A DNA stretch of 64,000 nt, from positions 1-64,000 of the IMG/VR virus record IMGVR_UViG_3300006104_000013. One strand, 5' to 3'. Of the stretch, positions 1-64,000 are shown in pieces. Within the stretch, counting starts at the first letter, position 1, and every line of letters starts with the position of its first letter. Position numbers and translations under genes: made by a program. The notes under the pieces were generated by a model. That model made no database searches. It was not told the DNA's origin and saw only the letters and a list, made by a program, of their open reading frames with translations. Source of the DNA: a virus.

Positions 1-28
1 GATCCACAAGGGTGGGGCTGTCAGTCAT
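1..28 (-). CDS. 5' end of an unidentified gene (partial)
   Basis: An ATG on the minus strand opens a frame that runs off the left edge after nine codons (MTDSPTLVD). An AGAAAGGA ribosome-binding site lies just upstream, inside the last codons of the preceding small membrane gene, so the two are probably translated from one transcript. Too little is present to suggest a function. Confidence 0.55.
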
Positions 29-30
29 GA

Positions 31-141
31 TTATTCCTTTCTGTCTTGTTTCTTAGCCAGCATCCATCCGCAAGCGAACAGTGCTGCGGCGGCAATGACA
101 ACCCCGATCATTAGGGTTGCCGCGATAGTGATCGGCGTCAT
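31..141 (-). CDS. 36-residue single-span membrane peptide
   Basis: The reading frame encodes 36 residues: a short polar start, one hydrophobic helix of about 22 residues (from ITIAATLMIGVVIAAAALFA), and a basic tail KKQDRKE, so the C-terminus probably stays in the cytoplasm. Its ATG overlaps the stop of the preceding gene as ATGA, the usual coupling in this cluster. Such peptides are common in phage early regions and can act on the host envelope, but no family is recognised. Confidence 0.6.
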   Translation of the reverse strand: MTPITIAATLMIGVVIAAAALFACGWMLAKKQDRKE

Positions 142-428
142 TTCGTTTCGTCCTTCGTCAGTAGCGTTTCGATATCCAAAATTGCGCGTTCCAGCCTGTC
201 ATTTCGGACGGCGCTGTCTCGGTCGTCATCATGGTTCGGAATGTTGTCATCCCATTGCACATGTCTTTTCGCGGCGGCCAGCGCATCTTTGATTCCCTCT
301 TCACGGGCCGCCTTTATCGCGTCGATCAGCGGCTCGACCATCTTGGGGTCGTGCAGGCACAATTTGACGGAAAGAGGGGCGGTATTCCGAATCCACCCAT
401 AAACGGTCTGTCTGGCATCGAGTGACAT
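138..428 (-). CDS. Hypothetical protein, 96 aa
   Basis: Soluble, mostly helical protein with acidic and basic residues spread along its length (for example IDAIKAAREEGIKDALAAAK). The ATG at 428 is chosen over an in-frame TTG two codons earlier because a GAGG sequence lies about 11 bases upstream. No known domain is recognised. Its position in the minus-strand early block suggests a host-takeover or replication accessory role, which is inference only. Confidence 0.6.
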   Translation of the reverse strand: MSLDARQTVYGWIRNTAPLSVKLCLHDPKMVEPLIDAIKAAREEGIKDALAAAKRHVQWDDNIPNHDDDRDSAVRNDRLERAILDIETLLTKDETK

Positions 429-447
429 GTTCAAAAATCCTCATTTT

Positions 448-603
448 CTATCTACATTTTTCAGATGTATTTATGTTCTCGCTGGTTTCGGTCATCCAAA
501 ACCGGATTATCTTCAACTGCTCGTCCAGCGGCACTCTGCGAATGGACCGTCGGCACATCGCCAGAGTCCAGCGTCGCCACAGGATGTGCAGGGCTAAAAT
601 CAT
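448..603 (-). CDS. Hypothetical small basic protein, 51 aa
   Basis: A 51-codon frame begins with an ATG that overlaps the stop of the upstream 137-residue gene (ATGA). The first half is rich in Trp and Arg (ILWRRWTLAMCRRSIRRV) and could be an amphipathic, membrane-associated helix. The tail is polar. The tight coupling is the main support, and no family is recognised. Confidence 0.45.
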   Translation of the reverse strand: MILALHILWRRWTLAMCRRSIRRVPLDEQLKIIRFWMTETSENINTSEKCR

Positions 604-1013
604 GACCCAAGCATTTGCTGGTTATGGATCACGTCTTCCAGCTTCGTCAGCACCCAATCGTTCAGATTCATACCGTCAACGGTAGCGGCTTGGTCGCACA
701 GAAACTTGAGCGCTGGGGGGAGTCGGATTCCGACCAGACTCCGACCATCTGAGCGGCGGATTGCCTTCTCGTTGTCCCATAGCAGGCTGGCCAGATCGCC
801 CTTGCCGCATTCAGTCAAAAACGCCTTTGCCGTCGAATCGTCGATCAGGGCCATGCCTTGCGCGGACTGCCCCCAAGATTTCCCTTCTCCGGCGAGAAAG
901 AAAAGTCCACCCTGGGTCTGGTAGAGTCCGGTGCAGCCGTCGGCATGATCCTGGGTACAGAGCAAAAACGAGCAGGACGTGTTGAGGGCGTGGCCGTTGA
1001 TGACTCGCTTCAT
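600..1013 (-). CDS. Hypothetical protein, 137 aa
   Basis: Globular-looking protein with several cysteines in the first 30 residues (CSFLLCTQDHADGC). Its C-terminal part contains RSLVGIRLPPALKFLCDQAA, which resembles ribbon-helix-helix or HicB-like tails where a short strand precedes two helices. The start ATG overlaps the upstream stop. No enzyme motif is visible. A DNA-binding role is a guess based only on the tail. Confidence 0.6.
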   Translation of the reverse strand: MKRVINGHALNTSCSFLLCTQDHADGCTGLYQTQGGLFFLAGEGKSWGQSAQGMALIDDSTAKAFLTECGKGDLASLLWDNEKAIRRSDGRSLVGIRLPPALKFLCDQAATVDGMNLNDWVLTKLEDVIHNQQMLGS

Positions 1014-1249
1014 TTCTCGGCTCCATCCCGCGTCAAAAGTTCAACAGCGGCGGCCCACAGCGCGTCACGGGCGGCGGCTCCTGTGCCGTGATATGCCGGT
1101 ATATCGCCTAGTACTATCAAAGTGTCACAAATGATCCACCTCGGATCGTGCCCTTCTCTGATGGCACTGAACAGACGCCCTAACCGGATAGGCCCCAGCC
1201 AAAGATCATTGCCGCGCCATTCGAGGCGGACGGTGAAGGTATCGGTCAT
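1010..1249 (-). CDS. Hypothetical protein, 79 aa
   Basis: Small protein beginning with a beta-rich stretch (TFTVRLEWRGNDLWLGPIRL) and ending in an alanine-rich helix. Both ends overlap neighbouring genes by four bases, consistent with translational coupling. Not recognised. Confidence 0.6.
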   Translation of the reverse strand: MTDTFTVRLEWRGNDLWLGPIRLGRLFSAIREGHDPRWIICDTLIVLGDIPAYHGTGAAARDALWAAAVELLTRDGAEK

Positions 1250-1398
1250 TTAATCCTCCCGGCATCAAAAAAGAACAAAACAAACCACAACAGAGCCAAC
1301 GACAGCGACACGGGAAGGAGGGATACACGCACCCATTGGGGCTGTTCATCATGCCAATCCCAGTAGAAGCGGCTGTCGTACCAAGGAAACTTGTCCAT
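1246..1398 (-). CDS. 50-residue membrane protein
   Basis: The ATG at 1398 overlaps the stop of the upstream coiled-coil gene. The first 25 residues are rich in Trp, Tyr and Asp; then comes one hydrophobic helix (LLPVSLSLALLWFVLFFF) and a short basic end. An in-frame start 19 codons upstream would fall inside the neighbouring gene and has no ribosome-binding site. Function unknown; a one-span inner-membrane protein is likely. Confidence 0.6.
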   Translation of the reverse strand: MDKFPWYDSRFYWDWHDEQPQWVRVSLLPVSLSLALLWFVLFFFDAGRIK

Positions 1399-2741
1399 CA
1401 AGCACCTTCCTTCGGCGTCCAGTTGTCTTCGGTTTCGCCCGTCGAATGTTTGCATCTAAAACAGGGTGAGCTAAGACTGTTGTCTAGTTCGCTGTAGCAA
1501 GCAGCACACAGCCCATATCCAGCCAGCTTGGTCTTATCTACAGGCGCTGCTTTGCTGGCCCAAAGGGCATCGGTAGCGGCAAACGGGTCTTTGACCTTGG
1601 CAATCTGTGCCTCGGATAGGCCCTGACCTTCAAGGGTCTTGGGCTTACGGGCGGCTATGAGGGCTTCAGTAGCTTCCCATAGTTTGCGGGTATCGTCGTA
1701 AAGGAAACTGGATGGGCGCATGTGTTTTGCCCATACATCACGCACGACTGCCACGGCAGCCTCGATCACGACGCATTCTAGTTCTGTTGGGCCGAAGCCG
1801 TACTTGGCGTCGTCCAACCGCTGCTTAAGCTCGTCGCGTTCTTGGGTCATCAAATCCAAAGCGGCTTGCGTCGGGGTTAGCTCAAGTTCGATCAGATTTG
1901 ATATGCGGAGTTTAAGCTCGTCGCGTTCTTTTTCACATAAGGTTAACTTCTCACTCTTTTCAGAGTGATGTGCAGCCCACGAATCGGCAATAGGCTGTGC
2001 ATTGACCAACTGCCGTTCCAACTCCGCAATCCTCGCGTCCCGGTCATCCGGCGGGGCTGCGGCAAGGGCTGCTTCCAGCATTTCATCTGAGTTGCGCAGT
2101 TCAGTGCCGTCATCTGTGTAATTTCGACAAAACGATGCAGTATCTTCCAGTGCTTTCACCATCCCCGGCGTTGCCTTGGCGGGGTAGCTGGTGATTTGAT
2201 TTATGAGGCGTTCCTTGGCAAGCTCCTTCCGTAGCCAGTTTTCACTGTGCCGGACTGAAGACGCTAAATTTTCCGCCTGATACATCCGTTCCAACAGCGT
2301 ATCCTTGCACTCGACCAGCGCGATCAGCAGGGCTTGCTGGGAGGCGATGGTGGTTTGGGCTTCGAGAAACCCTTCGTTCAAAAAGTTGACCTGACGACGG
2401 TAAATTTCAGCATCGTGCTTCAGCTTGGCGACAAGCATGTTGTTTGTCGGACCATCGTATTTTTCCAACTCGCCTTGCAGCCTTGCTATTCGCGCCAGCA
2501 AAATGTCGATCGTATTTCGGTAGTTTTCCGCTTCTGGAATAATGCGCTGGATACGCACCCACACCGTTTTTTTGTCAGGCCCGATCCTGGTATCGGTGAC
2601 GGCGTGATCCTGCCGATCGCCTCTGCGCAGTTCCCACAGGGGCGACCCGTCGTCAGAGACAGGTTCAAAGCCGTCGAGCTTTAGCAGGCGTTCGGCGCGG
2701 CGGCGGCGCAACATTTGACGAGTGGTTTCGGTGACTTTCAT
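1398..2741 (-). CDS. Coiled-coil protein with C-terminal zinc ribbon, 447 aa
   Basis: Starts at 2741 behind GGGAG with good spacing; the same frame is open further upstream but that part has no start signal and overlaps another gene. The N-terminal 60 residues are basic. The middle is largely coiled coil with heptads rich in Leu, Glu and Lys (for example RIAELERQLVNAQPIADSW). The last 50 residues carry CAAC and CFRC pairs about 15 residues apart, a probable zinc-binding ribbon. The layout suggests a DNA- or protein-binding scaffold. It resembles the long ead/ea22-type early proteins of phages in style, but no homology can be claimed. Confidence 0.65.
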   Translation of the reverse strand: MKVTETTRQMLRRRRAERLLKLDGFEPVSDDGSPLWELRRGDRQDHAVTDTRIGPDKKTVWVRIQRIIPEAENYRNTIDILLARIARLQGELEKYDGPTNNMLVAKLKHDAEIYRRQVNFLNEGFLEAQTTIASQQALLIALVECKDTLLERMYQAENLASSVRHSENWLRKELAKERLINQITSYPAKATPGMVKALEDTASFCRNYTDDGTELRNSDEMLEAALAAAPPDDRDARIAELERQLVNAQPIADSWAAHHSEKSEKLTLCEKERDELKLRISNLIELELTPTQAALDLMTQERDELKQRLDDAKYGFGPTELECVVIEAAVAVVRDVWAKHMRPSSFLYDDTRKLWEATEALIAARKPKTLEGQGLSEAQIAKVKDPFAATDALWASKAAPVDKTKLAGYGLCAACYSELDNSLSSPCFRCKHSTGETEDNWTPKEGA

Positions 2742-2833
2742 TTTAAGCGACTCCCTATGACGACCAGAATCCCAGCGAGAAGTGGGACGGCAACATAAAT
2801 GATGAACAAATCGAGCCAATCTCTGAAAACCAT
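2738..2833 (-). CDS. 31-residue membrane peptide
   Basis: ATG at 2833 has a TTGGAGAG ribosome-binding site, and the stop overlaps the next ATG. After a short polar segment nearly the whole peptide is one hydrophobic helix (FIIYVAVPLLAGILVVI) ending in SRLK. Spacing, coupling and the membrane helix support it as a real gene. Function unknown. Confidence 0.55.
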   Translation of the reverse strand: MVFRDWLDLFIIYVAVPLLAGILVVIGSRLK

Positions 2834-2983
2834 CTTGATCGCTCTCCAAGGATGCGGGGCTTCCACCCACTGCGTCACCAATCTTGATCTGGTGGTGACT
2901 CTGCCGCTTCCCCTTAGTCAAACTAACGAGGGATAACCGGGTCGCGACTCCCACCGCTGGGCGGACCATGCGGACGTGGGTTT
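2834..2983 (-). other. Intergenic region, no gene seen
   Basis: About 150 bases separate two minus-strand genes. I see no reading frame with a start signal. On the minus strand it contains a GGTTATCC sequence and CGTTAG, fragments that recall the promoter-like repeats near 8.92 kb, but the full repeat is not present. Confidence 0.4.
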
Positions 2984-4105
2984 TTAGATGTGGCAGTCAA
3001 CGATGGTCAGATACGAGTCGGCCGGAAGATCCGCCAACAGCGCATCAAACTTGGCCTGCCATGTGGCGCTATCTTCTTCGTCAGAAACCGATCCCCACCA
3101 GCCCATTTCGCCGCGCTGATACCATTGTCCATCATGGACGACGGCAAAGGACGAGAGCGGAACGGCCTGGGCAATATAATCGGCCCGGCGGAAGTCCTTG
3201 GGGGTCAGCGATAAGCCAAAATACGAGACGGCATCGCCGCACAATGCGGTGTATTTCTGAAATTCTGCGTTGTTTTGCAGGGCCTCACGTCTGGCCGTAT
3301 AATCCTTCCCATGGGCTTCGTTGGCGGCATCCAAGATTTCAAAGTACCGCGACATCGCGTCTTCAAATGCCCCCGTGAAGCGTTCAACCTTCGCCCGGCC
3401 GATGAATTTTTCGTGTTCGTCGTCCCACCACTTTCCCCGCTGACTTTGAGCTTTGGCCAGCATCGCCGGGTAATCCACATCACCCATGCGAATTTCGTTG
3501 AGGTTCGGCGTTCCGTCTTTGTGGATGAAGCGGTTGCTACAGCGTCCGCCAACAACCCACCAATCCCATTTTTTATTTGGATTGGTGCGGTCAACCGCCA
3601 GCTTGAGAGAGCCATCGGCATTCAGGATGTAGTAACCATATTTGGTGTCGCCGGTTGCGTGGTTGTTCCAGCCATATTGTCTTTCGATCCATTCCCCGAT
3701 GGTTTCAGTTTGTGAGGCGGGAACCTCAACTTCCTCGTATTGTGCCGGAGTAAAGTGAATTTTTGCACGATGGCCTTTGCCGTCGTCCCAATCTTTGCTT
3801 TTCCACGAGATTCCGTGTCCGCAGCCAGATCCTGCAAAGGGGCCTATCGTTTCGATTTCTTCAGCAGTCGGCTCACGATAAAACCGGTCGGACCACGGGT
3901 CATGCAGAGTCCCCATGGAGTCCCGTAAGCATCGGGTCGTCGAAGTGGCATATCCGTCGAGGGCTTCGGCGGTCATGTCGGTGTCAACGATGTATTTGTC
4001 GTCGATCCCTGTGCATTCAAATTCGTGCCAAGGCTGTAATGTTGCCCGCAGCATGGTTTCGGTGGGCTCGGTCTCGGTGATGACCAGCACGGCAAAATGG
4101 CTCAT
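2984..4105 (-). CDS. Conserved phage protein with MSHF start, 373 aa
   Basis: The N-terminus (MSHFAVLVIT, then HEFECTGIDDKYIVD about 30 residues later) matches a large uncharacterised phage and plasmid family that begins MSHFTVLVxG and contains LxPxHEFECTG. The body is rich in Trp and Asp (NKKWDWWVVGGR) and looks like one globular alpha/beta protein without an obvious catalytic motif. AGGAG lies in front of the ATG. The family is typical of early or middle phage regions; its role is not established. Confidence 0.7.
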   Translation of the reverse strand: MSHFAVLVITETEPTETMLRATLQPWHEFECTGIDDKYIVDTDMTAEALDGYATSTTRCLRDSMGTLHDPWSDRFYREPTAEEIETIGPFAGSGCGHGISWKSKDWDDGKGHRAKIHFTPAQYEEVEVPASQTETIGEWIERQYGWNNHATGDTKYGYYILNADGSLKLAVDRTNPNKKWDWWVVGGRCSNRFIHKDGTPNLNEIRMGDVDYPAMLAKAQSQRGKWWDDEHEKFIGRAKVERFTGAFEDAMSRYFEILDAANEAHGKDYTARREALQNNAEFQKYTALCGDAVSYFGLSLTPKDFRRADYIAQAVPLSSFAVVHDGQWYQRGEMGWWGSVSDEEDSATWQAKFDALLADLPADSYLTIVDCHI

Positions 4106-4117
4106 AATCTTGTTCTC

Positions 4118-4480
4118 CTAGTTCTGCCGCGATAACGGCGGTTGTTTCCCAAAAATCTTAATCTTTACAAAGGTCAGGGCAGCATCGCAGGGAGTCTTGT
4201 ATCCCATCACGACTCCCCCAAATGGCATAATGGAGTCGATCCCCTCCAGCAGACTCCCAACATAGCGCTGGGGATGAAACCGTCCGGGCTCCATGGCACA
4301 AACGTGCACCAGCTCGGAGTCCTTCGGGGTGCGTGCGAGATTGGCGCTTTTCAGCACGATGGTTCGCAGATTCCCATGGGCAGACCGAGCGATGGATTGT
4401 CGCCATGTCCCGCAGACGATAGGAATGCGGCGTTCACCGGCATAAATTATCGGTTCCCGCGCTTCAACGAAGTCCATCAT
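4118..4480 (-). CDS. Hypothetical protein, 120 aa
   Basis: Two adjacent ATGs (4480 and 4477) overlap the stop of the upstream membrane gene, showing coupling. The sequence is mixed alpha/beta with a glycine-rich turn (IDSIMPFGGVVMGYKTP) and a basic C-terminus. No family is recognised. An in-frame extension upstream is open but overlaps two other genes and was rejected. Confidence 0.6.
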   Translation of the reverse strand: MMDFVEAREPIIYAGERRIPIVCGTWRQSIARSAHGNLRTIVLKSANLARTPKDSELVHVCAMEPGRFHPQRYVGSLLEGIDSIMPFGGVVMGYKTPCDAALTFVKIKIFGKQPPLSRQN

Positions 4481-4698
4481 TTCCAGATTGTCCCAGAGCA
4501 ATAGAGGGTTCCAAGCCCGAAGACTCCGCAGACTCCGGCCATTCCAAAGGCCAGGGCCAGCCCAATCGGGCCAAGCGGCAGCATCACCGTTGTAACCATG
4601 GTATAGGCGAGGCAGATCATGGTAAATCCGAGGATTGCCAGCAACACTGAGACAGTGAGTTTGCCGACGATCAGGCAGAGCGCGTTCTTGTCGATCAT
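4477..4698 (-). CDS. Two-span membrane protein, 73 aa
   Basis: ATG at 4698 overlaps the stop of the clamp-like gene. Two hydrophobic segments are visible, roughly residues 7-32 and 36-62 (VSVLLAILGFTMICLAY and IGLALAFGMAGVCGVFGLG), with Gly-Ala small-residue packing. Likely a small inner-membrane protein. Function unknown. Confidence 0.6.
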   Translation of the reverse strand: MIDKNALCLIVGKLTVSVLLAILGFTMICLAYTMVTTVMLPLGPIGLALAFGMAGVCGVFGLGTLYCSGTIWK

Positions 4699-5423
4699 TT
4701 TGCAAGACTCCGTATCCACTGGGGAATGGCCGAGGTGCGATCCTGTACCCATTGTGCAGGGAAGCCCCGCATGGGCATGATAATTCCGGTAAGTTCTGGA
4801 GCGACGTCAGACACAACGATGGCCGGTTCGTTGTTGCCGGTCCCGATTAGGGTCAGGCTGTTCAAGTCCCCTCTATTGCGCAGGATGTCTACCGCTTCGC
4901 CAAATGTCGCCAAGAACTTGGGGTTGAAACAGAGCAGCGTCGAATTGCGGACAGCGTGCGTGGGGATGACTCTCGCATAGTCGGGAAAACGACCGTCAAT
5001 TTCCGGCGCATGGGCGGCATACAGAATCGACGGGTCCAACACAATCCCCGTATCGGGCGGGAATTTGTCGGAACAATCCAGCGTGGAATAGTTCCCAGCC
5101 GTCATAATGGCGTTGTCCCCGCTAAAGGTCACATAACGCGGCTCAGGCTCTTTCTTGGCGTCCTGCTTCTTGCGCGTGGCCGCAATCAGGTCTTTGGGGA
5201 TGGAATTTAGGTGGGCACCATTGCACATGCCCTGCGAGTCGAGAATGATTCCCATGATGTGGCCGTTGGTAGCGATCATGGCGACTCCGCCCTCCGGCAC
5301 AGGATGGGTGTAGATCCCGTGCAAATAATAGCGTGAGTTTTCGGTCCCGGCGAATTTTGCCAAGGCCCGCACATAGCGGGCTTGCACCATGACATGGCGC
5401 TTTGGTTTGGTGTCAGTTGTCAT
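4695..5423 (-). CDS. Compact beta sliding clamp-like protein, 242 aa
   Basis: Proposed processivity clamp that encircles DNA and tethers the replicative polymerase. Three landmarks of DnaN-type clamps are visible: an ATNGHIMG segment early on (the family has ATDGHRL), EIDGRFPDYARVIP in the middle (the family has EGRFPDYRRVIP), and IIMPMRG near the end (the family ends in MPMRL). At 242 residues it is much shorter than bacterial DnaN (about 370), so it probably has two of the three clamp domains. ATG at 5423 is preferred to an upstream in-frame start that overlaps the neighbouring gene. No polymerase is in the window. Confidence 0.72.
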   Translation of the reverse strand: MTTDTKPKRHVMVQARYVRALAKFAGTENSRYYLHGIYTHPVPEGGVAMIATNGHIMGIILDSQGMCNGAHLNSIPKDLIAATRKKQDAKKEPEPRYVTFSGDNAIMTAGNYSTLDCSDKFPPDTGIVLDPSILYAAHAPEIDGRFPDYARVIPTHAVRNSTLLCFNPKFLATFGEAVDILRNRGDLNSLTLIGTGNNEPAIVVSDVAPELTGIIMPMRGFPAQWVQDRTSAIPQWIRSLAK

Positions 5424-5862
5424 TGTCCATCCCCTGTACGGCATCGGGTTCGACGGGAATGCGCGTTTGCTCCCCCGAATCCAGGTTGGTGATAATGGTA
5501 TCGAAGGCCCCAATTTTTGACATGGTGTGGATGTCTTCCAGCGTCAGCCAAATGGTCGTTTCCTTGACCATCCCCAGCGTCAGGAAGGATGGCAGCGCCG
5601 CATCTTCGCCAGTGTCGTCGTCGAGGCCAGTCAGCACCATTGTCCCGGCGATTGGGGTCTGGATTAGGCGTGAGAAGAAAAACGACTGCTTGGCCTTTAA
5701 AAGCCCTTCCTCGTCGATGTATCCGTAACATCCGGGCCCCATGCAGACCGCTTGAACGAGCTGGCAGCCGATGGTCTTATAATAAAAGTCGAGGCACAGC
5801 GTTGGTGCGTCAACTTCTTCGATGGTCTGCGCCACCGGATTGATGATGATTGCCCTAGTCAT
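5413..5862 (-). CDS. DUF3846-like phage protein, 149 aa
   Basis: Begins TRAIIINPVAQTIEEVDAP, continues to an IDEEG turn, and has GTMVLTGLDDDTGEDAALP. This order (strand, acidic strand, DEEG, then a Gly-rich acidic loop) resembles the DUF3846 family found in many phages, whose function is unknown. It overlaps both neighbours slightly, so it belongs to the same transcript as the clamp. The family assignment is by pattern memory and is moderate only. Confidence 0.55.
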   Translation of the reverse strand: MTRAIIINPVAQTIEEVDAPTLCLDFYYKTIGCQLVQAVCMGPGCYGYIDEEGLLKAKQSFFFSRLIQTPIAGTMVLTGLDDDTGEDAALPSFLTLGMVKETTIWLTLEDIHTMSKIGAFDTIITNLDSGEQTRIPVEPDAVQGMDNDN

Positions 5863-6268
5863 TGCAAGAGACCCCCAGATTAAAGGGCTCGAAGCGGTTG
5901 CCGTCCATGTGGAAGAACAGCATTTCGCCGTCCTCGTGCAAACATCCGATTTTTATGGTCAGAGGTTCGCGGTAGTAGGCAGACGAGGGTGACTCTTCTG
6001 TATCGACGATCGGAGTCGGGAAAACCGAAGCGACGATAACCGGCTCACCATATTTCGGGCAGGTCTTGTTGCGCAGTCCCGGTTTCCACACCACCAAGTC
6101 ACCTTCCTTGAAGGTGTGCGTTTGGGTGTAGGCGCTCATGCGCTCCAGAAGGGTGATGGCGTGGGCTTGGGCACGGGTTTCGGTCATGCTCTCGTCGTTG
6201 GGGGCCTCGGAAGTAATGGACTTGGTAAGCTCCATCATCATGTCACTAAAGTTTGCGTGTTCACTCAT
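5855..6268 (-). CDS. Hypothetical protein, 137 aa
   Basis: First about 50 residues are acidic and helical. The second half contains FKEGDLVVWKPGLRNK followed by YGEPVIVASVF, a beta-barrel-like pattern seen in small SH3-like or KOW-type domains of phage proteins. The ribosome-binding site GGAGTC lies eight bases before the ATG. The gene follows a strong hairpin and a promoter-like repeat upstream. Function unknown. Confidence 0.6.
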   Translation of the reverse strand: MSEHANFSDMMMELTKSITSEAPNDESMTETRAQAHAITLLERMSAYTQTHTFKEGDLVVWKPGLRNKTCPKYGEPVIVASVFPTPIVDTEESPSSAYYREPLTIKIGCLHEDGEMLFFHMDGNRFEPFNLGVSCND

Positions 6269-6302
6269 AATCTGACTCCAAAAAAGAGGTTCTGACTCCG
6301 AT

Positions 6303-6333
6303 GGCCCGCCACCGATTTTACGATGTGCGGGCC
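6303..6333 (-). other. Strong leader hairpin upstream of the 5855-6268 gene
   Basis: Seven G-C-rich pairs (GGCCCGC with GCGGGCC) enclose a further five-pair stem and a TAAAAT loop, giving a nearly continuous twelve-pair hairpin in the minus-strand transcript. A run of six T follows about 20 bases later, just before the GGAGTC ribosome-binding site. It could be an attenuator or a leader structure; the distance to the T-run is long for an ordinary terminator. Confidence 0.45.
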
Positions 6334-6405
6334 GGGGAGCTGGGTTGTCTGACTGACCCGTTGTGCTCTGCTATCTGTTACATGATGGACTCCAAAGATT
6401 TCTGT

Positions 6406-6441
6406 GGTTAACCAGTGAAGCCCAAAGGTAACGCAGGCGCA
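6406..6441 (-). promoter_or_regulatory. Promoter/operator-like repeat, copy 3 (divergent)
   Basis: The minus-strand sequence GCGCCTGCGTTACC, then ACTGGTTAACC 11 bases on, shares both ends with the elements near 13.46 and 8.92 kb. The middle, which holds the extended -10-like TGCTAG in the other two, differs here. It lies in a gene-free gap upstream of the 5855-6268 gene. GGTTAACC is a perfect palindrome and a candidate operator. Confidence 0.4.
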
Positions 6442-6449
6442 ATGGCGCG

Positions 6450-6704
6450 TCAATGTTCTTTGTTGGGCATCGATTCCATGGCGAAGGTCATGTGCATGAT
6501 CTTCAAGGCCAAGGCGATGGCCATGTCCAGACTGGCGGAGCGCAGCATGATGCGAAAGCCGTTGGAGATGGCAGCAACGGCTATGGCTTTTTCGCTCACG
6601 CCGGACAGTTCCAGATTGTTAAAGAGCGAACCGATTGCTTGCCCGGCATCATGGGAGTCTTCGATGGCTTTGGCTAAATCGGCGCTGTTCAAGGGTGTGC
6701 TCAT
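6450..6704 (-). CDS. Hypothetical helical protein, 84 aa
   Basis: Alanine- and serine-rich, entirely helical appearance (SEKAIAVAAISNGFRIML, SLDMAIALALKIMHM). Start overlaps the upstream stop by four bases. No signal peptide or metal motif. Not recognised. Confidence 0.6.
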   Translation of the reverse strand: MSTPLNSADLAKAIEDSHDAGQAIGSLFNNLELSGVSEKAIAVAAISNGFRIMLRSASLDMAIALALKIMHMTFAMESMPNKEH

Positions 6705-6946
6705 TGTTTCCTCGCATAGATTGGGGTCGCCCGAACCGGAACGACGATTTCAGGGTAAAAGCTGATGGCGTTATGGCGAGTCTGGTGCATTGACACCAGA
6801 CTCCAGGTTTGGCCCTCGCCCATGCCGTTGGCGTCTGGCCGGATGATGGCAAAGTCATAGGGTCGCGTGGTCTTTTTGCGCTCCAGCACTTTGCCGTTTG
6901 GCGCGGTGCATGCGCAGCGCCACCCGCTGATTTTGCCGCCGGTCAT
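6701..6946 (-). CDS. Hypothetical protein, 81 aa
   Basis: ATG at 6946 overlaps the stop of the winged-helix gene. Contains GWRCACTAPNG and a central RPYDFAIIRPDANG, looking like a small mixed alpha/beta protein. The longer open frame upstream was rejected because it lies inside the winged-helix gene. Function unknown. Confidence 0.55.
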   Translation of the reverse strand: MTGGKISGWRCACTAPNGKVLERKKTTRPYDFAIIRPDANGMGEGQTWSLVSMHQTRHNAISFYPEIVVPVRATPIYARKQ

Positions 6947-7170
6947 TGGATTCGGCTCCAGCGATGGACCGATTTTTGGTGAGGTCCATCTTGACGGCGG
7001 ACGACGGCACCAGATTCCAGGAGCTTGCGCAGATGGTAGCTGACTTGTGAGGCACCAGCCCAATTGTTGAGCTTATCACGCAGGCTCTTGGCGATATCCT
7101 CGGCGCTGTATTCTTGGCCTCTGGCCATAGCATCGAGTACCGCTGCCGTCAGATTGGGGTGACGTTTCAT
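6943..7170 (-). CDS. Winged helix-turn-helix protein, 75 aa
   Basis: Starts MKRHPNLTAAVLDAMARGQ. It then shows a helix-turn-helix pattern: AEDIAKSLRD, a turn, SQVSYHLRKLLESG as recognition helix, then the wing AVVRR. This matches ArsR/MarR-like small winged-helix folds and phage IclR-like modules. It probably binds DNA and may control early transcription, possibly at the repeated promoter elements, but this link is inference. The open frame continues 15 basic codons upstream, into the neighbouring gene. Confidence 0.6.
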   Translation of the reverse strand: MKRHPNLTAAVLDAMARGQEYSAEDIAKSLRDKLNNWAGASQVSYHLRKLLESGAVVRRQDGPHQKSVHRWSRIQ

Positions 7171-7171
7171 G

Positions 7172-7582
7172 TCACGCCTCCGTCGCTTTTTGCGCTTGGT
7201 TTGCCGCTTCGACAAAATCCCAAGTGAAGGCGTCTTTCATCGAAGCCAGCTCTTCAAACGTGATTTTGAAACCGATGGCGTCTTGGTAATTGTAGCCGCC
7301 TTCGTCGAAGCGAACTGTCTGATCCTTCGGATTGATATAGATGATGGGGTATTCGGGATCGCAAATGTAAGGCGCAATGCCGAATCCGGTTTCCTCCCCT
7401 TGATGGCCACACGTCAGTACGTCGAAGATAATCCGCGCCAGATAGGACTCGTCGGTCCAGCGTTCGCGTTTCGATATGGCAGCTTGGACCACTTCCGGGA
7501 GTCCAGATCCTGACCAATGGGAGTAAAAGAAAATCTCGCTCCCATCATCGTACTGAATCCCAATGTTTGCACGATCACCCAT
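7172..7582 (-). CDS. Conserved phage protein with MGDRAN start, 136 aa
   Basis: The N-terminus MGDRANIGIQYDDGSEIF, followed by YSHWSGSGLPEVV and later ETGFGIAPYICDPEYPIIYI, matches a widespread uncharacterised phage family (MGDRAN, then YTHWxG, then ETGxGI). The ribosome-binding site is AGGAGTC. The fold looks like a single alpha/beta domain; no role is established. Confidence 0.7.
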   Translation of the reverse strand: MGDRANIGIQYDDGSEIFFYSHWSGSGLPEVVQAAISKRERWTDESYLARIIFDVLTCGHQGEETGFGIAPYICDPEYPIIYINPKDQTVRFDEGGYNYQDAIGFKITFEELASMKDAFTWDFVEAANQAQKATEA

Positions 7583-7682
7583 AATCCTGACTCCTGTTAT
7601 GGGGCGGACAACCCGCCCCTTTCATGCCCGCAAGCCCGGCTCTGGATTGGCTACCAGTTGCCGGGCGACGGGGATTGATTGT
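7583..7682 (-). other. Structured intergenic region with two hairpins
   Basis: In the minus-strand RNA, GCCCGGC pairs with GCCGGGC around an inner CTGG/CCAG stem (plus-strand 7633-7666). A second perfect hairpin follows (GGGGCGG, loop GTTGT, CCGCCCC; 7600-7618) just before the ribosome-binding site of the MGDRAN gene. A GAAA lies between them, but the CUGANGA and cleavage-site elements needed for a hammerhead are missing. It may be a terminator or translational control structure. Confidence 0.45.
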
Positions 7683-7925
7683 TTACTCGCAGGCCATCAT
7701 GGCTACGGAGTCTTTGAACACCCTTATGGCCTCGGATAGCTTGCTGCAATCCGACCAGAACATGTGCCCACCGGCCACCTTGTCATGGGCGCGAACTTGA
7801 TAGAACCGCGTTCCGCCTTCTTGCCATAGAGTTAAGGCAACGCTTTTGCTTTCAAAGATTTCACAGTAGCCGCAAGCCAGTGCGTAGGGAGTCAGATCCC
7901 CGGTCTTTGTATGGAACTTTGTCAT
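7683..7925 (-). CDS. Hypothetical protein, 80 aa
   Basis: Mixed alpha/beta protein with a CGYC pair near residue 19 and no partner cysteine pair, so zinc binding is uncertain. Its start overlaps the stop of the secreted/membrane protein upstream. Not recognised. Confidence 0.55.
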   Translation of the reverse strand: MTKFHTKTGDLTPYALACGYCEIFESKSVALTLWQEGGTRFYQVRAHDKVAGGHMFWSDCSKLSEAIRVFKDSVAMMACE

Positions 7926-8110
7926 TTTGGCACCTCGTCAAAGACAGGGGCGCAGAACAGCGGCGTATCCAAGCGCATCTGAGCACACACCCACTTTGCA
8001 ACGTGCGACTCCTCGACCACGGGAGTCGGTTCAATTGCGTGGTGAACGGGGCGCGGTAGTAGCGCCAAAGCGGCGACGGTTCCGGCCAGCGTGTAGAAGA
8101 GTCGGCGCAT
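7922..8110 (-). CDS. Small exported or membrane-anchored protein, 62 aa
   Basis: ATG at 8110 has GGGAA upstream. Residues 1-20 form a signal-like segment (MRRLFYTLAGTVAALALLP). The mature part holds two cysteines (VCAQM, LFCAP) that could form a disulfide in the periplasm. Possible envelope-targeted early protein; no family recognised. Confidence 0.55.
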   Translation of the reverse strand: MRRLFYTLAGTVAALALLPRPVHHAIEPTPVVEESHVAKWVCAQMRLDTPLFCAPVFDEVPK

Positions 8111-8112
8111 AG

Positions 8113-8370
8113 TTATTTCCCTATCGCTGTAGCAATGGCGGCGCAACCTTGCTTTGAAGCGGAGTCAAGCTCGGCCTTGACTTCAATTAGGCGGCAGGCA
8201 TCGCCCATTGTGGTGTCACGACGGAAAGCCGCGCTGACCAGCCGTTCTAGCGCGGCCAGCATTTCTGGCGCTGCGGTTATGACGCACTCCGGCACATTTT
8301 CATGGATGGTTTCGCCATCTTTTTTGATGTCGTAAGTTCCATCATCGCAGCGGTGCAGATATCGGGCCAT
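8113..8370 (-). CDS. AAPEMLAALE-type phage protein, 85 aa
   Basis: Contains ECVITAAPEMLAALERLVSA, the signature of a large family of short phage early proteins (AAPELLAALE). A related motif occurs in the gene at 9865-10140. GGAGTC precedes the ATG. The function of this family is unknown; the motif usually forms an amphipathic helix. Confidence 0.65.
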   Translation of the reverse strand: MARYLHRCDDGTYDIKKDGETIHENVPECVITAAPEMLAALERLVSAAFRRDTTMGDACRLIEVKAELDSASKQGCAAIATAIGK

Positions 8371-8585
8371 TATCGTGACTCCAGCGTTGCGCGGTCGGCC
8401 AACGCGTCACTGATCTGGCCGTCGCGGCATAGCCCATCCACGAAGACAACGAAAGCGACGCGGGTGTCGGTGTTGTACATCTTGCCCTTGCCGGAATAAT
8501 CCCGGATTCGGCGCGGCGTGATAGTGGGGAGTCCGCGGTGGGACTCCCAGAAGGCTTTGCGGATCTCGCGGTGGGTGGTCAACAT
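8370..8585 (-). CDS. Hypothetical protein, 71 aa
   Basis: Begins with a helical basic region (REIRKAFWESH), then a beta pattern RVAFVVFVDGLCRDG, and ends in a helix. The N-terminal REIRKAFWE resembles small phage proteins proposed to be DNA- or RNA-associated, but without a defined domain. It shares one base with the neighbouring gene. Confidence 0.55.
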   Translation of the reverse strand: MLTTHREIRKAFWESHRGLPTITPRRIRDYSGKGKMYNTDTRVAFVVFVDGLCRDGQISDALADRATLESR

Positions 8586-8587
8586 GA

Positions 8588-8881
8588 CTATTCCCTCCAG
8601 CCAGCGGGCTTTACGTCGGTATTGAAAAACAGGCGCTTGGTCTTGGCATCAAAGCCAGCCCATTTGCGACCATTGTCCAGCGGACGAACATAGGCGCTGC
8701 ATCCTTCCCCGTGGAAGTCAGCCAGAGCGGCAATCTTGACCAAGAGGTCATTCGGATTGACGGCATCAATGACGGGAGATGGATAGCTTTTCCCGCACAG
8801 TTCAAACCGGGTGGTGATGCCCACAGACCCAGGCTCGCTATAAGCCGGGTAGAGCGTGACTTTAAAAGAGCGTGTTGCCAT
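8588..8881 (-). CDS. Hypothetical protein, 97 aa
   Basis: Beta-rich at the start (RSFKVTLYPAYSEPG), then a helix. Its leader CTAACGAGGATTAAGATT is almost the same as that of the 9865-10140 gene, and a promoter-like repeat lies directly upstream, so transcription may start here. Not recognised. Confidence 0.55.
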   Translation of the reverse strand: MATRSFKVTLYPAYSEPGSVGITTRFELCGKSYPSPVIDAVNPNDLLVKIAALADFHGEGCSAYVRPLDNGRKWAGFDAKTKRLFFNTDVKPAGWRE

Positions 8882-8900
8882 AATCTTAATCCTCGTTAGG

Positions 8901-8945
8901 GGTTATCCAGTAAGAACGCTAGCACGGATAATACAGGCGTACAAG
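8901..8945 (-). promoter_or_regulatory. Promoter/operator-like repeat, copy 2
   Basis: Read on the minus strand: TTGTAC, 17 bases, then TAGCGT preceded by TG (an extended -10-like TGCTAG), followed by TTACTGGATAACC. Compared with the element at 13.46 kb most positions agree. It is located between gene 8948-9139 and gene 8588-8881. The -35/-10 assignment is by eye. Confidence 0.5.
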
Positions 8946-8947
8946 CC

Positions 8948-9139
8948 CTATTTTTTAGAAATTGGCCGGGCTTTTATGTAGCCTGATCCCTTGGTTTCCC
9001 ACCCGGCGCTATCGGCATCGGCGAAGGCTTGCGCATAGCATTTCATGATGGTGCTCTGTTCAACATTGAATTCGCGCAACGACCATGCGGCGTTGGTGGC
9101 TTTCTTGGGTCGGACGTCAATCGCAATGGTTAGTTTCAT
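8948..9139 (-). CDS. Hypothetical protein, 63 aa
   Basis: Short protein with an initial strand (KLTIAIDVRPKK), a helix containing CYAQAFADADSAG, and a basic end. No domain is recognised. The 88 bases between it and the next gene upstream hold no obvious element. Confidence 0.5.
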   Translation of the reverse strand: MKLTIAIDVRPKKATNAAWSLREFNVEQSTIMKCYAQAFADADSAGWETKGSGYIKARPISKK

Positions 9140-9227
9140 GTTTTAGAGTCTCCGAAATCGCCAGGTTTTTGCCGGGCGGGCTGATTAGGTTCTTGTTAAA
9201 AAATGCTTTGGTTTCTGGTCCCCCGTT

Positions 9228-9569
9228 TTAGTTTTCCGGGGGGTAGTCGCGGTAGAGTCCGGCGAGGGCGGTACGGATCTCGCGCACCCGGTTTTCCCAA
9301 TAGGGAGTCATGCGCTGCCGCAGGAAGGTGCGTTCCAAATTTTCGATGGCGGCATGCTTGGCGTGGTCAGGCACGGACTCGTCGTCGTTGATTTCTTCAA
9401 GGGCGTCGAAGTAATCCCGCTTGATGTGGGCCAAGAGCTTTTTGGCGAAGAATAGATTCTTCTCAAGTTCTTCGGCCAGCCCCGGCAGGTGACGGGGGTA
9501 GCCCATTAGGGCGTCGTATCCGGCGTCGGTTAAGCTCTCGTCTTCGGGGGCAATGTATGCTTTCGTCAT
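9228..9569 (-). CDS. Hypothetical helical protein, 113 aa
   Basis: All-helical, charged protein (LAEELEKNLFFAKKLLAHIK, then KHAAIENLERTFLRQR). CAAGGAGACAAAA precedes the ATG. Its leader is the hammerhead at 9584-9636, so self-cleavage would leave this gene with a short 5' end of about 40 bases. Not recognised. Confidence 0.6.
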   Translation of the reverse strand: MTKAYIAPEDESLTDAGYDALMGYPRHLPGLAEELEKNLFFAKKLLAHIKRDYFDALEEINDDESVPDHAKHAAIENLERTFLRQRMTPYWENRVREIRTALAGLYRDYPPEN

Positions 9570-9583
9570 TTTTGTCTCCTTGT

Positions 9584-9636
9584 GGCACTCGTCAGTATCC
9601 GCCTTACGGATAGACCGGGTTGCCCCGGTTTCGGCC
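9584..9636 (-). ncRNA. Type II hammerhead ribozyme, copy 1
   Basis: Minus-strand RNA order: GGCC (stem II), GAA, stem III A-CCGGG / CCCGG-U with GCAA loop, C17 cleavage site, stem I UAUCCG / CGGAUA with 5-base loop, CUGACGA core, then GUGCC closing stem II with one bulged U. All invariant hammerhead core bases (C3 U4 G5 A6 x G8 A9, G12 A13 A14, A15.1-U16.1, H17) are present. Predicted cleavage is between plus-strand positions 9613 and 9612. The UAG stop of the upstream gene shares its G with stem II. Confidence 0.88.
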
Positions 9637-9860
9637 TATTTGATGGAATAGCTTACGGTGCCGTCGTCCCATGCCGTGATGCGGGCGTGTTCGCGCTTGG
9701 TCTCGGTGTCCCGATACATCGGGTCCACGTAATCGCCTTCCAGCGGGGCAATCGGCGGGTTTTGATAGCGGCGGAATCCTTGATCCAAGAGGTAGGTTTC
9801 AATCTCGTGGATTTTGGCGTCTTGGGCAGACGTAAGCCCGGTGGTGATGGCTTGCTTCAT
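9636..9860 (-). CDS. Hypothetical protein, 74 aa
   Basis: ATG at 9860 follows GGGGGAATAGCGCC. Helix first (SAQDAKIHEIETYLLDQGF), then strands ending in HARITAWDDGTVSYSIK. The upstream in-frame extension lies inside the neighbouring gene and was rejected. Its UAG stop is built into hammerhead copy 1. Confidence 0.6.
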   Translation of the reverse strand: MKQAITTGLTSAQDAKIHEIETYLLDQGFRRYQNPPIAPLEGDYVDPMYRDTETKREHARITAWDDGTVSYSIK

Positions 9861-9864
9861 GGCG

Positions 9865-10140
9865 CTATTCCCCCTTGGCCTTGGCGATGGCGGCGCGGGC
9901 TTGTTCCGCAAACTGTTGGCATAGGATGGCTTCGCCCATCACTGCCCCGTTATTTCCGCTATCGTGTGCCAGCAGAATGCGCTCAAGCGCAGCCAGCAGT
10001 TCCGGCGCGGCAATGATCAGATTGGCGGTTTCCGTGTCGTAAGCGTCTGCAATGTGGTGTCTTGCGGAGTCTTCAATGCGGTAAAGGCGGTTGTTTTCAG
10101 CGTCGATTCCGTCGATAGCTGCCCATGGTGTTGCTGTCAT
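9865..10140 (-). CDS. AAPELLAALE-type phage protein, 91 aa
   Basis: Contains TANLIIAAPELLAALERILL, the hallmark of a common phage early family of unknown function, and ends in an Ala-Lys helix (EQARAAIAKAKGE). GAGGGA lies nine bases before the ATG. Hammerhead copy 2 forms its leader, and predicted cleavage leaves a 57-base 5' end. Confidence 0.68.
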   Translation of the reverse strand: MTATPWAAIDGIDAENNRLYRIEDSARHHIADAYDTETANLIIAAPELLAALERILLAHDSGNNGAVMGEAILCQQFAEQARAAIAKAKGE

Positions 10141-10169
10141 AGTCTTAATCCCTCGTTAGCTTTGCTGAC

Positions 10170-10222
10170 GGCCTCGTCAGTGTGGGCACAACCCACAGAC
10201 CGGACAGAATCCGGTTTCGGCC
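10170..10222 (-). ncRNA. Type II hammerhead ribozyme, copy 2
   Basis: Minus-strand RNA: GGCC, GAA, stem III A-CCGGA / UCCGG-U with UUCUG loop, C17, stem I UGUGGG / CCCACA with UUGUG loop, CUGACGA, GGCC. Stem II is four perfect G-C pairs. Stem I differs from copy 1 at several positions yet keeps full pairing. Predicted cleavage is between 10198 and 10197. An alternative hairpin, CUGACG with CGUCAG, would sequester the catalytic core. Confidence 0.9.
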
Positions 10223-10223
10223 T

Positions 10224-11098
10224 TTAGTCTTGGTCCCAGAAGCCTAAGCAATACTGGATTCGCTTATCAATGTACTTAAGAGCGCCTTCTGGCGTGGTGC
10301 ATTCTTCGTTGTAGCCTTCGTTTGGGTGGAGTCCGGGGAATATGATTGCCCCCTGTCTTTTGTCGCCATGTCGGTGGGGTGATTAACGCCCATGGCAGTA
10401 AAAACTTTTTCGATGTCATAACCGCCCTTATAGACGTGCTTCAGGGACTGGATTACAGCAAAGTAAAGGCGACGAATGAAGGAAGGGTGTGCGATGATAA
10501 AGGCGAGTTTATCAAGGTCTAGGGCCTCCCCAGATTCCTTTGCGACAAGTGAAAAATCAAGTAACCGGCCTGTAATTTCCGACCCACATGCGCAAGAAGA
10601 AACAACAACTTCGGCGCTGTATCCTTCGTCTTCCAGCCGGTCAATGTAGGACAGGATGGAAACCCCCCAATTGGTAATTTCCTGCATGCTGGTCATGGCT
10701 GCGTGTGAGGCTGCCCCGATTTCGATTCGCACAATCTTGTTTGAGGGGCCTTCTTCAAGGTCACGGTAGACCATGCAAAGCGGATCGCCAGCAACAGCGG
10801 CAGGGATGCAGGGAAACGCCCCGGCGACGTCCAGCACGTTGACCGGGTGCAGGACTGTCTTGGTTAGGGCGAATGCGTCGTTTAGGCGCTCCACAATCAT
10901 GTGACGGCCTTCTGCCCAGCCAGTGCGGGCTACTGATATTGCTTCGCTTAGGGAGTCGGTCCCCCGAAACTCCCTATTGCCACGTTCAACAGAAGACGAT
11001 CTTTGCCACACTGGTGGGTGAGCTTCGATATAGGTCAGCATTTCATCAAGGCTAACAAAACCCATATCAATTCTAGTCGGGCCATATGTCAGTTTCAT
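10224..11098 (-). CDS. DUF7192-like protein, possible vWA-type partner of the AAA+ ATPase; apparent -1 frameshift
   Basis: ATG at 11098 (MKLTYGPTRIDMGF). The zero frame runs about 284 residues and includes NWGVSILSYIDRLEDEGYSAEVVV and LDLDKLAFIIAHPSFIRRLYF, which resemble a phage/plasmid family (DUF7192) often next to MoxR-like ATPases. The last about 35 zero-frame residues look like off-frame sequence, while the -1 frame from 10,382 gives a natural ending (FPGLHPNEGYNEECTTPEGA through to FWDQD) and a UAA two bases before hammerhead copy 2. Either a programmed -1 shift (runs of five G at 10349-10353 and four A at 10358-10361 on the coding strand) or a single-base error. The zero frame ends at 10244. 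Confidence 0.6.
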
Positions 11099-11102
11099 GG
11101 TT

Positions 11103-12584
11103 TTACTTCCCCATCTTGGCAGGCAGACGAACCGACATGGCGGATTCGATCTTGGCGCGCTGGTCGGCCTTGACGCCTTGCCACAAGCAGCGGTTTGCGA
11201 CGTCGCGCGGGTCTTCACCACGACGCAAGGCTTTTGCCCCTTTGAACGATGATCGGGGCGAGATGATGGACCGCACGTCTAATTCAGTGGCGGCGCGGCG
11301 GGCGTCCCGAACATAGGCAACCCATTGATCATGCCCGGCCAAGTCTTCAATGCGATGATCGTAGGCCATGGCGAATGTATAGAAGCGGTTCAGAGTCGCC
11401 CCATCCAGTTGATTGCGTCCCACATAGATGCGGTCAGCGCCCAACCCGTAGGTATTGGCTGCGGCCATGATGTGAAAATCAGGGTGGCGCTCAATCATGC
11501 CGTCTGGAAAGTCCATGTTCCCGTTTTCAATGGCGGCGTTCAGAACCAAGAGGACTCCGGGATGTGAAGCATCAACTTCGTCCAGCAGGAAGAGTCCACC
11601 GTTCTGATAGGCGTCCCGGAAGCGAGTCCGAACATAGCGCCCTTGGGCGTCCATATAGCCGGTCAGCTTGTAGGGCGAGTCAACGGCACCGGCCATAGCG
11701 AAGCCCAAGCCCAAGGCGTTGGCGACTTGTTCCGCAAGGGTGGTTTTTCCAGAGCCAGCCGGGCCTACCAACATGACGTTTTCCCCATCAGCCACGGCTT
11801 GCAGCACTTCGGTGAAGATTGGGTGATAGACGGCATCCGGCAGAGTCCGCGACTCTGTTTGGGTTTGGATGGTCAGCACAACGGAGTCGCGCTTGATGTT
11901 CTTGAGCCCTGCGTCAATCAGGTTTGCGACGTCTTCCAGAGTCGCGGCGTGTTGCTTGACCAAGCGCACAACGGTGGCCTCGTCAATTTCGACCTTGGGC
12001 GTCAATGTCTGCATCAGCAGTTGCAGAGCGGCGAGTTGGTCAGTGGTGGCAGCGGCTGTCATTGTCGTCTCGGTTTCCTTTTGCTTGAGGATGGATTTAT
12101 AGTATTCGGCGGAATCTTCGTCGGCTTCGACTTCGACCCATCCAGCGTCTGGTTCGTTGTCGTCAGGGTGGACAGGCACGTATCCTCGTCCGGTAATCTC
12201 GTAGTACACGGCCTGCTCGTCGTCTTCGGCCATAGCGGCAGTCAGCGCCTGGTATTTGGCTTGATGTGCGGCAAGGGCAGCGGCTTCGTCGAAGATCGGC
12301 GTGGGTGTCAGCAAATCGGGCTTGGTGGCGGTGATGTGCGGGCCAGTCCCGGCAATGTCGTTGTGCAAGTGCACGTCGGTGGTGTCGTTGTAGTATTTCA
12401 ACATCTGGCCGCACGTCGCGCGATTGACGAAGAGTCCGGGATCGGTCAAGCCAAGCTCCACCACATGGGCGCGAAGCCAATTGCGCACTTGCCCCCGATT
12501 GTCGGTATCCACCTTGGGCAGAGTCCCGCGATACCAACCAATCTGTTGGGTCAGCTCTCCGGCAGAGTGTTTAGGCTTTGCCAT
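11103..12584 (-). CDS. MoxR/CobS-type AAA+ ATPase, 493 aa
   Basis: ATP-dependent remodeller. Walker A is GPAGSGKTTL at about residue 272 and Walker B is GGLFLLDEVDAS at about residue 324. NAAIENGNMDFPDG and MAAANTYGLGADRIYVGR (sensor I region) follow, as in CobS/dynein-related AAA_5 proteins. The first 200 residues are a separate helical and acidic region. The next gene downstream on the same transcript may be its partner, paralleling CobS-CobT and RavA-ViaA pairs where a MoxR ATPase acts through a vWA protein. Phage CobS-like genes are common, but their substrate is unknown. Confidence 0.8.
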   Translation of the reverse strand: MAKPKHSAGELTQQIGWYRGTLPKVDTDNRGQVRNWLRAHVVELGLTDPGLFVNRATCGQMLKYYNDTTDVHLHNDIAGTGPHITATKPDLLTPTPIFDEAAALAAHQAKYQALTAAMAEDDEQAVYYEITGRGYVPVHPDDNEPDAGWVEVEADEDSAEYYKSILKQKETETTMTAAATTDQLAALQLLMQTLTPKVEIDEATVVRLVKQHAATLEDVANLIDAGLKNIKRDSVVLTIQTQTESRTLPDAVYHPIFTEVLQAVADGENVMLVGPAGSGKTTLAEQVANALGLGFAMAGAVDSPYKLTGYMDAQGRYVRTRFRDAYQNGGLFLLDEVDASHPGVLLVLNAAIENGNMDFPDGMIERHPDFHIMAAANTYGLGADRIYVGRNQLDGATLNRFYTFAMAYDHRIEDLAGHDQWVAYVRDARRAATELDVRSIISPRSSFKGAKALRRGEDPRDVANRCLWQGVKADQRAKIESAMSVRLPAKMGK

Positions 12585-12586
12585 GG

Positions 12587-12823
12587 TTAGACTCCTACGC
12601 TGGTTTCGGCCAAGGCCCAGCCCTTGGGCGCAAGGTTAATGATGTGGCTTAGACTGGGCTTGCCATCCAAGTACGTTTCAAAGCCCATGCGGCGAGCGCA
12701 TTCAAGCTGGTGCTCGTTCAGGGTTTTGACGCCAATGGCGTCGGCATAAGCCTGCGACTTGACGCAAGCCGGGTAAATCTTGGTCTGTCCGTAGACGCTC
12801 TTGGCGGTGAATTGCATAATCAT
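12587..12823 (-). CDS. Hypothetical protein, 78 aa
   Basis: ATG at 12823 follows GGAGTC. Sequence reads MIMQFTAKSVYGQTKIYPAC at the start, then a helix TLNEHQLECARRMGFETYL. Compact alpha/beta, not recognised. Located directly upstream of the AAA+ ATPase gene and likely co-translated. Confidence 0.6.
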   Translation of the reverse strand: MIMQFTAKSVYGQTKIYPACVKSQAYADAIGVKTLNEHQLECARRMGFETYLDGKPSLSHIINLAPKGWALAETSVGV

Positions 12824-12827
12824 GGCG

Positions 12828-13028
12828 TTAGACTCCTTTGGCTTTGGCGACGGCGGCACCAATCTCTTCCAGCATAGTCGCGTGGTGGGTGGGAACAAAA
12901 TCCAGCGCCGACTCTAACGTCGTCAACATCATGTCAAAGGCTTCGGCGGCTTCGTAGAGTCGCATTTGGGTATCCACATTGCGCTCCAATTGGGCGCGGT
13001 CTCGGATGATTTGCGCGTAATCAATCAT
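12828..13028 (-). CDS. Hypothetical helical protein, 66 aa
   Basis: ATG at 13028 with AAGGA upstream. Helical throughout, ending EEIGAAVAKAKGV, similar to the tail of the 9865-10140 protein (AAIAKAKGE); the two may be distant paralogues. Its leader is hammerhead copy 3. Confidence 0.6.
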   Translation of the reverse strand: MIDYAQIIRDRAQLERNVDTQMRLYEAAEAFDMMLTTLESALDFVPTHHATMLEEIGAAVAKAKGV

Positions 13029-13055
13029 GGTCTTCATTCCTTGGGTAGTTCTGAC

Positions 13056-13108
13056 GGCCATCGTCAGGTGACGCCACACGTCACGACCCGGCGAACCGGG
13101 TTTCGGCC
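13056..13108 (-). ncRNA. Type II hammerhead ribozyme, copy 3
   Basis: Minus-strand RNA: GGCC, GAA, stem III A-CCCGG / CCGGG-U with UUCG tetraloop, C17, stem I GUGACG / CGUCAC with UGUGG loop, CUGACGA, then U-GGCC (one unpaired U). Predicted cleavage is between 13085 and 13084. The UAG stop of the 44-residue gene shares its G with stem II, exactly as in copy 1. CUGACG can also pair with CGUCAG downstream, hiding the core. Confidence 0.9.
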
Positions 13109-13242
13109 TAGCGGTTTCTGATCTGCTCCAAGGCCAGCGCATAGCGGACAGCCGTAGCGCGGTGGGTGAAAGCGAAGGGGCGGCGACTCGCTTCGGGAAC
13201 GTTCCAGCCCTTTTTGGTGAATTTTACAGTGCAGGTGTTCAT
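13108..13242 (-). CDS. Hypothetical small basic protein, 44 aa
   Basis: ATG at 13242 follows GAAGGAGTC. The sequence begins MNTCTVKFTKKGWNVPEASR, with a strand, then a helix (AVRYALALEQIRNR). Strongly basic, so nucleic-acid contact is possible. Stop codon is part of hammerhead copy 3. Confidence 0.55.
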   Translation of the reverse strand: MNTCTVKFTKKGWNVPEASRRPFAFTHRATAVRYALALEQIRNR

Positions 13243-13255
13243 GATCTCGACTCCT

Positions 13256-13414
13256 TCAGACCGGCAGGCCAGCGGCATGGTTAGCGGTGACAACATCCAC
13301 CATACGATAGACACAGCGATGGAAGCTGGACACGCCATGGCGATAGTCTTTAGTAAACCGGAAGCCTGTGACCTTCATGGCCGGAACAAGCAGGTAAGCG
13401 ATGAATGTGCGCAT
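13256..13414 (-). CDS. Hypothetical protein, 52 aa (first gene of the minus-strand block)
   Basis: ATG at 13414 has a near-perfect GAGGAGG nine bases upstream and lies about 50 bases downstream of the promoter-like element at 13.46 kb, so it is probably the first gene of the transcript. Sequence starts MRTFIAYLLVPAMKVTGFRF and includes an aromatic/basic middle. Not recognised. Confidence 0.6.
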   Translation of the reverse strand: MRTFIAYLLVPAMKVTGFRFTKDYRHGVSSFHRCVYRMVDVVTANHAAGLPV

Positions 13415-13433
13415 AGTCCAAATCCTCCTCAGT

Positions 13434-13482
13434 GGTTAACCAGTAAGAGAACACTAGCATGATAACGCAGGCGCTTGCAAGC
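13434..13482 (-). promoter_or_regulatory. Promoter/operator-like repeat, copy 1 (head of the minus-strand block)
   Basis: Minus strand: TTGCAA (-35-like), 17-18 bases, TAGTGT preceded by TG (extended -10-like, within TGCTAGTG), then TTACTGG and the palindrome GGTTAACC. The same order recurs at 8.92 kb and, less completely, at 6.42 kb. Position at the start of the whole leftward block makes it the best candidate for an early promoter. GGTTAACC just downstream may be an operator. Confidence 0.55.
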
Positions 13483-14173
13483 ATTTTGTAGAGTCGGAGT
13501 CGCGCAAGCCCCAACCCCAACCCACGCGCCGCCCCCAGCCGTTCCCCTCTCCCTCTCTAAGCTGCGCAGCACGAAATTTTTTTGCAGGATCCAGCGCCCC
13601 CAAATCCACCGTCCCACCAAATCACCGTCGGACACGATCAACCCACAGACAGGGGTAAAACACCCCAAATCAGACCACAGACCATGCGCTATGCTCGATT
13701 CTCAGCGCCTTCGTTGTCGCCGATCGTATCATTGCACACTCATATCGGCCACAGCGCCTGCGATATCCGCCACAATCCCGGTTTTAAGGGGACAGCGCCA
13801 CATCCAGCTATCCACCACACCCAGAGACCACACCCACACTTCCCCACCATCTCCCACACCACAGCCAGGGGAAAGCCAGCACCACAGACCCAAAGCCCGG
13901 TCAACGCGCGTCGCACCACATCAAAAGACTTTGCCGGGTACAGCGCCAGCACTGCCCAATCCATCCTCTCTCCTATCAGATACCACCATAGACCAAACAC
14001 CTTCGGTCTCGCTCTCAACCGATAACAGATGTCCACCACAACGCCAGTCACATCACGTGCGGATAATGCAGAAAACGGGGGAAGGCATTCGCGCGGAGGG
14101 GAAGCGGCTCATTGACAGCGTTCAGAGTCGAGGCGTTTTCCTGTGCGCGTGACCTTCACTCGGAGTCGGCTTT
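13483..14173. other. Strand-switch region, 691 bases, no convincing gene
   Basis: Lies between the leftward and rightward blocks. The plus strand is rich in A and C with CCACA-type words (for example 13796-13890), so the minus strand is G/T-rich with repeated GGTGTGG and clustered GGG runs that could form quadruplexes. Two overlapping plus-strand frames stay open here only because stops are rare in A/C-rich DNA; their products (Pro, Ser, Thr, His, Arg) look non-genic. TTGACA occurs at 14112-14117 but without a good -10. Candidate for an origin, packaging site or divergent control region. Confidence 0.5.
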
Positions 14174-14566
14174 ATGGCGCGTAAACACACCCGTACCAAA
14201 GTGACGGCAGCAGCCCTCGAAGCCCTTGAAAACGCTAGCGAAGGCGCGGCGCAACGTCTCATTTACCTCTCGACCCATGCCCTTGACGCCAAGGTCCAAT
14301 TGGCAGCGGTCAACAGCATATTGGACAGAGTCGGCATTGGGGCGACCAACACCACAAGGGCTGATCCGAACGCCGAGGCCCAAGCCCAGCTCGCCCTTGC
14401 CGTCTCTCAGATGAACATGAACGAACTGTTGGCGCTTCGGCAGGCCACGACTCTGTTGGTCGAAGCAAGCAAGCGCGGTCCCGATCCCATCACCATCGAC
14501 CAGCCACTACATATAGAGCACGACCCTGCCCCCACCGTCGCCCCAGGCCCAGACGACGACGAATAG
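14174..14566 (+). CDS. Possible small terminase subunit-like protein, 130 aa
   Basis: First gene of the rightward block, with CGGAG before the ATG. Basic start (ARKHTRTKVTAAALEAL), then a helical repeat LDAKVQLAAVNSILDRVGIG. The phrase AANxILDR is typical of phage proteins described as small terminase subunits or terminase-associated. The acidic tail (APGPDDDE) fits. However it lies 5 kb from the large subunit, so the packaging role is tentative. Confidence 0.45.
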   Translation: MARKHTRTKVTAAALEALENASEGAAQRLIYLSTHALDAKVQLAAVNSILDRVGIGATNTTRADPNAEAQAQLALAVSQMNMNELLALRQATTLLVEASKRGPDPITIDQPLHIEHDPAPTVAPGPDDDE

Positions 14567-14893
14567 CAAATCATATCAATGACTTGGGCCATGTTCGCGT
14601 GAAGCCATAATGCACATTATACGACAGCATTGAGTTAAACGAAGGCAGCAACGGCATGCGGTATGGGTCAGTCCGACCCGGCCACCGCCCCCGATATCGG
14701 TGAGGCCCCCCAACGCCATGGCCCCAGGCCAGCCCCCCCCATGACCCCCTGTAGAAAAAGCCGGGAGGTATCTCAAGCCCCCCCCCGCTACCGGAGAAAA
14801 TTGGGAGATTTGCGGGTTACGCATTGACGTAAGTACACGGAAAATGCAAAAGTGCACCGAGTGGATACAAAGAAACTACATGAAAGGCCGATT
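14567..14893 (+). other. Intergenic region with C-rich tracts, no gene seen
   Basis: About 330 bases separate two rightward genes. It contains long C runs (14729-14735 and 14779-14785 areas) and GATTTGCGGGTTACG at 14808-14822, a 15-base string that recurs at the promoter near 17.2 kb. A minus-strand frame of 93 codons here is Gly-rich with no start signal and was not accepted. Confidence 0.4.
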
Positions 14894-15118
14894 ATGACCC
14901 CTGGATTTGATCTACGAGGAGCGTTAGCTGAGCTTGGCTGGAGCATTACAGATCTGTCGAAGCGGGTTGAGCGGACGCGGACGCAGGTGTCGCGGTGGGT
15001 GAGCGGTCATGTTGAGACGCCGATGGCGGTTGAGCGGTACGTGCGGTTGGTTTTGGAGGTGAGGCGCTTAGCGGATCGGCTTGGGGGGGATGTCCGGACG
15101 GTAGCGGATGGGGCCTGA
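14894..15118 (+). CDS. HTH (XRE-like) DNA-binding protein, 74 aa
   Basis: ATG at 14894 with GAAAGG upstream; the earlier in-frame GTG has no ribosome-binding site. Residues 8-40 form a helix-turn-helix: LRGALAELGWSITDLSKRV, then RTRTQVSRWVSGHVETP, the recognition helix being QVSRWVSG. Likely a repressor or activator for the rightward small-gene block. The C-terminal helix is rich in Arg and Val. Confidence 0.7.
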   Translation: MTPGFDLRGALAELGWSITDLSKRVERTRTQVSRWVSGHVETPMAVERYVRLVLEVRRLADRLGGDVRTVADGA

Positions 15119-15158
15119 AAAAAAATCGGTTTTGGCTGCGCCATATAGGAGAAGGAAG
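15119..15158 (+). repeat. Leader repeat A
   Basis: Immediately after a stop codon: A-run, ATCGGTTTTGGCTGCGCCA, then AGGAGAAGGAAG and the ATG. TGGC/GCCA can form a four-pair hairpin with a three-base loop. A near copy precedes the gene at 15535. Confidence 0.55.
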
Positions 15159-15497
15159 ATGTTGGATTTTGGGAAGCCGGTTCGGACTCTGCACGGGAAC
15201 CCTGTTGTGATCCTATGCACCAATGCACCGGGGCCGTATCCGGTCGTGGGGTATTACTGGACGGCGGACACGGTAGGGGCGGTGATGTGGTCCGTCGATG
15301 GGGTCGCATGGAATGAAACCGATCCTGATATCGAAAATTATGAGCCTCCCAAGTATGAATATTTGTGGTGGGACCTTGCGGATCAGGAGCGTTACTTCTG
15401 GGTCAGTGAGGTCGTGCCCAATGACTGGGAGACCATGCCAGGGGTCGGTCTATGGAAGCACAAGTTTAGCGGCCGCCGTCGGGTCATCGTGGAATAA
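15159..15497 (+). CDS. Hypothetical protein with GYYW motif, 112 aa
   Basis: ATG at 15159 follows a strong AGGAGAAGGA. Rich in Trp and Tyr (VVGYYWTADTVGAVMWSVDG, EYLWWDLADQERYFW), suggesting a small beta-barrel. Ends RRRVIVE. No family recognised. The repeated leader implies shared post-transcriptional control with the next gene. Confidence 0.6.
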   Translation: MLDFGKPVRTLHGNPVVILCTNAPGPYPVVGYYWTADTVGAVMWSVDGVAWNETDPDIENYEPPKYEYLWWDLADQERYFWVSEVVPNDWETMPGVGLWKHKFSGRRRVIVE

Positions 15498-15534
15498 AAA
15501 AATCGGTTTGGCTTCGCCACTTTTGGAGAGAGTT
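15498..15534 (+). repeat. Leader repeat B
   Basis: A-run, ATCGGTTTGGCTTCGCCA, then TTTTGGAGAGAGTT before the ATG at 15535. Differs from repeat A by one missing T, one loop base and the short spacer before GGAGA. The TGGC/GCCA stem is kept while the loop changes. Confidence 0.55.
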
Positions 15535-15702
15535 ATGGACGATTACCCGGTATTGGTCGAAGGATGGTGGGCGCTCAAAGGCGTCGCTCTCGCCGTGGTT
15601 ACATCAGAGACCCTGGTAAGATTCGAGCAGGATGATAGTCTGGTGAACGATTACATCGACCTCGTTCGGAGCGGTGTGGGTTACTTTAGGAGCTTGCCGT
15701 AA
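15535..15702 (+). CDS. Hypothetical protein, 55 aa
   Basis: Starts MDDYPVLVEGWWALKGVALA behind GGAGAGAG. Short acidic protein with one moderately hydrophobic segment. It ends by TAATG overlap with the membrane peptide that follows. Not recognised. Confidence 0.55.
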   Translation: MDDYPVLVEGWWALKGVALAVVTSETLVRFEQDDSLVNDYIDLVRSGVGYFRSLP

Positions 15703-15830
15703 TGGGGAGCCTGAACCCTCGGTTTGACCTGGATACAATAATCGTGGCGATCGGTGTTGCGTTCCTGGCTGGGGCTCTCGCCGCCACGCTCGTCATCACC
15801 TTCGTGTTCGTTGGAAAGGGACTCTTGTAA
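15702..15830 (+). CDS. 42-residue single-span membrane protein
   Basis: ATG overlaps the upstream stop (TAATG) and its own stop overlaps the next ATG in the same way, strong evidence that it is translated. After a ten-residue polar head comes one long hydrophobic helix (VAIGVAFLAGALAATLVITF). No signal cleavage site is obvious. Function unknown. Confidence 0.6.
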   Translation: MGSLNPRFDLDTIIVAIGVAFLAGALAATLVITFVFVGKGLL

Positions 15831-16105
15831 TGGATGACTTCGCTCAAGCGCCGCTAAGCGTCGCTGAGATCCGCGCTGAAAAATCGCATGATGGCCGACT
15901 CTGGAGTCCGCGTGACGCTCTGATCTCGACTCTGCGCGATCTGGATAGCGGAAAAATAAACCCGGACGTCCTGGCCATCGTTTTCCGCGACAAGGAGCCA
16001 GATGGCTCGAACGGATATTGCTTCGTCAATTCGTCTCCGGACTCTCTGCTATCAATCGGACTCTTGGAACGGGCAAAGCTCGTCCTCGTCAACAACAGCG
16101 AATAG
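15830..16105 (+). CDS. Hypothetical protein, 91 aa
   Basis: Contains LSVAEIRAEKSHDGRLWSPRDALISTLRDLDSG as two helices and later strands ending in LVLVNNSE. Similar short phage proteins with RDALxxxLRDIDSG exist but have no known role. Coupled by TAATG overlap to the membrane peptide. Confidence 0.6.
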   Translation: MDDFAQAPLSVAEIRAEKSHDGRLWSPRDALISTLRDLDSGKINPDVLAIVFRDKEPDGSNGYCFVNSSPDSLLSIGLLERAKLVLVNNSE

Positions 16106-16113
16106 GGGCAATC

Positions 16114-16383
16114 ATGGGCATTGAAAAAGAAATCCTCGACGAGAGATTCGACGAGATCCTCACCGAAGTCATGGCGGTCGTCACCAAGCACAATTCGGCG
16201 ATTAACTCTGTCGCCGTTCTAGCTGAAGCGCTGGCCCGCGTCCTTGCCCTCGTCCCCGAACCCTACACACATGCCGCTATCAATGGCATGCTGAAGCGAC
16301 TCGCTGAATGCCGGGATATTGTCGCGGCGTTCGCCGAAGAGGTCTCTGAACAAGAAGTGGCGGAACGATATGGCGCGAACTGA
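16114..16383 (+). CDS. Hypothetical helical protein, 89 aa
   Basis: Start at 16114 gives MGIEKEILDERFDEIL; the upstream extension overlaps the previous gene. All-helical, with Ala/Val-rich segments (AVLAEALARVLALVPEPYTH). May form a small helical bundle. Not recognised. Confidence 0.55.
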   Translation: MGIEKEILDERFDEILTEVMAVVTKHNSAINSVAVLAEALARVLALVPEPYTHAAINGMLKRLAECRDIVAAFAEEVSEQEVAERYGAN

Positions 16384-16609
16384 TGAAACAATCGTCGTCA
16401 ATACGACACACAGCAAAGAATTTCGGATCACCCCAAAATTCCGAAGCACCGGGTATGTCGGCATCGACGACTCCGGAAAAGAGGTGATCATTGCCCCGTA
16501 TCGGGACACGTATCAAACCATCGAGCGCCGCGTCCTGCTGGACATTGCGCTCGACCACCTGACTGCCGTGCAGGAAATTTTGGAAATATTGGGGGCTGAA
16601 AATGGATGA
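16370..16609 (+). CDS. Hypothetical protein, 79 aa
   Basis: Overlaps the previous gene by 14 bases. Strand-rich front (ETIVVNTTHSKEFRITPKFR), a GYVGIDDSGKEVIIAPYRD centre and a C-terminal helix. Not recognised. Confidence 0.5.
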   Translation: MARTDETIVVNTTHSKEFRITPKFRSTGYVGIDDSGKEVIIAPYRDTYQTIERRVLLDIALDHLTAVQEILEILGAENG

Positions 16610-16820
16610 ATGCATGAAAGAGGTCTGTGTCGGCGTTACGCATGATAACCCGGACATGATCACTATCGGTTCAATGTCGGAATCATACCTTATTCTGACT
16701 CCGAACGAGGAGCTTAAACGCATCCTGAACCCCCAGCCGATGTATCCGACTCCATTTAAAACCCCTGATGTGCAGTGCCAGCAGGGATCGCCCATCCACC
16801 CCGGCCAGACTATTTGCTGA
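16602..16820 (+). CDS. Hypothetical protein, 72 aa
   Basis: Overlaps both neighbours by a few bases. Contains three cysteines, Pro-rich second half (LNPQPMYPTPFKTPDVQC). Low secondary-structure content. Coupling is the main support. Confidence 0.45.
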   Translation: MDECMKEVCVGVTHDNPDMITIGSMSESYLILTPNEELKRILNPQPMYPTPFKTPDVQCQQGSPIHPGQTIC

Positions 16821-17074
16821 TGTATCCGATTAGCCGGAAGGACGAGTTTGTCGCGCGAGCCATATCGATCGCGCTGGGGGAAGATCCTGATCAGTTGGTA
16901 TCGATCACCCCGGTGGCCGTCAATGCCACCGGCAAGCCGATGTTTAACAAGCGGGATTGGCAACCCGCATGGACGCATCACGTTGCTGTTGCGCAGTCCG
17001 CTATCGACGCGGGGCATCGATATGATCAGGGAGTCGAGAACGTCATCCGTCAGGAGCGATTGGAAGTCGAATGA
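16820..17074 (+). CDS. Hypothetical protein, 84 aa
   Basis: ATG overlaps the previous stop as TGATG. Helices FVARAISIALGEDPDQLV and HHVAVAQSAIDAGHRYDQG alternate with a basic loop. Not recognised. Confidence 0.5.
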   Translation: MYPISRKDEFVARAISIALGEDPDQLVSITPVAVNATGKPMFNKRDWQPAWTHHVAVAQSAIDAGHRYDQGVENVIRQERLEVE

Positions 17075-17193
17075 TCAGTAATCCAAAATGCCCCATCTGT
17101 GAAGCTCTTCAGCGAAAGATAGATCAGCTTGTGGCTGAGAATGAACGTCTGCTGCGGTTGCTTAACCCCAAGAAAAAAGACCATGGGGAATAA
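17071..17193 (+). CDS. CxxC plus leucine-zipper mini-protein, 40 aa
   Basis: ATGA overlap with the previous gene. The sequence has a CPIC pair at residues 7-10 and then LQRKIDQLVAENERLLRLLN, three heptads with Leu, Ile, Val and a central Asn, as in dimeric GCN4-like zippers. A zinc or disulfide link from CPIC plus a parallel coiled coil suggests a dimeric adaptor, perhaps binding DNA or a host regulator. Too short for a family match. Confidence 0.5.
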   Translation: MISNPKCPICEALQRKIDQLVAENERLLRLLNPKKKDHGE

Positions 17194-17205
17194 TTTGGTT
17201 TCCGC

Positions 17206-17235
17206 TTGACGGGGGATCGATTTGCGGGTTACGAT
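17206..17235 (+). promoter_or_regulatory. Sigma-70-like promoter
   Basis: TTGACG (17206-17211), an 18-base spacer, then TACGAT (17230-17235). It lies in a gene-free gap 35 bases upstream of the DksA/TraR-like gene. The spacer and -10 contain GATTTGCGGGTTACG, also present at 14808. Confidence 0.45.
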
Positions 17236-17269
17236 TTATTTTTAACGCACTGAAAAATAAAGAGAAAAA

Positions 17270-17476
17270 ATGGCAGATGAAGTTGATTTGATCGACAATC
17301 ATGTCGAGATTGAACGGGAGCGGGCTATCGGGTCCGCTTCTGCTTTTGTGGAGTCGATGCCGACCGGAGTCCCCGGCGAGTGTCGTGAATGCGGGGAACA
17401 TTCCCCACGTCTGGTCGGCGGATTGTGCGCCCCCTGCCGGGATGACATTGCACACCGTCAACGGAGAATATTATGA
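17270..17476 (+). CDS. DksA/TraR-type zinc-finger protein, 68 aa
   Basis: Begins MADEVDLIDNHVEIERERAI, then a GECREC pair and an LCAPCRDD pair 12 residues later, the C4 zinc finger of short phage TraR/DksA-like proteins. Family members bind in the secondary channel of host RNA polymerase and alter promoter choice; the N-terminal helix would be the channel-inserting part. The gene is behind its own candidate promoter, consistent with a regulatory role. Confidence 0.7.
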   Translation: MADEVDLIDNHVEIERERAIGSASAFVESMPTGVPGECRECGEHSPRLVGGLCAPCRDDIAHRQRRIL

Positions 17477-17748
17477 ATGAAAAAGAATTTGGGTGGAAAC
17501 TGCGGGAAATGACATCAGCGGCCGCCAAAGACAACACCGCCCTCTGCGATATGGTGTGGCAGCTCTGCTCGGTCGCATCAGAATTGCTGCTGTACATGTG
17601 CCAAGATAACCCGGACCCGGTTGCTGTGGCGCATGACGGAATAGCTCAGTTGCAAAAGGACATGGAAACCCACGTTCAAAATACGCATCTCAAAGTGAAG
17701 ACTCTCGGTGCTTTGGCCGCTGAGAGTCCGTCTTCCTCTGTAAATTAA
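17473..17748 (+). CDS. Hypothetical helical protein, 91 aa
   Basis: ATGA overlap with the zinc-finger gene. Helical with cysteines at ALCDMVWQLCSVASELLLYMC. Possibly a partner of the neighbouring zinc-finger protein. Followed directly by a terminator-like hairpin, so the transcript may end here. Not recognised. Confidence 0.55.
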   Translation: MNEKEFGWKLREMTSAAAKDNTALCDMVWQLCSVASELLLYMCQDNPDPVAVAHDGIAQLQKDMETHVQNTHLKVKTLGALAAESPSSSVN

Positions 17749-17750
17749 CT

Positions 17751-17798
17751 ATTGTGGGTTACATCCCTATCGGGTAGTGTAACCCACAATTAATTTTT
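17751..17798 (+). terminator. Hairpin with perfect 12-base arms and T-tract
   Basis: ATTGTGGGTTAC (17751-17762) is exactly complementary to GTAACCCACAAT (17779-17790); the loop holds a further CCC/GGG pairing. TAATTTTT follows. It fits a rho-independent terminator, although the A-T-rich base is unusual and it could also be an operator palindrome. Confidence 0.6.
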
Positions 17799-17808
17799 GG
17801 AGGGGAAC

Positions 17809-18033
17809 ATGTACTTCAAAGAAAAAGACGCCGGAACAAAATGGTGTCCGTTTACGAGCTTCTCCATGGCTGGGGAGACGCCATCCAATCGGTATCCCGG
17901 CATGGAAGTCACCGTCGAGACGACTGGCTGCAAGGGGCATGAATGCGCCGGTTGGCGCTGGAAAGATCCGTCGAAGACAGACAATGTCTGCGAAGGTGGG
18001 TGTGGCCTCGCCTATCGTCCCAACGGATACTGA
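17809..18033 (+). CDS. Cys-rich phage protein with CKGHECAGWRW motif, 74 aa
   Basis: ATG at 17809 follows GGAGGGG. Contains KWCPF near the start, CKGHECAGWRW in the middle and CEGGCGLAYRP near the end. This order is a widespread phage family (CP..., then CxGxxCMAWRW, then GYCGLAGRP) of unknown function that probably binds one metal ion. Coupled to the membrane protein that follows. Confidence 0.65.
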   Translation: MYFKEKDAGTKWCPFTSFSMAGETPSNRYPGMEVTVETTGCKGHECAGWRWKDPSKTDNVCEGGCGLAYRPNGY

Positions 18034-18034
18034 T

Positions 18035-18253
18035 ATGCAGTCGCGGCGAATGTCCTTTATCGAGAGCGTCGTTGCGACGGCAATCGGGTTCGGGACTGGA
18101 ATTCTGGGACAGCTATTGATCTTCCCGCTCGTCGGAATGCAGGTCAGCTTCGATAAGAATATCGTGATCGCAGCGGCATTCACCGTGATATCTATCCTGA
18201 GAGGATATTTCGTCCGCCGACTCTTTAACTGGATACACCTTCACTGGATTTGA
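18035..18253 (+). CDS. Two-span phage membrane protein (DUF7220-like), 72 aa
   Basis: Starts MQSRRMSFIESVVATAIGFG. Two hydrophobic spans (about residues 13-35 and 41-58) flank GMQVSFDKN, and the tail LRGYFVRRLFNWI is basic. The pattern SxIEAxxNxxxGFxxxxxxQ, IFP, then FTxxSxxRxYxxRRxFN is a common small phage membrane family. Role unknown. Two bases separate it from the HNH gene. Confidence 0.65.
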   Translation: MQSRRMSFIESVVATAIGFGTGILGQLLIFPLVGMQVSFDKNIVIAAAFTVISILRGYFVRRLFNWIHLHWI

Positions 18254-18254
18254 T

Positions 18255-18695
18255 ATGCAAGAAAAACAACAAAAAACGGCGTTCGACCGTGTGATGGAAA
18301 AATTGGTCGTCGGTTCTAAGAACCAGTGCTGGCCTTGGACTGGGGCTCGGACTCGAAAAGGGTCAGGGGCCGCTGTCGTAAAAACGCCGGAAGGGTCAAC
18401 CACAACGATCGGCCGGGTCATCTTCGAGCACTATAATGGGCGTCCGGTTAAGCCGCACCATGTTATCAAGACGACCTGCGGAAGCCTGTCATGTGGCAAT
18501 CCACATCATCAGGCCGAGGTTGAATTCGTCTCTGTCGTCCGTAGTCAGAACAAGGTCAGCGATGATGATGTCCGTGAGATCAGGGCGATGGCGCTTGAAG
18601 ATCCGGACTATCAGAAGATCGGGGCGAAGTTCGGAATCTCCGAAGAATACGCGCGGAATATTGCCCAGCGTAAGCGCAAGGTGAGCGTAAAATGA
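18255..18695 (+). CDS. HNH homing-type endonuclease with HTH tail, 146 aa
   Basis: N-terminal CWPWTGARTRKGSG and GRVIFEHYNGRPVK, then the metal/catalytic core PHHVIKTTCGSLSCGNPHH, as in phage HNH proteins of the CWEWTG...HTCDNPxCVNPxHL type (H, N and H retained). Residues about 98-140 (VSDDDVREIRAMALEDPDYQ, then IGAKFGISEEYARNIAQRK) are a helix-turn-helix for DNA recognition. It lies 530 bases upstream of the intein-bearing terminase. It would cut DNA, and often spreads itself or neighbouring elements. Confidence 0.75.
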   Translation: MQEKQQKTAFDRVMEKLVVGSKNQCWPWTGARTRKGSGAAVVKTPEGSTTTIGRVIFEHYNGRPVKPHHVIKTTCGSLSCGNPHHQAEVEFVSVVRSQNKVSDDDVREIRAMALEDPDYQKIGAKFGISEEYARNIAQRKRKVSVK

Positions 18696-18898
18696 CTCGC
18701 GGCCCTGGTAAAAATCGAGGGGTCTCCGACTCTCCGGTAGATTTCACCCAGACTCCGGAAGCTAAGCGCCGAGATACCAGGACCTATAAGGACCGTGGAA
18801 GCCGGGCCGAATACATGCGGACCTATCGTAAGAGGGTTAAGGATGCCGAAATGGGAAGTGTTGAGGGCGGCGGCCCTCCCTCTAAGGAAGATCTTTGA
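18692..18898 (+). CDS. Hypothetical basic protein, 68 aa
   Basis: ATGA overlap with the HNH gene. Highly basic and polar, with RAEYMRTYRKRVKD as one helix, a motif frequent in short phage proteins next to terminase. Overlaps the next gene by 56 bases. Disordered outside the helix. Confidence 0.5.
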   Translation: MTRGPGKNRGVSDSPVDFTQTPEAKRRDTRTYKDRGSRAEYMRTYRKRVKDAEMGSVEGGGPPSKEDL

Positions 18899-19235
18899 TC
18901 TACATGAGCCTGTGTATCAGGACTTTTGGCCCTATGTGAAGGAAGATTATCTTCCGGACACCCCATGGGGAAAAAGCATTGATGGGATTGCCACAGGAAA
19001 GTGGATGTTTCGACCTCGGAATACGTTCGCCGTAGATGCCGAGTCCCTCTGGGGTGACAGTTGGAAGATCATGGTTGCTTCGGTATTCTACATCCAAGAG
19101 CGGACCTTCATGCGGATCGTGACGGGTGGGAGCCAGCACCGGTTAATGTACCACCACCTTTTTCTGAAGCGGCTTATGCTTGAGGCCGCAGACCCGATAC
19201 GGTTTAAGTTTGAATGGAACTTCAATGGCATTTGA
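18843..19235 (+). CDS. Hypothetical protein upstream of terminase, 130 aa
   Basis: ATG at 18843 (MPKWEVLRAAALPLRKIF) has AGAGGG upstream; the frame is open earlier but only within the previous gene. Rich in Trp, Phe and Tyr; ends 11 bases inside the terminase gene, so the two are coupled. Could be the small terminase subunit by position, but no HTH is evident. Confidence 0.55.
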   Translation: MPKWEVLRAAALPLRKIFDLHEPVYQDFWPYVKEDYLPDTPWGKSIDGIATGKWMFRPRNTFAVDAESLWGDSWKIMVASVFYIQERTFMRIVTGGSQHRLMYHHLFLKRLMLEAADPIRFKFEWNFNGI

Positions 19236-21420
19236 TCTGACGAAGTGTCAACCTGATCAGCTTAATGATTTGCTCAACAAAAAGCTGGCAGAAATGTCGC
19301 TGTCTGAGTTTCTTAAGCAATCATGGCGCTACTTCGACCCAGGGAACTATTCCCATAACTGGCATATCGATGCGATTTCAGAACATCTGATGGCCGTCAA
19401 TGTCGGGCAGATACGGAATCTGATTATCAATATCCCGCCGCGCCACATGAAGTCGTTGTCAGTTGCTGTCGCTTGGCCAGCCTGGACGTGGGCGCAACAG
19501 AGAGACCCTGACTTTCCTTTGCTCGGACCAGCCGTCCGATGGATGTTTGCATCCTATGCGCAGAGTCTGTCGCACCGCGACTCTCTGAAGATGCGCCGAC
19601 TGATCGAATCAGGGTGGTATCAGAAGAACTGGGGGGATCATGCGAAGATCACCGGAGACCTTGATCGTAAAGAGCGCTACGAAACGACCGTCGGAGGGTA
19701 TCGCCTAGCAACATCCGTCGGCGGTGCGCTGACTGGTGAAGGCGGTGATATCATTGTCTGCTTCCCACCATGGGAGGTCGTCTGGACAGACATTGGGCCG
19801 ATGCAATTTATGGACGTCGTAAAGCGGAGATACCAGGGGAAGGTCTGGTCGTATTCTGCAAAGAACGGGATGGAGCTCTGCCAAATTATTGGATGGCATA
19901 CCAACCCATCGCGTCCGCTTGTCGTTGTTGAGTTTGAAAATTGCCCGCCACTTGTCTGCACCGAGGATCACCGTATTCTTACGGAAGAGGGGATGCTGGT
20001 GGCTGTGGGGCGGCTGAAGCCAGGAACTTTGATTCTTGACCCCCTGCTCAAGCGGGAAGGGTTGAAAGGCTCCAAGATCTTTAAAGGTCTTCGGCCATGG
20101 GATCACCCGCCGAAGCCGACGTACTGCATAACCGTCGAGAAGAACCATAATATGCTGGTGGGGCGATCGCTATTGATCGCTGCCAACTGTGACGACCCAT
20201 TGAATGCTAACGACGCCAATTCTGACGTTCTGCGCCAAGGGGTTCTGACGTGGTGGGATGAGTCCATGCAATCACGTTTGAACGATCCGAAGACCGGGGC
20301 GAAGGTCATCATTATGCAACGACTGCATGAAGACGATCTGACTGGCCACATCCTCCAGAATGACCGCAATGGGGAATGGTGTCACCTGATGCTTCCGGCC
20401 GAATATGATTCGTCTCGGCACTGTTTCACATCGATCGGATGGGAAGACCCTCGGACTGAAGACGGGGAAGCCCTGTGGGAAGAGAGAGTCGGGACAAAAG
20501 AACTGAATACCCTCAAGGCCGCCATGGGTCCATACGCGTTTGCTGGGCAATATCAGCAGAGTCCGCAGCCGCGTGGTGGTGGGATTATCAAACGCGAGTG
20601 GTGGAACCCATGGCCAGGAGAGGATGAATTGCGCGAGGGTGTGAACACATCGTTCCCGCCATTTGAATATGTCGTCGCCTCGCTCGATACTGCTTTCACC
20701 GAAGACGAGGAAAACGATTACTCAGCTCTGACCATCTGGGGCGTCTTCCGCGATATGGGGTCAAAGTTTGTCGCTCCCCGCCTTGTCACCGATGTGAATG
20801 ATCGTGGCGAAACGATATTGATGCCGCAGGAAGAGCAGCCAAAGGTGATGCTGGTCTATGGTTGGCAAAAGCGCCTGACCCTGCACGGCCCACCGGAAAA
20901 AAAGCCGGATGGGGTCAGCCAGGAAGAATGGGATTCTCCAGCTTGGAGAGGATATCGCCGGGAGAACTGGGGGCTGGTGGAGTGGACGATTGATTCGTGT
21001 CGCCGGTACAAGGTCGATCGCCTGCTGATCGAAGGAAAGGCTTCCGGTTTGAGCGTTGTTCAAGAACTGCGCCGCCTCTATGCCAATGAGCGGTTCTCGC
21101 TGGAAATCACCAACCCAGGCAGAATGAGCAAGGTTGCCCGCGCCTATGCCGTTGAGCCACTGTTTGCCAATGGTCAGGTCTATGCTCCCTATCTGATGCT
21201 GAAGAATGGCGTCATCTGTTCGCGGTCGTGGTGCGATCAGATCATTACCCAGTTCACACAGTTCCCCAAAGCAACACATGACGACCTTGTGGACTCCAGC
21301 CTGCATGCGCTTCAGCACTTGCGTGATATAGGCATGGCGCTTCGCAAGGAAGAGGTGGAGGCAGAGTGGGACGACTCTTTATTGATTCGAGCGAGCGAAA
21401 GGCCACTTTACGATGTCTGA
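19225..21420 (+). CDS. terL: Terminase large subunit, interrupted by a mini-intein (731 aa precursor)
   Basis: DNA-packaging motor: ATPase plus headful/cos nuclease. Walker A is IPPRHMKS (residues about 71-78). Walker B, GGDIIV|CDDP, is split by the intein after V178. The coupling segment is VIIMQRLHEDDLTGHIL. The nuclease domain shows SLDTAFTEDEENDYS, LLIEGKASGL and THDDLVDSSLHAL (RNase H fold acidic residues). Start at 19225 (MAFDLTKCQPDQ) since it overlaps the previous stop. After splicing the protein would be 588 residues, normal for the family. Without splicing the ATPase centre is broken, so splicing is probably needed for packaging. Confidence 0.93.
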   Translation: MAFDLTKCQPDQLNDLLNKKLAEMSLSEFLKQSWRYFDPGNYSHNWHIDAISEHLMAVNVGQIRNLIINIPPRHMKSLSVAVAWPAWTWAQQRDPDFPLLGPAVRWMFASYAQSLSHRDSLKMRRLIESGWYQKNWGDHAKITGDLDRKERYETTVGGYRLATSVGGALTGEGGDIIVCFPPWEVVWTDIGPMQFMDVVKRRYQGKVWSYSAKNGMELCQIIGWHTNPSRPLVVVEFENCPPLVCTEDHRILTEEGMLVAVGRLKPGTLILDPLLKREGLKGSKIFKGLRPWDHPPKPTYCITVEKNHNMLVGRSLLIAANCDDPLNANDANSDVLRQGVLTWWDESMQSRLNDPKTGAKVIIMQRLHEDDLTGHILQNDRNGEWCHLMLPAEYDSSRHCFTSIGWEDPRTEDGEALWEERVGTKELNTLKAAMGPYAFAGQYQQSPQPRGGGIIKREWWNPWPGEDELREGVNTSFPPFEYVVASLDTAFTEDEENDYSALTIWGVFRDMGSKFVAPRLVTDVNDRGETILMPQEEQPKVMLVYGWQKRLTLHGPPEKKPDGVSQEEWDSPAWRGYRRENWGLVEWTIDSCRRYKVDRLLIEGKASGLSVVQELRRLYANERFSLEITNPGRMSKVARAYAVEPLFANGQVYAPYLMLKNGVICSRSWCDQIITQFTQFPKATHDDLVDSSLHALQHLRDIGMALRKEEVEAEWDDSLLIRASERPLYDV
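19759..20187 (+). mobile_element. Mini-intein in terL, 143 aa, no homing endonuclease
   Basis: Block A starts with Cys1 (CFPPWEVVWTDIGPMQF) and GKVWSYSAKNG. Block B is PLVCTEDHRILTEEG with the TxxH signature. Block F is YCITVEKNHNMLVGRSLLI. The end is AAN followed by C+1 of the host protein. The usual penultimate His is Ala. No LAGLIDADG or HNH domain lies between blocks B and F, so it is a splicing-only intein. It sits immediately before the two Asp of Walker B. Confidence 0.88.
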
Positions 21421-21661
21421 TGAATTGAACAAGCTGCTGGCAGAGCATTACGATGCTACTTTCCTGCGGGCCGGAAGCCCGGTCGCGGTGATTGAAAAAA
21501 TCAAGCAGCGCATGGCCGAAAGCCCTGATTTCGCGGCGGCAACGCAAGGGCGTTATTCCGAACTGGTGGCACTTGAGGGCCATTTCGGAGAAAGCGGGTT
21601 GGCAGCGCGGTGCTCCCTCTCGCATTCGCACCTCAAGGCATTAAGGGGGGCAATTGGATGA
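21413..21661 (+). CDS. Hypothetical protein, 82 aa
   Basis: Overlaps the end of terL by eight bases. Helical, starting MSDELNKLLAEHYDATFLRAG. The end overlaps the acyl carrier protein start (ATGA). Not recognised; it could be a packaging or regulatory accessory. Confidence 0.6.
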   Translation: MSDELNKLLAEHYDATFLRAGSPVAVIEKIKQRMAESPDFAAATQGRYSELVALEGHFGESGLAARCSLSHSHLKALRGAIG

Positions 21662-21897
21662 CGACTCATGAAATTGTGCGGGGGGTCTTTTCTTCAATTC
21701 TGGAAGTGACACCGGACGCCGTCGGGGACGAAGATGATTTTTTCGACGACCTCGGAGGGGACTCCCTGGACATGATGGAAATTGTCTTGAGGCTGGAAGA
21801 TGCCTTCCGGATCAAAATAAACGATGGCGACATCGAAAACATAACCACGTTGAATGAAACCGTTGCTCTTGTTGACGGAATTTTGGAGAAAGCATGA
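21658..21897 (+). CDS. Acyl carrier protein, 79 aa
   Basis: Carrier of acyl or aminoacyl groups on a phosphopantetheine arm. The attachment motif is DDLGGDSLDMMEIVLRLED, with Ser at about residue 38. The four-helix pattern (helix I HEIVRGVFSSILEV, acidic loop, helix II DSLDMMEIVLRLEDAF, helix III, helix IV TLNETVALVDGILEKA) and the length match bacterial ACPs. It is co-translated with the 2OG-oxygenase-like gene (ATGA). An ACP between terminase and portal is unusual. The cognate transferase would have to be the host's. Confidence 0.85.
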   Translation: MTTHEIVRGVFSSILEVTPDAVGDEDDFFDDLGGDSLDMMEIVLRLEDAFRIKINDGDIENITTLNETVALVDGILEKA

Positions 21898-22568
21898 TGA
21901 GCGAAGAAAAATTAGAAAGCAGCCTGGAGCTTGCTCCATATGCTGTTTGTGCCGGGTCAATCTCCGTGGACTCTGCGGAAAGCCTCGCCGAAGAGGTTCA
22001 CTTGCAGCGCAGCCATTGGACAAATCGGAATGGTTTGTTCTGGACTCTTGGGCCGTCTGCATATCTTGATGATCCGCTTGATTATGCCGTGCGAACGCGG
22101 ATGGAAACTGAATATATGAGCAAGACGTTCGGCAAGTGGTATCAGGAAGTCGGCGATGTTCTGGAAAGATTTGTTCATGGCCGTATTGTCCAGCAACCGT
22201 CTGCCGCCCCGCTTGGTTTTCACATCTTTCAAAAGACAGATGCTAAGCCATCGATTCATTTAGACCTCCCGTTTCAACGTGTGTTCTGGCCCGAACCCTT
22301 CTCAGATCCGTTCTCGTTTACTGTGCTTTTGGAATCCCCGAAGTCTGGGGCTGGACTTGACGTCTGGAATCGACCGCTGAACGAAGTCGGAGAGTCGGAC
22401 CCCGATTATCATTATCCCTATAAAGTAGGGGACGTGATCGTCCACTCCGGTCTGTCCCCGCATGCGGTTTCGTCTCGGTATCCACTGGAAGATGGCGAGT
22501 TCAGAATTACACTCCAGGGGCATGGCGCTCGGCTTTTGGCGAGTGGCTGCATCGCCGTTTACTTCTGA
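21894..22568 (+). CDS. 2OG-Fe(II) oxygenase-like protein, 224 aa
   Basis: Double-stranded beta-helix pattern: PSIHLDLPFQRVFW carries the HxD iron ligands (about residue 122), HSGLSPHAV gives the distal His, and EFRITLQGHG the Arg expected to bind 2-oxoglutarate. TVLLESPKSGAGLDVWNRP lies between, as in prolyl-hydroxylase-like folds. Directly coupled to the ACP gene, so a carrier-bound substrate is plausible. The HxD (not HxG/A) motif argues for hydroxylation rather than halogenation. Substrate unknown. Confidence 0.6.
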   Translation: MMSEEKLESSLELAPYAVCAGSISVDSAESLAEEVHLQRSHWTNRNGLFWTLGPSAYLDDPLDYAVRTRMETEYMSKTFGKWYQEVGDVLERFVHGRIVQQPSAAPLGFHIFQKTDAKPSIHLDLPFQRVFWPEPFSDPFSFTVLLESPKSGAGLDVWNRPLNEVGESDPDYHYPYKVGDVIVHSGLSPHAVSSRYPLEDGEFRITLQGHGARLLASGCIAVYF

Positions 22569-22590
22569 GTTAAACTTATCTGTGGACAGG

Positions 22591-22617
22591 TGGCCCGTTT
22601 ATTGGTACAACGGGTCA
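22591..22617 (+). terminator. Hairpin after the ACP-oxygenase pair
   Basis: TGGCCCGTT pairs with AACGGGTCA (one G-U) around a nine-base loop, followed by TCTTCTT. It separates the oxygenase gene from the lipoprotein gene and could end or attenuate transcription. Confidence 0.45.
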
Positions 22618-22637
22618 TCTTCTTACAGGAGTTGATC

Positions 22638-23261
22638 ATGAAGACACTGATTACATCCCTTGCGGTCCTGTCGCTTGCCGCATGCTCTGCCGTCCCCATG
22701 GATGTCCAGATCGAACAGAAAAAGCGCGAAATGAAGACCGAAGAGGTCGCTCGATCTGTTGATCAGCTCCCATCCTGGTGCATGGAGGCAAAACAAAATG
22801 ACGATGCGATCTTCTCGTGTGGCACCTCTACTTCTGCTGATCTTCAATTTTCTTTCGACAAGGCCGAGCTCGCAGCAAAGACTGGCCTCGCCCGTCGGGT
22901 TAATTCGATGGTCTCCCAAAAAATCAAAAATTTCCTGCTTGAAACTGGTGCGGCAGAAAATTCGCACACTTCGGTTGAAGCGCAGAACACCACCCAGGAT
23001 CTTGTCACCGAAGTCACCTTGTCTGGGTATGTGGTCGAGAAACGGATTGTTGTCCCGCAGGGGATCAACTACCGAGCTTATGTTTTACTGAAATACCCGG
23101 TTGGCGAAGCAAATCGCTTGCTGGTGGACAAGGCGAATAAGAACCAAGAACTGGAAACCCATCTTCGGGCGTCCGAAGCCTATCGTGAGCTTGAGGCTGA
23201 TATTGAAGCTCACAAACCACAGGCCGCTCCGCAGGTGCCGGTCGAACAGGAGAAGTTGTAA
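22638..23261 (+). CDS. LPP20-like lipoprotein, 207 aa
   Basis: Lipoprotein signal peptide MKTLITSLAVLSLAAC with lipobox LAAC; Cys16 would be lipidated. Downstream, LPSWCMEAKQNDDAIFSCGT, an Ala/Lys helix region (KAELAAKTGLARRVNSMV) and LSGYVVEKRIVVPQGINYRAYVLL match the order of LPP20-type outer-membrane lipoproteins. AGGAG precedes the ATG. Likely placed in the host envelope; may block superinfection or alter the cell surface (inference). Confidence 0.7.
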   Translation: MKTLITSLAVLSLAACSAVPMDVQIEQKKREMKTEEVARSVDQLPSWCMEAKQNDDAIFSCGTSTSADLQFSFDKAELAAKTGLARRVNSMVSQKIKNFLLETGAAENSHTSVEAQNTTQDLVTEVTLSGYVVEKRIVVPQGINYRAYVLLKYPVGEANRLLVDKANKNQELETHLRASEAYRELEADIEAHKPQAAPQVPVEQEKL

Positions 23262-23862
23262 TGCATATCCATATTTCTTACGGTGAACTGGCTCTCTACG
23301 GGATCATTGGTGCCGGACTCTATGCGTGGTTCCACACCAGTCGCAAGCGCAAACGTGAATTGGCCGACGATGCCTTGAAGATGGCGGGGCTACAAAGACG
23401 CAATGCGGCGCAGCAGGAGCAAACTCAGCAGGCGTGGGCGTCCCGTAGTGGCAAGACAACAACATCCCTCCACAGGAAAAGCCTAACACCGCAACAGGTG
23501 GTAATGGCAGTGGTCCGTGGTCGCAACAGTCTCCACCGCCCCAATATCAGCCGGGTCCGTCCCGGTATCAGCAGCAACCACCTCAACCGGTCCAGCAGAC
23601 GGTTGTTGTTCATGATGACAGCAGTCTTTTGACTGGCGTTCTGATCGGTGAAGCAATGGCGTCCGGTCATCATGATCACACAACTATCATTGAAGAGCGG
23701 AGCTATGAAGCCCCGCCGCGTGAAGAGCATTACCACTATGAAGCTGCGGCCCAATCCACGTCGCGCAGTTCGTCCGATGACGATTCTGACCGTGGTGGTA
23801 TCGATATCGATATCGGCGGAAGAAGCGATAGCGGTGGGTTTGACTTCGACATTGGAGGTTGA
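23261..23862 (+). CDS. Membrane protein with Pro/Gln-rich tail, apparent -1 frameshift
   Basis: Starts at 23261 (MHIHISYGELALYG), with one span IIGAGLYAWF and a basic stop-transfer KRKREL. The zero frame degenerates after about 23450 and ends at 23632. The -1 frame is open from 23449 to 23862 and reads naturally: IPPQEKPNTATGGNG, QQSPPPQYQPGPSRYQQQP, SLLTGVLIGEAMASGHHDH and the Asp/Gly repeat end GGFDFDIGG. It has no own ATG or GTG before 23656. So one gene of about 200 residues is split either by programmed slippage or by a single-base change. No perfect X XXY YYZ heptamer was found. Confidence 0.6.
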
Positions 23863-23864
23863 TC

Positions 23865-24656
23865 ATGGTTAGGTTTCTGCCTCTTTTTATTGTCGTAACA
23901 GTCTTGGTGCTGTTTTCTTTCAGTTTAGCGATGGCAGAAACCGCCACCACGACAGCATCTTATGCGATCGGCGATAACGACTCGAAAAACGATGCGCGTC
24001 GGTTCTGCCAGCTCCAGGCGATCCGGCAGGTGCTTGACGGCGTTGGTATTCGGGTGGTCAATACGGCATCCATGGTCAAGTCCGAAGCATCCGACGGATA
24101 CCATGACAGTGCACTTATGCGAACCGAGGCGATCAGCGGTGGCATCGTTCAGTCCACCGTTCTGTCCGAGCAGTTCTCAAATGTGAACCTGACCTGCACC
24201 GTGAGAGTCGAGTTCGACCGTGAGCGAATCGCGTCTAAACTTCAAATGATGACTGACAACGGGGAGCTGACTCGGCGTGTCGAGGCGCAACAGGCTCAAA
24301 TCGATCAGATGAAACGGGCGTTGGTCTCCACCCCGAACACTGCCCCGGTGCAGAACAGCTATGATCAAGCACGGGCCGAGGTCGAGCGCCTAAAGGCCGA
24401 GCGCCAAGATATGCTCCGCAAGATCGAGCTAATTGAGCCGGGCATGCAGCCGTATGAAGTTCTGCGAATTTTGGGGAAGCCGGACGAGGGGTATACTGGT
24501 CCAGCAGGGGTGGCGACTGCTTATGGGTTCCAGCGGGAATGGCGCTACGGCAGTATATGGGTGAATTTCGCCAATACCGACAACAGTGTCCGCTGTATTT
24601 CCAATTTCAGTGATCAGCGGTGTGAGGGGCCTGCAATAAAGCGGGGGGCTTGGTAG
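23865..24656 (+). CDS. Secreted protein with BamE/SmpA-like C-terminal domain, 263 aa
   Basis: ATG at 23865 follows GGAGG. Signal peptide VRFLPLFIVVTVLVLFSFSLAMA. Residues 30-130 contain DARRFCQLQAIRQVLDGVGI and LTCTVRVEFDR, like flagellar FlgT-N/LPP20-type envelope domains. A coiled coil (ARAEVERLKAERQDMLRKI) leads to EPGMQPYEVLRILGKPDE...EWRYGSIWVNF, the SmpA/OmlA (BamE) fold. Probably periplasmic, working with the neighbouring lipoprotein. Confidence 0.65.
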   Translation: MVRFLPLFIVVTVLVLFSFSLAMAETATTTASYAIGDNDSKNDARRFCQLQAIRQVLDGVGIRVVNTASMVKSEASDGYHDSALMRTEAISGGIVQSTVLSEQFSNVNLTCTVRVEFDRERIASKLQMMTDNGELTRRVEAQQAQIDQMKRALVSTPNTAPVQNSYDQARAEVERLKAERQDMLRKIELIEPGMQPYEVLRILGKPDEGYTGPAGVATAYGFQREWRYGSIWVNFANTDNSVRCISNFSDQRCEGPAIKRGAW

Positions 24657-24734
24657 TGGTCAGGGTGAGTGGATTTGAACCACCGGCCTCTGCATTCCGA
24701 GTGCAGCGCTCTACGCAAACTGAGCTACACCCTG
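24657..24734 (-). tRNA. tRNA-Pro (anticodon CGG), CCA encoded
   Basis: Minus-strand cloverleaf: acceptor CAGGGTG / CACCCTG (seven perfect pairs), D stem GCTC/GAGC, anticodon stem CTGCA/TGCAG with loop CTCGGAA (anticodon CGG), variable AGGCC, T stem GGTGG/CCACT with TTCAAAT loop, discriminator A, then CCA. It is opposite in direction to all surrounding genes, and CCA touches the stop codon of the preceding gene. The D loop lacks a GG pair (TTTGCG), which may weaken the D-T loop contact. Confidence 0.9.
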
Positions 24735-24925
24735 ACAGGTGCATTGAAAAGCTCAGATGGTTGGTCGTAGAGTCCAGATCATGATGGCGGGACAATAGCA
24801 CCCATCCTGACTCTTTGCAAATAGATCAAGGTTCTGATACGTTCCAAAGTTGGCGGGCAAGCTGCTCGTTTTAGCCAAAGACTATCCTGCCCAGCGCCTG
24901 GGGATGATGGTAACGAGGCCATTAC
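24735..24925 (+). other. Intergenic leader before the portal gene
   Basis: 191 bases without a gene. TTGCAA (24815-24820), 17 bases, TACGTT (24838-24843) is a weak promoter candidate for the structural module. No terminator-like hairpin is seen. Confidence 0.3.
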
Positions 24926-27658
24926 ATGAGCGATCTTGCCAGGGGTTTTTCCCGCGAACCACAATCTATGACCGAGGCTACCTCCCCAGATTCTGGGTTC
25001 AGAGTCATTGTGGCCGACGATGGGGGCGAGCCGATCATCGATCCCGAAACTGGGGCGATGAGCATCGAGCTTGAGGATGGTCAAGTTCTGATCGACCTGG
25101 ACCCGCCGTCCCAGGAAGAAGACGACTCTGAGGATTTCTACGAGAATCTGGCCGAGAAGATCAGCGAGAACGACCTCCAGCATATCGCGAACGACTTGCT
25201 GGAAGCGATCACCGCCGATGAACTGTCTCGTGTGGATTGGCTCGATACCAGAGCCAAAGGCATCGAGATGCTTGGCTTCAAGGTTGATGAAGAGCGCAGT
25301 GCGACGGCGACGGGATCACCGACCGACGGCATGTCATCCGTTCGCCACCCGTTGCTTGCGGAGGCGGTTATCCGGTTTCAGGCCAATGCCTCTGCCGAAC
25401 TTTACCCGACGGAAGGGCCGGTCAAGGTCCGCAATGACCAGATGCCTGTTCCGCCCAACAGCGACATCCCAGACCCGTCCGGTCTGAACAAGAACGACTT
25501 GGCCGAGGCGCTTGAGCGTGGGTTCAACCATTACCTCACCAATATCGACAAGGGCTACCGCTCCGACTCTGTGCGGATGCTGTTCTGGGTTGGCTTTGGT
25601 GGGTGTGGATTCAAGAAGGTTTACAATGACCCGATCCGCCGGATGCCGCTGTCGCGGTCAGTCGATGCCCAGGATCTGATCGTCAACAACAGCGCGAACG
25701 ATATCAACGATGCCGGGCGCGTAACCCACGTCATTAAGATGCGCCGCTCGACTCTGGTTCGGATGCAAATCGCCGGGGCTTATCGCAAGGTGTCTGACCT
25801 GACCGACCCCACCGAGAACATCAACGTGGTCGATGATAAGATTGCCGAGGTCAAGGGATTTGCGGCACGCAACAACCGCCCGGAAGACAACGAGTACACT
25901 GTTTACGAATGCTATTGCGAGCTCGACATCCCCGGTTATGAACACAAGGTCGAGGGCCAAATATCTGGACTCCAGCTCCCTTACAGAGTCAGCATCGAGA
26001 AAGATTCCCGCCAAGTCTTGGACGTGCGCCGGAACTGGAAGCCTGACGATGAGATGTGCCGCCAAAAACAGGTCTTCGTCAAATTCCCGTTCGTGATGAC
26101 GATGGGCTTTTACGACACCGGGCTCTTGCAGATTCTGGGGAATACCGACAAGGCCCTGACCGGCGCATGGCGCTTGATGCTGGATGCCGGGATGTTCTCA
26201 AATTTCCCAGGGTTCCTATATTCGGAAAATTCTGGCCGCCAGACCACTAACAATTTCCAGGTCCCGCCCGGAGGTGGCGCAAAGGTTCAGACCGGCGGCC
26301 AGCCGATCCAGAACGTGGTGATGCCCCTCCCCTATAAGGACGTCTCTGCTGGGCTGATGCAATTGGCCAAGGGGATCGAGGAAGCCGGTCAGCGCCTCGG
26401 CGGCACGGCAGAGCTCCAGGTCGCCGAGACAAAACAAGATGCCCCCGTCGGCACGACTCTGGCCATGATCGAACAGGCCACCAAAGTCTTGGCCGCCGTC
26501 CACGTCAATCTTCATGCGGCCCAGGCCGAGGAATTCCAGCTCCTCAAGGAATGCTTCCGCGAAGATCCGGAGGCTTTCTGGCGTCACGATCGCCGTCCTG
26601 TCAAGCAATGGGAAGTCGCGGAATTCATCCAGGCCCTGAATGATTACGACCTAGTCCCCATGGCCGACCCGAACACGCCCAGCCATATGCACCGGATTAT
26701 GAAGGCCGTGGCGATCAAGCAGCTCCAGGCTGCCAATCCCCAAATGTATGACGCCAAGGCTGTCGATACCCGGATCTATCGCATGATCGGGGTCCCCAAT
26801 CCCCAGGCCCTGTTCAGCCAACAAGAAGCGCCCCCCGCACCGCCCCCGGATCCGAAGTTGATCGAGCTCCAGATGGAAGCCCAGATGAAGGCCCAAGAGA
26901 TGAAGGTCCGGGCCGCAGATGCTCAGACGGAGGCCCAGGCCAAGGTGCGCGACGATCAGGTTCGACTCCATGCCGATCAGACAGAGTCGGCCGACCGCGC
27001 CGCCGACCGCGCCTCACGCGAGAGAGTTGCCCTGGAGAAAGAGCACACCGCCCGCATGAAGATCCAGGCCGAAGCCCAGGCCAAGAGCAACGACAACATG
27101 GTCAAGGCTCAGGCCGCGCAGCCGGGACACTTTGCAGATGGCGGTGAGGTTGACCCGAACGATGCTCCTCCTGACAAGGTGGCCGCCCCGCAGCCTCAAG
27201 AGCTTCCGGAATGGGCGCAAAATTATCACGCCTTTGCGAGTGGGCCGAGGACGGAGTCTCCGGATCTTGGCGAGGACGGCGAAAAGAAGTTCCAGCAGGA
27301 CATGGCCAACAGCAAATACTTTAAGACTCTGCACAAAAAACTGAAGCAGGACCCGGCGAACGCAGACCTCACGCAAGAGGAATTGCTGAACGAAGTCACT
27401 GACCCGAATGGCGACTATAATATTCGCATGGCCCACCAGCTCGGGATTAATCCGACTCTGAACAAATATGATGGGCTCTATCACTATCCCGACTCCGCCC
27501 CGGATGGGACCATGCTGAAACAGCCCGATCACCCGACCGCCTGGATGAACTTCTTCCAGAACCAGTACGGCATCGACCCACAGAACCTGGGGATCAACAG
27601 CTACTTGTCGGCCCTCCAGTATTCCCAGCAACACAATGCCCCAGCACGAAAGAAGTAG
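24926..27658 (+). CDS. Portal protein with extended C-terminal region, 910 aa
   Basis: Dodecameric head-vertex channel through which DNA is packaged. Residues 60-600 show the portal pattern seen in podovirus-like phages: LDTRAKGIEMLGFKV, SSVRHPLLAEAVIRFQANASAELYP, FWVGFGGCGFKKVYNDP and QRLGGTAELQVAETKQDAPVGTTLAMIEQAT. Residues about 640-735 form a charged coiled coil (MEAQMKAQEMKVRAADAQTE). After HFADGGEVDPND comes a further 170-residue domain not needed in ordinary portals. RBS AACGAGG. An alternative start is the Met at 24968. Confidence 0.85.
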   Translation: MSDLARGFSREPQSMTEATSPDSGFRVIVADDGGEPIIDPETGAMSIELEDGQVLIDLDPPSQEEDDSEDFYENLAEKISENDLQHIANDLLEAITADELSRVDWLDTRAKGIEMLGFKVDEERSATATGSPTDGMSSVRHPLLAEAVIRFQANASAELYPTEGPVKVRNDQMPVPPNSDIPDPSGLNKNDLAEALERGFNHYLTNIDKGYRSDSVRMLFWVGFGGCGFKKVYNDPIRRMPLSRSVDAQDLIVNNSANDINDAGRVTHVIKMRRSTLVRMQIAGAYRKVSDLTDPTENINVVDDKIAEVKGFAARNNRPEDNEYTVYECYCELDIPGYEHKVEGQISGLQLPYRVSIEKDSRQVLDVRRNWKPDDEMCRQKQVFVKFPFVMTMGFYDTGLLQILGNTDKALTGAWRLMLDAGMFSNFPGFLYSENSGRQTTNNFQVPPGGGAKVQTGGQPIQNVVMPLPYKDVSAGLMQLAKGIEEAGQRLGGTAELQVAETKQDAPVGTTLAMIEQATKVLAAVHVNLHAAQAEEFQLLKECFREDPEAFWRHDRRPVKQWEVAEFIQALNDYDLVPMADPNTPSHMHRIMKAVAIKQLQAANPQMYDAKAVDTRIYRMIGVPNPQALFSQQEAPPAPPPDPKLIELQMEAQMKAQEMKVRAADAQTEAQAKVRDDQVRLHADQTESADRAADRASRERVALEKEHTARMKIQAEAQAKSNDNMVKAQAAQPGHFADGGEVDPNDAPPDKVAAPQPQELPEWAQNYHAFASGPRTESPDLGEDGEKKFQQDMANSKYFKTLHKKLKQDPANADLTQEELLNEVTDPNGDYNIRMAHQLGINPTLNKYDGLYHYPDSAPDGTMLKQPDHPTAWMNFFQNQYGIDPQNLGINSYLSALQYSQQHNAPARKK

Positions 27659-27661
27659 ACC

Positions 27662-28066
27662 ATGGCACTCCAATTCGACGTCACCACACGCACCAACAAT
27701 ATGCAGGACATCATCACCTCGATCGGCACGAGTGGATACCTGATCATTTATGCCGGGACTCCGCCCGCTTCGGTGGCAGCGTCCTTGTCTGGCACGACAG
27801 TCCTGGCCGCGCTCCCCCTGTCGGCGGTGGCCGGTGTGGCGTCTGGCGGCGTCCTGACATTCAACGCGATCACGCAGATCAATGCGGCTGCACCCGGGAC
27901 GGCGTCGTTCTTCCGTTGCTCGAACAATGCCCAGAACGCCTATTATGTTCAGGGCACCGTTACCTCGACCGGCAGCGGCGGAGACATCCAGTTGAACACA
28001 ACCGCGATCGTCATCGGCGGCCCCGTCCAGATCACCTCGTTGACGTTCACAGCTCCGGGGGCGTAA
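27662..28066 (+). CDS. Structural protein, 134 aa
   Basis: Small beta-rich protein (TTVLAALPLSAVAGVASGGV, then PVQITSLTFTAPG) of the type found between portal and scaffold genes in this kind of phage (often annotated as conserved virion protein). Three bases after the portal stop, so cotranslated. Exact virion role unknown. Confidence 0.6.
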   Translation: MALQFDVTTRTNNMQDIITSIGTSGYLIIYAGTPPASVAASLSGTTVLAALPLSAVAGVASGGVLTFNAITQINAAAPGTASFFRCSNNAQNAYYVQGTVTSTGSGGDIQLNTTAIVIGGPVQITSLTFTAPGA

Positions 28067-28069
28067 GCC

Positions 28070-29149
28070 ATGGCAGATAACACAGTCATTAACGTCGGTA
28101 GCGGCGGTGATGTCATTCGTGACATCGACCGCACGACAGCGAAGACCCAGGTCGTTGGACTCGACTTCGGCGGGACGTCTGGTGCCGGTGGCGAGCAGCT
28201 TGCAACGTCAGCCAACCCACTTCCGGTTGTTGAAGTCACGGCTCAATCGTCGGACTCCCCGAACTTTGTTGCCATTACTGGCGATCCGACGGGCGACTTC
28301 GCCGGGCAGAACCTCCTCGAACTGGTGATGAATGACCAGTCTGGCCTGAACTTCAACGTCAAGGTCGTCAATCCGCCCAAGGTCGATGCGACTGGCGCGG
28401 CAATCGCATCCGATGCCCCCGCGCCGATCCCGCTGTCCGGCGTTGTGAACGCCAACCTTGTCATCGACACCACGGGCTACCAGAGCATCAGCATTCAGAC
28501 TAGCACGCTGGCAGGGAACGTGACGTGTTCGGATGACGGCGCGACGTGGTTTGCTTTGTCTGGGACGAACAAAGTGATCGCGGCAGCGTATGTCACGGCG
28601 GTCACGGCGGGCGCATCGTTCAACTTCCCCTGCTTGGCCCGGTACATCCGCATCACGGTCACGACGGCTGGGGCCGGAGTGGCCTATTTGCGGTCGCAGC
28701 CCTGGAACCCAGGCTATTCGACTCCGCTGCCAAGCAACGTCTCCCAATTGGGCGGCACCGCTGTCGTCACAGGCGGCTTGGCTGGCGTGTTGGCTGTTGG
28801 TGGAAACGTGGCCCAAGGCGTGGCTCCGACGACCAACCCCGTGAACATCGGCGGCTGGGATGGCACTTATACCCGTCGCCTGCTGACTGACACCTCCGGT
28901 CGCCCGCTGATCGCTACTGACACCACTGGTTCTGGGGTGCTGTCGGTGCGGCAAGACTATGGGTCGCAGGCCAACGAGCCGCTGATCGACATCCAGACCA
29001 AGATCCTGATGCAGTTGAAGCGCATCTCGTACCTGCTGGGTGAGCTACCTGCGACACTGTCGCAGAGCATGGTGACGACGACCTTCGTCCCGCCGCAGGC
29101 TGATGACGAAATCGCCTTCCTCAACGATCCTCAGTTGTTGCAACAATAA
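28070..29149 (+). CDS. Structural protein, 359 aa
   Basis: Mostly beta, with a central jelly-roll-like stretch (SIQTSTLAGNVTCSDDGATW, YIRITVTTAGAGVAYLRSQP) resembling carbohydrate-binding or head-decoration folds. The C-terminal third ends in a helix (IDIQTKILMQLKRISYLLGE). Probably a head or tail surface protein. Its stop overlaps the next ATG. Confidence 0.6.
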   Translation: MADNTVINVGSGGDVIRDIDRTTAKTQVVGLDFGGTSGAGGEQLATSANPLPVVEVTAQSSDSPNFVAITGDPTGDFAGQNLLELVMNDQSGLNFNVKVVNPPKVDATGAAIASDAPAPIPLSGVVNANLVIDTTGYQSISIQTSTLAGNVTCSDDGATWFALSGTNKVIAAAYVTAVTAGASFNFPCLARYIRITVTTAGAGVAYLRSQPWNPGYSTPLPSNVSQLGGTAVVTGGLAGVLAVGGNVAQGVAPTTNPVNIGGWDGTYTRRLLTDTSGRPLIATDTTGSGVLSVRQDYGSQANEPLIDIQTKILMQLKRISYLLGELPATLSQSMVTTTFVPPQADDEIAFLNDPQLLQQ

Positions 29150-29274
29150 TGCCTTCAGCCGCCCAACTCTACGCTAGAAATCCGCTGACGCTGACAGGAT
29201 GCCGCATCAGCAAATTTGCCCAATACACATCGAATTTCTCCCCTCCCGCTACCCCATTTGCATTGGTGGCATAA
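29149..29274 (+). pseudogene. 41-codon remnant of a LamG-type protein C-terminus
   Basis: Frame from 29149 encodes 41 residues ending ISKFAQYTSNFSPPATPFA. The next gene ends FRQYAKYVANFAPPTLPFA. The two ends are clearly related, so this short ORF is the last strand of a LamG-like protein whose body is missing, or a minimal separate gene. ATG overlaps the previous stop (TAATG) and the stop precedes the next ATG directly. Confidence 0.6.
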
Positions 29275-30036
29275 ATGCCTGCTATATCACAGTTGCCCGC
29301 ATTGACATTGACCGGTAGCGAGTACGTCCCCGCCCAGCAGGGCGTGGTCACTGGCGCTGCGACAACGGCGCAGATTGCCAATGTTGTAGACCCGCTGTAC
29401 TATCAGAATTGTTGTATGCCGAGAGCAACAGCTAACAACACTGGCGTTGACCTGTCGAGCAACGCCGCGACAGTAACAAACGTCGGGCTAACCACTACCA
29501 ACATCAATTCCAAACAGGACGCTTACTGTTGGCAAGGAACGGGGTCAGGGGCGTATGCAACCATCAACACCCCGCAGTACGCTACGTCGCTATTAGGAGA
29601 CTTCACGGTAGCATGTTGGCTCAACCCTGCGTCAATAGCTGTTTATAATCGCTTTCTGTCGGCGGGTCTTAGCGGGAATTTTGCATGGTTTTTCGGGTTT
29701 TCGCCATCCAGCGGCGGAGAATTTGACTTTTATGATGGCACGAACGAACTAGTTGGCGGTGCGGGGCTGTTCACCGCAGGCGTGTGGCAACATGTTGCCG
29801 CTGTGAGAAAAAGCGGCGTTTTAAGATTTTTTATGAACGGGGTGTGCGTCACCTCGCAAGCGTACACAGCAACTCCGGGCGGAACTTCGGCGGGGATGGT
29901 GATTGGCGGTCGGTACACAGGGTCAACTATGGGTGAAACGCTGAACGGGTCTTTGGCAGGGATTGAATTTCGTCAGTACGCTAAGTATGTCGCCAATTTC
30001 GCGCCGCCAACACTCCCCTTTGCGAGCATAGTCTAA
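29275..30036 (+). CDS. LamG/concanavalin-like virion protein, 253 aa
   Basis: C-terminal 170 residues are a LamG sandwich: LLGDFTVACWLNP, NFAWFFGFSPSSGGEFDFYD, GVWQHVAAVRKSGVLRFFMN, SLAGIEFRQYAKYVANF. Such domains bind carbohydrates and sit on phage fibres or head decorations. The front part starts AISQLPALTLTGSEYVPAQQ, a common phage appendage N-terminus. GGTGG precedes the ATG. Confidence 0.75.
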   Translation: MPAISQLPALTLTGSEYVPAQQGVVTGAATTAQIANVVDPLYYQNCCMPRATANNTGVDLSSNAATVTNVGLTTTNINSKQDAYCWQGTGSGAYATINTPQYATSLLGDFTVACWLNPASIAVYNRFLSAGLSGNFAWFFGFSPSSGGEFDFYDGTNELVGGAGLFTAGVWQHVAAVRKSGVLRFFMNGVCVTSQAYTATPGGTSAGMVIGGRYTGSTMGETLNGSLAGIEFRQYAKYVANFAPPTLPFASIV

Positions 30037-30620
30037 TGACAGTCGCAACCATCAACGCTGACGGCAGCATCTCCCTGTGGGGAGCGCCTAATCCTGACGG
30101 CCACAACGGGGTGGAATATCCTGTCGTGGTCACTGGTCAGCAGTCCCTCGACCCTCGCTATTACACGCAGCCTTACACGCTGTCGCAGTCAGACGGGGTG
30201 GTCACGCAGGCTTATGGGGACTTGTTGCCGGTGGCATTCGCACCAGATCCCATCACGGGCGTTGCCAGCATTCAGACCGCCAAGCTGGCAGACCTCGCCG
30301 CAGCCTATGCCACGGCCATTCAGCAGCCGGTGAGCTACACCACCCAAGGCGGCGTTAGCGAGACGTTCCAAGCCGATGATGCCGCTGTCGCCAACCTGTC
30401 CAAGATGTTGCTGGCGTTCCAGCACACAGGCGCGGTTCCCAATGGCTTCTTCTGGGTGGCCGCTGACAACAGCCAGATCCCGTTCACTTATGCCGACATG
30501 CAGCTATTGGCCCAAGCCATCGGGGTCAGCGCACTGACCGCATTCGGCAATTTGCAGGCCAAGAAAGAGGCTGTGCGGTCGGCAACAGATTCGGCCACCG
30601 TCATCTCGATCACTTGGTAG
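30036..30620 (+). CDS. DUF4376-containing fibre-associated protein, 194 aa
   Basis: The C-terminal half KLADLAAAYATAIQQPVSYT, ETFQADDAAVANLSKMLLAF and FFWVAADNSQIPFTYADMQL matches DUF4376, found in phage tail-fibre proteins and chaperones. The N-terminal half is beta-rich (SLWGAPNPDGHNGVEYPV). It directly follows the LamG gene, so it may assist folding or attachment of that protein. Confidence 0.7.
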   Translation: MTVATINADGSISLWGAPNPDGHNGVEYPVVVTGQQSLDPRYYTQPYTLSQSDGVVTQAYGDLLPVAFAPDPITGVASIQTAKLADLAAAYATAIQQPVSYTTQGGVSETFQADDAAVANLSKMLLAFQHTGAVPNGFFWVAADNSQIPFTYADMQLLAQAIGVSALTAFGNLQAKKEAVRSATDSATVISITW

Positions 30621-30680
30621 CGGAATAAGAACTATGGCGTGCTGACACCCTATTATGGTAGGTTTTGCAAAATTCTGTGA

Positions 30681-30713
30681 TTCGACTCTCGCTGATGTCG
30701 AAAAAATTCTTTT
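30681..30713 (+). terminator. Weak hairpin with T-rich tail
   Basis: TTCGAC pairs with GTCGAA around a ten-base loop, then AAAATTCTTTT. It lies in the 144-base gap between the DUF4376 gene and the next structural gene. A palindrome TTTTGCAAAA (30663-30672) precedes it. Confidence 0.35.
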
Positions 30714-30764
30714 GGTGACAGTGCCGCGCCGGGCTGTTTTCCATTGTGATGATGGAGAATATCG

Positions 30765-31475
30765 ATGCTTATCGCTGCACAGGTTGGCCCTATCGCCACC
30801 ACTGCGTCGCTGACCCCCGGAACGTCACCCAACTTGCGCCTGAGTAATATGGGCGATCTGGTCGTCTCGGAACTACACGGTCGCTTCTATGAACAGGCGT
30901 ACCGCCAAACCGGTTTCCGGATCGGCACCACGGCTGCCGTGACCCTGACCGCCAACCATGGCACCACCAACGGCGGCTCTGCCACCCTGGCCACTGCTGC
31001 CGCCGCGACTCCGATGCTGGGCTTGTGGAATCCCTCCACGTCCGGTTTCAACGCCGTGCTCCAGCAAGCCCAGTTGCAGGCATGGTACAATACCGTCACC
31101 ACCCCGACCGCCACTGGCTCGTTCATCTGGTATGTCGGCACCGCCCAAGGTGCGATCACCACCGGCCTGACCCCCTTCAACTCGAAGACTCTGGCTCAGT
31201 CCGGCTCGGTGATGAAAGCCTTCGCTGGTGCTACCGCCCTGACTGGTCTTGGTAACATCCTGACCGCCCTGGAAGCGGCCGACTTGTCGAACGCCGGTTC
31301 GGTGACTTACGGCACCATCGGTAATACCGCCATCACCCCCAGCATCGGCGGTGTGCAAAACTTCGACGGCCAGTTGATCGTCCCCCCCGGCGGTGTCTTG
31401 GCGCTGTATAACACCGGCAACGGCACGTCGTTCAACTACACCGGCCGTCTTTTCTGGGAAGAAGTCCCCGTCTAG
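30765..31475 (+). CDS. Structural protein, 236 aa
   Basis: Ala/Thr/Gly-rich beta protein (PLGL-type strands, SFIWYVGTAQGAITTGLTPF, LIVPPGGVLALYNTGNGTSF). The final PPGGxLALYNT...RLFWEEVP is seen in abundant phage virion proteins such as head decoration or fibre-base proteins. Strong GGAG before the ATG and optimal-looking codons suggest high expression. Confidence 0.6.
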   Translation: MLIAAQVGPIATTASLTPGTSPNLRLSNMGDLVVSELHGRFYEQAYRQTGFRIGTTAAVTLTANHGTTNGGSATLATAAAATPMLGLWNPSTSGFNAVLQQAQLQAWYNTVTTPTATGSFIWYVGTAQGAITTGLTPFNSKTLAQSGSVMKAFAGATALTGLGNILTALEAADLSNAGSVTYGTIGNTAITPSIGGVQNFDGQLIVPPGGVLALYNTGNGTSFNYTGRLFWEEVPV

Positions 31476-31503
31476 TATTTGCCGATAGCGCTGGAGAAAA
31501 ACA

Positions 31504-32523
31504 GTGCTACTTATATACAGGAACAATATTGACGGGGTTGTGTCTGTCGTCGGAGCTGGTGCTCCGACGATCCCGCCTGTTCTTGCTGCATCTTCTGGGA
31601 ATGTTGTTGATTTCACCGGGTATGGATCCCCGCTGATTTCGGCTGTCACAGCGTCAAGCGTGGCCGGAGCCGGCGTTGCTGGATCTGGATCACCCGTTGT
31701 TGGCCCTGTCACCGCGTATGGCGTTGAGGCAGTTGGAGTCGCCGGGTTCGGCGCTCCGGCAGCCCAGCAAGTTGTTGCTGGTGGGAGTGGTGGCGTTGTT
31801 GACTTCATCGGGTCAGGGGCGGATCAGATTGCCGCTGTTGTCTGTTCTGGGTTTGGTTCCGTCCCGATCTCCGGGTTCGGCGCTGTTACAATTGGCCCGG
31901 TTATTTGCGTGGGCACCGGCGGGACGTATTTCGTTCAGGGATCCGGGTCTCCCGTTGTTGACCCAGTTATTGCGTCCTCAGTCGCTGGAGTCGGAGTTGC
32001 CGGATCAGGTGCGGTCATCATCACCGGCCAATACGGTGCCGGGTTTGGCCTTACCGCCGACTTCTTTGGCGCGGCCAATATCCAAATCGGGCCTGTCATT
32101 TGCGCATCAACGTCTGCCGATGGCGTCTCGGGGTCTGGGTCGCGCACTGTCGGGGCCGTTACGTCTGCCGGTGTCGGCAAGGTATCGCTCTTCTATGGGT
32201 CAGGGGCCGACCAGATCGCGGCTGTTGTCGCATCAAGCTCCGGAGTCGTCGCCGTTGTAGGAGGAGGGAGTCCGAATGTCGGGGCTGTCACGTCGTCCTC
32301 GTCTGGCGGAACGGTCACATCTGGATCTGGCGCGGCCAACGTCAATGCAGTGACGGCTGGTGGCGCAGGGGAAACCGGGACCGGCGGAACTGGATCGCCG
32401 ACCATTGGGCCGGTGACTTGCGTCGGTGGGAATGCGTTTGTCATTTCGCTCTTGAGCGCGGCCAGCAATGTGCGTGGCATCCCGTCTGCTGGGCAGTTCG
32501 TAGCCTTCAGGAAGTCCGCATAA
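31504..32523 (+). CDS. Repeat protein with GxGxPxIxxV units, 339 aa
   Basis: Begins with GTG (31504) behind GGAG. About thirteen units of 21-28 residues, each G-S/F-G-A/S-P-x-V/I-x-x-V followed by a Ser/Gly/Ala segment (for example GSGSPVVGPVTAYGVEAVGV). Regular short strands with Gly turns suggest a beta-solenoid fibre. Unit number could vary between relatives. Likely a virion fibre or surface protein. Confidence 0.6.
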   Translation: MLLIYRNNIDGVVSVVGAGAPTIPPVLAASSGNVVDFTGYGSPLISAVTASSVAGAGVAGSGSPVVGPVTAYGVEAVGVAGFGAPAAQQVVAGGSGGVVDFIGSGADQIAAVVCSGFGSVPISGFGAVTIGPVICVGTGGTYFVQGSGSPVVDPVIASSVAGVGVAGSGAVIITGQYGAGFGLTADFFGAANIQIGPVICASTSADGVSGSGSRTVGAVTSAGVGKVSLFYGSGADQIAAVVASSSGVVAVVGGGSPNVGAVTSSSSGGTVTSGSGAANVNAVTAGGAGETGTGGTGSPTIGPVTCVGGNAFVISLLSAASNVRGIPSAGQFVAFRKSA

Positions 32524-32668
32524 AGACGGGTTGCGGAGTCTGACTCCTTATGCCAATATGCCGTCTACTGCGTGGAGCGTCTGGTGCTCAGAATTGCTTC
32601 GGCCAAAATCTCATACCTAAGAAGCTCTTGGGTAGTGACGATACTTAAAATTCCGACAGGAGTCTTAG
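32524..32668 (+). other. Intergenic region with nested inverted repeats
   Basis: AGACGG (32524-32529) pairs with CCGTCT (32561-32566), and GGAGT/ACTCC lies inside, forming a branched hairpin just after the repeat-protein stop. No T-run follows. The remaining 100 bases show no gene. Confidence 0.35.
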
Positions 32669-33274
32669 ATGTCGCACGAGTCCCATGCTTCGATGAAGAA
32701 CGAAGCGAAACGAAATCACGATGAAAAATTGGGTCGTTTGACCGAAGGTGGCGTCAAGCATATCGTCGATGGCGATATCAAGAAGGCCATTCGCGAGCAT
32801 GAACGCCAAGACCATCCCCATACCAAACCGTCGAAGATCGCTTTGAAGCGCGGCGGCCATGTCGAAGGCGAGAGCGATCGCCCCCGTCTGGATCGCGCCT
32901 CCGGTGGATCGACCAAGAAAGGCAAGGGCACGAACGTCAACGTCATCGTTGCCGGTGGCGGCGAAAAGCAGCCCGTCCCCGTTCCCGTTCCTGCCGGTGG
33001 CCCCGCTGGTGGCCCTCCCGGAGTCGGCGGACCCCCGCCAGCTCCCCAGATGGGGCCGCCTCCGGGCGCTGGCGGACCTCCGATGGGTCCTCCCGGACGT
33101 AAGGATGGCGGCCGCCTCTCGACATATGAGAACGCTCCCGCCGGTGGCCGTTCCGGCCTGGGCCGTTTGGATAAAGCCAAGACCTACGGCCGCAAGACTC
33201 TGGGAGAAGAAGAGCCCGTCGCCGTCAACACCGAACATCGCTCAACTCTGGCCCGTGGAGGGGTGGACAAATGA
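32669..33274 (+). CDS. Gly/Pro-rich basic virion protein, 201 aa
   Basis: Helical basic head (MSHESHASMKNEAKRNHDEK), then KRGGHVEGESDRPRLDR, a Pro/Gly-rich stretch (PVPVPAGGPAGGPPGVGGP) and a basic tail. The segment EGESDRPRLDRASGG is shared with the 38880-39266 protein (EGEHNRPRFDRPGRKRGG), so both belong to one family of phage structural accessory proteins. Probably disordered and DNA- or capsid-associated. Confidence 0.6.
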   Translation: MSHESHASMKNEAKRNHDEKLGRLTEGGVKHIVDGDIKKAIREHERQDHPHTKPSKIALKRGGHVEGESDRPRLDRASGGSTKKGKGTNVNVIVAGGGEKQPVPVPVPAGGPAGGPPGVGGPPPAPQMGPPPGAGGPPMGPPGRKDGGRLSTYENAPAGGRSGLGRLDKAKTYGRKTLGEEEPVAVNTEHRSTLARGGVDK

Positions 33275-33459
33275 CAATCCGGGTACACCTGGAAGTCATT
33301 GACGACGAAGCGACGGAGGGTGTTACCTTCCGTCGCCGTTGCGCCGATGGACTGGACAACGTCGAGGCTGATTCCGATTATTTCGGCAACCTCAAAAAGT
33401 TCGAGCGCCATGACAATATGGCCGACGAACCCACCCGTCGTCAGGGGAAAAACGAATAG
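33271..33459 (+). CDS. Hypothetical protein, 62 aa
   Basis: ATGA overlap with the previous gene. Begins MTIRVHLEVIDDEATEGVTF and is acidic then basic. Position among structural genes suggests a virion-assembly accessory. Not recognised. Confidence 0.5.
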   Translation: MTIRVHLEVIDDEATEGVTFRRRCADGLDNVEADSDYFGNLKKFERHDNMADEPTRRQGKNE

Positions 33460-33526
33460 ATGATCTTCCACGGCCCACGCCGGGCCGACATTTTCAGCCC
33501 AGCGCTTGTGGCTACTGTGAACGACC

Positions 33527-33736
33527 ATGATTGAGATGTCGTTCGACGCATTAGATGCGCTGGTCTCGAAAATCGAGGCTCAAATCACAGAACGCTCAGA
33601 ACACCTATCCTTCGGAGTCGCTTCGGACTTCGGGGATTACCGCAATCGCTGTGGATACATCCAAGCGATGAGAGATGTCCTTGATTACATCTCCGATATC
33701 ACCACCGAAATACATGAGGGGAAAACAAATGACTGA
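33527..33736 (+). CDS. Hypothetical protein, 69 aa
   Basis: Helical (FDALDALVSKIEAQITERSE, then YIQAMRDVLDYISDI), like short phage assembly factors. Overlaps the GroES-like gene by eight bases. Confidence 0.55.
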   Translation: MIEMSFDALDALVSKIEAQITERSEHLSFGVASDFGDYRNRCGYIQAMRDVLDYISDITTEIHEGKTND

Positions 33737-34151
33737 AGCAGCTCAGACGCTGATCATGCCGACTCCGCCGACTCCCGAGCAAGAAGCCGAACGCATTCGC
33801 GCGGCCCTGCCGGTTGACATTCAGAATGTCGAGGTCTTCGGGAACCGTATCCTGGTGGCCAAGTACGTCCGCGAGAAGATCGGGTCCATTTTCACCGCCA
33901 ACCAGACCCAGCGCGAAGATACCTTCCAGGGTAAGGTCGGTCTGGTCATCGCCAAGGGTCCCCTGGCCTTTAAGAGCGACCATGCCAACGACTTTTGTGG
34001 GCAAGATATCCAGGTCGGCGACTGGATTTCTTATAACTATGGCGACGGCAGCGATCTGGACGCCGTGGTGGACAACAAGCGCGTCGGCTGCAAGATCCTG
34101 AAGGACGTCGAAGTCCACGCCATCGTCCCCCGCCCCGACCTGTTCTACTAG
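33729..34151 (+). CDS. GroES-like (chaperonin-10 fold) protein, 140 aa
   Basis: Pattern of cpn10: VFGNRILVAKYVREKIGSIF (roof and first strands), a mobile-loop-like segment with TANQTQREDT, FQGKVGLVIAKGPLAF, DIQVGDWISYNYGDGSDLD and CKILKDVEVHAIV. Proteins of this type occur in phage head operons; T4 gp31 is the known case of a phage co-chaperonin that works with GroEL to fold the capsid protein. Here the mobile loop is short and lacks a clear GroEL-binding GGIVL triplet, so a purely structural role is possible. Confidence 0.6.
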   Translation: MTEAAQTLIMPTPPTPEQEAERIRAALPVDIQNVEVFGNRILVAKYVREKIGSIFTANQTQREDTFQGKVGLVIAKGPLAFKSDHANDFCGQDIQVGDWISYNYGDGSDLDAVVDNKRVGCKILKDVEVHAIVPRPDLFY

Positions 34152-34160
34152 GATCCCATC

Positions 34161-35156
34161 ATGCCGGATGAACTCGACACATTAGAGCCGATCACAATCG
34201 TCGTTGATGACGATGCGGACTCCCATAGCGAAGCCCCAGCCGAAGGCGCTGTCGTCGATAAGAAGCCTGAAGACCATGCGATGGCCGACATCGAGGACCT
34301 GAAGCGTCAGGTTCGCAATGCCGATGCCGTTGCCGAGGAAGCCTCCCGCCGAGCCGAAGACGAGCGCCATCGCCGCGAAAGCGCCGAGCGCGAAGCCAGC
34401 CAGTATCGGACGGTGGCCAGCGAGCACGAATACAACAGCCTGCTCACTGCCATTCAGGCTGCGGTCGATCGCCTGGACTCCCTGCAAGCGGCCCATACCG
34501 CCGCCTTGGAGGCCGGGAATTACGACACGGTCAGCAAGCTCCAGCTCGACATTGCGCGGGAAACAACCCGACTCCAAACCATGGAGAACGGAAAGTACAA
34601 TATCGAGCAAGCAAAAGAGCGCCAGAAGGATCAGCCGCCCCCGACTCGCCAAGACCAGCCAATCGACTGGAGCCGCCCCTGGAACAGCGCCGAGGCCGAT
34701 CGGGTTCTGCGTGAATCGTCACCGGCATCGGCGGCATGGATGCGCGATCACAACCAGTTCTTCTCCGATGTGGGCTTCCGTCAACAGGTGACGGCGGCCC
34801 ATAGCTTTGTTGTGGCCAAGGGTATCCGGGCTGACACGCCTGAATATTTCCGCGAAGTCGAGAAGCTGGTCGGCGTTGCAGGTGATGACGAGCCGACTCG
34901 CCAGAGTCAGGCTGATGAAGTGCCTCCGGCCCGGACTCCGGCCGCCCCTCCCCGGACTCCGGCCGCCCCGGCCGCCCCGGTGTCGCGCTCGGTCCCGTCT
35001 TCTCCTGGACAGCGGACGTCGTCGCAGACCATCGTCCTGTCTCGTGAGCAGCGTGAGATGGCCCGGACTCTGTTCCATGACCATCCCAATCCCGAACAGG
35101 CATATGCCCGCAACCTCATTGCCCTCGAAAAAGAAGGCAAGCTGAAGAAGTTCTAG
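34161..35156 (+). CDS. Scaffolding protein, 331 aa
   Basis: Internal assembly scaffold inferred from composition and position before the capsid gene. Acidic front (VVDDDADSHSEAP), long charged coiled coil (ADIEDLKRQVRNADAVAEEA), then DWSRPWNSAEADRVLRESSP, a Pro/Ala linker (ARTPAAPPRTPAAPAAP) and a basic C-terminal helix (YARNLIALEKEGKLKKF) as in capsid-binding ends of scaffolds. Non-conserved sequence is normal for this class. Confidence 0.7.
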   Translation: MPDELDTLEPITIVVDDDADSHSEAPAEGAVVDKKPEDHAMADIEDLKRQVRNADAVAEEASRRAEDERHRRESAEREASQYRTVASEHEYNSLLTAIQAAVDRLDSLQAAHTAALEAGNYDTVSKLQLDIARETTRLQTMENGKYNIEQAKERQKDQPPPTRQDQPIDWSRPWNSAEADRVLRESSPASAAWMRDHNQFFSDVGFRQQVTAAHSFVVAKGIRADTPEYFREVEKLVGVAGDDEPTRQSQADEVPPARTPAAPPRTPAAPAAPVSRSVPSSPGQRTSSQTIVLSREQREMARTLFHDHPNPEQAYARNLIALEKEGKLKKF

Positions 35157-35165
35157 GAGACTTAA

Positions 35166-35687
35166 ATGAACGACCAACCCACTCGCGCCGGTCGCCCGAC
35201 CAACGCCCGTATCCAGTCCTCCGTTCGTGAACCGGCCCGTGAGCCGGTCCGCGACTCCACCAACCGGACCGAGGGCACTCGTCTGGCCCGTAATCGCAAA
35301 CGGTCGGAGGACAAGTTCTATGTCGATCCCCGGATCATCCCCGCCGGTCGTGATTATCAATGGGTTCGGATGTCCTGCTATGGCCAGCCCGACCCCGATC
35401 ACGTCAACAACCTGAAGGACAACCACTGGACCGAAGTCCCCCAGGATCGCCACAGCGGTCTGGTGGTCGAGAAGGACGGTATGCGCCTGATGGAACGGCC
35501 GATGTACCTGTCTGAAGAAGCCCGCCAGGAAGATTACGATCTGGCCATCAGCCAAGTCCGTTCTGTTGGTGCCAATGTCACTGACGCACCGAAGGGACAC
35601 TTCCGCCGGGCAGCCGCCCGCGTTAATTCTGACTTCCAGCAAGTCTCTCTTGAAGGAACGTCGATGGCAGAAATCGCCGACGAATAG
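35166..35687 (+). CDS. Conserved head-region protein, 173 aa
   Basis: Disordered Arg/Pro-rich start, then KFYVDPRIIPAGRDYQWVRM, EVPQDRHSGLVVEKDGMRLMERPMYL and RQEDYDLAISQVRSV. The order WxRxSxxGxPD...RHxGLxV...GLxLMxRP is frequent in uncharacterised phage proteins between scaffold and capsid. May plug or stabilise the head. A terminator-like hairpin follows. Confidence 0.6.
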   Translation: MNDQPTRAGRPTNARIQSSVREPAREPVRDSTNRTEGTRLARNRKRSEDKFYVDPRIIPAGRDYQWVRMSCYGQPDPDHVNNLKDNHWTEVPQDRHSGLVVEKDGMRLMERPMYLSEEARQEDYDLAISQVRSVGANVTDAPKGHFRRAAARVNSDFQQVSLEGTSMAEIADE

Positions 35688-35701
35688 CGCCAAAATAACA
35701 A

Positions 35702-35735
35702 AAGGCTTGCCAGAACGGCGAGCCTTAGTTAATTT
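35702..35735 (+). terminator. Terminator-like hairpin before the capsid genes
   Basis: AAGGCTTGCC and GGCGAGCCTT (one G-U) form a ten-pair stem with AGAAC loop (35702-35726), followed by AGTTAATTT. Partial termination here would lower or separate expression of the capsid genes; alternatively a TTGCAA at 35734 with TATGGA may start a new transcript. Confidence 0.6.
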
Positions 35736-35890
35736 GCAACGAAATATGTCCGTAGAGCCTATGGACAATCGCCCGATCTGGACGCCCATGCTGGAGCGTT
35801 TGGGTCATTAAGCGGACGAGGCCCGTACCGCTAATCCAACCTACGTCGCGCAGAGCCTGTGGCGGCCACGGTAGACCCAGAAGGTCAGCT

Positions 35891-36550
35891 ATGGCAAACA
35901 TTCTCGCGCCTTTCGGATTCATTCCGACGAAACGTGTTGATGGGGCTTCCTGGAGCGGCAATATGTCCGTTCGCAAGATCGCCTACAATAACACCAACAA
36001 ATTCTATAAGGGCGACATCGTCCTTACTCTCTCGACCGGATACATTACCTCGGCCGCCGCTGCCTCGTGGACGTCCGCGACGACGACCCCGATCGCCGGT
36101 GTCTTCCAGGGTTGCAAATACTTCTCTTCCGCCCAGCAGAAGGTCGTGTGGTCGCCGTACTTCCCCGGTGGTGACACTGTCACTGGCCTGGACGTTGAAG
36201 CTTATATCATCGACGATCCGAACGTCGTGTTCCTGGCCCAGACCGGTGGCCTGTCGGGTTCCGCCATCGGCATCTCGGCCATTGGCAACAACGTGCAGAT
36301 CAGCGTGTCTGTCGGCTCCGGAAACACTCTGAGCGGTATCTCCGGGTATGTTGTTGACGAATCCAACGTCGGCACCACCTCGACCTACCCCTTCCGTGTG
36401 TACGATATCCCCAACGTGCAAACGTCTGGCGGGACCCCCGGAACTGCCGCTGGCGCGATCGGCAATGGTTATGATCCGACGACAAAGTACAACTTTGTGC
36501 TGGTGACGCCGAATAACCATGAGCTCCGTGCTCCGATCACTGGCATTTAA
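35891..36550 (+). CDS. Head decoration-like protein, 219 aa
   Basis: Starts MANILAPFGFIPTKRVDGAS, then beta-rich (IAYNNTNKFYKGDIVLTLST, SYVVDESNVGT-like strands) and NHELRAPITGI at the end. This small-barrel type with GFxPxRxxxG is common just before capsid genes and often decorates or cements the head. Good ribosome-binding site AGAAGG. Confidence 0.65.
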   Translation: MANILAPFGFIPTKRVDGASWSGNMSVRKIAYNNTNKFYKGDIVLTLSTGYITSAAAASWTSATTTPIAGVFQGCKYFSSAQQKVVWSPYFPGGDTVTGLDVEAYIIDDPNVVFLAQTGGLSGSAIGISAIGNNVQISVSVGSGNTLSGISGYVVDESNVGTTSTYPFRVYDIPNVQTSGGTPGTAAGAIGNGYDPTTKYNFVLVTPNNHELRAPITGI

Positions 36551-36566
36551 TAGAGGAGATTGAACG

Positions 36567-37481
36567 ATGCCCGTTTCCTTATCCGCAATCGCCAATCTGC
36601 TCTATCCCGGCCTCCGGGAAGTGACTGGCAAATATAAACAAATCGGACGTCAGTACGACAAAATCTTCGACCACATGAAGTCGGATATGGCGTTGGAACG
36701 CACCAGCGAAGCCCGCTACCTGGGTTACGCTCAGTTGAAGAATGAAGGTGCTGCCACCGCATTCGACAACCAAGCCGGTGTGCGGTTCACCTACAACCAG
36801 GAACACATCGAAATCGCCTTGGGGTATGCGATTACCCGCAAGGCCATCGATGACAACCTGTACAAGACGCAGTTCCAACCGTCGAACCTGGGCCTGATGG
36901 AATCCTTCAATCAGACCAAGGAAATCTACGGTGCCAACGTCCTGAACACTGCCAACGTCTATAATCAGGCGGTGGGCGGTGACGGCGTGGCCCTGTGCGC
37001 CCCCAACCACCAGGTTGATGGTTCGACCTACGCCAACACCCCCTCAGTGGCTGTTGACCTGAATGAATCGACTCTGCTGTCGGCGATGATCTCGATCCGT
37101 CGCAACTTCGTCGATCAGGCTGGTCTGAAGTTCTATGCCCGTGGCCGCAAGCTGATTGTGCCCCCGGAATTGGAACCGATTGCCATCCGTCTGTTGCAGA
37201 CCGAATTGCGTCCCGGCACTGCCGATAATGACGTCAATGCGATCCGCGCCACTGCTGGCGGCTTGACTGAAGGTTACATGGTCAACGACTTCCTGACCTC
37301 TCCCTACGCTTGGTTCCTGCTGACCAACGTCAAGGGTCTGGCCTACATGGAGCGGATGCCCTTTGAAACCGATATGCAAGTCGAGTTTACGACGGACAAC
37401 CTGCTGGTGAAGGGTTATGAACGCTACTCGTTTGGCGCGTATAATCCGCGCGCCATCTACGGTAGTTTTCCGACCTCGTAA
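36567..37481 (+). CDS. Major capsid protein (HK97-fold type), 304 aa
   Basis: Shell protein. Sequence pattern: LSAIANLLYPGLREVTGKYK, EARYLGYAQLKNEGAATAFDN, EHIEIALGYAITRKAIDDNLY, then FYARGRKLIVPPELEPIAIRLLQ, AWFLLTNVKGLAYMERMP and VKGYERYSFGAYNPRAIYGS. This matches Mu gpT/HK97-like capsid proteins, with E-loop near the start, helix spine in the middle and A-domain at the end. No N-terminal delta domain is fused, in keeping with the separate scaffold. Strong GAGGAG. Confidence 0.85.
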   Translation: MPVSLSAIANLLYPGLREVTGKYKQIGRQYDKIFDHMKSDMALERTSEARYLGYAQLKNEGAATAFDNQAGVRFTYNQEHIEIALGYAITRKAIDDNLYKTQFQPSNLGLMESFNQTKEIYGANVLNTANVYNQAVGGDGVALCAPNHQVDGSTYANTPSVAVDLNESTLLSAMISIRRNFVDQAGLKFYARGRKLIVPPELEPIAIRLLQTELRPGTADNDVNAIRATAGGLTEGYMVNDFLTSPYAWFLLTNVKGLAYMERMPFETDMQVEFTTDNLLVKGYERYSFGAYNPRAIYGSFPTS

Positions 37482-37490
37482 GGCGATTAT

Positions 37491-37516
37491 CTGGGCTGCC
37501 CTTCGGGGTGGCCCAG
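37491..37516 (+). other. UUCG-capped hairpin after the capsid gene
   Basis: CTGGGCTGCCC, loop TTCG, GGGTGGCCCAG: eleven pairs including two G-U. No T-run follows, so it more likely protects the capsid mRNA end or is a processing site than a terminator. Confidence 0.55.
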
Positions 37517-37545
37517 GTGGTACTCGTAATTAGAAGGAGCCTCAC

Positions 37546-38865
37546 ATGGCTGAGACTATTGAACGCGGCCCGGCAATCTCGCTAGGGGCTCTGACAGACG
37601 CCAATCTGGTTGTCATCAACGGCGTGGTTCAGACCAATGCCCAGATCCAACCCACTGACGGACCGTCCATTTCCTACCAGGGTGACGCCATCCCCGATGT
37701 GCGTGTGTTTCCTGCCAATAAGGACGGCCTGCAAACCGCCCGCATCCCCTGCTTTGTCAGTTCGCCCTACATCGTGATGGTCGATGCTATCCCGTCGGTG
37801 AGCTCGGCCAGCGGATCGAATACCGGCACTGTGGCTGCGGCCCAGGCGATTTCCTCGGCCGGTGGTGCCTTTACCTTGATTTCGACCCAGCCCAGTTGCT
37901 CCGCATCTGGTTCGGCCGCCCACGGTATTGTCCCGCTGATCCCCAAAGCCTATCCGACCAGCTATACTGGGACGGTAGGAACCCCCATCAACGTCCTGGC
38001 GCTGGACTTCGGCTTCACCTACGGCACGACCACTGCTTCGAGCACCACCGTCACGGTGGCCGACTCCTCGCTGTTCTATGTCGGCCAGTGGATCTGCATC
38101 GCCGGTGCCGGTAATTCGGCGACGACCTTGCCGCTGGTGACTCAAGTCACCGCGATTCCGACGTCCACCACGATCACCCTGGCGACCGCCGCTATCGGTG
38201 CCGTGACCCGCGCCCCCATCGGATCGACCAACTACAGTGGCCCATACCCGGCTGGATCTTCGGCCAACGCGGTGAATCCCTACTGGAACGGCGGAGTCGC
38301 CGGTCTGTTCAATCCGACCGAAGGCATCGCCCGTAACATCGCCGTCTATGCCGCAGCGAATGCCATCACCAACTCGGTGGTTATCAACGGCTATGACGTC
38401 TATGGCTACAAGATGACCGAAACCATCTCCTTCACCACGTCCGGCTCGGCCCAGACGGTGTATGGGAAGAAGGCTTTCAAGTACATCTACTCGGCGACTC
38501 TGACGAATGCCGACGGATCGCACAACGTCTCGCTGGGCGTCGGCGACGTCATCGGGTACGCTCTGCGCATCGACAAGTGGGAATATTCCAACAACTTCTA
38601 CAACGGCACGTTCACGACTGCTCAGACGGGATGGACCCAGGCTTACCAACCGACCTCCGGCGCGTCCACGGCCACTTCGGCTGACGTTCGCGGAACGATC
38701 CAAGTAGGGTCTGCCGGTGGCGGTTCGCCCATCTCTGGCGGCGCGAACCTCGATGGAACCAAGCGCATCGCTCTGATGATGACGGTCCCCTTGAGCAACT
38801 TGATCAATTGCACCCCCGCCGCACCTCAGTATATGTTCGGCACGGCGCAATATTCCAATTTCTAA
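37546..38865 (+). CDS. Beta-rich structural protein, 439 aa
   Basis: Contains GIARNIAVYAAANAITNSVV, NGYDVYGYKMTETISFTTSG, VYGKKAFKYIYSATLTNADG, a beta-sandwich also found in the 39483-40115 protein (ITGTDRYGNSLVETVTV). Middle insertions are Ser/Thr/Ala-rich (TTTASSTTVTVADSSLFYVG). Likely a major head or tail surface protein; abundance is suggested by AGAAGGAG and position. Confidence 0.6.
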   Translation: MAETIERGPAISLGALTDANLVVINGVVQTNAQIQPTDGPSISYQGDAIPDVRVFPANKDGLQTARIPCFVSSPYIVMVDAIPSVSSASGSNTGTVAAAQAISSAGGAFTLISTQPSCSASGSAAHGIVPLIPKAYPTSYTGTVGTPINVLALDFGFTYGTTTASSTTVTVADSSLFYVGQWICIAGAGNSATTLPLVTQVTAIPTSTTITLATAAIGAVTRAPIGSTNYSGPYPAGSSANAVNPYWNGGVAGLFNPTEGIARNIAVYAAANAITNSVVINGYDVYGYKMTETISFTTSGSAQTVYGKKAFKYIYSATLTNADGSHNVSLGVGDVIGYALRIDKWEYSNNFYNGTFTTAQTGWTQAYQPTSGASTATSADVRGTIQVGSAGGGSPISGGANLDGTKRIALMMTVPLSNLINCTPAAPQYMFGTAQYSNF

Positions 38866-38879
38866 GCGAGGACTGACAA

Positions 38880-39266
38880 ATGGCTAAAGCAAAAGAAGGT
38901 GTGGTTGCCCACGACAAGCCCGGCAAGGCTTACAATGCCCAGGGCTCCAACGTCGAACACGAAGCGGAAGAAAAGGCCGAACGCAAGCGCGGCGGTCACT
39001 GCGAACGTGCCGAAGGTGGCGCTGCCGAAGAAGGCGCTGAAGAACGCGCCCATGGCGGCGGTCTGGACGCCATGAAGAAGAAAAAGAAAAAGGAAGAAGG
39101 CAAGGCCGAGGGTGAACATAATCGCCCCCGCTTCGATCGCCCCGGCCGCAAGCGCGGCGGTGCCATCGGTGCCAACCTGACTCCCTTGTCCACGGCTGCC
39201 AAGATCACCCCGGCCGAAGGCCGTAAGGACGTCGATGGCGATCGTCTGGACGAAGAAGAAGGCTGA
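38880..39266 (+). CDS. Lys/Gly-rich virion accessory protein, 128 aa
   Basis: Highly charged: AKAKEGVVAHDKPGKAYNAQ, ERKRGGHCERAEGG, a KKKKKKEEGK run, EGEHNRPRFDRPGRKRGG and IGANLTPLSTAAKITPAEGR. Common phage family between capsid and connector genes; probably disordered and internal. The reading frame continues without another stop for 71 codons past its UGA (39264-39266), see the next entry. Confidence 0.6.
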   Translation: MAKAKEGVVAHDKPGKAYNAQGSNVEHEAEEKAERKRGGHCERAEGGAAEEGAEERAHGGGLDAMKKKKKKEEGKAEGEHNRPRFDRPGRKRGGAIGANLTPLSTAAKITPAEGRKDVDGDRLDEEEG

Positions 39267-39290
39267 AGAGGCAGGGCGTCAGGCGGGCGT

Positions 39291-39479
39291 CTGACATCCT
39301 CCGAACGGAATGCCCTACCTGGAAAAGAGTTCGCTCTCCCAGGTAGGCGCTACCCGATAGAGAATAAGAGCCATGCTCGCAACGCGCTCGCCAGAGTCAG
39401 CCAGCACGGCTCTCCAGAAGAAAAGGCCAAGGTCCGGGCCAAGGTTCACGCCAAATATCCGGACATCGGTGAGGAGTAG
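39291..39479 (+). CDS. SHARNALARVSQHG-family protein without a standard start codon
   Basis: Frame (same phase as the gene just upstream) encodes ERNALPGKEFALPGRRYPIE, SHARNALARVSQHGSPEEKA and KVHAKYPDIGEE, a well-conserved small phage protein family of about 60-70 residues that normally begins with Met a few residues before RxALP. Between the upstream UGA (39264) and this domain there is no ATG, GTG or TTG; only CTG at 39291 with AGGCGG before it. Either CTG initiation or UGA readthrough from the upstream gene would express it. The full open stretch is 39267-39479. Confidence 0.55.
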   Translation: MTSSERNALPGKEFALPGRRYPIENKSHARNALARVSQHGSPEEKAKVRAKVHAKYPDIGEE

Positions 39480-39482
39480 AAG

Positions 39483-40115
39483 ATGATCCCTGCAAGCGTT
39501 TCCATCGTTTTGGCGGCTGGTGTCGCTGCCGGGATCGTCGCCTCGAACACCCCTGCCGGTGCTGGGAACCTGACCATCGTCAGCGGCAAATACACTGCCG
39601 ATGCCCCGCGCCGCATTCTGATCACCTATGGCAATGAAGCCTCGAACCGGACGGTGAAGATCACTGGAACCGATCGCTATGGCAACTCCTTGGTGGAAAC
39701 CGTGACTGTGCCCCTTGGCGCTCCGGGATCCATCTACACTGCCAATGATTTTGCGACCGTTACTGTCGTGACCGTGGCTGGAGCCTGGACGACCAATATG
39801 ACGGTCGGCACCAACAACGTCGGCTCGACTCCCTGGATCGTCCCCAGCCTGCTCATCACCCCACAGCAGATCGCTGTGGCAGGCGTGAACGTCAGCGGCA
39901 CGGCGACATGGTCGGTCGAATATACCTATAACGACCCGAACAATCTGCCTTCGACTCTGACGACTCCGACGGTCTTTGCCCTGACTGCCTTGTCGGCGCA
40001 ATCGGCAACGAAGGATGGTACGTTCGCGCAGCCGGTGGCCGCTTATCGCTTGACCGTCACTTCCGGCCAAGGAACAGTTCGTCTGGATAGCCTGCAAGCT
40101 GGGCGTAACCAATAG
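39483..40115 (+). CDS. Beta-sandwich structural protein, 210 aa
   Basis: TADAPRRILITYGNEASNRT, VKITGTDRYGNSLVETVTVP and DFATVTVVTVAG form the same module as in the 439-residue protein at 37546. Ends AAYRLTVTSGQGTVRLDSLQ. Probably a head-tail or fibre-base component. Starts four bases after the previous stop. Confidence 0.6.
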   Translation: MIPASVSIVLAAGVAAGIVASNTPAGAGNLTIVSGKYTADAPRRILITYGNEASNRTVKITGTDRYGNSLVETVTVPLGAPGSIYTANDFATVTVVTVAGAWTTNMTVGTNNVGSTPWIVPSLLITPQQIAVAGVNVSGTATWSVEYTYNDPNNLPSTLTTPTVFALTALSAQSATKDGTFAQPVAAYRLTVTSGQGTVRLDSLQAGRNQ

Positions 40116-40124
40116 GAGGGCGGG

Positions 40125-41318
40125 ATGGCCTCTCCATCTGGCACAACGACTTTCTCACCAGCGTTCTCGGATATCCTTCTGGATGTGTTCTCGCGCATCC
40201 AAATCCGCCCATCTGAAATCACCGCCGATCATATGTGGCAGGCAAAGATGTCGGCCAATCTCATGTTGGCCGAGTGGGAGGTCCGCAACGGCCCGAACCT
40301 CTGGAAGATGGAAGAGGTCACGGTCCCGCTGCAACAGGGCGTCTCGTCTTATACGCTGCCCTCCACCACGGTCGGGATCCTCGATTATTTCATCCGGCAG
40401 TACCAGCTCACCAACACCGCAAACATTCCGGTATCGCTGACCACGTCGGCGGGCTTCACCAATGTCACGGTGGTGTGGCCAAATCACGGTCTCGTGCCGT
40501 CGAGCTGGATTTCGTTTGTGACTCCGATATCGATCGGCGGCCTGACGATCTATGGGACCTATCAGGTCCTGGCCGTCATCGACATCAACACCTTCATCAT
40601 CACGTCGGTCTATGCGGCATCGACGTCTGTATCTGGCGGCGGCGCTGTTCCGGTCTTCACGTCGAGCTATGGATCGACGACGATCAATGTGAACTTCGCC
40701 AACCACGGCCTTGTCGCCGGGCAGACCTTTGCCATCGGTGTCGCAACCTCCGTCGGCGGCGTGCCGCTGTCCGGGGCCTACAACGTGGCCAGCGTCATCG
40801 ACATCAACAATTTCACTATCGTTGCGGCCCAGGCCGGAGCATCAGCCACTGTCGCCGAGAATTCCGGCCTTGCCCAGATCCAGAGTCAGAGCGTTGCTGT
40901 CAGCCCGCTGGACAAGGTCATCAACCCGATTTCCCGGTCTGAGTATTCGGCAATCCCGAATAAGACGGACCAGGGGTTCCCGACCAGCATCTGGTTCAAT
41001 CGCCAGATTACGCCGGTGGTCAATCTCTGGTACGCCCCGGACTCCAACGGACCTTACGTCCTGCATATGTGGTGCCTCGTCCAGACCAACGATATCACGA
41101 CTCCGGGCGGTGTCGGCCTCGATGTGCCGTGGCGCTTCCTTGAAGCCTTTGCCCAGGGCATGGCCGCCAAGCTGGCGGTGAAATTCCCGCCCAAGGCCCC
41201 GAACACCATTGACCTCCAGATCAAATTGGCTGAACAATCTTGGTCGTTTGCATCCCAGCAGGATACAGAGGGAGCCCCGATGTATGTGACTCCGATGCTG
41301 AACTCATATTTTAGGTGA
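40125..41318 (+). CDS. Tail connector/adaptor with two inserted repeats, 397 aa
   Basis: Ends match a phage head-to-tail adaptor family: SDILLDVFSRIQIRPSEITA, MLAEWEVRNGPNLWKMEEVT, then ISRSEYSAIPNKTDQGFPTS, RQITPVVNLWYAPDSNGPYV, AKLAVKFPP. Between them two beta modules repeat: PNHGLVPSSWISFVTPISIG...GTYQVLAVIDINTFII and ANHGLVAGQTFAIGVATSVG...GAYNVASVIDINNFTI. The inserts may decorate the connector. GAGGGCGGG precedes the ATG. Confidence 0.7.
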   Translation: MASPSGTTTFSPAFSDILLDVFSRIQIRPSEITADHMWQAKMSANLMLAEWEVRNGPNLWKMEEVTVPLQQGVSSYTLPSTTVGILDYFIRQYQLTNTANIPVSLTTSAGFTNVTVVWPNHGLVPSSWISFVTPISIGGLTIYGTYQVLAVIDINTFIITSVYAASTSVSGGGAVPVFTSSYGSTTINVNFANHGLVAGQTFAIGVATSVGGVPLSGAYNVASVIDINNFTIVAAQAGASATVAENSGLAQIQSQSVAVSPLDKVINPISRSEYSAIPNKTDQGFPTSIWFNRQITPVVNLWYAPDSNGPYVLHMWCLVQTNDITTPGGVGLDVPWRFLEAFAQGMAAKLAVKFPPKAPNTIDLQIKLAEQSWSFASQQDTEGAPMYVTPMLNSYFR

Positions 41319-41322
41319 TGTG

Positions 41323-41643
41323 ATGGCCTGGAGACCGCACGGAAAAGCACGGGTTAATGCGCGATCGCCATCGGCGTTTGCGATCTGTGACCGCTGTGGG
41401 TTTCTGCATAATCATTGCGATCTATCCTGGGAGTTCGACTGGCGCGGCCCACAGCTTACTAATCTGCGCATCCTGGTGTGCAGGAAGTGTAAGGACCGGC
41501 CGCAAGAGCAGAACCGCCCGAAGATCACACCTCCAGATCCCGTGCCGATCCAGAACCCGCGTATCGAGCAGTACAGCTCAGATAATGTGGGGATTACCAG
41601 AATTCAGGCGTCGATCCCGCCGACTTACATTGAGGATGAATGA
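41323..41643 (+). CDS. Zinc-ribbon virion protein, 106 aa
   Basis: CDRCGFLHNHCDLSWEFDWR and LVCRKCKD give a C4-type ribbon with LRILVCRKC. A family in similar phages (CDRCGFxYxxxDLxWQxDW) sits beside the adaptor gene. Pro-rich C-terminus (ITPPDPVPIQNPRIEQY) may reach into neighbouring subunits. Stop overlaps the next ATG. Confidence 0.65.
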   Translation: MAWRPHGKARVNARSPSAFAICDRCGFLHNHCDLSWEFDWRGPQLTNLRILVCRKCKDRPQEQNRPKITPPDPVPIQNPRIEQYSSDNVGITRIQASIPPTYIEDE

Positions 41644-42365
41644 TGCAGTATTCCGACCTCGTCACAGCCCTCGTTGTCGAGCTGGCGATCTGCTCGACGT
41701 CAGACCCGGCGTTTTTGCCAGCCACCGCGACTCCGACTCCGGATGCGAACTTCAACGCCATCTTGCCACGGTGCATCGAGTACACCGAGAATCGTATCCA
41801 GCGCGACATCGACTTTGTCGATACGACCGTCTCGAAGACGGGGACGATGACGGCCAACACCCGGACTCTGACGCTGAACCCCGCCACCCAGGGGACGTTC
41901 ATTGTTCCGCAGCAGCTTTGCGCCGTGGTGTCTGGTGCCCGCCAACCCCCGATGACGTTTGTCACTCGCGAGTTTCTTGACGCGGCATGGCCCAGTGAAA
42001 TCGGGACCGGAGTCCCGACATATTGGACCCTGGTTGGGCAAACCGATATCTTGGTCGGGCAGGCCCCGGATATGGCCTATGGCTATGAACTGACCGGATC
42101 CCAGCGCTTCATTCAGTTGTCCCTGACCAACCCGACGAATTTCATCTCCATAAACATGCCGGAATTATATCTGGCGGCCGCCATGGTCTTTATGACCGGG
42201 CACCAACGAGATTGGGGTGCGCAAGCCGATGACCCCAAGATGGCGATGTCCTGGGAGAACAATTACCAGACGCTCAAGGCAGGGACCAGCTCCGAGGAGA
42301 TGCGGAAGATATTCCGTGGGGTCAACAATACGACAGACCTGCCGAGCCCGCTGTCACCGCCGTAA
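41640..42365 (+). CDS. Phage adaptor protein (gp13-like), 241 aa
   Basis: MMQYSDLVTALVVELAICST, RCIEYTENRIQRDIDFVDTT and FNxSLPxLYL-like INMPELYLAAAMVFMTGHQR, then the helix WENNYQTLKAGTSSEEMRKI. This matches phage adaptor proteins that dock on the portal and begin the tail. Coupled to the zinc-ribbon gene. Confidence 0.7.
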   Translation: MMQYSDLVTALVVELAICSTSDPAFLPATATPTPDANFNAILPRCIEYTENRIQRDIDFVDTTVSKTGTMTANTRTLTLNPATQGTFIVPQQLCAVVSGARQPPMTFVTREFLDAAWPSEIGTGVPTYWTLVGQTDILVGQAPDMAYGYELTGSQRFIQLSLTNPTNFISINMPELYLAAAMVFMTGHQRDWGAQADDPKMAMSWENNYQTLKAGTSSEEMRKIFRGVNNTTDLPSPLSPP

Positions 42366-42414
42366 TTGCACGACTCTGCGTTTTGTGTTTTATTGAGAGT
42401 CCGAAGGGGACGTC

Positions 42415-43068
42415 ATGCCACTTAAACCTGGAACATCGAACAAGGTCAAAAGCGATAATATCCGTGAGATGATCAATGCAGGTCATCCCAGGGATCAGTC
42501 GATCGCCGCCGCCATGCGCGAAGCTGACCAGAGTCGGAAGAAGCGTGCCGCCGGTGGATCGACACTGGCCCCCATGACCGCCGAGCCAGCCATCTTCGGA
42601 TTGGTGAATTCCACAGTCCCGGGCCGGACGGATCGCCACAACACGACTCTTCCCCATGGATCATACGTCCTCCCCGCCGACATCGTCTCAGGCATGGGCG
42701 AGGGCAATACCATGGCTGGGGCAAAAGTTGTCCGGCAAATGTTTTCTACCGGGCCGCACGGCGTCCCGATAAACCACACCCAGCGACAGAATACGATCCC
42801 AGGCGCAGCATCAAACCCGATGGTGCGCCATCACTATGCGCAGGGTGGCGAAGGCAGCGGCGTTCCGTGTGTCATCGCTGGTGGTGAGTTCGTACTGACC
42901 CCGGAAGAGGTCGCCTACAGCCCGCGTGCCGGTGCTGGCGACCCGAACAAGCCGGAAGATTTCCAGAAGTATCTGGATCGTGGGCATAAGGTCTTGGATG
43001 CTTTCGTTGTTGCCCGCCGAAAGATGGACATCAAGACAATTTCAAAACTTCCCGGACCTGTAAAATAG
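42415..43068 (+). CDS. Conserved virion protein with MPLKPGTS start, 217 aa
   Basis: N-terminus MPLKPGTSNKVKSDNIREMI, then GHPRDQSIAAAMREADQ, is a widespread phage signature (MPLKxGxSxxxxSxNIxxExxxGxPxxQAxAIA). It continues with LPHGSYVLPADIVSGMGEGN and QGGEGSGVPCVIAGGEFVLTP. Probably an internal or connector-associated protein. TTGCAC (42366-42371), 17 bases, TTTATT upstream is a weak promoter candidate. Confidence 0.65.
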   Translation: MPLKPGTSNKVKSDNIREMINAGHPRDQSIAAAMREADQSRKKRAAGGSTLAPMTAEPAIFGLVNSTVPGRTDRHNTTLPHGSYVLPADIVSGMGEGNTMAGAKVVRQMFSTGPHGVPINHTQRQNTIPGAASNPMVRHHYAQGGEGSGVPCVIAGGEFVLTPEEVAYSPRAGAGDPNKPEDFQKYLDRGHKVLDAFVVARRKMDIKTISKLPGPVK

Positions 43069-43077
43069 GAGACTATC

Positions 43078-43326
43078 ATGGCGACGACGCCCGAAATTGA
43101 AGCCTTTGACGCTATTTTTGACCTGACCAATCCCCTGTTGCCCCCGATGTTCGTCGAAGGTTTGGCCATCGTGCGCGGCAATCTGCTGGAAAAGGCCCTG
43201 GCCGCCGCCAACCCGGCCCCTGTCGAATCCCCCGCCCCGGCTCCCGAGCCGACTCCGGAGCCGACTCCCGAACCGGTCGTCGAGGCAGCCCCCGTCGAAG
43301 AGGCCGCCCCCGAAGCGGTGGCTTAA
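43078..43326 (+). CDS. Hypothetical protein with Pro/Glu-rich tail, 82 aa
   Basis: Helical first half (ATTPEIEAFDAIFDLTNPLL), second half a PAPEPTPEPTPEP repeat rich in acidic residues, likely extended. Good RBS AGGAGAC. Not recognised. Confidence 0.55.
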   Translation: MATTPEIEAFDAIFDLTNPLLPPMFVEGLAIVRGNLLEKALAAANPAPVESPAPAPEPTPEPTPEPVVEAAPVEEAAPEAVA

Positions 43327-43328
43327 TT

Positions 43329-43802
43329 ATGGCCGCAGTGGTTGACGTCGCCGACGCCAGCGACTGCGCCGAGGTCATCGACCTCCTGCGTATGAAGCAT
43401 GGGGAAGATGGCCTGGGTCGTTTCAGTGAAGAACGCGCTCACGAATCAGTGGTTCGTGGCGCGGTCACGAAGAACATGGCCCGTATCGGCGTGATCCGTG
43501 GGAAGACCCGCATCGAGGCCACCGTCGGCCTTTTTGTCGATCGCCCCTTCGACTCCATCGACCAGTATCTGTTTGACCGGTGGCTGTTCGTCCACCCCGA
43601 TAACCGCCGGTCTGAACATGCCAAGGACCTGATCATCTGGTCAAAGAAGATCGCCCTGTGCCTGGGTGTCCCCCTGGTGCTGACCACCATCGTCAATCAG
43701 ACGACGGCGAATAAGGCCAAGCTCTACGAGCGTCAGATGCCCGAGGGTGGCAAAATCTTCGTGTTCAATCCGATCCTTGAACTGCAAAGACAAACCGCTT
43801 AG
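43329..43802 (+). CDS. GNAT-like acetyltransferase, 157 aa
   Basis: GNAT order: front helix DASDCAEVIDLLRMKHGEDG, strands EATVGLFVD, then YLFDRWLFVHPDNRRSEHAK (acetyl-CoA-binding loop R-x-x-S/G-x-A in modified form) and TTIVNQTTANKAKLYERQM. Phages of this kind often carry one or two GNAT proteins before the internal virion proteins. Target unknown. The second GNAT follows 95 bases later. Confidence 0.55.
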   Translation: MAAVVDVADASDCAEVIDLLRMKHGEDGLGRFSEERAHESVVRGAVTKNMARIGVIRGKTRIEATVGLFVDRPFDSIDQYLFDRWLFVHPDNRRSEHAKDLIIWSKKIALCLGVPLVLTTIVNQTTANKAKLYERQMPEGGKIFVFNPILELQRQTA

Positions 43803-43897
43803 TATCCGCAGTGACTTCCCGACGTGCCGTTGGGCTTTATATTTCGCCGGTTCCTTTACGAAGCTCGTGACCGAACTTAAACGCTGGGCGGGATTTG

Positions 43898-44404
43898 ATG
43901 CTTAACGGCACCGACTACCACTTCAAGACTCCGAAGCCTGACAACGTCCGCATCGCTACGAAGCTGGACGAACCCGCTTTGTTTGACCTCTTGTGGAACG
44001 GTCTCCACGACTCCAACGACATGGGCTATGGCCGCTCTCACCGCAAGGTGTGGGAGCATATCAATGCGACCTGCCGTGGCGAGAAGGGGATTGCCGGAGT
44101 CATCTATGAAGGCCCCAAGATGGTGGCCAGCGTTGGCATCGTTGCATCCCAGTTTTGGTATTCGGACGTCTGGTTTCTGTCAGAGGTCTGGATGATTGTC
44201 CTCCCGGAATACCGGTCGAAGGGCTATGCCGATGATCTGTTCAATTTTGCCAAGTGGCACCGTGAGGACATGGAGCGGCTAACCGGTCAGGAATATGACC
44301 TGGAATGCTCTGTAATCAGTAACCGCCGTCTTGAGGCCAAGGAGCGTCTGTGGGCGACAAAGGGCCGGAAGATCGGCGCATCCTTTATGATCGATAGGGA
44401 CTAA
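43898..44404 (+). CDS. GNAT-like acetyltransferase, 168 aa
   Basis: ATG at 43898 with GGGCGGG. VRIATKLDEPALFDLLWNGL at the front, EVWMIVLPEYRSKGYADDLF (beta4 plus acetyl-CoA loop RxxG/SxGxA as RSKGYA) and CSVISNRRLEAKERLW at the end. A better GNAT match than its neighbour. The two are only weakly similar, suggesting old duplication. Substrate unknown; virion packaging is possible from position. Confidence 0.6.
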   Translation: MLNGTDYHFKTPKPDNVRIATKLDEPALFDLLWNGLHDSNDMGYGRSHRKVWEHINATCRGEKGIAGVIYEGPKMVASVGIVASQFWYSDVWFLSEVWMIVLPEYRSKGYADDLFNFAKWHREDMERLTGQEYDLECSVISNRRLEAKERLWATKGRKIGASFMIDRD

Positions 44405-44405
44405 A

Positions 44406-47400
44406 ATGGGAAAAGGCGGCGGCAGCGGTGGCGGCACAAACACGGTATCTCAATCGGCTCCGCCGACAGCGGTCCTTAACGCATACCAATCGATTAATAA
44501 TCAGGCCCAGGCCCAAGCGTCTGCTCCGCTGAATCAGTATGCCGGAGCGACGATCGCCGGGTTCACCCCGCAGCAAATGCAGGGGTATCAGACCACACAG
44601 CAAGATCAGGGCGTCCAAAACCCCTATATCAACGCGGCTGCCCAGCTTTATGGCGACGTCGGCAACCAGATCAATGTACCCCAGTTCAGTGGGTATCAGG
44701 TCGGCCAGTATATGAGTCCGTACACCCAGAGCGTGGTGAATGCGACCGGTCAGCAGTTCGCAAATCAGAACGCCCAGCAAGATCAACAATTGCTCGGAAG
44801 CACGATTCAGCAAGGAGCCTTTGGTGGGGACCGCGAAGCGATCGCTCGGGCGGCACTGGCCGGACAGCAGCAGGTATCGCAGGCCCCGACGATTGCCGGA
44901 CTCTACAATACCGGCTATGGCCAAGCCCTGAACGAGTTCAATAACCAGCAGAACGTCAACGTCAACGCCCAGACGACGGGTGATTGGCTGGCGTCGAACG
45001 CCGCCGCCGGACTCTCTGGGCTTGGCAGCGCCGCCGCGAATGGGCTCTCCACTCAGGCCGGAGCCCAGACTGCGGCCGGGGCACAGCAGCAGCAACTGAG
45101 CCAGGAACAACTCAACGTCCCATATCAGAACTTCGAGCAGGCCCAGGCATTCCCCTATCAACAGATCGGCTGGAATTCCAACATCGCCGAGTCGATGGGG
45201 GCTGGATCTGGCGGGACATCGACGACGTCGCAGCCGGGAGCATCTCTTGGTGCGACGATCGGCGCGTCAGCGATCGGTCTAGGCGGCATTGCCGGAGCCA
45301 CTGGCGGCTTTGGTAACGGTGGCTGGCTCTATGATAACGGATCGAGTGCTGGCGGGCTATTGAATAGCGCAGGATCATCGATCGGCCAGGGATTGAGCAA
45401 TATCGGCCTTGCAAAAGGTGGCGGGATTAAAGAATACCATGGGTTTGGCGGGATGGCGGCGAGCGGCATCCCTGGCACCGGAAACGGCGACACGTCTGGA
45501 TTCCTGGCTGATGGTGGTCGAGTCGGGCTGGCTGGTGGCGGCACAATGATGGCTGGCATGACCGGGCTCGGCAATATGAAGCAATACGGGACAAGCATGT
45601 CCACGAGTACCGGTCCTGGTCCAAGTGCAGGAGTCCAGCTCCAAAAGGCTGCCGGTGATATCGGGTCCATTAGAAATGCGTATGGTTTGGCCAATTCAAT
45701 CTATCAAGGGGCAATCTCGAACCAGCTCGGACTTGACGCTGCCGGGAACGCCGTCGGTGCTGGATCTGCATGGACTGGAAGCACTGCTGGTTTGGGTGGG
45801 GCCAATATCGGCGAAGGCGTTGGACAGCTATCATCTGGGTTCACCAACATTGGTAGCTTCGGCGGGTCAGCGAGTGGCGTTGGAACCGCTGCCGAAGCGG
45901 CTGGAACTGCCGCAGAAACAGCCGGGACTGCGGCTGAAGCCGGAACAGCAGCGTCATCCATGGCTGGTGGTGCTGGAACTGTAAGCGAAGGGTTGGGTGA
46001 GTTCATCCCCCTTATTTTTGCGAAGGATGGCGGCCGGATTGGGCTGGCTGGTGGTGGATTGCCGACAACGCAGGGAACGACCGAGGACGGAGTGCCACAA
46101 GGTGGAACGGATGCAATCTCGCCGTTCATTCCGAACAACAGCAACCCGTTCACCATCGTTGGGAAAAGCGCCTATGCCCCCCACGTCGGTGGCCACGGGG
46201 TCGGGATTCCTGCCCCACCGGCACCTACGCATCAAGACCCCATCAAGCAGGCAGTTGAAATGGCCAGCTCACTTGGGAAGGCGATCGGAAGCCAGAAAAA
46301 TACTGGCGACGGCAAGCCGACTCCGGGAACACCGTGGAGCGGCAGCACAGCGAGTCTGACTGGGCAAAACACTGGCGATGGTGTCGCCCCTGGGTATGGC
46401 TCTCCCATGGGGGCACCGGGGCAGTCTCAGTTTACGAGCCCGGATCAACCGGCCCAGGGAGTTTCCCAAAATGCAGCCCCGGCGAACATGTCCAATGGAT
46501 TTACGGGGCCGAGCACTCTCCCCGCCATTCCTGGCGTGAGCCAGACCTATAAAGAAGGCGGCCGGGTCGGACTCGCCAATGGCGGAAGCAACGCAGGCGT
46601 CAGCCAGGGGTGGAATGCCGGACAGGCACAAGGCGTTCAGACGCATGCTCCAGTGCAGCAGCAATATAGCGGATACCATCCCAGCATGGGATTCGGCGGT
46701 TGGGGAATGCCGCAATCTCAGCGGGGATACCAAATGCCGCAAGGCTATATGGGGTATCAAGCCCCAGCAGTTGGCGCGTCACCGTGGCTCTCTGGCTCTC
46801 TGGTGAACCAACGCGGAATCGCCATTCCGCAGCTTGAGACTGGTGGATATGGACCTCAAGGGCAGAACCTGTATGGGTATGCGGCTCCGTCTAGGGCGAA
46901 TTTGAATTCGTCTATGATGCAGAATTATGCAGCACCGAACACGGGAACTCTTCCGTATTACTCGACATCGTATGGTGTGCTGACCCCAGCATCGATCCAC
47001 AATGGCGTTAGCCAGTACGCCTACAGCGCCCCGACAACAACATTGGTTGGCAAAGGGCAAAATGCCATTCCGCAACAGCCGATGAATGCAACGCCTTTTG
47101 GTGCTCCTGATGGGTCTACTGTCGGTCAGATTTCGCAGGCTGATATTTTTCGCGCCGAATTGAATGGAACAAGCGGTAACGCGAACCCGCTCGTCTATCA
47201 AAACGGAAATCCGATTGGTTGGCTCAACGGATCGAATTACCAGAAGGGCAACCCTGGGCTTCAGGCGGACACGTCGCAATCCTCGTCTCCTGGCGGAAAG
47301 CTTTCTACCGGAGGCGCTGTTACGCCCTATGAGAAAATCCGTAAGAACCGTGATACCGGAGGCTCGACCAATGCCGAACCGACTCCAGAACAACAGGTAA

Positions 47401-49439
47401 CGGCAGGTCTTCAGAATGCCGGAGTCAAAGACGGCGACTCTCCGATGGTCCAAAATTACATGGACCAGTATAAGCAGATGCCGCTGAACCAGCTTTTGCA
47501 GATGGCCCAGCGCGTTCCCGCCGGGTCGGCGCAAGGGGCAATGATCCAGCAAGCTATTCTGATGCAGAAAATGAGGCCACAGCAGGCCCCGCAACCAGTT
47601 CAGCCCGGCCTTGCCGCAGCCATGGGGCCGCAAGCGCAGCAGCTCCGCACTGGTGGCCGCGCTGGATTCGCTCCGGGTGGACTGACAAAGCTTCCGTCGA
47701 GTGACGCCGTAGCTGATCTTGGAACTTTGCCGACGAGCGATCTGGTCGCTAATGGGCAACAGGATCAGACTGTTCAACCGTCGCCGCAGCCATTTGTGCC
47801 AGCAACCGCCGATATGGCCGCCGGGTTATCCCGTCCGACTGTTGATTCCACAGAAAAAGCCGCCAAAGCCGCTCTTGTTGACCCTCGTGTCAACAAGGAA
47901 AAGGCTATTGCAACTGGAATTGCCCTAGGTTCTGCGAAGGAAGCTCAAGCTGAACAAGACGCCAAAGCGCCCTTGACGCCGAAGCCGTCAGCCCCGGTAA
48001 ATCCAAATCAAACGGTATGGGATGCTCTCGGCCTTCCGAAGATCGGGACTGACGAACCGGAGAGCACTGCGAGCAAGGCGATGGCTAATCCCCCTGTGCA
48101 GCCGCCATCCCCTCCTGCTAAATCTGGTCTTGGAGCGCCGCAGCAAACGTCGGCGGAATATGACCCCATGGCTGAAGACCGGGCGCGCGGGGTATATAAG
48201 ATGCAAGATCCGGCCATCGATCGTATTGGGCATTTCCTGAAGGATTCATTGGGGCGCATTTATGGCGTTCCTGGTGCATCACCAGAATCTTCACCGACTC
48301 CGAGCCAGAAGGCATTGGCGCAAACAGCCCCAGTGCCTGCATCGACTGCTCCTGCGCCTAAAGCAGATTCACAACCGGCCCCAGCACCTCAACCTGGGCT
48401 CGGCCAAAAGGTTGACCCGACTCATTTGACGTTGGCGAATGGCCCAGCTTCGGCTACGGCCAAGAAAGATGTCTCTGGACTTAAGAAAGCTTCGCCGCAA
48501 GAAGTGGCAAAAGTGAACGCTGTCGATGCCGACAAGGTAAAGGTGGAGTCATCTCCGACCACATCGACGTCAACGCCGCCGCCGATCCATCCGCTTGACT
48601 ATACACCCGACAACCACACCGTTAACGCTAAGGACATGTACGACAAGTATGGATCAAACGATCCTTTGTGGAGCGGGTTGCTGTCAGCCGCCGCCGCGAT
48701 GGCCAACACCCATGGCGGAAGCCTACCTGCTGCAATTGGCCAGGGGGCTGTCTCCGGACTGGGTGCGTACAATAACCAGATGGCGGCCTATGCCCAGCAG
48801 GCCAAGGATGCGAACGACGCGACGGATAAGAAGAACCAAACCGCGTTGCGCGTGGCTGAAGCCAACCAAAAAACAGATATCGATAATACGACCGCAGCCC
48901 AACAGCAGCAGCGGATCGATATCGAAAAGGCAACACAAATCGAAACGGCGAAGAAGAACGCCGCCGAAATGAACAAACCTCAGATCGTCAATGTTGGGCA
49001 AGGTCTCGCCTTGGTAGTTCATCCAGATGGAACGTCTCAGACAGTGCGAGCTCAAGGATACGATACCAGCTTGGATAAAAGTGGAGGCAAAGATGCAACA
49101 ACAGCCCTGATTACGACGGCGAACTACCTGAAGGCAGCCGATCAGAACTCAGGAAAGCCAATGAAATCAGACGATGAATATCTCCAGAGAGCCGCCATTC
49201 TCCAAGGGCATAAGCAGCCAGCTCCAGGCATGACGCTTGCTCAGGCGAACACGGCCGCTCAGAAGGAAATTGATTCCGGTCTCGCGGTTAGCCCCGATGG
49301 AAAAGCTTTAAAAGGAGCTGATAGACTCGCGTGGAAAAAGAACAGAGTCGCTGAATTGACCGCATCGTCCTCGCCAGTTTCAACTCCGTCTGGTACAAAC
49401 CAACCGACAAAGACCATCAGCTTCAGCGATTGGAAATAG
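44406..49439 (+). CDS. Large virion protein with GGRxGLAxGG repeats, 1,677 aa
   Basis: Front: GKGGGSGGGTNTVSQSAPPT, then Gln/Ala-rich helices (QQFANQNAQQDQQLLGSTIQ, GAFGGDREAIARAALAGQQQ) as in phage internal or tail-injection proteins. Four copies of GGRxGLAxGG-like motif occur (near nucleotides 45510, 46030, 46560, 47650), also frequent in environmental phage proteins. A Pro/Ala-rich middle and a C-terminal half with GLLSAAAAMANTHGGSLPAA and charged coiled coil (QQRIDIEKATQIETAKKNAA) follow. Likely ejected with the DNA or part of the internal core. Two bases separate it from the polyvalent gene. Confidence 0.65.
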   Translation: MGKGGGSGGGTNTVSQSAPPTAVLNAYQSINNQAQAQASAPLNQYAGATIAGFTPQQMQGYQTTQQDQGVQNPYINAAAQLYGDVGNQINVPQFSGYQVGQYMSPYTQSVVNATGQQFANQNAQQDQQLLGSTIQQGAFGGDREAIARAALAGQQQVSQAPTIAGLYNTGYGQALNEFNNQQNVNVNAQTTGDWLASNAAAGLSGLGSAAANGLSTQAGAQTAAGAQQQQLSQEQLNVPYQNFEQAQAFPYQQIGWNSNIAESMGAGSGGTSTTSQPGASLGATIGASAIGLGGIAGATGGFGNGGWLYDNGSSAGGLLNSAGSSIGQGLSNIGLAKGGGIKEYHGFGGMAASGIPGTGNGDTSGFLADGGRVGLAGGGTMMAGMTGLGNMKQYGTSMSTSTGPGPSAGVQLQKAAGDIGSIRNAYGLANSIYQGAISNQLGLDAAGNAVGAGSAWTGSTAGLGGANIGEGVGQLSSGFTNIGSFGGSASGVGTAAEAAGTAAETAGTAAEAGTAASSMAGGAGTVSEGLGEFIPLIFAKDGGRIGLAGGGLPTTQGTTEDGVPQGGTDAISPFIPNNSNPFTIVGKSAYAPHVGGHGVGIPAPPAPTHQDPIKQAVEMASSLGKAIGSQKNTGDGKPTPGTPWSGSTASLTGQNTGDGVAPGYGSPMGAPGQSQFTSPDQPAQGVSQNAAPANMSNGFTGPSTLPAIPGVSQTYKEGGRVGLANGGSNAGVSQGWNAGQAQGVQTHAPVQQQYSGYHPSMGFGGWGMPQSQRGYQMPQGYMGYQAPAVGASPWLSGSLVNQRGIAIPQLETGGYGPQGQNLYGYAAPSRANLNSSMMQNYAAPNTGTLPYYSTSYGVLTPASIHNGVSQYAYSAPTTTLVGKGQNAIPQQPMNATPFGAPDGSTVGQISQADIFRAELNGTSGNANPLVYQNGNPIGWLNGSNYQKGNPGLQADTSQSSSPGGKLSTGGAVTPYEKIRKNRDTGGSTNAEPTPEQQVTAGLQNAGVKDGDSPMVQNYMDQYKQMPLNQLLQMAQRVPAGSAQGAMIQQAILMQKMRPQQAPQPVQPGLAAAMGPQAQQLRTGGRAGFAPGGLTKLPSSDAVADLGTLPTSDLVANGQQDQTVQPSPQPFVPATADMAAGLSRPTVDSTEKAAKAALVDPRVNKEKAIATGIALGSAKEAQAEQDAKAPLTPKPSAPVNPNQTVWDALGLPKIGTDEPESTASKAMANPPVQPPSPPAKSGLGAPQQTSAEYDPMAEDRARGVYKMQDPAIDRIGHFLKDSLGRIYGVPGASPESSPTPSQKALAQTAPVPASTAPAPKADSQPAPAPQPGLGQKVDPTHLTLANGPASATAKKDVSGLKKASPQEVAKVNAVDADKVKVESSPTTSTSTPPPIHPLDYTPDNHTVNAKDMYDKYGSNDPLWSGLLSAAAAMANTHGGSLPAAIGQGAVSGLGAYNNQMAAYAQQAKDANDATDKKNQTALRVAEANQKTDIDNTTAAQQQQRIDIEKATQIETAKKNAAEMNKPQIVNVGQGLALVVHPDGTSQTVRAQGYDTSLDKSGGKDATTALITTANYLKAADQNSGKPMKSDDEYLQRAAILQGHKQPAPGMTLAQANTAAQKEIDSGLAVSPDGKALKGADRLAWKKNRVAELTASSSPVSTPSGTNQPTKTISFSDWK

Positions 49440-49441
49440 AC

Positions 49442-52400
49442 ATGGATGTCACAATGCCGGACGGTACTGTTGTTAACAACGTGCCTGATGATATGAGTAA
49501 ATCCGACTTTGTCGCTAAAGCTAAAGCAAATGGGGCATGGAATCCTTCCTGGGATGCCCCGCAGAAATCGCAGAATCCAGGCAGTGATGATCAGCCGGGA
49601 ATCCTCGAATCTGGCCTCAAAGGATTTGCCAAGGGCGTTATCGGATCGGCCAAGAGTCTGAAGACGACGGCTGTCGGTGACGCCCTGCATCCTGAGAATG
49701 ACGCCCCAGAGGGTGAGCCGGACTCTGTCGATAAGTTGATGGCCGATCCTAACTGGTGGCACCATGGCGCTGGCTGGGCGGCAAAGATCGGCGCTGGCCT
49801 CGGCGGCGTTGCTCCCGGCATGGGTGCAGCAGCACTTGCCTCCGCCCCGTTCGGCGGACCAGAAGACCCTCTCGGCGCGGCCGCTGGTACGGCGGCATGG
49901 GCCGGTGTTTCGGCTATGCAGGAATTGCCTGAAGCGTATCGGAGGAACCTCAAGAACGGGGATGACGCTGAAACGGCCTATAACAAGGCATGGAAGGACT
50001 CTGGGATCGCTGCGGCCACGGGCGCACTGATGAATATCGTTCCTGGCATGAAGGCATTTAAAGGCGCGGCAGATGCGACCGGAAAAATCTCTGCCGACGA
50101 AGCGGCAAAAGCCTATCTGAAAAATCTGGTGTTCCATACCTTTGGAACCGGCCCGGCCATGGGCGCGGCCCAAGACATTGCCCAAAGCGAGGTCGATACC
50201 GGAAAGGCCCCCGATGCCCAGGATCTGGCGCTGAATGCTGCTGTCATGGGTCTTACCGGCGGCGTTCAGGCGGCCATTCATCATGGTGTCGCCAAGGTGT
50301 TGCCTCAAAAAGCGGCAACAGAAGGGACCCCCAACAAGGAAGTCCCGCCACCTGCCACGACCGGTCACTATGTTGAACCGACTGTCACCGGTGGATTCCA
50401 GGTTTTTGGTCCGGACCAGCAGCCGGTTGCAAATGGATTGCACAAAACTGAAGACCTTGCAGCAGCCCATGCGAACAGCCTGAACGCGGCCGCCACAGAA
50501 CCGGCCAATACACCAGTCGATCAAGCGGCAGCAGTCCAGCGGCAGGGGGATCAACAGCTCGAAGGGGCTTTGGCGCAAGAGACGGGGGACGAGCTTCCTC
50601 CCGACGTGCCGCCTGCCGTCCCAAATGGGCCGTCCCTTTCCGGTCTGAACAAGCCGAAAGAACCAACCGCAACAGGTGGTGACGAACAACAAACCGTCAG
50701 CGAGCCCAATGCGACTCTCTTGCACCAGCAAAAGCAGTTGCAGGACGGACTCCGCCCAGCCCAGTATTTCCCGAACGAAACGACTCCTCTACCTCTTCCA
50801 GATGGCATGCAGGAAGTAAAGACGGATCGCGGTGTATTCCATATCAACCCGAAGCTGACATCAGAGGAAGAAGTCCATCAGAAAGCGGCGGAAGGTCGAA
50901 TCGGTGATCTGCTGAACCTCGGTCCCTACAATAAAGATGACATCAACAATCGTGTTGCCACCGGTGAGCAGCCGGTAGCCGTGACCGAACGTACGCCGGA
51001 TGGGACCGAAGTCCGTGCCGCGCATGGAACGGGTCAGACGGCAGCCGAGCAGGCAGCTTATTTTGAACAGACCAAAACCCCTGGAAACACGATTGCCGTA
51101 GAACATCCGCTTGAAACGGTTGCGAAGCGCATCGAAAACGCCCAGGCAGCCCCCCCTGCCGAAAGCGAGTCGCCTCAGACCCCCGCCGCCCCCTCGGTGG
51201 AGTCTGGGGCGACGCCCCCCATTGACGAAAAGACTCCGGGAACGCGCAAAAACCCGATCGACGTCAAGACGGCAGAAGATCTTCGCGCCGCAGAGGAAAA
51301 CATTGATCACGAGCCGACTCCGGCTCAGAAAACGGCGTCGAATTACGAGCACGGCCATATCCGCCTGCATGGACTCGATATTGGCCTAGAAAATGGTAAG
51401 GGCAGCAAGCGCACTGGCATCGGCGAAGATGGCCGCAAATGGACGGCGGCAATGAAGGCGGCCTATGGCTACGTCAAAGGGACCATCGGCAAGGACAAGG
51501 ACCATGTGGATGCTTTTATCGGCGACCATGTGGAGTCCGACAAGGCGTTCATCATCGATCAAAAGAACTTGGCCACCGGTGAATTCGACGAGCACAAGGT
51601 CGTCCTTGGCGCACGGGATGAAGCGGAGGCCCACAAAATCTATGATGGGAGCTTTTCGGACGAGGAAGGTCCAGCCCGGCGCATGGCCACGACCGAAGTT
51701 CCCATCCATGATCTGAAAGAGTGGCTGGCCAATAAGTCGAAAACTCAGGAAGAAGCCGCTCCGCACTTCGCAGAAAAGGCCGAGATCGAGGCCGCAAAGG
51801 AAAAACTGAAGGCGGCGATATCTCGACATCCGGCTTCGACGATCTTTAAAATTAAGGATGCGATCGCCGCTACAGGTCTCGATTCGGCGACAGCTCGATC
51901 CTTGCTGAAAGAGGTCGCCGAAGAGGCAGGACTGGAGAATAAAAGCGGGTCTTTCTTCACGTCAAAAGCCGGGGAAAAGTTGTCCGCCTTTTCCGCTGTT
52001 CCGAACCCACCGCGTCGTCTCAGCACTTGGATCAAATCCAAAGGCGGCATCAAAAATGAGGGGGAAGAGCTGACGAATGCCATTAGGCAGCGCCCAGGAC
52101 TTGTGAACAACAAGACTGGAATGACGCACGAAGATGCTGCTTTGGCGGCATGGCAGGCAGGATATTTCCCCGAACACGGCAGCCCCAAGGAAGACGGGAC
52201 TCCTCCAGATATTTCCGCCTTTCTCAAGCGCCTCGATGAAGACATCAGGGGAAATAAGCAGTTTTCCGAGCATGACACGGAAGAGCTTGAAGCGTTTAAC
52301 GATGCAATCTCCCGCAACGAGGAAATCTCAAAGCTTGCCGACGAGCATGATATTCCAACTAGCGGGTTAACACAGGCGGAGTTTTATGATAAGCTCCGTG

Positions 52401-55400
52401 AATCAATGTCGTTGCGGGATATGGCTCGTCTCCAAAAGGAACAAGAGGATTCGCATCTGGCGGCGATGGCCGAGGCTGAAGCTAGGCAGAAAGAATGGAT
52501 GGATCAACGGGGTGAAGCCTGGGAGCCCGATTGGGAGCCGAAGGGGCGACCCCGGACACTGAAGGATTTACAAGATGAGTATGAGCGAGAGGAGCTTGCT
52601 AGAAGGGCGTCTGAAGGCGAAGGCTCTCCTGACGCATCCGAGTCCGGAAGTTCGGACGCAAGCGAAGAAGGCGCTGGATCACGCGAACGTAGCTCTGGGG
52701 ATCAGGGCGGCAATGAAGACCTCCGAAACAAAAGCATCGGAGACGCCATCGGATTAACGTCTGAAGCGATTGCAGCAGCGGATAAAGCCGCCAAAGCAGA
52801 GGCAGACAAGGCATCAAAACTAGAGCAGCACAAGCTGGAGAAATCCCAGTCTAAACTGCGGAAGAGTGGGCAAAAGAGCGCAGAGTCGCAGAAGGACGGG
52901 TTGTTTGCAAAGGCTGCTGAAGGCGACCAAGGGGACCTCTTAAGCCAGCCGAAGCCAAAAGCGGAATGGGGAAGTGCCAATAAGCTCGTTTCTACAGAAC
53001 GTGCAGAAGCGATCCGAGAGGCTCTCCGAGCAAAGATGCGGTCCCAGATCAGCTCAGGTCTTGACCCAGAGACGATCATGCTTGGAACCGAACTTGCCGT
53101 CTATCATATCGAAGCCGGGGCTCGGTCATTTGCTGATTTTGCAGGACGGATGATCGCCGACTTAGGAGACAAGATCCGTCCGTTCTTAAAGATGTGGTAT
53201 AACGCTGCGCGGGATTATCCCGGCATGGATGACACAGGAATGACCCCCTATGAGGAGGTCAGGAAGTTTGATCATAATGGAGAGTTCAATGTACCAGACC
53301 TATCCGGAGATTTGGAACGAGATAGCGGAAACGCAGAAATTGGCGACTCCGTGGGCAAACCGGATGTTCAATCTAAAGGGGATAGAGCAACACAAGGCTC
53401 TGGACGCGGAGACGAACGAGCTGAAGAAGGAAGGGTACGGCCTGACAGTGATATCGGCATTTCACCAGATGGCACCGCTTCTGTGGGAGAGGGTGGCGAT
53501 AGCGAAGTTCAAGCAGAAGCATCCGGGGCTCGACAACGCGCTGCCGAACGTGGAGGACAGCCAGGAGGCTACGATGTTGGCGAGCATGGACCGGCCATTA
53601 TCCACATTGGAGCAGAGTCAGTTGGTAAAACTGCTGGAGACTCCCCGGAATTAGCCAAAAAGGAAGCGGCACAGGCCAAGGCCAATAAGCTTGAGGTAAA
53701 GCCAGGACTGAACAATATCAGGGAAACCCTCCCGTACCTGCTGCCTGGGCAACATGACGACATCCACAAGGCCGAACAGCGTTTCGCTAAACCAGACGGC
53801 CACGGTATGTTGTTCTCTAATGGCACCGGGACAGGTAAGACCTTTACTGGCGGTGGCATCATTGCTCGTTTCGTCCGTCAAGGAAAAGGCGACATCCTGA
53901 TTGTCGCCCCGTCGCAAGGCATTGTGGCTGATTGGCAAAAAGCCCTGGCGAAAATTGGCATTGAATCCTCCGTTCTTGAATCGACGACAACCGCTGGGAA
54001 AGGTGTTGTTCTGGCGACGTATGCCAATCTTGGGGAAAACCGTCATTTGGCCGATCGCAACTGGCATTTAGTTGTTGCTGATGAGTCCCAGAAATTGATG
54101 GCCAATGAAAACGGGGAGCCAACGGGAGCCCTAAATCATTTTCGTGCGATCACAAATCATCCAGATGGCCTTTCTACCAAGGCCAATATGCAATTGCGCG
54201 ACTTGAATGACCGTCTTGACGAAGTGACTGCAATAGCGCAGGGAAAGAAGCCACCGACTCCGGAAATGTCGCGGGAAAAAGCTTCCGAGCTAAGTTCTGA
54301 GTTGAATAGAGAACTTAACAAAAAACGTAACGACCTCATTGATAAGTTCAGCCAAGAACCGCGATCTAAAGCTGTCTTCCTTTCTGCCACGCCACTCCCT
54401 TACGTAAAAGCTATTGATTACGCAAATGGATACCTGTTCCACTATCCAAAGGTGGAAAAGACCGGAGCCTACAATCAGGCCGACGGACGAGGCCAGTTTC
54501 TGATGGAGAACTTCGGCTATCGGATGCGCACCGGAAAGTTGACCGAACCCGATTCCAATGTCGATTCAGGGATCATGGAACGCGCCTTCCATGAGAAGCT
54601 CAAACGCGAAGGGTCTCTCTCCACCCGCCGTTTGGACGTCGATGCGGATTACGATCGCAAATTCGTCCTCGTGAATGATGCCGTAGGCCATAAAATTGAC
54701 TCTTTGATGGAATTCCTACGGGAAGCCGATAACGGCAAGTTTAGGCATATCGCCGAGATCGTGAATGAGAACTTCGACTATCTGAGCAGAATGCGGCTGC
54801 TTGAGGCGATCAAAGCCAATCATTTCGTGCCAATCATAAAAAAACATATCGAGATGGGGCGCAAGGTCGTCGTCTTCCATGATTATAATGAGGGCGGCGG
54901 TATGAATCCGTTCGACCTATCGAATGTGCCTAATGCGGAAGTTCCGCTGCGGGTCAACGGTAAGGACGAAATGGTGAATTTGCAGGATTTGGCCAGAGAG
55001 TTCCATGATCGGAATCCGGAAGCCAAGAAGATGGACTTCTCGCAGTTTAAGGCTCCTATCGAGACAATGCGGGACGCATTTCCTGCTGCCCTCTTTTATA
55101 ACGGCAATGTCCCTGAAAAGGCCCGCGCTCAAGCTAAGATGTTGTTCAATCAAGATGGCAGCGGCCGAGACATCATCGTTGTCAATTCTGCCGCCGGTGA
55201 AGCCGGAATCAGCCTGCATGACACCACGGGCGCACATCAGCGTGTTCTGATCAATCTGGGGATGCCGATTAAGCCGACCACGGCCATTCAGGAAGAAGGC
55301 CGGATCTATCGCACCGGGCAGGTGACGGACGCTCTCTTCCGCTACGGAAACACTGGCACCAATTGGGAGCGGTGGACCTTTGCTGGGAAGATCGCCGACC

Positions 55401-58400
55401 GGGCCGGAACCGCTGAGAACCTTGCCATGGGGAATGAGGCGCGGGCACTCAAAGAGGCATTTATCAATGCTTTCAATGATTCGGACGAATACTCCCCATC
55501 AAAGGACGAGGGGAAAGGCGGGAAGGAGTCCGATCGATCTGGTGCGGCAGAAATGTCGGAGTTTGATCGGGCAAAATCCTATTACTGGGCGCAACAGAAG
55601 AAGACCGGGCGTCGTGACCAGCGTGAAGGCATCGACTATTTCCCGACTCCAGAACCGATCGGCCAGAAGATGGTTGAATGGGCGGACATCAAACCTGGAG
55701 ACAAAGTTCTGGAGCCGTCGGCCGGACATGGCGCTATTGCACGGTGGTTCCCTGAACACTCAGATCGGACTCTAATCGAGCCATCAGGGGAGCTCGCCAG
55801 CCGAGCGGCATTAGCCAGTCCAGGGGCCAAGGTTCTCGACCATAACTTCGAGGACCTCCATAAAGTCAATAAATACGACGCTATCGTGATGAACCCACCC
55901 TTTGGACAAGGCGGGAAAACGGCCATCGACCACTTGGCCTTGGCGGCGTCTCATATTCGAGAAGGCGGCCGCATTGTCGCCCTGCTGCCTGATGGTCCAG
56001 CCGCGAACAAGCGTTTGGCAGACTTCTTGGTCGAGCACAATTACCTCCATGACGTTGGCGTGATCAAGCTGCCGGAGTCCGTTTTTGAAAAGGCGGGGAC
56101 GGCGGTAAGAACCCATGTCGTCGTCCTTGAAAAGCACAGCGATCATAACTCTATGGCTGATGGTCCTGGTAAATTTGAAGGGTCCGCAATCCATACTGAC
56201 AAGAGCAACGCGAAAGATATCAAAGAACTATTTGACCGGATCGAGCATGTTTCGCTGCCGGGGCGAATCGAACCAACGGTCAAAGAAGTTGAATCTGTAC
56301 CTGACGCTAAAGGCAACATCAGCGCGGGAGGCCACGACTATGTCCTATCGACCGCGCAAAATGGCGATTTCCTGGTCAAGCCGAAGAAGTATTTGGCCGA
56401 TGACTATCACCGGATCAATGCTTTGGCCAAAGAAAACAATGGCGGATATGGCAAAGACGATAAATCATTCCGCTTCAAAACCGAGTCGGATCGGTCGGAA
56501 TTCTTAAAGGCGCTCGCCAGCGGGGCCGAGCCCAAGCCATCGCAGACTGCTGGGTTTGGGGTCGATTTTGAGAAGGCCCAGGCCGTCCACTCGAAGACAG
56601 GTAAGGATCTCTTTGTAGCCATCCCGCAGAGTCGGGTTGAAACCGATAAGTTTCACCAGATGAATGCGCTGGCCAAGCAATTTGATGGGGCCTATTCGGC
56701 GTGGAAAGGGAAGGGGGCTGTTCCTGGGTTCCAGTTTCCTTCCGAGGCAGCGCGCGAAGCTTTCATCAATGCGGCGACCGAGGAAAAAATCGGACCTCGT
56801 GGCGCCGCCGATAATGACGAGATGCCGGATATCACCCCTCACCAAGAAGCGCGAGGCGAAGTCCTCAAACGTGGGGAATCCGACGGAAACGAGCACAACG
56901 CCTTCGTCGATCGAGAGGGCAAGATCATCTATGAGACCAGCGGAAAAAATGATTCTGTCGAATTCTCCAACGCAATACTAAAAAGGCTGATGGACCAAAA
57001 AGAATCCATAACTATCCACCATAACCATCCTTCAAATAGACCGTTAAGTCAGCAAGATTTTCTTCTCTTAAGCTATCCTGGTATTGACCATGTTGTTGCG
57101 CATGGTGACGGGGTAATGAGTTCAGCTACATTGACGGAACTTGGCCGGTCGATTGTCGGAACTGGAGCATCATCCCATGCTGACTGGGAGAAAATAGTTC
57201 GTAAAGTTAAGCGCGATGTCGATGAATCGCTGTTTAGCGCTTACGAAGCCGGAGAAATTGGTTCTGTCCCCACTATGTCTGAACAAAGAATGGCATTGGG
57301 GCAAGCTCTGCATCAGTCTGGGCTCATTGAATACCACTCAACTCATGATGTTGCGCGTGGAGAGCCTGCTTTTAATTATGCTGTTGATAGCGGTGTTACT
57401 GGTGCCATATCTTCAGTAAAGCGTTTGAAAAAACCAACAGCGGAGATGGAAGATGATCGGTTGCATAGATCCACCTGGACTGGAAGCGTCGATGACGGAA
57501 TTGCAGACCTTCCGTCGAAAACTGAAAAAAATGGATCAGACGGACAGGGCGGTAAAAGTGGCTTTGGAGGACATCGATTTGACGATCAAGCGCAAAGTCA
57601 GATCGATCAAGATCGAAGCGCAACGGGGAGCTTAAATGGACTTGCCGGGGGCAGCGAGCCCGTGGAAAAGCCTGACGGGCAAAAAGGAGGACCAAACCCT
57701 CGTGGGACATCTGATAGCGACGAGCTGACGGAGACCCAGAGAACCAACCGTCAGCAGGTGGCGCAAAAGATCAAAGAAGGGGTTGAAGAACACAAGGAGT
57801 CGGCAAAGACCCTGTGGAAAGCGATCCAAATGATTTGTGCCCCAATGGCCACCGGAACCGATAAGGGCAAGGTGATTGCCAAGCAGTTCGCCAATAGCAT
57901 TCGTGACGGTCTATATCGCATGAATCAGACGATCGATATGCTGGCCAAGGGGTTCTCCCCGGAGCAGCTCGGAAATATGTGGCGGGCGCTCGACGATACC
58001 TGTGTCCGCCATTCCATGGAAGAACGCGACTTCATCGCCGAAAACATCAATCGCATCCAGGCCAAAATGGCTGAAAAGTGGATCGAACGAGGAATGCCGG
58101 AAGATGAGGCCATGGAAAAAGTATTTCCGGCAGCCATGGAAGCCGCCAAGATTGAAGCCCGTGGAGAGCTGGAGAAACGTGAAAAGGCAATGGCCGAAGA
58201 GAAGTTCGGGATCTTCTCCCTCCCGGATGATCAGCGCGACATCGTCATGGACCTCTCCAAGCAGGCCGACCAGCTTTGGAAAGAAGCTCTGAACGCCAAC
58301 CTTGTGTCCGGCCAAGGCTTGCCTCGCTGGACTCCGCGCATGCTGGCCATGGTCTCGGATGAAGGACATTTTGAGCCGATCCAAGGCGACCCAGCCAAAC

Positions 58401-60661
58401 AGCGGGCCTACCACCTGGATGTTTTGGGGACGAACGCGACAACTGTGGCCCCCAGCCTCCGCAGCCGCAAGTATATGACGAAGGAAGAGCAGAACGAAGC
58501 CGGAGCGCGGATGCGGGACGAATTGGGATTCAACGGCGATATCAAAGTCCTTGAAGACATCCGCACGATGCCGCTGGCCATGGGGCGAATCCAGCATGCA
58601 GTGACGACACGGACTCTGATCAACAAACTTGATTCCATGGGTAAGGCCATGGGGCTTGAGCTCGTCAAAGAGGGACATGAAGGCGGAGACCATTTCACAG
58701 TCAACCATCCGGCATTCAGCATCATGAAGCCGATGTTGGAATGGAAGCCAATAAGTAAGGAAGACCTGGAAGATAGGGGTAATTTTGTCCACGACGGAAA
58801 GGTCTACAAGGGAGATCCGGACGACGTCGAGAACGCCTCTTTGCTGAAGAGCTACCGAGTCAAAGGGGATGAAATCCAGCAGCATGCCCCGGTTACGCGC
58901 GAGAGTGACGGGTCAACGGTCATGCAAGCCGTACCCATCTCGATCCACCGCTCATTTGAAGGCCCGTTGCGGGCGATCCTGACGTCGAAGCCGGGGCCGA
59001 TCTATCAGGCCGTCATGCGGCTCAAAGCGACGGTTACACATATGGTCCTTCTCTTCCCCACCGTCCACTTGGGGATGGAACTTGGCCGTGCCCTCCCGAC
59101 TCTGGGTGGGAAAATGTTCACGGTCTCTTTCTGGAAGCAAGCTTTGCAGGACATGGGCGACAAAGAATTCATGTCCTATGCCATCCAGCACGGAATGGAC
59201 CCGATCGGCAGCTTCTATGAGCACCAGGACATTTCGACTCTGTCCTATGACAAGGGGCTGATGCCGGGGAAAAGCCCCCCGGCGAAATTGCTCGGCCTCG
59301 CTGGCGATCTGGTCAGTAAGGAATTTGGCAATGCTCTGCGTAAGGGCGCTGATAAATTCGGCGATTTTTACACCAACACATTGCTGTGGAATCGAGTTCG
59401 CCAACTCCAGGTCGGGCTGTTCCGCTCCACGATGGAGGCCGAAACACAGCATCTGGCCAAGAAGATCATGGCGCAGGACCCGACGGTGACTCTCGACGAG
59501 GCCAGAGAAAAGGCGAAGACCGCTGCGGCATGGATGGCTGGGAACGTCAGCAATCGCTATGCCGGGGCTCTTCCACTGGAGTCCATGGGCGAACCGGCTC
59601 GCAAATTCTGTAACATCATGCTGTTCTCTCGGATGCTGACCGTCGGCAACTGGGGCGCAATGAAGGACATGTTCCACGGGATGCCGGGCGATGTCTATTC
59701 GTCGATCAAGCAAGCTTGCGGCGAGAATGTCGCTGATCTGGCCAAAAGCGCGGGTAAGCGTAAGGCCCTAGCTGCCTTCGCCATCGATATCGGCATGATG
59801 TACGCCATGAATGCTGGCCTTCAATCAGCATTCAGCATTCTCAACAAGGACAAGACGGAAGACGAAGAAGTTCAGGGTTACATCGATCGGTATCATGCGG
59901 CGATCAACGATGTCGGCAATGACCCATCCCTGTTGCTCGACCCCACCTTCATGATTGAACGGATATCTCCTACTTTCGATAATGATGTCGGCGCGGAGAA
60001 CCGGTTCAAATTCGGCAAGAATATTGAGGGTGCCGATATGTATGGACGCTCTCCATTTGGTAAAATCGGTGAAGACCTCTTGGGTGCCATTTCCCATCCG
60101 CTGAAGATGATGGGCAACAAGATGAGTACCTTGGCCCGTCCGATCATCAGCACCATTACCAATGCAGATCCATTTACCCACGATGCCATTTATGACGAAG
60201 ATGCCCAGGGAGTATGGGCGAATGCTAAGGTTGTTGGCGATGTGGTCAAATACTTCATGGAACAACAACTTCCGAGCCAGGAAATCGATTCCGTATCGTC
60301 GTGGATTCAAGGGGGAGATGACGCCCATGATTCGATGATTAAGTCTGTGTTGCCTATTTTGGGGATCACGACGAGAACAGGGAACTCCGGAGGCCCGTCA
60401 GCCAGTGTTGCCGCCCAAGTCAAGCGTGAGCATGACCGGACGGTCAAGAATGCTCGCCGTGAGGTGTCAAAAGACATCCGCGCCGGAAACCTTGATAAAG
60501 CGATCGATTATCTGTCAGAGCACGGAATGACGAGCGAGCAGGCGACCAAGTACGTGCTCAGCCGTGGGAAACCGAAGGATTACACCGCCGCTCAACGCAA
60601 GCTGGTGTCTGAATATGGAACGGATCTTCAGAAGGAACGCGCCGACGAGGCCGACCAATAG
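49442..60661 (+). CDS. Giant polyvalent protein: InPase-like, SF2 helicase, adenine methyltransferase, JAB-like domains (3,739 aa)
   Basis: Residues about 1-35 form a small DVTMPDGTVVNNVPDDMSKS domain; 60-300 are Gly/Ala helices that could insert in membranes. About 620-765: YEHGHIRLHGLDIGLENGKG to DEHKVVLG, the InPase-like domain of polyvalent proteins. About 1455-1960: SF2 helicase with GTGTGKT, ADESQ, SATP and QEEGRIYRTGQ. About 2065-2200: N6-adenine methyltransferase (FPTPEPIGQKM, EPSAGHGAIARW, NPPFG). About 2308-2447: two repeats with NALAK. About 2525: JAB-like HHNHPSNRPLSQQD. The last 970 residues are a conserved large helical region. Such proteins are injected with the genome and protect it in the host. 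ATG 49442 is chosen over TTG 49430; the RBS is weak. Confidence 0.8.
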   Translation: MDVTMPDGTVVNNVPDDMSKSDFVAKAKANGAWNPSWDAPQKSQNPGSDDQPGILESGLKGFAKGVIGSAKSLKTTAVGDALHPENDAPEGEPDSVDKLMADPNWWHHGAGWAAKIGAGLGGVAPGMGAAALASAPFGGPEDPLGAAAGTAAWAGVSAMQELPEAYRRNLKNGDDAETAYNKAWKDSGIAAATGALMNIVPGMKAFKGAADATGKISADEAAKAYLKNLVFHTFGTGPAMGAAQDIAQSEVDTGKAPDAQDLALNAAVMGLTGGVQAAIHHGVAKVLPQKAATEGTPNKEVPPPATTGHYVEPTVTGGFQVFGPDQQPVANGLHKTEDLAAAHANSLNAAATEPANTPVDQAAAVQRQGDQQLEGALAQETGDELPPDVPPAVPNGPSLSGLNKPKEPTATGGDEQQTVSEPNATLLHQQKQLQDGLRPAQYFPNETTPLPLPDGMQEVKTDRGVFHINPKLTSEEEVHQKAAEGRIGDLLNLGPYNKDDINNRVATGEQPVAVTERTPDGTEVRAAHGTGQTAAEQAAYFEQTKTPGNTIAVEHPLETVAKRIENAQAAPPAESESPQTPAAPSVESGATPPIDEKTPGTRKNPIDVKTAEDLRAAEENIDHEPTPAQKTASNYEHGHIRLHGLDIGLENGKGSKRTGIGEDGRKWTAAMKAAYGYVKGTIGKDKDHVDAFIGDHVESDKAFIIDQKNLATGEFDEHKVVLGARDEAEAHKIYDGSFSDEEGPARRMATTEVPIHDLKEWLANKSKTQEEAAPHFAEKAEIEAAKEKLKAAISRHPASTIFKIKDAIAATGLDSATARSLLKEVAEEAGLENKSGSFFTSKAGEKLSAFSAVPNPPRRLSTWIKSKGGIKNEGEELTNAIRQRPGLVNNKTGMTHEDAALAAWQAGYFPEHGSPKEDGTPPDISAFLKRLDEDIRGNKQFSEHDTEELEAFNDAISRNEEISKLADEHDIPTSGLTQAEFYDKLRESMSLRDMARLQKEQEDSHLAAMAEAEARQKEWMDQRGEAWEPDWEPKGRPRTLKDLQDEYEREELARRASEGEGSPDASESGSSDASEEGAGSRERSSGDQGGNEDLRNKSIGDAIGLTSEAIAAADKAAKAEADKASKLEQHKLEKSQSKLRKSGQKSAESQKDGLFAKAAEGDQGDLLSQPKPKAEWGSANKLVSTERAEAIREALRAKMRSQISSGLDPETIMLGTELAVYHIEAGARSFADFAGRMIADLGDKIRPFLKMWYNAARDYPGMDDTGMTPYEEVRKFDHNGEFNVPDLSGDLERDSGNAEIGDSVGKPDVQSKGDRATQGSGRGDERAEEGRVRPDSDIGISPDGTASVGEGGDSEVQAEASGARQRAAERGGQPGGYDVGEHGPAIIHIGAESVGKTAGDSPELAKKEAAQAKANKLEVKPGLNNIRETLPYLLPGQHDDIHKAEQRFAKPDGHGMLFSNGTGTGKTFTGGGIIARFVRQGKGDILIVAPSQGIVADWQKALAKIGIESSVLESTTTAGKGVVLATYANLGENRHLADRNWHLVVADESQKLMANENGEPTGALNHFRAITNHPDGLSTKANMQLRDLNDRLDEVTAIAQGKKPPTPEMSREKASELSSELNRELNKKRNDLIDKFSQEPRSKAVFLSATPLPYVKAIDYANGYLFHYPKVEKTGAYNQADGRGQFLMENFGYRMRTGKLTEPDSNVDSGIMERAFHEKLKREGSLSTRRLDVDADYDRKFVLVNDAVGHKIDSLMEFLREADNGKFRHIAEIVNENFDYLSRMRLLEAIKANHFVPIIKKHIEMGRKVVVFHDYNEGGGMNPFDLSNVPNAEVPLRVNGKDEMVNLQDLAREFHDRNPEAKKMDFSQFKAPIETMRDAFPAALFYNGNVPEKARAQAKMLFNQDGSGRDIIVVNSAAGEAGISLHDTTGAHQRVLINLGMPIKPTTAIQEEGRIYRTGQVTDALFRYGNTGTNWERWTFAGKIADRAGTAENLAMGNEARALKEAFINAFNDSDEYSPSKDEGKGGKESDRSGAAEMSEFDRAKSYYWAQQKKTGRRDQREGIDYFPTPEPIGQKMVEWADIKPGDKVLEPSAGHGAIARWFPEHSDRTLIEPSGELASRAALASPGAKVLDHNFEDLHKVNKYDAIVMNPPFGQGGKTAIDHLALAASHIREGGRIVALLPDGPAANKRLADFLVEHNYLHDVGVIKLPESVFEKAGTAVRTHVVVLEKHSDHNSMADGPGKFEGSAIHTDKSNAKDIKELFDRIEHVSLPGRIEPTVKEVESVPDAKGNISAGGHDYVLSTAQNGDFLVKPKKYLADDYHRINALAKENNGGYGKDDKSFRFKTESDRSEFLKALASGAEPKPSQTAGFGVDFEKAQAVHSKTGKDLFVAIPQSRVETDKFHQMNALAKQFDGAYSAWKGKGAVPGFQFPSEAAREAFINAATEEKIGPRGAADNDEMPDITPHQEARGEVLKRGESDGNEHNAFVDREGKIIYETSGKNDSVEFSNAILKRLMDQKESITIHHNHPSNRPLSQQDFLLLSYPGIDHVVAHGDGVMSSATLTELGRSIVGTGASSHADWEKIVRKVKRDVDESLFSAYEAGEIGSVPTMSEQRMALGQALHQSGLIEYHSTHDVARGEPAFNYAVDSGVTGAISSVKRLKKPTAEMEDDRLHRSTWTGSVDDGIADLPSKTEKNGSDGQGGKSGFGGHRFDDQAQSQIDQDRSATGSLNGLAGGSEPVEKPDGQKGGPNPRGTSDSDELTETQRTNRQQVAQKIKEGVEEHKESAKTLWKAIQMICAPMATGTDKGKVIAKQFANSIRDGLYRMNQTIDMLAKGFSPEQLGNMWRALDDTCVRHSMEERDFIAENINRIQAKMAEKWIERGMPEDEAMEKVFPAAMEAAKIEARGELEKREKAMAEEKFGIFSLPDDQRDIVMDLSKQADQLWKEALNANLVSGQGLPRWTPRMLAMVSDEGHFEPIQGDPAKQRAYHLDVLGTNATTVAPSLRSRKYMTKEEQNEAGARMRDELGFNGDIKVLEDIRTMPLAMGRIQHAVTTRTLINKLDSMGKAMGLELVKEGHEGGDHFTVNHPAFSIMKPMLEWKPISKEDLEDRGNFVHDGKVYKGDPDDVENASLLKSYRVKGDEIQQHAPVTRESDGSTVMQAVPISIHRSFEGPLRAILTSKPGPIYQAVMRLKATVTHMVLLFPTVHLGMELGRALPTLGGKMFTVSFWKQALQDMGDKEFMSYAIQHGMDPIGSFYEHQDISTLSYDKGLMPGKSPPAKLLGLAGDLVSKEFGNALRKGADKFGDFYTNTLLWNRVRQLQVGLFRSTMEAETQHLAKKIMAQDPTVTLDEAREKAKTAAAWMAGNVSNRYAGALPLESMGEPARKFCNIMLFSRMLTVGNWGAMKDMFHGMPGDVYSSIKQACGENVADLAKSAGKRKALAAFAIDIGMMYAMNAGLQSAFSILNKDKTEDEEVQGYIDRYHAAINDVGNDPSLLLDPTFMIERISPTFDNDVGAENRFKFGKNIEGADMYGRSPFGKIGEDLLGAISHPLKMMGNKMSTLARPIISTITNADPFTHDAIYDEDAQGVWANAKVVGDVVKYFMEQQLPSQEIDSVSSWIQGGDDAHDSMIKSVLPILGITTRTGNSGGPSASVAAQVKREHDRTVKNARREVSKDIRAGNLDKAIDYLSEHGMTSEQATKYVLSRGKPKDYTAAQRKLVSEYGTDLQKERADEADQ
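52575..52757 (+). CDS. Overprinted ORF 1 inside the polyvalent gene, 60 aa
   Basis: In the +1 frame relative to the giant gene. ATG at 52575 has GAAGGA eight bases upstream. The product (SERSLLEGRLKAKALLTHPS, then EVRTQAKKALDHANVALGIR) looks like an ordinary helical protein. The giant frame over the same bases is a low-complexity string (SEGEGSPDASESGSSDASEE). This suggests a real small gene whose other frame became a linker. Confidence 0.5.
   Translation: MSMSERSLLEGRLKAKALLTHPSPEVRTQAKKALDHANVALGIRAAMKTSETKASETPSD
53277..53654 (+). CDS. Overprinted ORF 2 inside the polyvalent gene, 125 aa
   Basis: Also +1 frame. ATG at 53277 (53250 is an alternative) follows AGGAAG. Balanced composition: MYQTYPEIWNEIAETQKLAT, GYGLTVISAFHQMAPLLWER, AIAKFKQKHPGLDNALPNVE. 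Its codons end mostly in G or C (CTG, GAG, AAG, GCG, CCG), the coding signature of the phage, while the giant frame here uses GGA, CGA, GAT and gives SGRGDERAEEGRVRPDSDIG-type linker. No family recognised. Confidence 0.6.
   Translation: MESSMYQTYPEIWNEIAETQKLATPWANRMFNLKGIEQHKALDAETNELKKEGYGLTVISAFHQMAPLLWERVAIAKFKQKHPGLDNALPNVEDSQEATMLASMDRPLSTLEQSQLVKLLETPRN
57453..57635 (+). CDS. Overprinted ORF 3 inside the polyvalent gene, 60 aa
   Basis: Again +1 frame, ATG 57453 with GGAG upstream. Product includes MTELQTFRRKLKKMDQTDRA and VKVALEDIDLTIKRKVRSIK, a charged amphipathic helix pattern. The giant frame gives SDGQGGKSGFGGHRFDDQAQ, a Gly/Asp/Gln linker. Lies between the JAB-like domain and the large C-terminal region. 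Confidence 0.5.
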   Translation: MIGCIDPPGLEASMTELQTFRRKLKKMDQTDRAVKVALEDIDLTIKRKVRSIKIEAQRGA

Positions 60662-60831
60662 GAACGTCTTGGCTTTTTAGCATGTTTGGGGCATAGTCCA
60701 GTGACCAGCGGGCCGCTGGAACAACCCCAACATGAATCCGCTTGACGGCGCTCGTCATGGTTCTTCGGGAAATGACCGGTGCGGCACCTGGACTCACCCT
60801 TCGATGAAGCCATCTTGGCGGGAGATATCCC
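60662..60831 (+). other. Intergenic region between polyvalent and tail genes
   Basis: 170 bases. A 43-codon plus frame from 60732 overlaps the next gene but has no ribosome-binding site and a polar, biased product, so it was not called. No clear hairpin or promoter is seen. Confidence 0.35.
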
Positions 60832-62712
60832 ATGCCGATGATGCCGCTCGCCATCAAGCCGGGCGTTAACTCCCAGGCGTCAAAACTTCTTGCGCATGAT
60901 ATGTGGTCGTCCTCGAATTTGATTCGGTTCAAAGATGGGATGCTGCAAAAACGTGGTGGCTGGACTCACCTGAATAGCACGACGTTTCTTGGAACTGCTC
61001 GCGGGATGCACCCGTTTCAGGATTTGCAGAACAATACATATCTGGCGATTGGAACAAACCAGCGTCTGAGCCTCTATAATTTCGGAACAGTTTACGACAT
61101 TACGCCATATCGCTTGACGACGACTCCAGCCGGAGGGGCTCCCTTCGCTGTGACGCTGGGGCAGTCAACCGTGGTCGTCACTGATTCTGGGGCCACAGGT
61201 GCGCTTTGCCCTGCTGTCGGGGATTGGGTATTCATTTCCGGGGCTTCCGCTGGAGCATTTAACCTCGGTCTTTATGGGCAAGGGGTTTATCAAGCAGGCA
61301 CCACCGGCGGCATCAATATGAACGGCTTCTTCCAAGTGAACGCCGTCATCAACGCGTCAATCGGAGAATATTCGGTCGCCACTTCGACTGTGGCGAATCA
61401 GACCGGAACCGGCGGCGGCGCTCCGACAATCAACTATCTCCTCAGTAGTGCGTTAGACCCGGTCATCGGCGGCTATGGGACCGGCGTATATGGGAGCGGG
61501 TCCTTCGGCGCAACCACATCGCAGGGTGGAGTTGCCATCGTCCTCCGGGAGTGGTCGCTTGATAACTGGGGTCAGTTTTTAGTGGCCAACCCACTGAATG
61601 GTGGCCTTTATCTGTGGACTCCACCGAACACATGGCCGCCGACGTCTGGGGCTGCGGCACCGGCCGTCGCCATTTCGAGCGCAGACACGTATTTCCCGAC
61701 AGCATCGCGGGGAATGTTCGTGGCGATGCCACAACGGCAATTGATTTGCTTTGGAACACAGAACAGCACTCTATCCAACCAAGACCCTCTATTGGTCCAG
61801 TTCTCAGACGTTGGAAGCTACACGACCTTCACTCCGACAGTGACAAATCAGGCTGGGTCTTTCCGACTCTCGTCCGGGTCTCGGATCATGGGTGGCATGC
61901 AAGCCATGCAGAACGGACTGATTTGGACAGATATTGAGCTGTGGCAGTTCCAATATATTGGGTATCCATTGGTCTATGGCTTTAACAAAATCGGCATCGG
62001 CTGCGGACTGATTGGAATGAAGGCTGCGGCCAAGATCGGCCCAACCGTTTATTGGATGTCGCTGGATGGGTTCTTCTCATATGACGGCAGCACCGTGAGC
62101 CCGTTGCGTTGCTCAGTCTGGGATCGGGTATTCAATAACATCGATCGGAATTATGCCGAGGCTGTCTTCGCTGCTCCGAATTCGTATTTCAACGAGATTC
62201 TGTGGTTTTTCCCTGTGATCGGTGGAAGTGGGGCGGTGAGCAATTACGTCTCATTCAATGTCGTTGATCAGGTCTGGGACTATGGGCAAATGAACCGGAC
62301 CTGCTGGGTTGACCAATCTGTGTTGGGGGCTCCGATCGGGGCAGACTCAACGACCGGCCTAATCCAACAGCATGAAACGTCGAATGATGCCGACGGAAAC
62401 GCTTTAGACTCATGGGCCGAGACCGGATGGCTGGACATGGCAAGCGGACAGGAATTCATCTTCTTGGAACGCATGCTGACCGATTTTGTCGTTTCATCCG
62501 GGTCAATCGTTCTGATCACGGTAAAGGTCTGCAATTACGTAGGAGACACACCGCGAGTCTATGGCCCCTTCTCCATAACGTCGGCGACTGAAAACATCAT
62601 TATTCGTGCGCGCGGAAGATTCATTGCGATCCGGGTAGAGAGCCAGGGGACCGGTTCTTTTTGGCGCGTCGGGCAAAACTTGATGCTGACCAGCGCAGCG
62701 GGGAGACGATAA
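60832..62712 (+). CDS. Tail hub/DNA-stabilisation protein (P22 gp10-like), 626 aa
   Basis: Starts PLAIKPGVNSQASKLLAHDM, then SNLIRFKDGMLQKRGGWTHL, a signature of podovirus tail proteins that close the portal channel (packaged-DNA stabilisation protein type). The body is repeated beta-strands with Gly turns, for example RGMFVAMPQRQLICFGTQNS, YWMSLDGFFSYDGSTVSPLR and ILWFFPVIGG, consistent with a propeller. RBS GGGAGATATC. Confidence 0.75.
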   Translation: MPMMPLAIKPGVNSQASKLLAHDMWSSSNLIRFKDGMLQKRGGWTHLNSTTFLGTARGMHPFQDLQNNTYLAIGTNQRLSLYNFGTVYDITPYRLTTTPAGGAPFAVTLGQSTVVVTDSGATGALCPAVGDWVFISGASAGAFNLGLYGQGVYQAGTTGGINMNGFFQVNAVINASIGEYSVATSTVANQTGTGGGAPTINYLLSSALDPVIGGYGTGVYGSGSFGATTSQGGVAIVLREWSLDNWGQFLVANPLNGGLYLWTPPNTWPPTSGAAAPAVAISSADTYFPTASRGMFVAMPQRQLICFGTQNSTLSNQDPLLVQFSDVGSYTTFTPTVTNQAGSFRLSSGSRIMGGMQAMQNGLIWTDIELWQFQYIGYPLVYGFNKIGIGCGLIGMKAAAKIGPTVYWMSLDGFFSYDGSTVSPLRCSVWDRVFNNIDRNYAEAVFAAPNSYFNEILWFFPVIGGSGAVSNYVSFNVVDQVWDYGQMNRTCWVDQSVLGAPIGADSTTGLIQQHETSNDADGNALDSWAETGWLDMASGQEFIFLERMLTDFVVSSGSIVLITVKVCNYVGDTPRVYGPFSITSATENIIIRARGRFIAIRVESQGTGSFWRVGQNLMLTSAAGRR

Positions 62713-62949
62713 ATGGCGGACACAATAAATGTTCCAGGGATGGCTGATCTTGTCATGGCCGTCAAAAATTCAAATCAGATCATGGGGCAGCTTATCGCCG
62801 CGATCAAAGCTGCATTCCCTCAGAACGCAAGCACAGCGACAACGGCCACAGCCGGTTCGGCAACTCTTCCTGCGACTCCAGCCGGTTTCTTGGTGGTGAA
62901 TAACCCTGTCACGGGGCTTGCCGTCAAGATCCCGTACTACAATAATTAG
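62713..62949 (+). CDS. Tail accessory protein, 78 aa
   Basis: Begins at the stop of the hub gene. Helix ADLVMAVKNSNQIMGQLIAA followed by an Ala/Thr linker and strands GFLVVNNPVTGLAVKIPYYN. A common short partner between tail hub and fibre genes. Possibly trimeric and linking the fibre. Confidence 0.6.
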   Translation: MADTINVPGMADLVMAVKNSNQIMGQLIAAIKAAFPQNASTATTATAGSATLPATPAGFLVVNNPVTGLAVKIPYYNN

Positions 62950-62957
62950 GATAGGCA

Positions 62958-64000
62958 ATGGGAACGACTTCAATAAACAAGGGGTATCTTGTCCCAACGC
63001 TAAATGGCGATGCATTGACGTGGGGAAGCCAAGTCAACTCGTCGATTGGGTTTCTTGACGCCAATGTCGCCGGGGTTGCCCCTGTTTCGACGACAGGTGG
63101 GTCTATCAACGCTTTGACGGCCCTCTACAACTCGATCCCGCTTTATGAATATATGGCGATTTCGTTGACTGGGGCCTTGGCCGGGACCCTCACCTACACC
63201 CTTCCGGGGGCCTCTGGTGCGTCAACTTATGGCGGGTACGCCTTTATCCGCAATGCGACGACAGGGGCGTACACGGTCACAGTCAATACGTCAGCGGCCG
63301 GGTCCGTTGGGGTTGTCATTCCGCAGGGAACCACATGCTTGGTTTGCTCTGACGGAACGAATGTCTATTTGGTTGGAAACTCCCAATATGGGTTGCCGAC
63401 ACTCAATGCCGGTGGATCGGCAGATGTCCTGACCGGAACATTCTCCCCATCGGCTGTCCTATCAGATGGTCTGGTCGTCGAAGTCATCGCGTCATATGCC
63501 AATGCCACGACCGCACCGACGTTCCAAGGAATCACCATCACGAAATGGGGCGGCCAAGCTCTGGTTCCTGGCGACATTTATGGATCTGGCCACCGCCTCC
63601 TTCTCTGCTGCGTTGGAAGTGGCACTCGGTGGGAGCTGACGAACCCGGCTACGAATATGCCGTACACGGTAAATACCGGGGCAAATTCGTTGGTCCAGCT
63701 CGACTCTCTGGTCAGACTCCCAGCGCTCGATGCGTCCCTGCTGACCAACGTCACAGGAAGCAATACGCTCACATGGACGTCGATATCAGCGTCTCAAGCT
63801 CTTGTGGCCAAGAACGGATATCTCTGTACGTCGGCATCTTCGCTTCAGCTTCCGACTCCCTCCATTTGCGCCGTCGGTGACACCATCGAAGTCATCGGAG
63901 TCGGACAGGGCGGATTCCTGCTGGCCCCGGCCAGTGGGCAAACTATAAACTTCGGGAATACATCTGTTTCCTATGGGTATGGATTCAGCGGGAATCAATA
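62958..64000 (+). CDS. Tail fibre protein, N-terminal part (runs off the window)
   Basis: ATG 62958 with ATAGG upstream; open to the last base. Front MGTTSINKGYLVPTLNGDAL (virion-attachment type, with TWGSQVNSSIGFLDANVAG). Then LTYTLPGASGASTYGGYAFI and YTVTVNTSAAGSVGVVIPQG beta-repeats, GGSADVLTGTFSPSAVLSDG with NATTAPTFQGITI as in many phage fibres. Receptor-binding part lies outside. Confidence 0.75.
   Translation, partial: MGTTSINKGYLVPTLNGDALTWGSQVNSSIGFLDANVAGVAPVSTTGGSINALTALYNSIPLYEYMAISLTGALAGTLTYTLPGASGASTYGGYAFIRNATTGAYTVTVNTSAAGSVGVVIPQGTTCLVCSDGTNVYLVGNSQYGLPTLNAGGSADVLTGTFSPSAVLSDGLVVEVIASYANATTAPTFQGITITKWGGQALVPGDIYGSGHRLLLCCVGSGTRWELTNPATNMPYTVNTGANSLVQLDSLVRLPALDASLLTNVTGSNTLTWTSISASQALVAKNGYLCTSASSLQLPTPSICAVGDTIEVIGVGQGGFLLAPASGQTINFGNTSVSYGYGFSGNQ

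Follow-up and report, generated by a model that had tools for sequence, protein, structure and literature searches.

Type II hammerhead ribozymes are known from bacteria and prophages, where they occur in clusters flanking single genes or short blocks of genes, and three tandem arrangements have been shown to cleave in vitro and one to do so in vivo in E. coli (Perreault 2011, PMC3088659). The stretch of DNA considered here (the window) is 64,000 nucleotides long and belongs to a 99.6-kb virus sequence in which terminase and portal genes are present. A sequence-only reading of the window had claimed three such ribozymes, with stem II open, on the minus strand, and the claim is borne out by a descriptor, an independent covariance model and covariation among relatives. 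The descriptor, which asks for GAAA, a stem III hairpin ending in U-H, a stem I hairpin, CUGANGA and stem II, returned exactly three copies in the 64 kb; 100 dinucleotide shuffles yielded no match. The covariance model was trained on 26 sequences, all from other contigs and gathered with patterns modelled on the window, and gave copy 1 (9584–9637) 61.5 bits (E = 1.1e-14), copy 2 (10170–10223) 61.2 bits (E = 1.3e-14) and copy 3 (13056–13109) 58.0 bits (E = 9.7e-14); the runner-up in the window was a truncated match of 18.2 bits. No further copy was found in the 99.6-kb record, where the remaining model matches reached at most 18.2 bits, and one pattern match at 93057 of the record stands at pattern level only.

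Each copy reads, from 5′ to 3′, A-GGCC-GAA-A, a stem III hairpin, U-C, a stem I hairpin, CUGACGA and GGCC. The full hammerhead core that had been described (CUGANGA and GAAA, with U-H at the cut) is present without a flaw in all three copies, as are the three helices, with stems I and III closed by loops and stem II open, and in copy 1 stem II needs a bulged U to form. The minimum free energy folds of copies 2 and 3, ended just past stem II, are the hammerhead fold, and the predicted cuts (9613/9612, 10198/10197 and 13085/13084) agree with the positions 9612, 10197 and 13084 given earlier. The boundaries proposed at that time hold except that the true start lies one base earlier, at an A kept in 331 of 333 relatives with a GGCC stem II (472 of 492 short-stem-I relatives overall). 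Similarly, a bulged U had been noted in copies 1 and 3 and is present in both, but its site differs: in copy 1 it lies inside stem II (G-U-GCC), and in copy 3 it separates A9 from stem II. No consistent case of pairing between loop I and the 3′ tail beyond stem II could be found by eye among the three copies.

The covariance-model check put forward by the sequence-only reading had a divided outcome, in that the independent model recognized all three copies and Rfam at its gathering cut-off (37 bits, RF02276 Hammerhead_II) recognized none, matching only a tRNA; at a lax threshold (E up to 10), copy 3 was listed as Hammerhead_II with 26.6 bits (E = 0.027) and copies 1 and 2 were not listed. The missed cut-off, the extra U in copies 1 and 3, and the finding that 4 of 18 consensus hammerheads were inactive in vitro (Perreault 2011, PMC3088659) might suggest chance or decayed motifs without activity. 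This is an exceedingly improbable account, given E-values of 1e-13 to 1e-14 from the independent model, a perfect core in three of three copies, a placing at gene boundaries like that of relatives, and the fact that 125 of the 333 GGCC relatives have, like copy 3, an extra U ahead of stem II. Their identity as type II hammerhead ribozymes has strong support from sequence and covariation. Rfam at cut-off also reported just one hammerhead when run on 20 relative loci, and because it misses most of the members sampled, sites of this sub-class are probably under-annotated.

The genes from 13242 to 9228 all run leftward with short gaps, and the ribozymes stand as separators between short genes, each copy beginning at or just past the stop codon of the upstream gene and preceding a Shine-Dalgarno sequence and a start. 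Copy 3 follows a 44-aa open reading frame (13108–13242, minus strand; no Pfam match) whose stop UAG (13110–13108) overlaps the start of the ribozyme. Downstream of it lie four minus-strand genes, namely a 66-aa gene (12828–13028, no Pfam match above cut-off), a small gene (12587–12823, no Pfam or PHROG match), an AAA+ ATPase (11103–12584, PHROG 249, annotated as porphyrin biosynthesis) and a DUF7192 protein (10244–11098, PHROG 1909), the last before copy 2. Copy 2 is followed on the same strand by two small genes, of 91 aa (9865–10140, no Pfam match) and 74 aa (9636–9860, no Pfam match above cut-off), the stop UAG of the latter (9638–9636) overlapping the start of copy 1, which in turn precedes a 113-aa gene (9228–9569, minus strand; no Pfam or PHROG match). 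The stop UAG itself provides both the conserved A and the opening G of stem II in copies 1 and 3. A single leftward transcript may cut itself into at least four pieces, as was proposed from the letters of the window, a count to be read beside the bulge that copy 1 carries in stem II.

Promoter and terminator scans of the window performed no better than on shuffles, and a search for synteny through the AAA+ ATPase returned a single distant viral locus. Beyond the stop of the DUF7192 gene (10244) a second minus-strand frame is open at 10224–10346, running to a UAA at 10226–10224 beside copy 2; this may reflect a frameshift or a separate short reading frame, and the stretch has no Pfam match. Elsewhere the window holds a 3743-aa open reading frame on the plus strand (49430–60661) and one tRNA-Pro (CGG) gene on the minus strand (24657–24734).

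Relatives were gathered by scanning viral contigs and bacterial genomes with patterns, and the descriptor recognized 582 unique type II elements among them. From these a sub-class of 492 was defined by a short stem I hairpin (15–19 nt) and a stem II of at least 4 bp; the scan patterns fixed the core and mostly the sequence of stem II, and therefore frequencies in this set are not unbiased. The hallmarks of the sub-class are a 4-bp stem II, an A directly 5′ of it and a loop I of the form UNNNG, found in most of the 492. Stem I covaries, since among 85 relatives 99.5 per cent of cells were paired, compared with 60.9 per cent after shuffling, and six of seven pairs had changed on both sides. The published pseudoknot between loop I and the tail was not enriched in the short-stem-I class (49 of 492, against 47–67 with swapped tails); in the long-stem class it was enriched (55 of 86 elements, against 26–33 with swapped tails).

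The position between genes is also a property of the sub-class, and the window copies share it. Among the 442 short-stem-I relatives with enough flank, 69 per cent follow a sense stop and precede a Shine-Dalgarno start, the figures for the antisense strand and for random sites being 2 per cent and 6 per cent, and the commonest arrangement where a stop was found places its U at −1 (122 of 403). In five viral contigs (L076, L351, L078, L120 and L080) a single strand carries a series of 7–10 type II hammerheads within 8.5–14.6 kb, and with up to ten in 14.6 kb elsewhere the three of the window are not extreme. The element, tail included, is present in the cultured Burkholderia phages BcepGomr, Maja and Karil-Mokiny-1 and twice in Streptomyces phage Satis. 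In the locus from Karil-Mokiny-1 (L622, 1547–1786) an annotated CDS start falls inside the hammerhead, and for that reason the start has probably been annotated too early.

Overlooked by the sequence-only reading was the pentamer GUCAG, which directly follows copies 2 and 3 and in each is exactly complementary to the CUGAC strand of that ribozyme's own core. It occupies 10165–10169 of the minus strand after copy 2 (core strand at 10176–10180) and 13051–13055 after copy 3 (core strand at 13063–13067), so that both copies, with C at N7, carry the downstream NUCAG complementary to CUGAN. Copy 1 also has C at N7, but its tail, ACAAGGAG, lacks NUCAG. A downstream NUCAG exactly complementary to CUGAN occurs in roughly 30 per cent of the 492 members, clustered at two positions just past stem II, and where the tail lies farther off the helix can span all seven core bases. 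In the 50 nt upstream a matched NUCAG was found in 14 of 492 and was not enriched, which is weak evidence because the upstream side is coding sequence. The long-stem class likewise had no excess of the anti-core tail (8 of 86, about 7 expected).

Among 127 short-stem elements with UCAG 3–10 nt after CUGANGA, the base before UCAG was the Watson-Crick partner of N7, the core base that varies, in 124 (C-G 80, U-A 40, A-U 2 and G-C 2, with 3 mismatched). The scans fixed N7, so these are not natural frequencies of that base; the tail was part of no pattern. The association is strong (Fisher test on C/U against G/A, 9e-33, or 1.5e-22 with each combination counted once per cluster), and this test, conditional on UCAG, is the informative one, albeit framed after the first table was known. 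When near-identical ribozymes with different N7 were compared, the tails of both members matched in 67 pairs, and in 4 pairs only one of the two did, the pairs being mutually non-independent; L084/L356, L152/L166 and L238/L416 are examples of paired change. Because N7 and tail change together in near-identical relatives, selection on the pairing within the sub-class is indicated. Three single contigs (L166, L381 and L598) hold ribozymes with differing N7, each with a matching tail, and L410 is identical to L250 except for G in place of C at N7, with GUCAG unchanged, a natural mismatch.

In the AGCC/GGCT set, scanned after the rule had emerged in the GGCC set, the direction was the same and the signal weaker: with N7 = U the tails were AUCAG in 12, GUCAG in 3, UUCAG in 3 and CUCAG in 2, and with N7 = C they were GUCAG in 2, CUCAG in 2 and AUCAG in 1. 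Pair counting over all members used alignments A3–A5 in place of the mixed A1 and A2, which were dropped because the extra U shifts the tail. Shuffles reached the covariation score in 1 of 500 cases for A4 and 16 of 500 for A5, and some slid versions were similar, in a count that is diluted by the inclusion of members without a tail.

Two simpler accounts of the tail can be weighed against these observations. The inverted repeat CUGAN...NUCAG could be a DNA operator or a protein-binding RNA hairpin with no role as competitor of the core; it lies near starts, and a palindromic DNA site would account for the covariation as well. This seems very unlikely, as the spacing varies by several bases, the helix extends to as much as 7 bp when the arms are spaced apart, one arm of the repeat is the invariant core of the ribozyme, and the long-stem pseudoknot class shows no enrichment of the repeat. 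Alternatively, the copies could be plain type II hammerheads that cut the operon into units, the complementarity of the tail having no consequence in this phage. Clustered copies flanking prophage genes, with cleavage shown, are on record (Perreault 2011), and the tail is not essential, given that copy 1 and most relatives do without it; the paired changes of N7 and tail in near-identical relatives, however, show selection in the sub-class and make this account an unlikely one.

The reading we favour, with a confidence near the even mark, is that these are intercistronic type II hammerheads of a sub-class that cleaves and then locks. It builds on features visible in the sequences, namely the three helices, the full core, the stop-start position and the N7-tail covariation in relatives. 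As the leftward polycistronic RNA is being synthesized, the ribozyme would fold once the second strand of stem II emerges. The predicted cut falls after C17, and from known hammerhead chemistry the upstream message would be expected to end in the stem III hairpin with a 2′,3′-cyclic phosphate and the downstream message to begin with a 5′-OH and the stem I hairpin. The core strand CUGAC(G), once freed, could in copies 2 and 3 pair with GUCAG to give a second hairpin flush against stem I. Such a hairpin would break stem II, free the upstream piece and prevent re-ligation, and would leave a compact 5′ end ahead of the Shine-Dalgarno sequence; that order of events, the locking itself and an effect on mRNA life are what we infer from this arrangement.

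Folding calculations bear on this sequence of events. CUGAN in the active core and CUGAN paired with NUCAG are mutually exclusive, and for copies 2 and 3 the tail is predicted to compete with the active fold. When anti-core RNAs were ended at stem II, that stem formed with P > 0.5 in 99 per cent of them; with 40 nt added the share was 7 per cent (50 per cent for elements without a tail), and thus folding of the ribozyme can come first and its displacement afterwards. The anti-core helix had P > 0.5 in 94 per cent of 3′ products. It also wins in 84 per cent of full-length precursors in the secondary-structure calculation, and so could act before cleavage; the median energy gap between the two folds is 0.2 kcal/mol, counting the stated helices only and with tertiary contacts outside the calculation. 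If cutting is faster than displacement the tail would lock the product, and otherwise it would be a brake. Such a calculation is no arbiter between the two, because sequential folding but fast exchange was found in vivo in one study, in which ribozyme assembly was reported to be blocked by downstream competitors as well as upstream ones (Mahen 2010, PMC2817708).

It is conceivable, and we advance it tentatively as the main rival to locking, that the tail pairs with the core before cleavage as a brake or switch, making cutting a regulated step that needs the core to be freed by a ribosome, a helicase, a pause or an RNA-binding factor. The loss of stem II in most anti-core RNAs with 40 nt downstream, folds as near to isoenergetic as those of a bistable switch, and the blocking by downstream competitors in vivo are all in keeping with a brake, and the stop codon abuts the 5′ strand, which a terminating ribosome could mask. 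Nevertheless, the whole ribozyme emerges before the tail, no ligand-binding or sensor element was seen, and the tertiary contacts that favour the hammerhead are absent from the calculation. Common to the brake and to cleavage followed by locking is the broader proposition, which we consider probable, that a strand downstream of the catalytic core evolved the ability to pair with it and serves as a built-in conformational switch, whether lock or hold-off, in a widespread phage sub-class.

We know of no proven answer, since 2011, to the question of why phages carry hammerheads between their genes. A selected pairing of the ribozyme core with the start of the downstream message offers a concrete, mutable handle on this placement. 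With compensatory mutations of N7 and its partner in the tail, cleavage would be separable from locking or braking, and the core should be spared because N7 varies naturally; as cultured phages carry the same element the idea is testable without the virus of the window. No description of a core-complementary tail was found in the literature searched, which covered few subscription journals.

Comparison with known systems places these elements as follows. The RiboJ-type ribozyme insulators of synthetic biology combine a hammerhead cut with a hairpin that fixes the 5′ end of the message before the ribosome-binding site; they are engineered, and their added hairpin does not use a strand of the ribozyme core as an arm. 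Theta ribozymes of gut phages (Nat Commun 2024, PMC10879173) are likewise small self-cleaving ribozymes that process phage transcripts, but they have an HDV-like fold, lie beside tRNAs and are not hammerheads. Compared by description, the clusters known from Agrobacterium tumefaciens, Azorhizobium caulinodans and Clostridium scindens (Perreault 2011) also have several ribozymes that cut one polycistronic RNA, and they differ in their flanking genes (ardA in A. tumefaciens). With the type II class as a whole (Perreault 2011, Rfam RF02276) the three copies share the core, the circular permutation that leaves stem II open and the clustering in phage operons, and they are new members of that already known kind. 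The published consensus, however, includes the pseudoknot between loop I and the 3′ tail, for which the present sub-class has no enrichment; members of the sub-class have a stem II of 4 bp preceded by a conserved A, a loop I reading UNNNG and, in many cases, a core-complementary tail, and mostly miss the Rfam cut-off. What is new here is this sub-class, with its 4-bp stem II and a core-complementary tail that covaries at N7.
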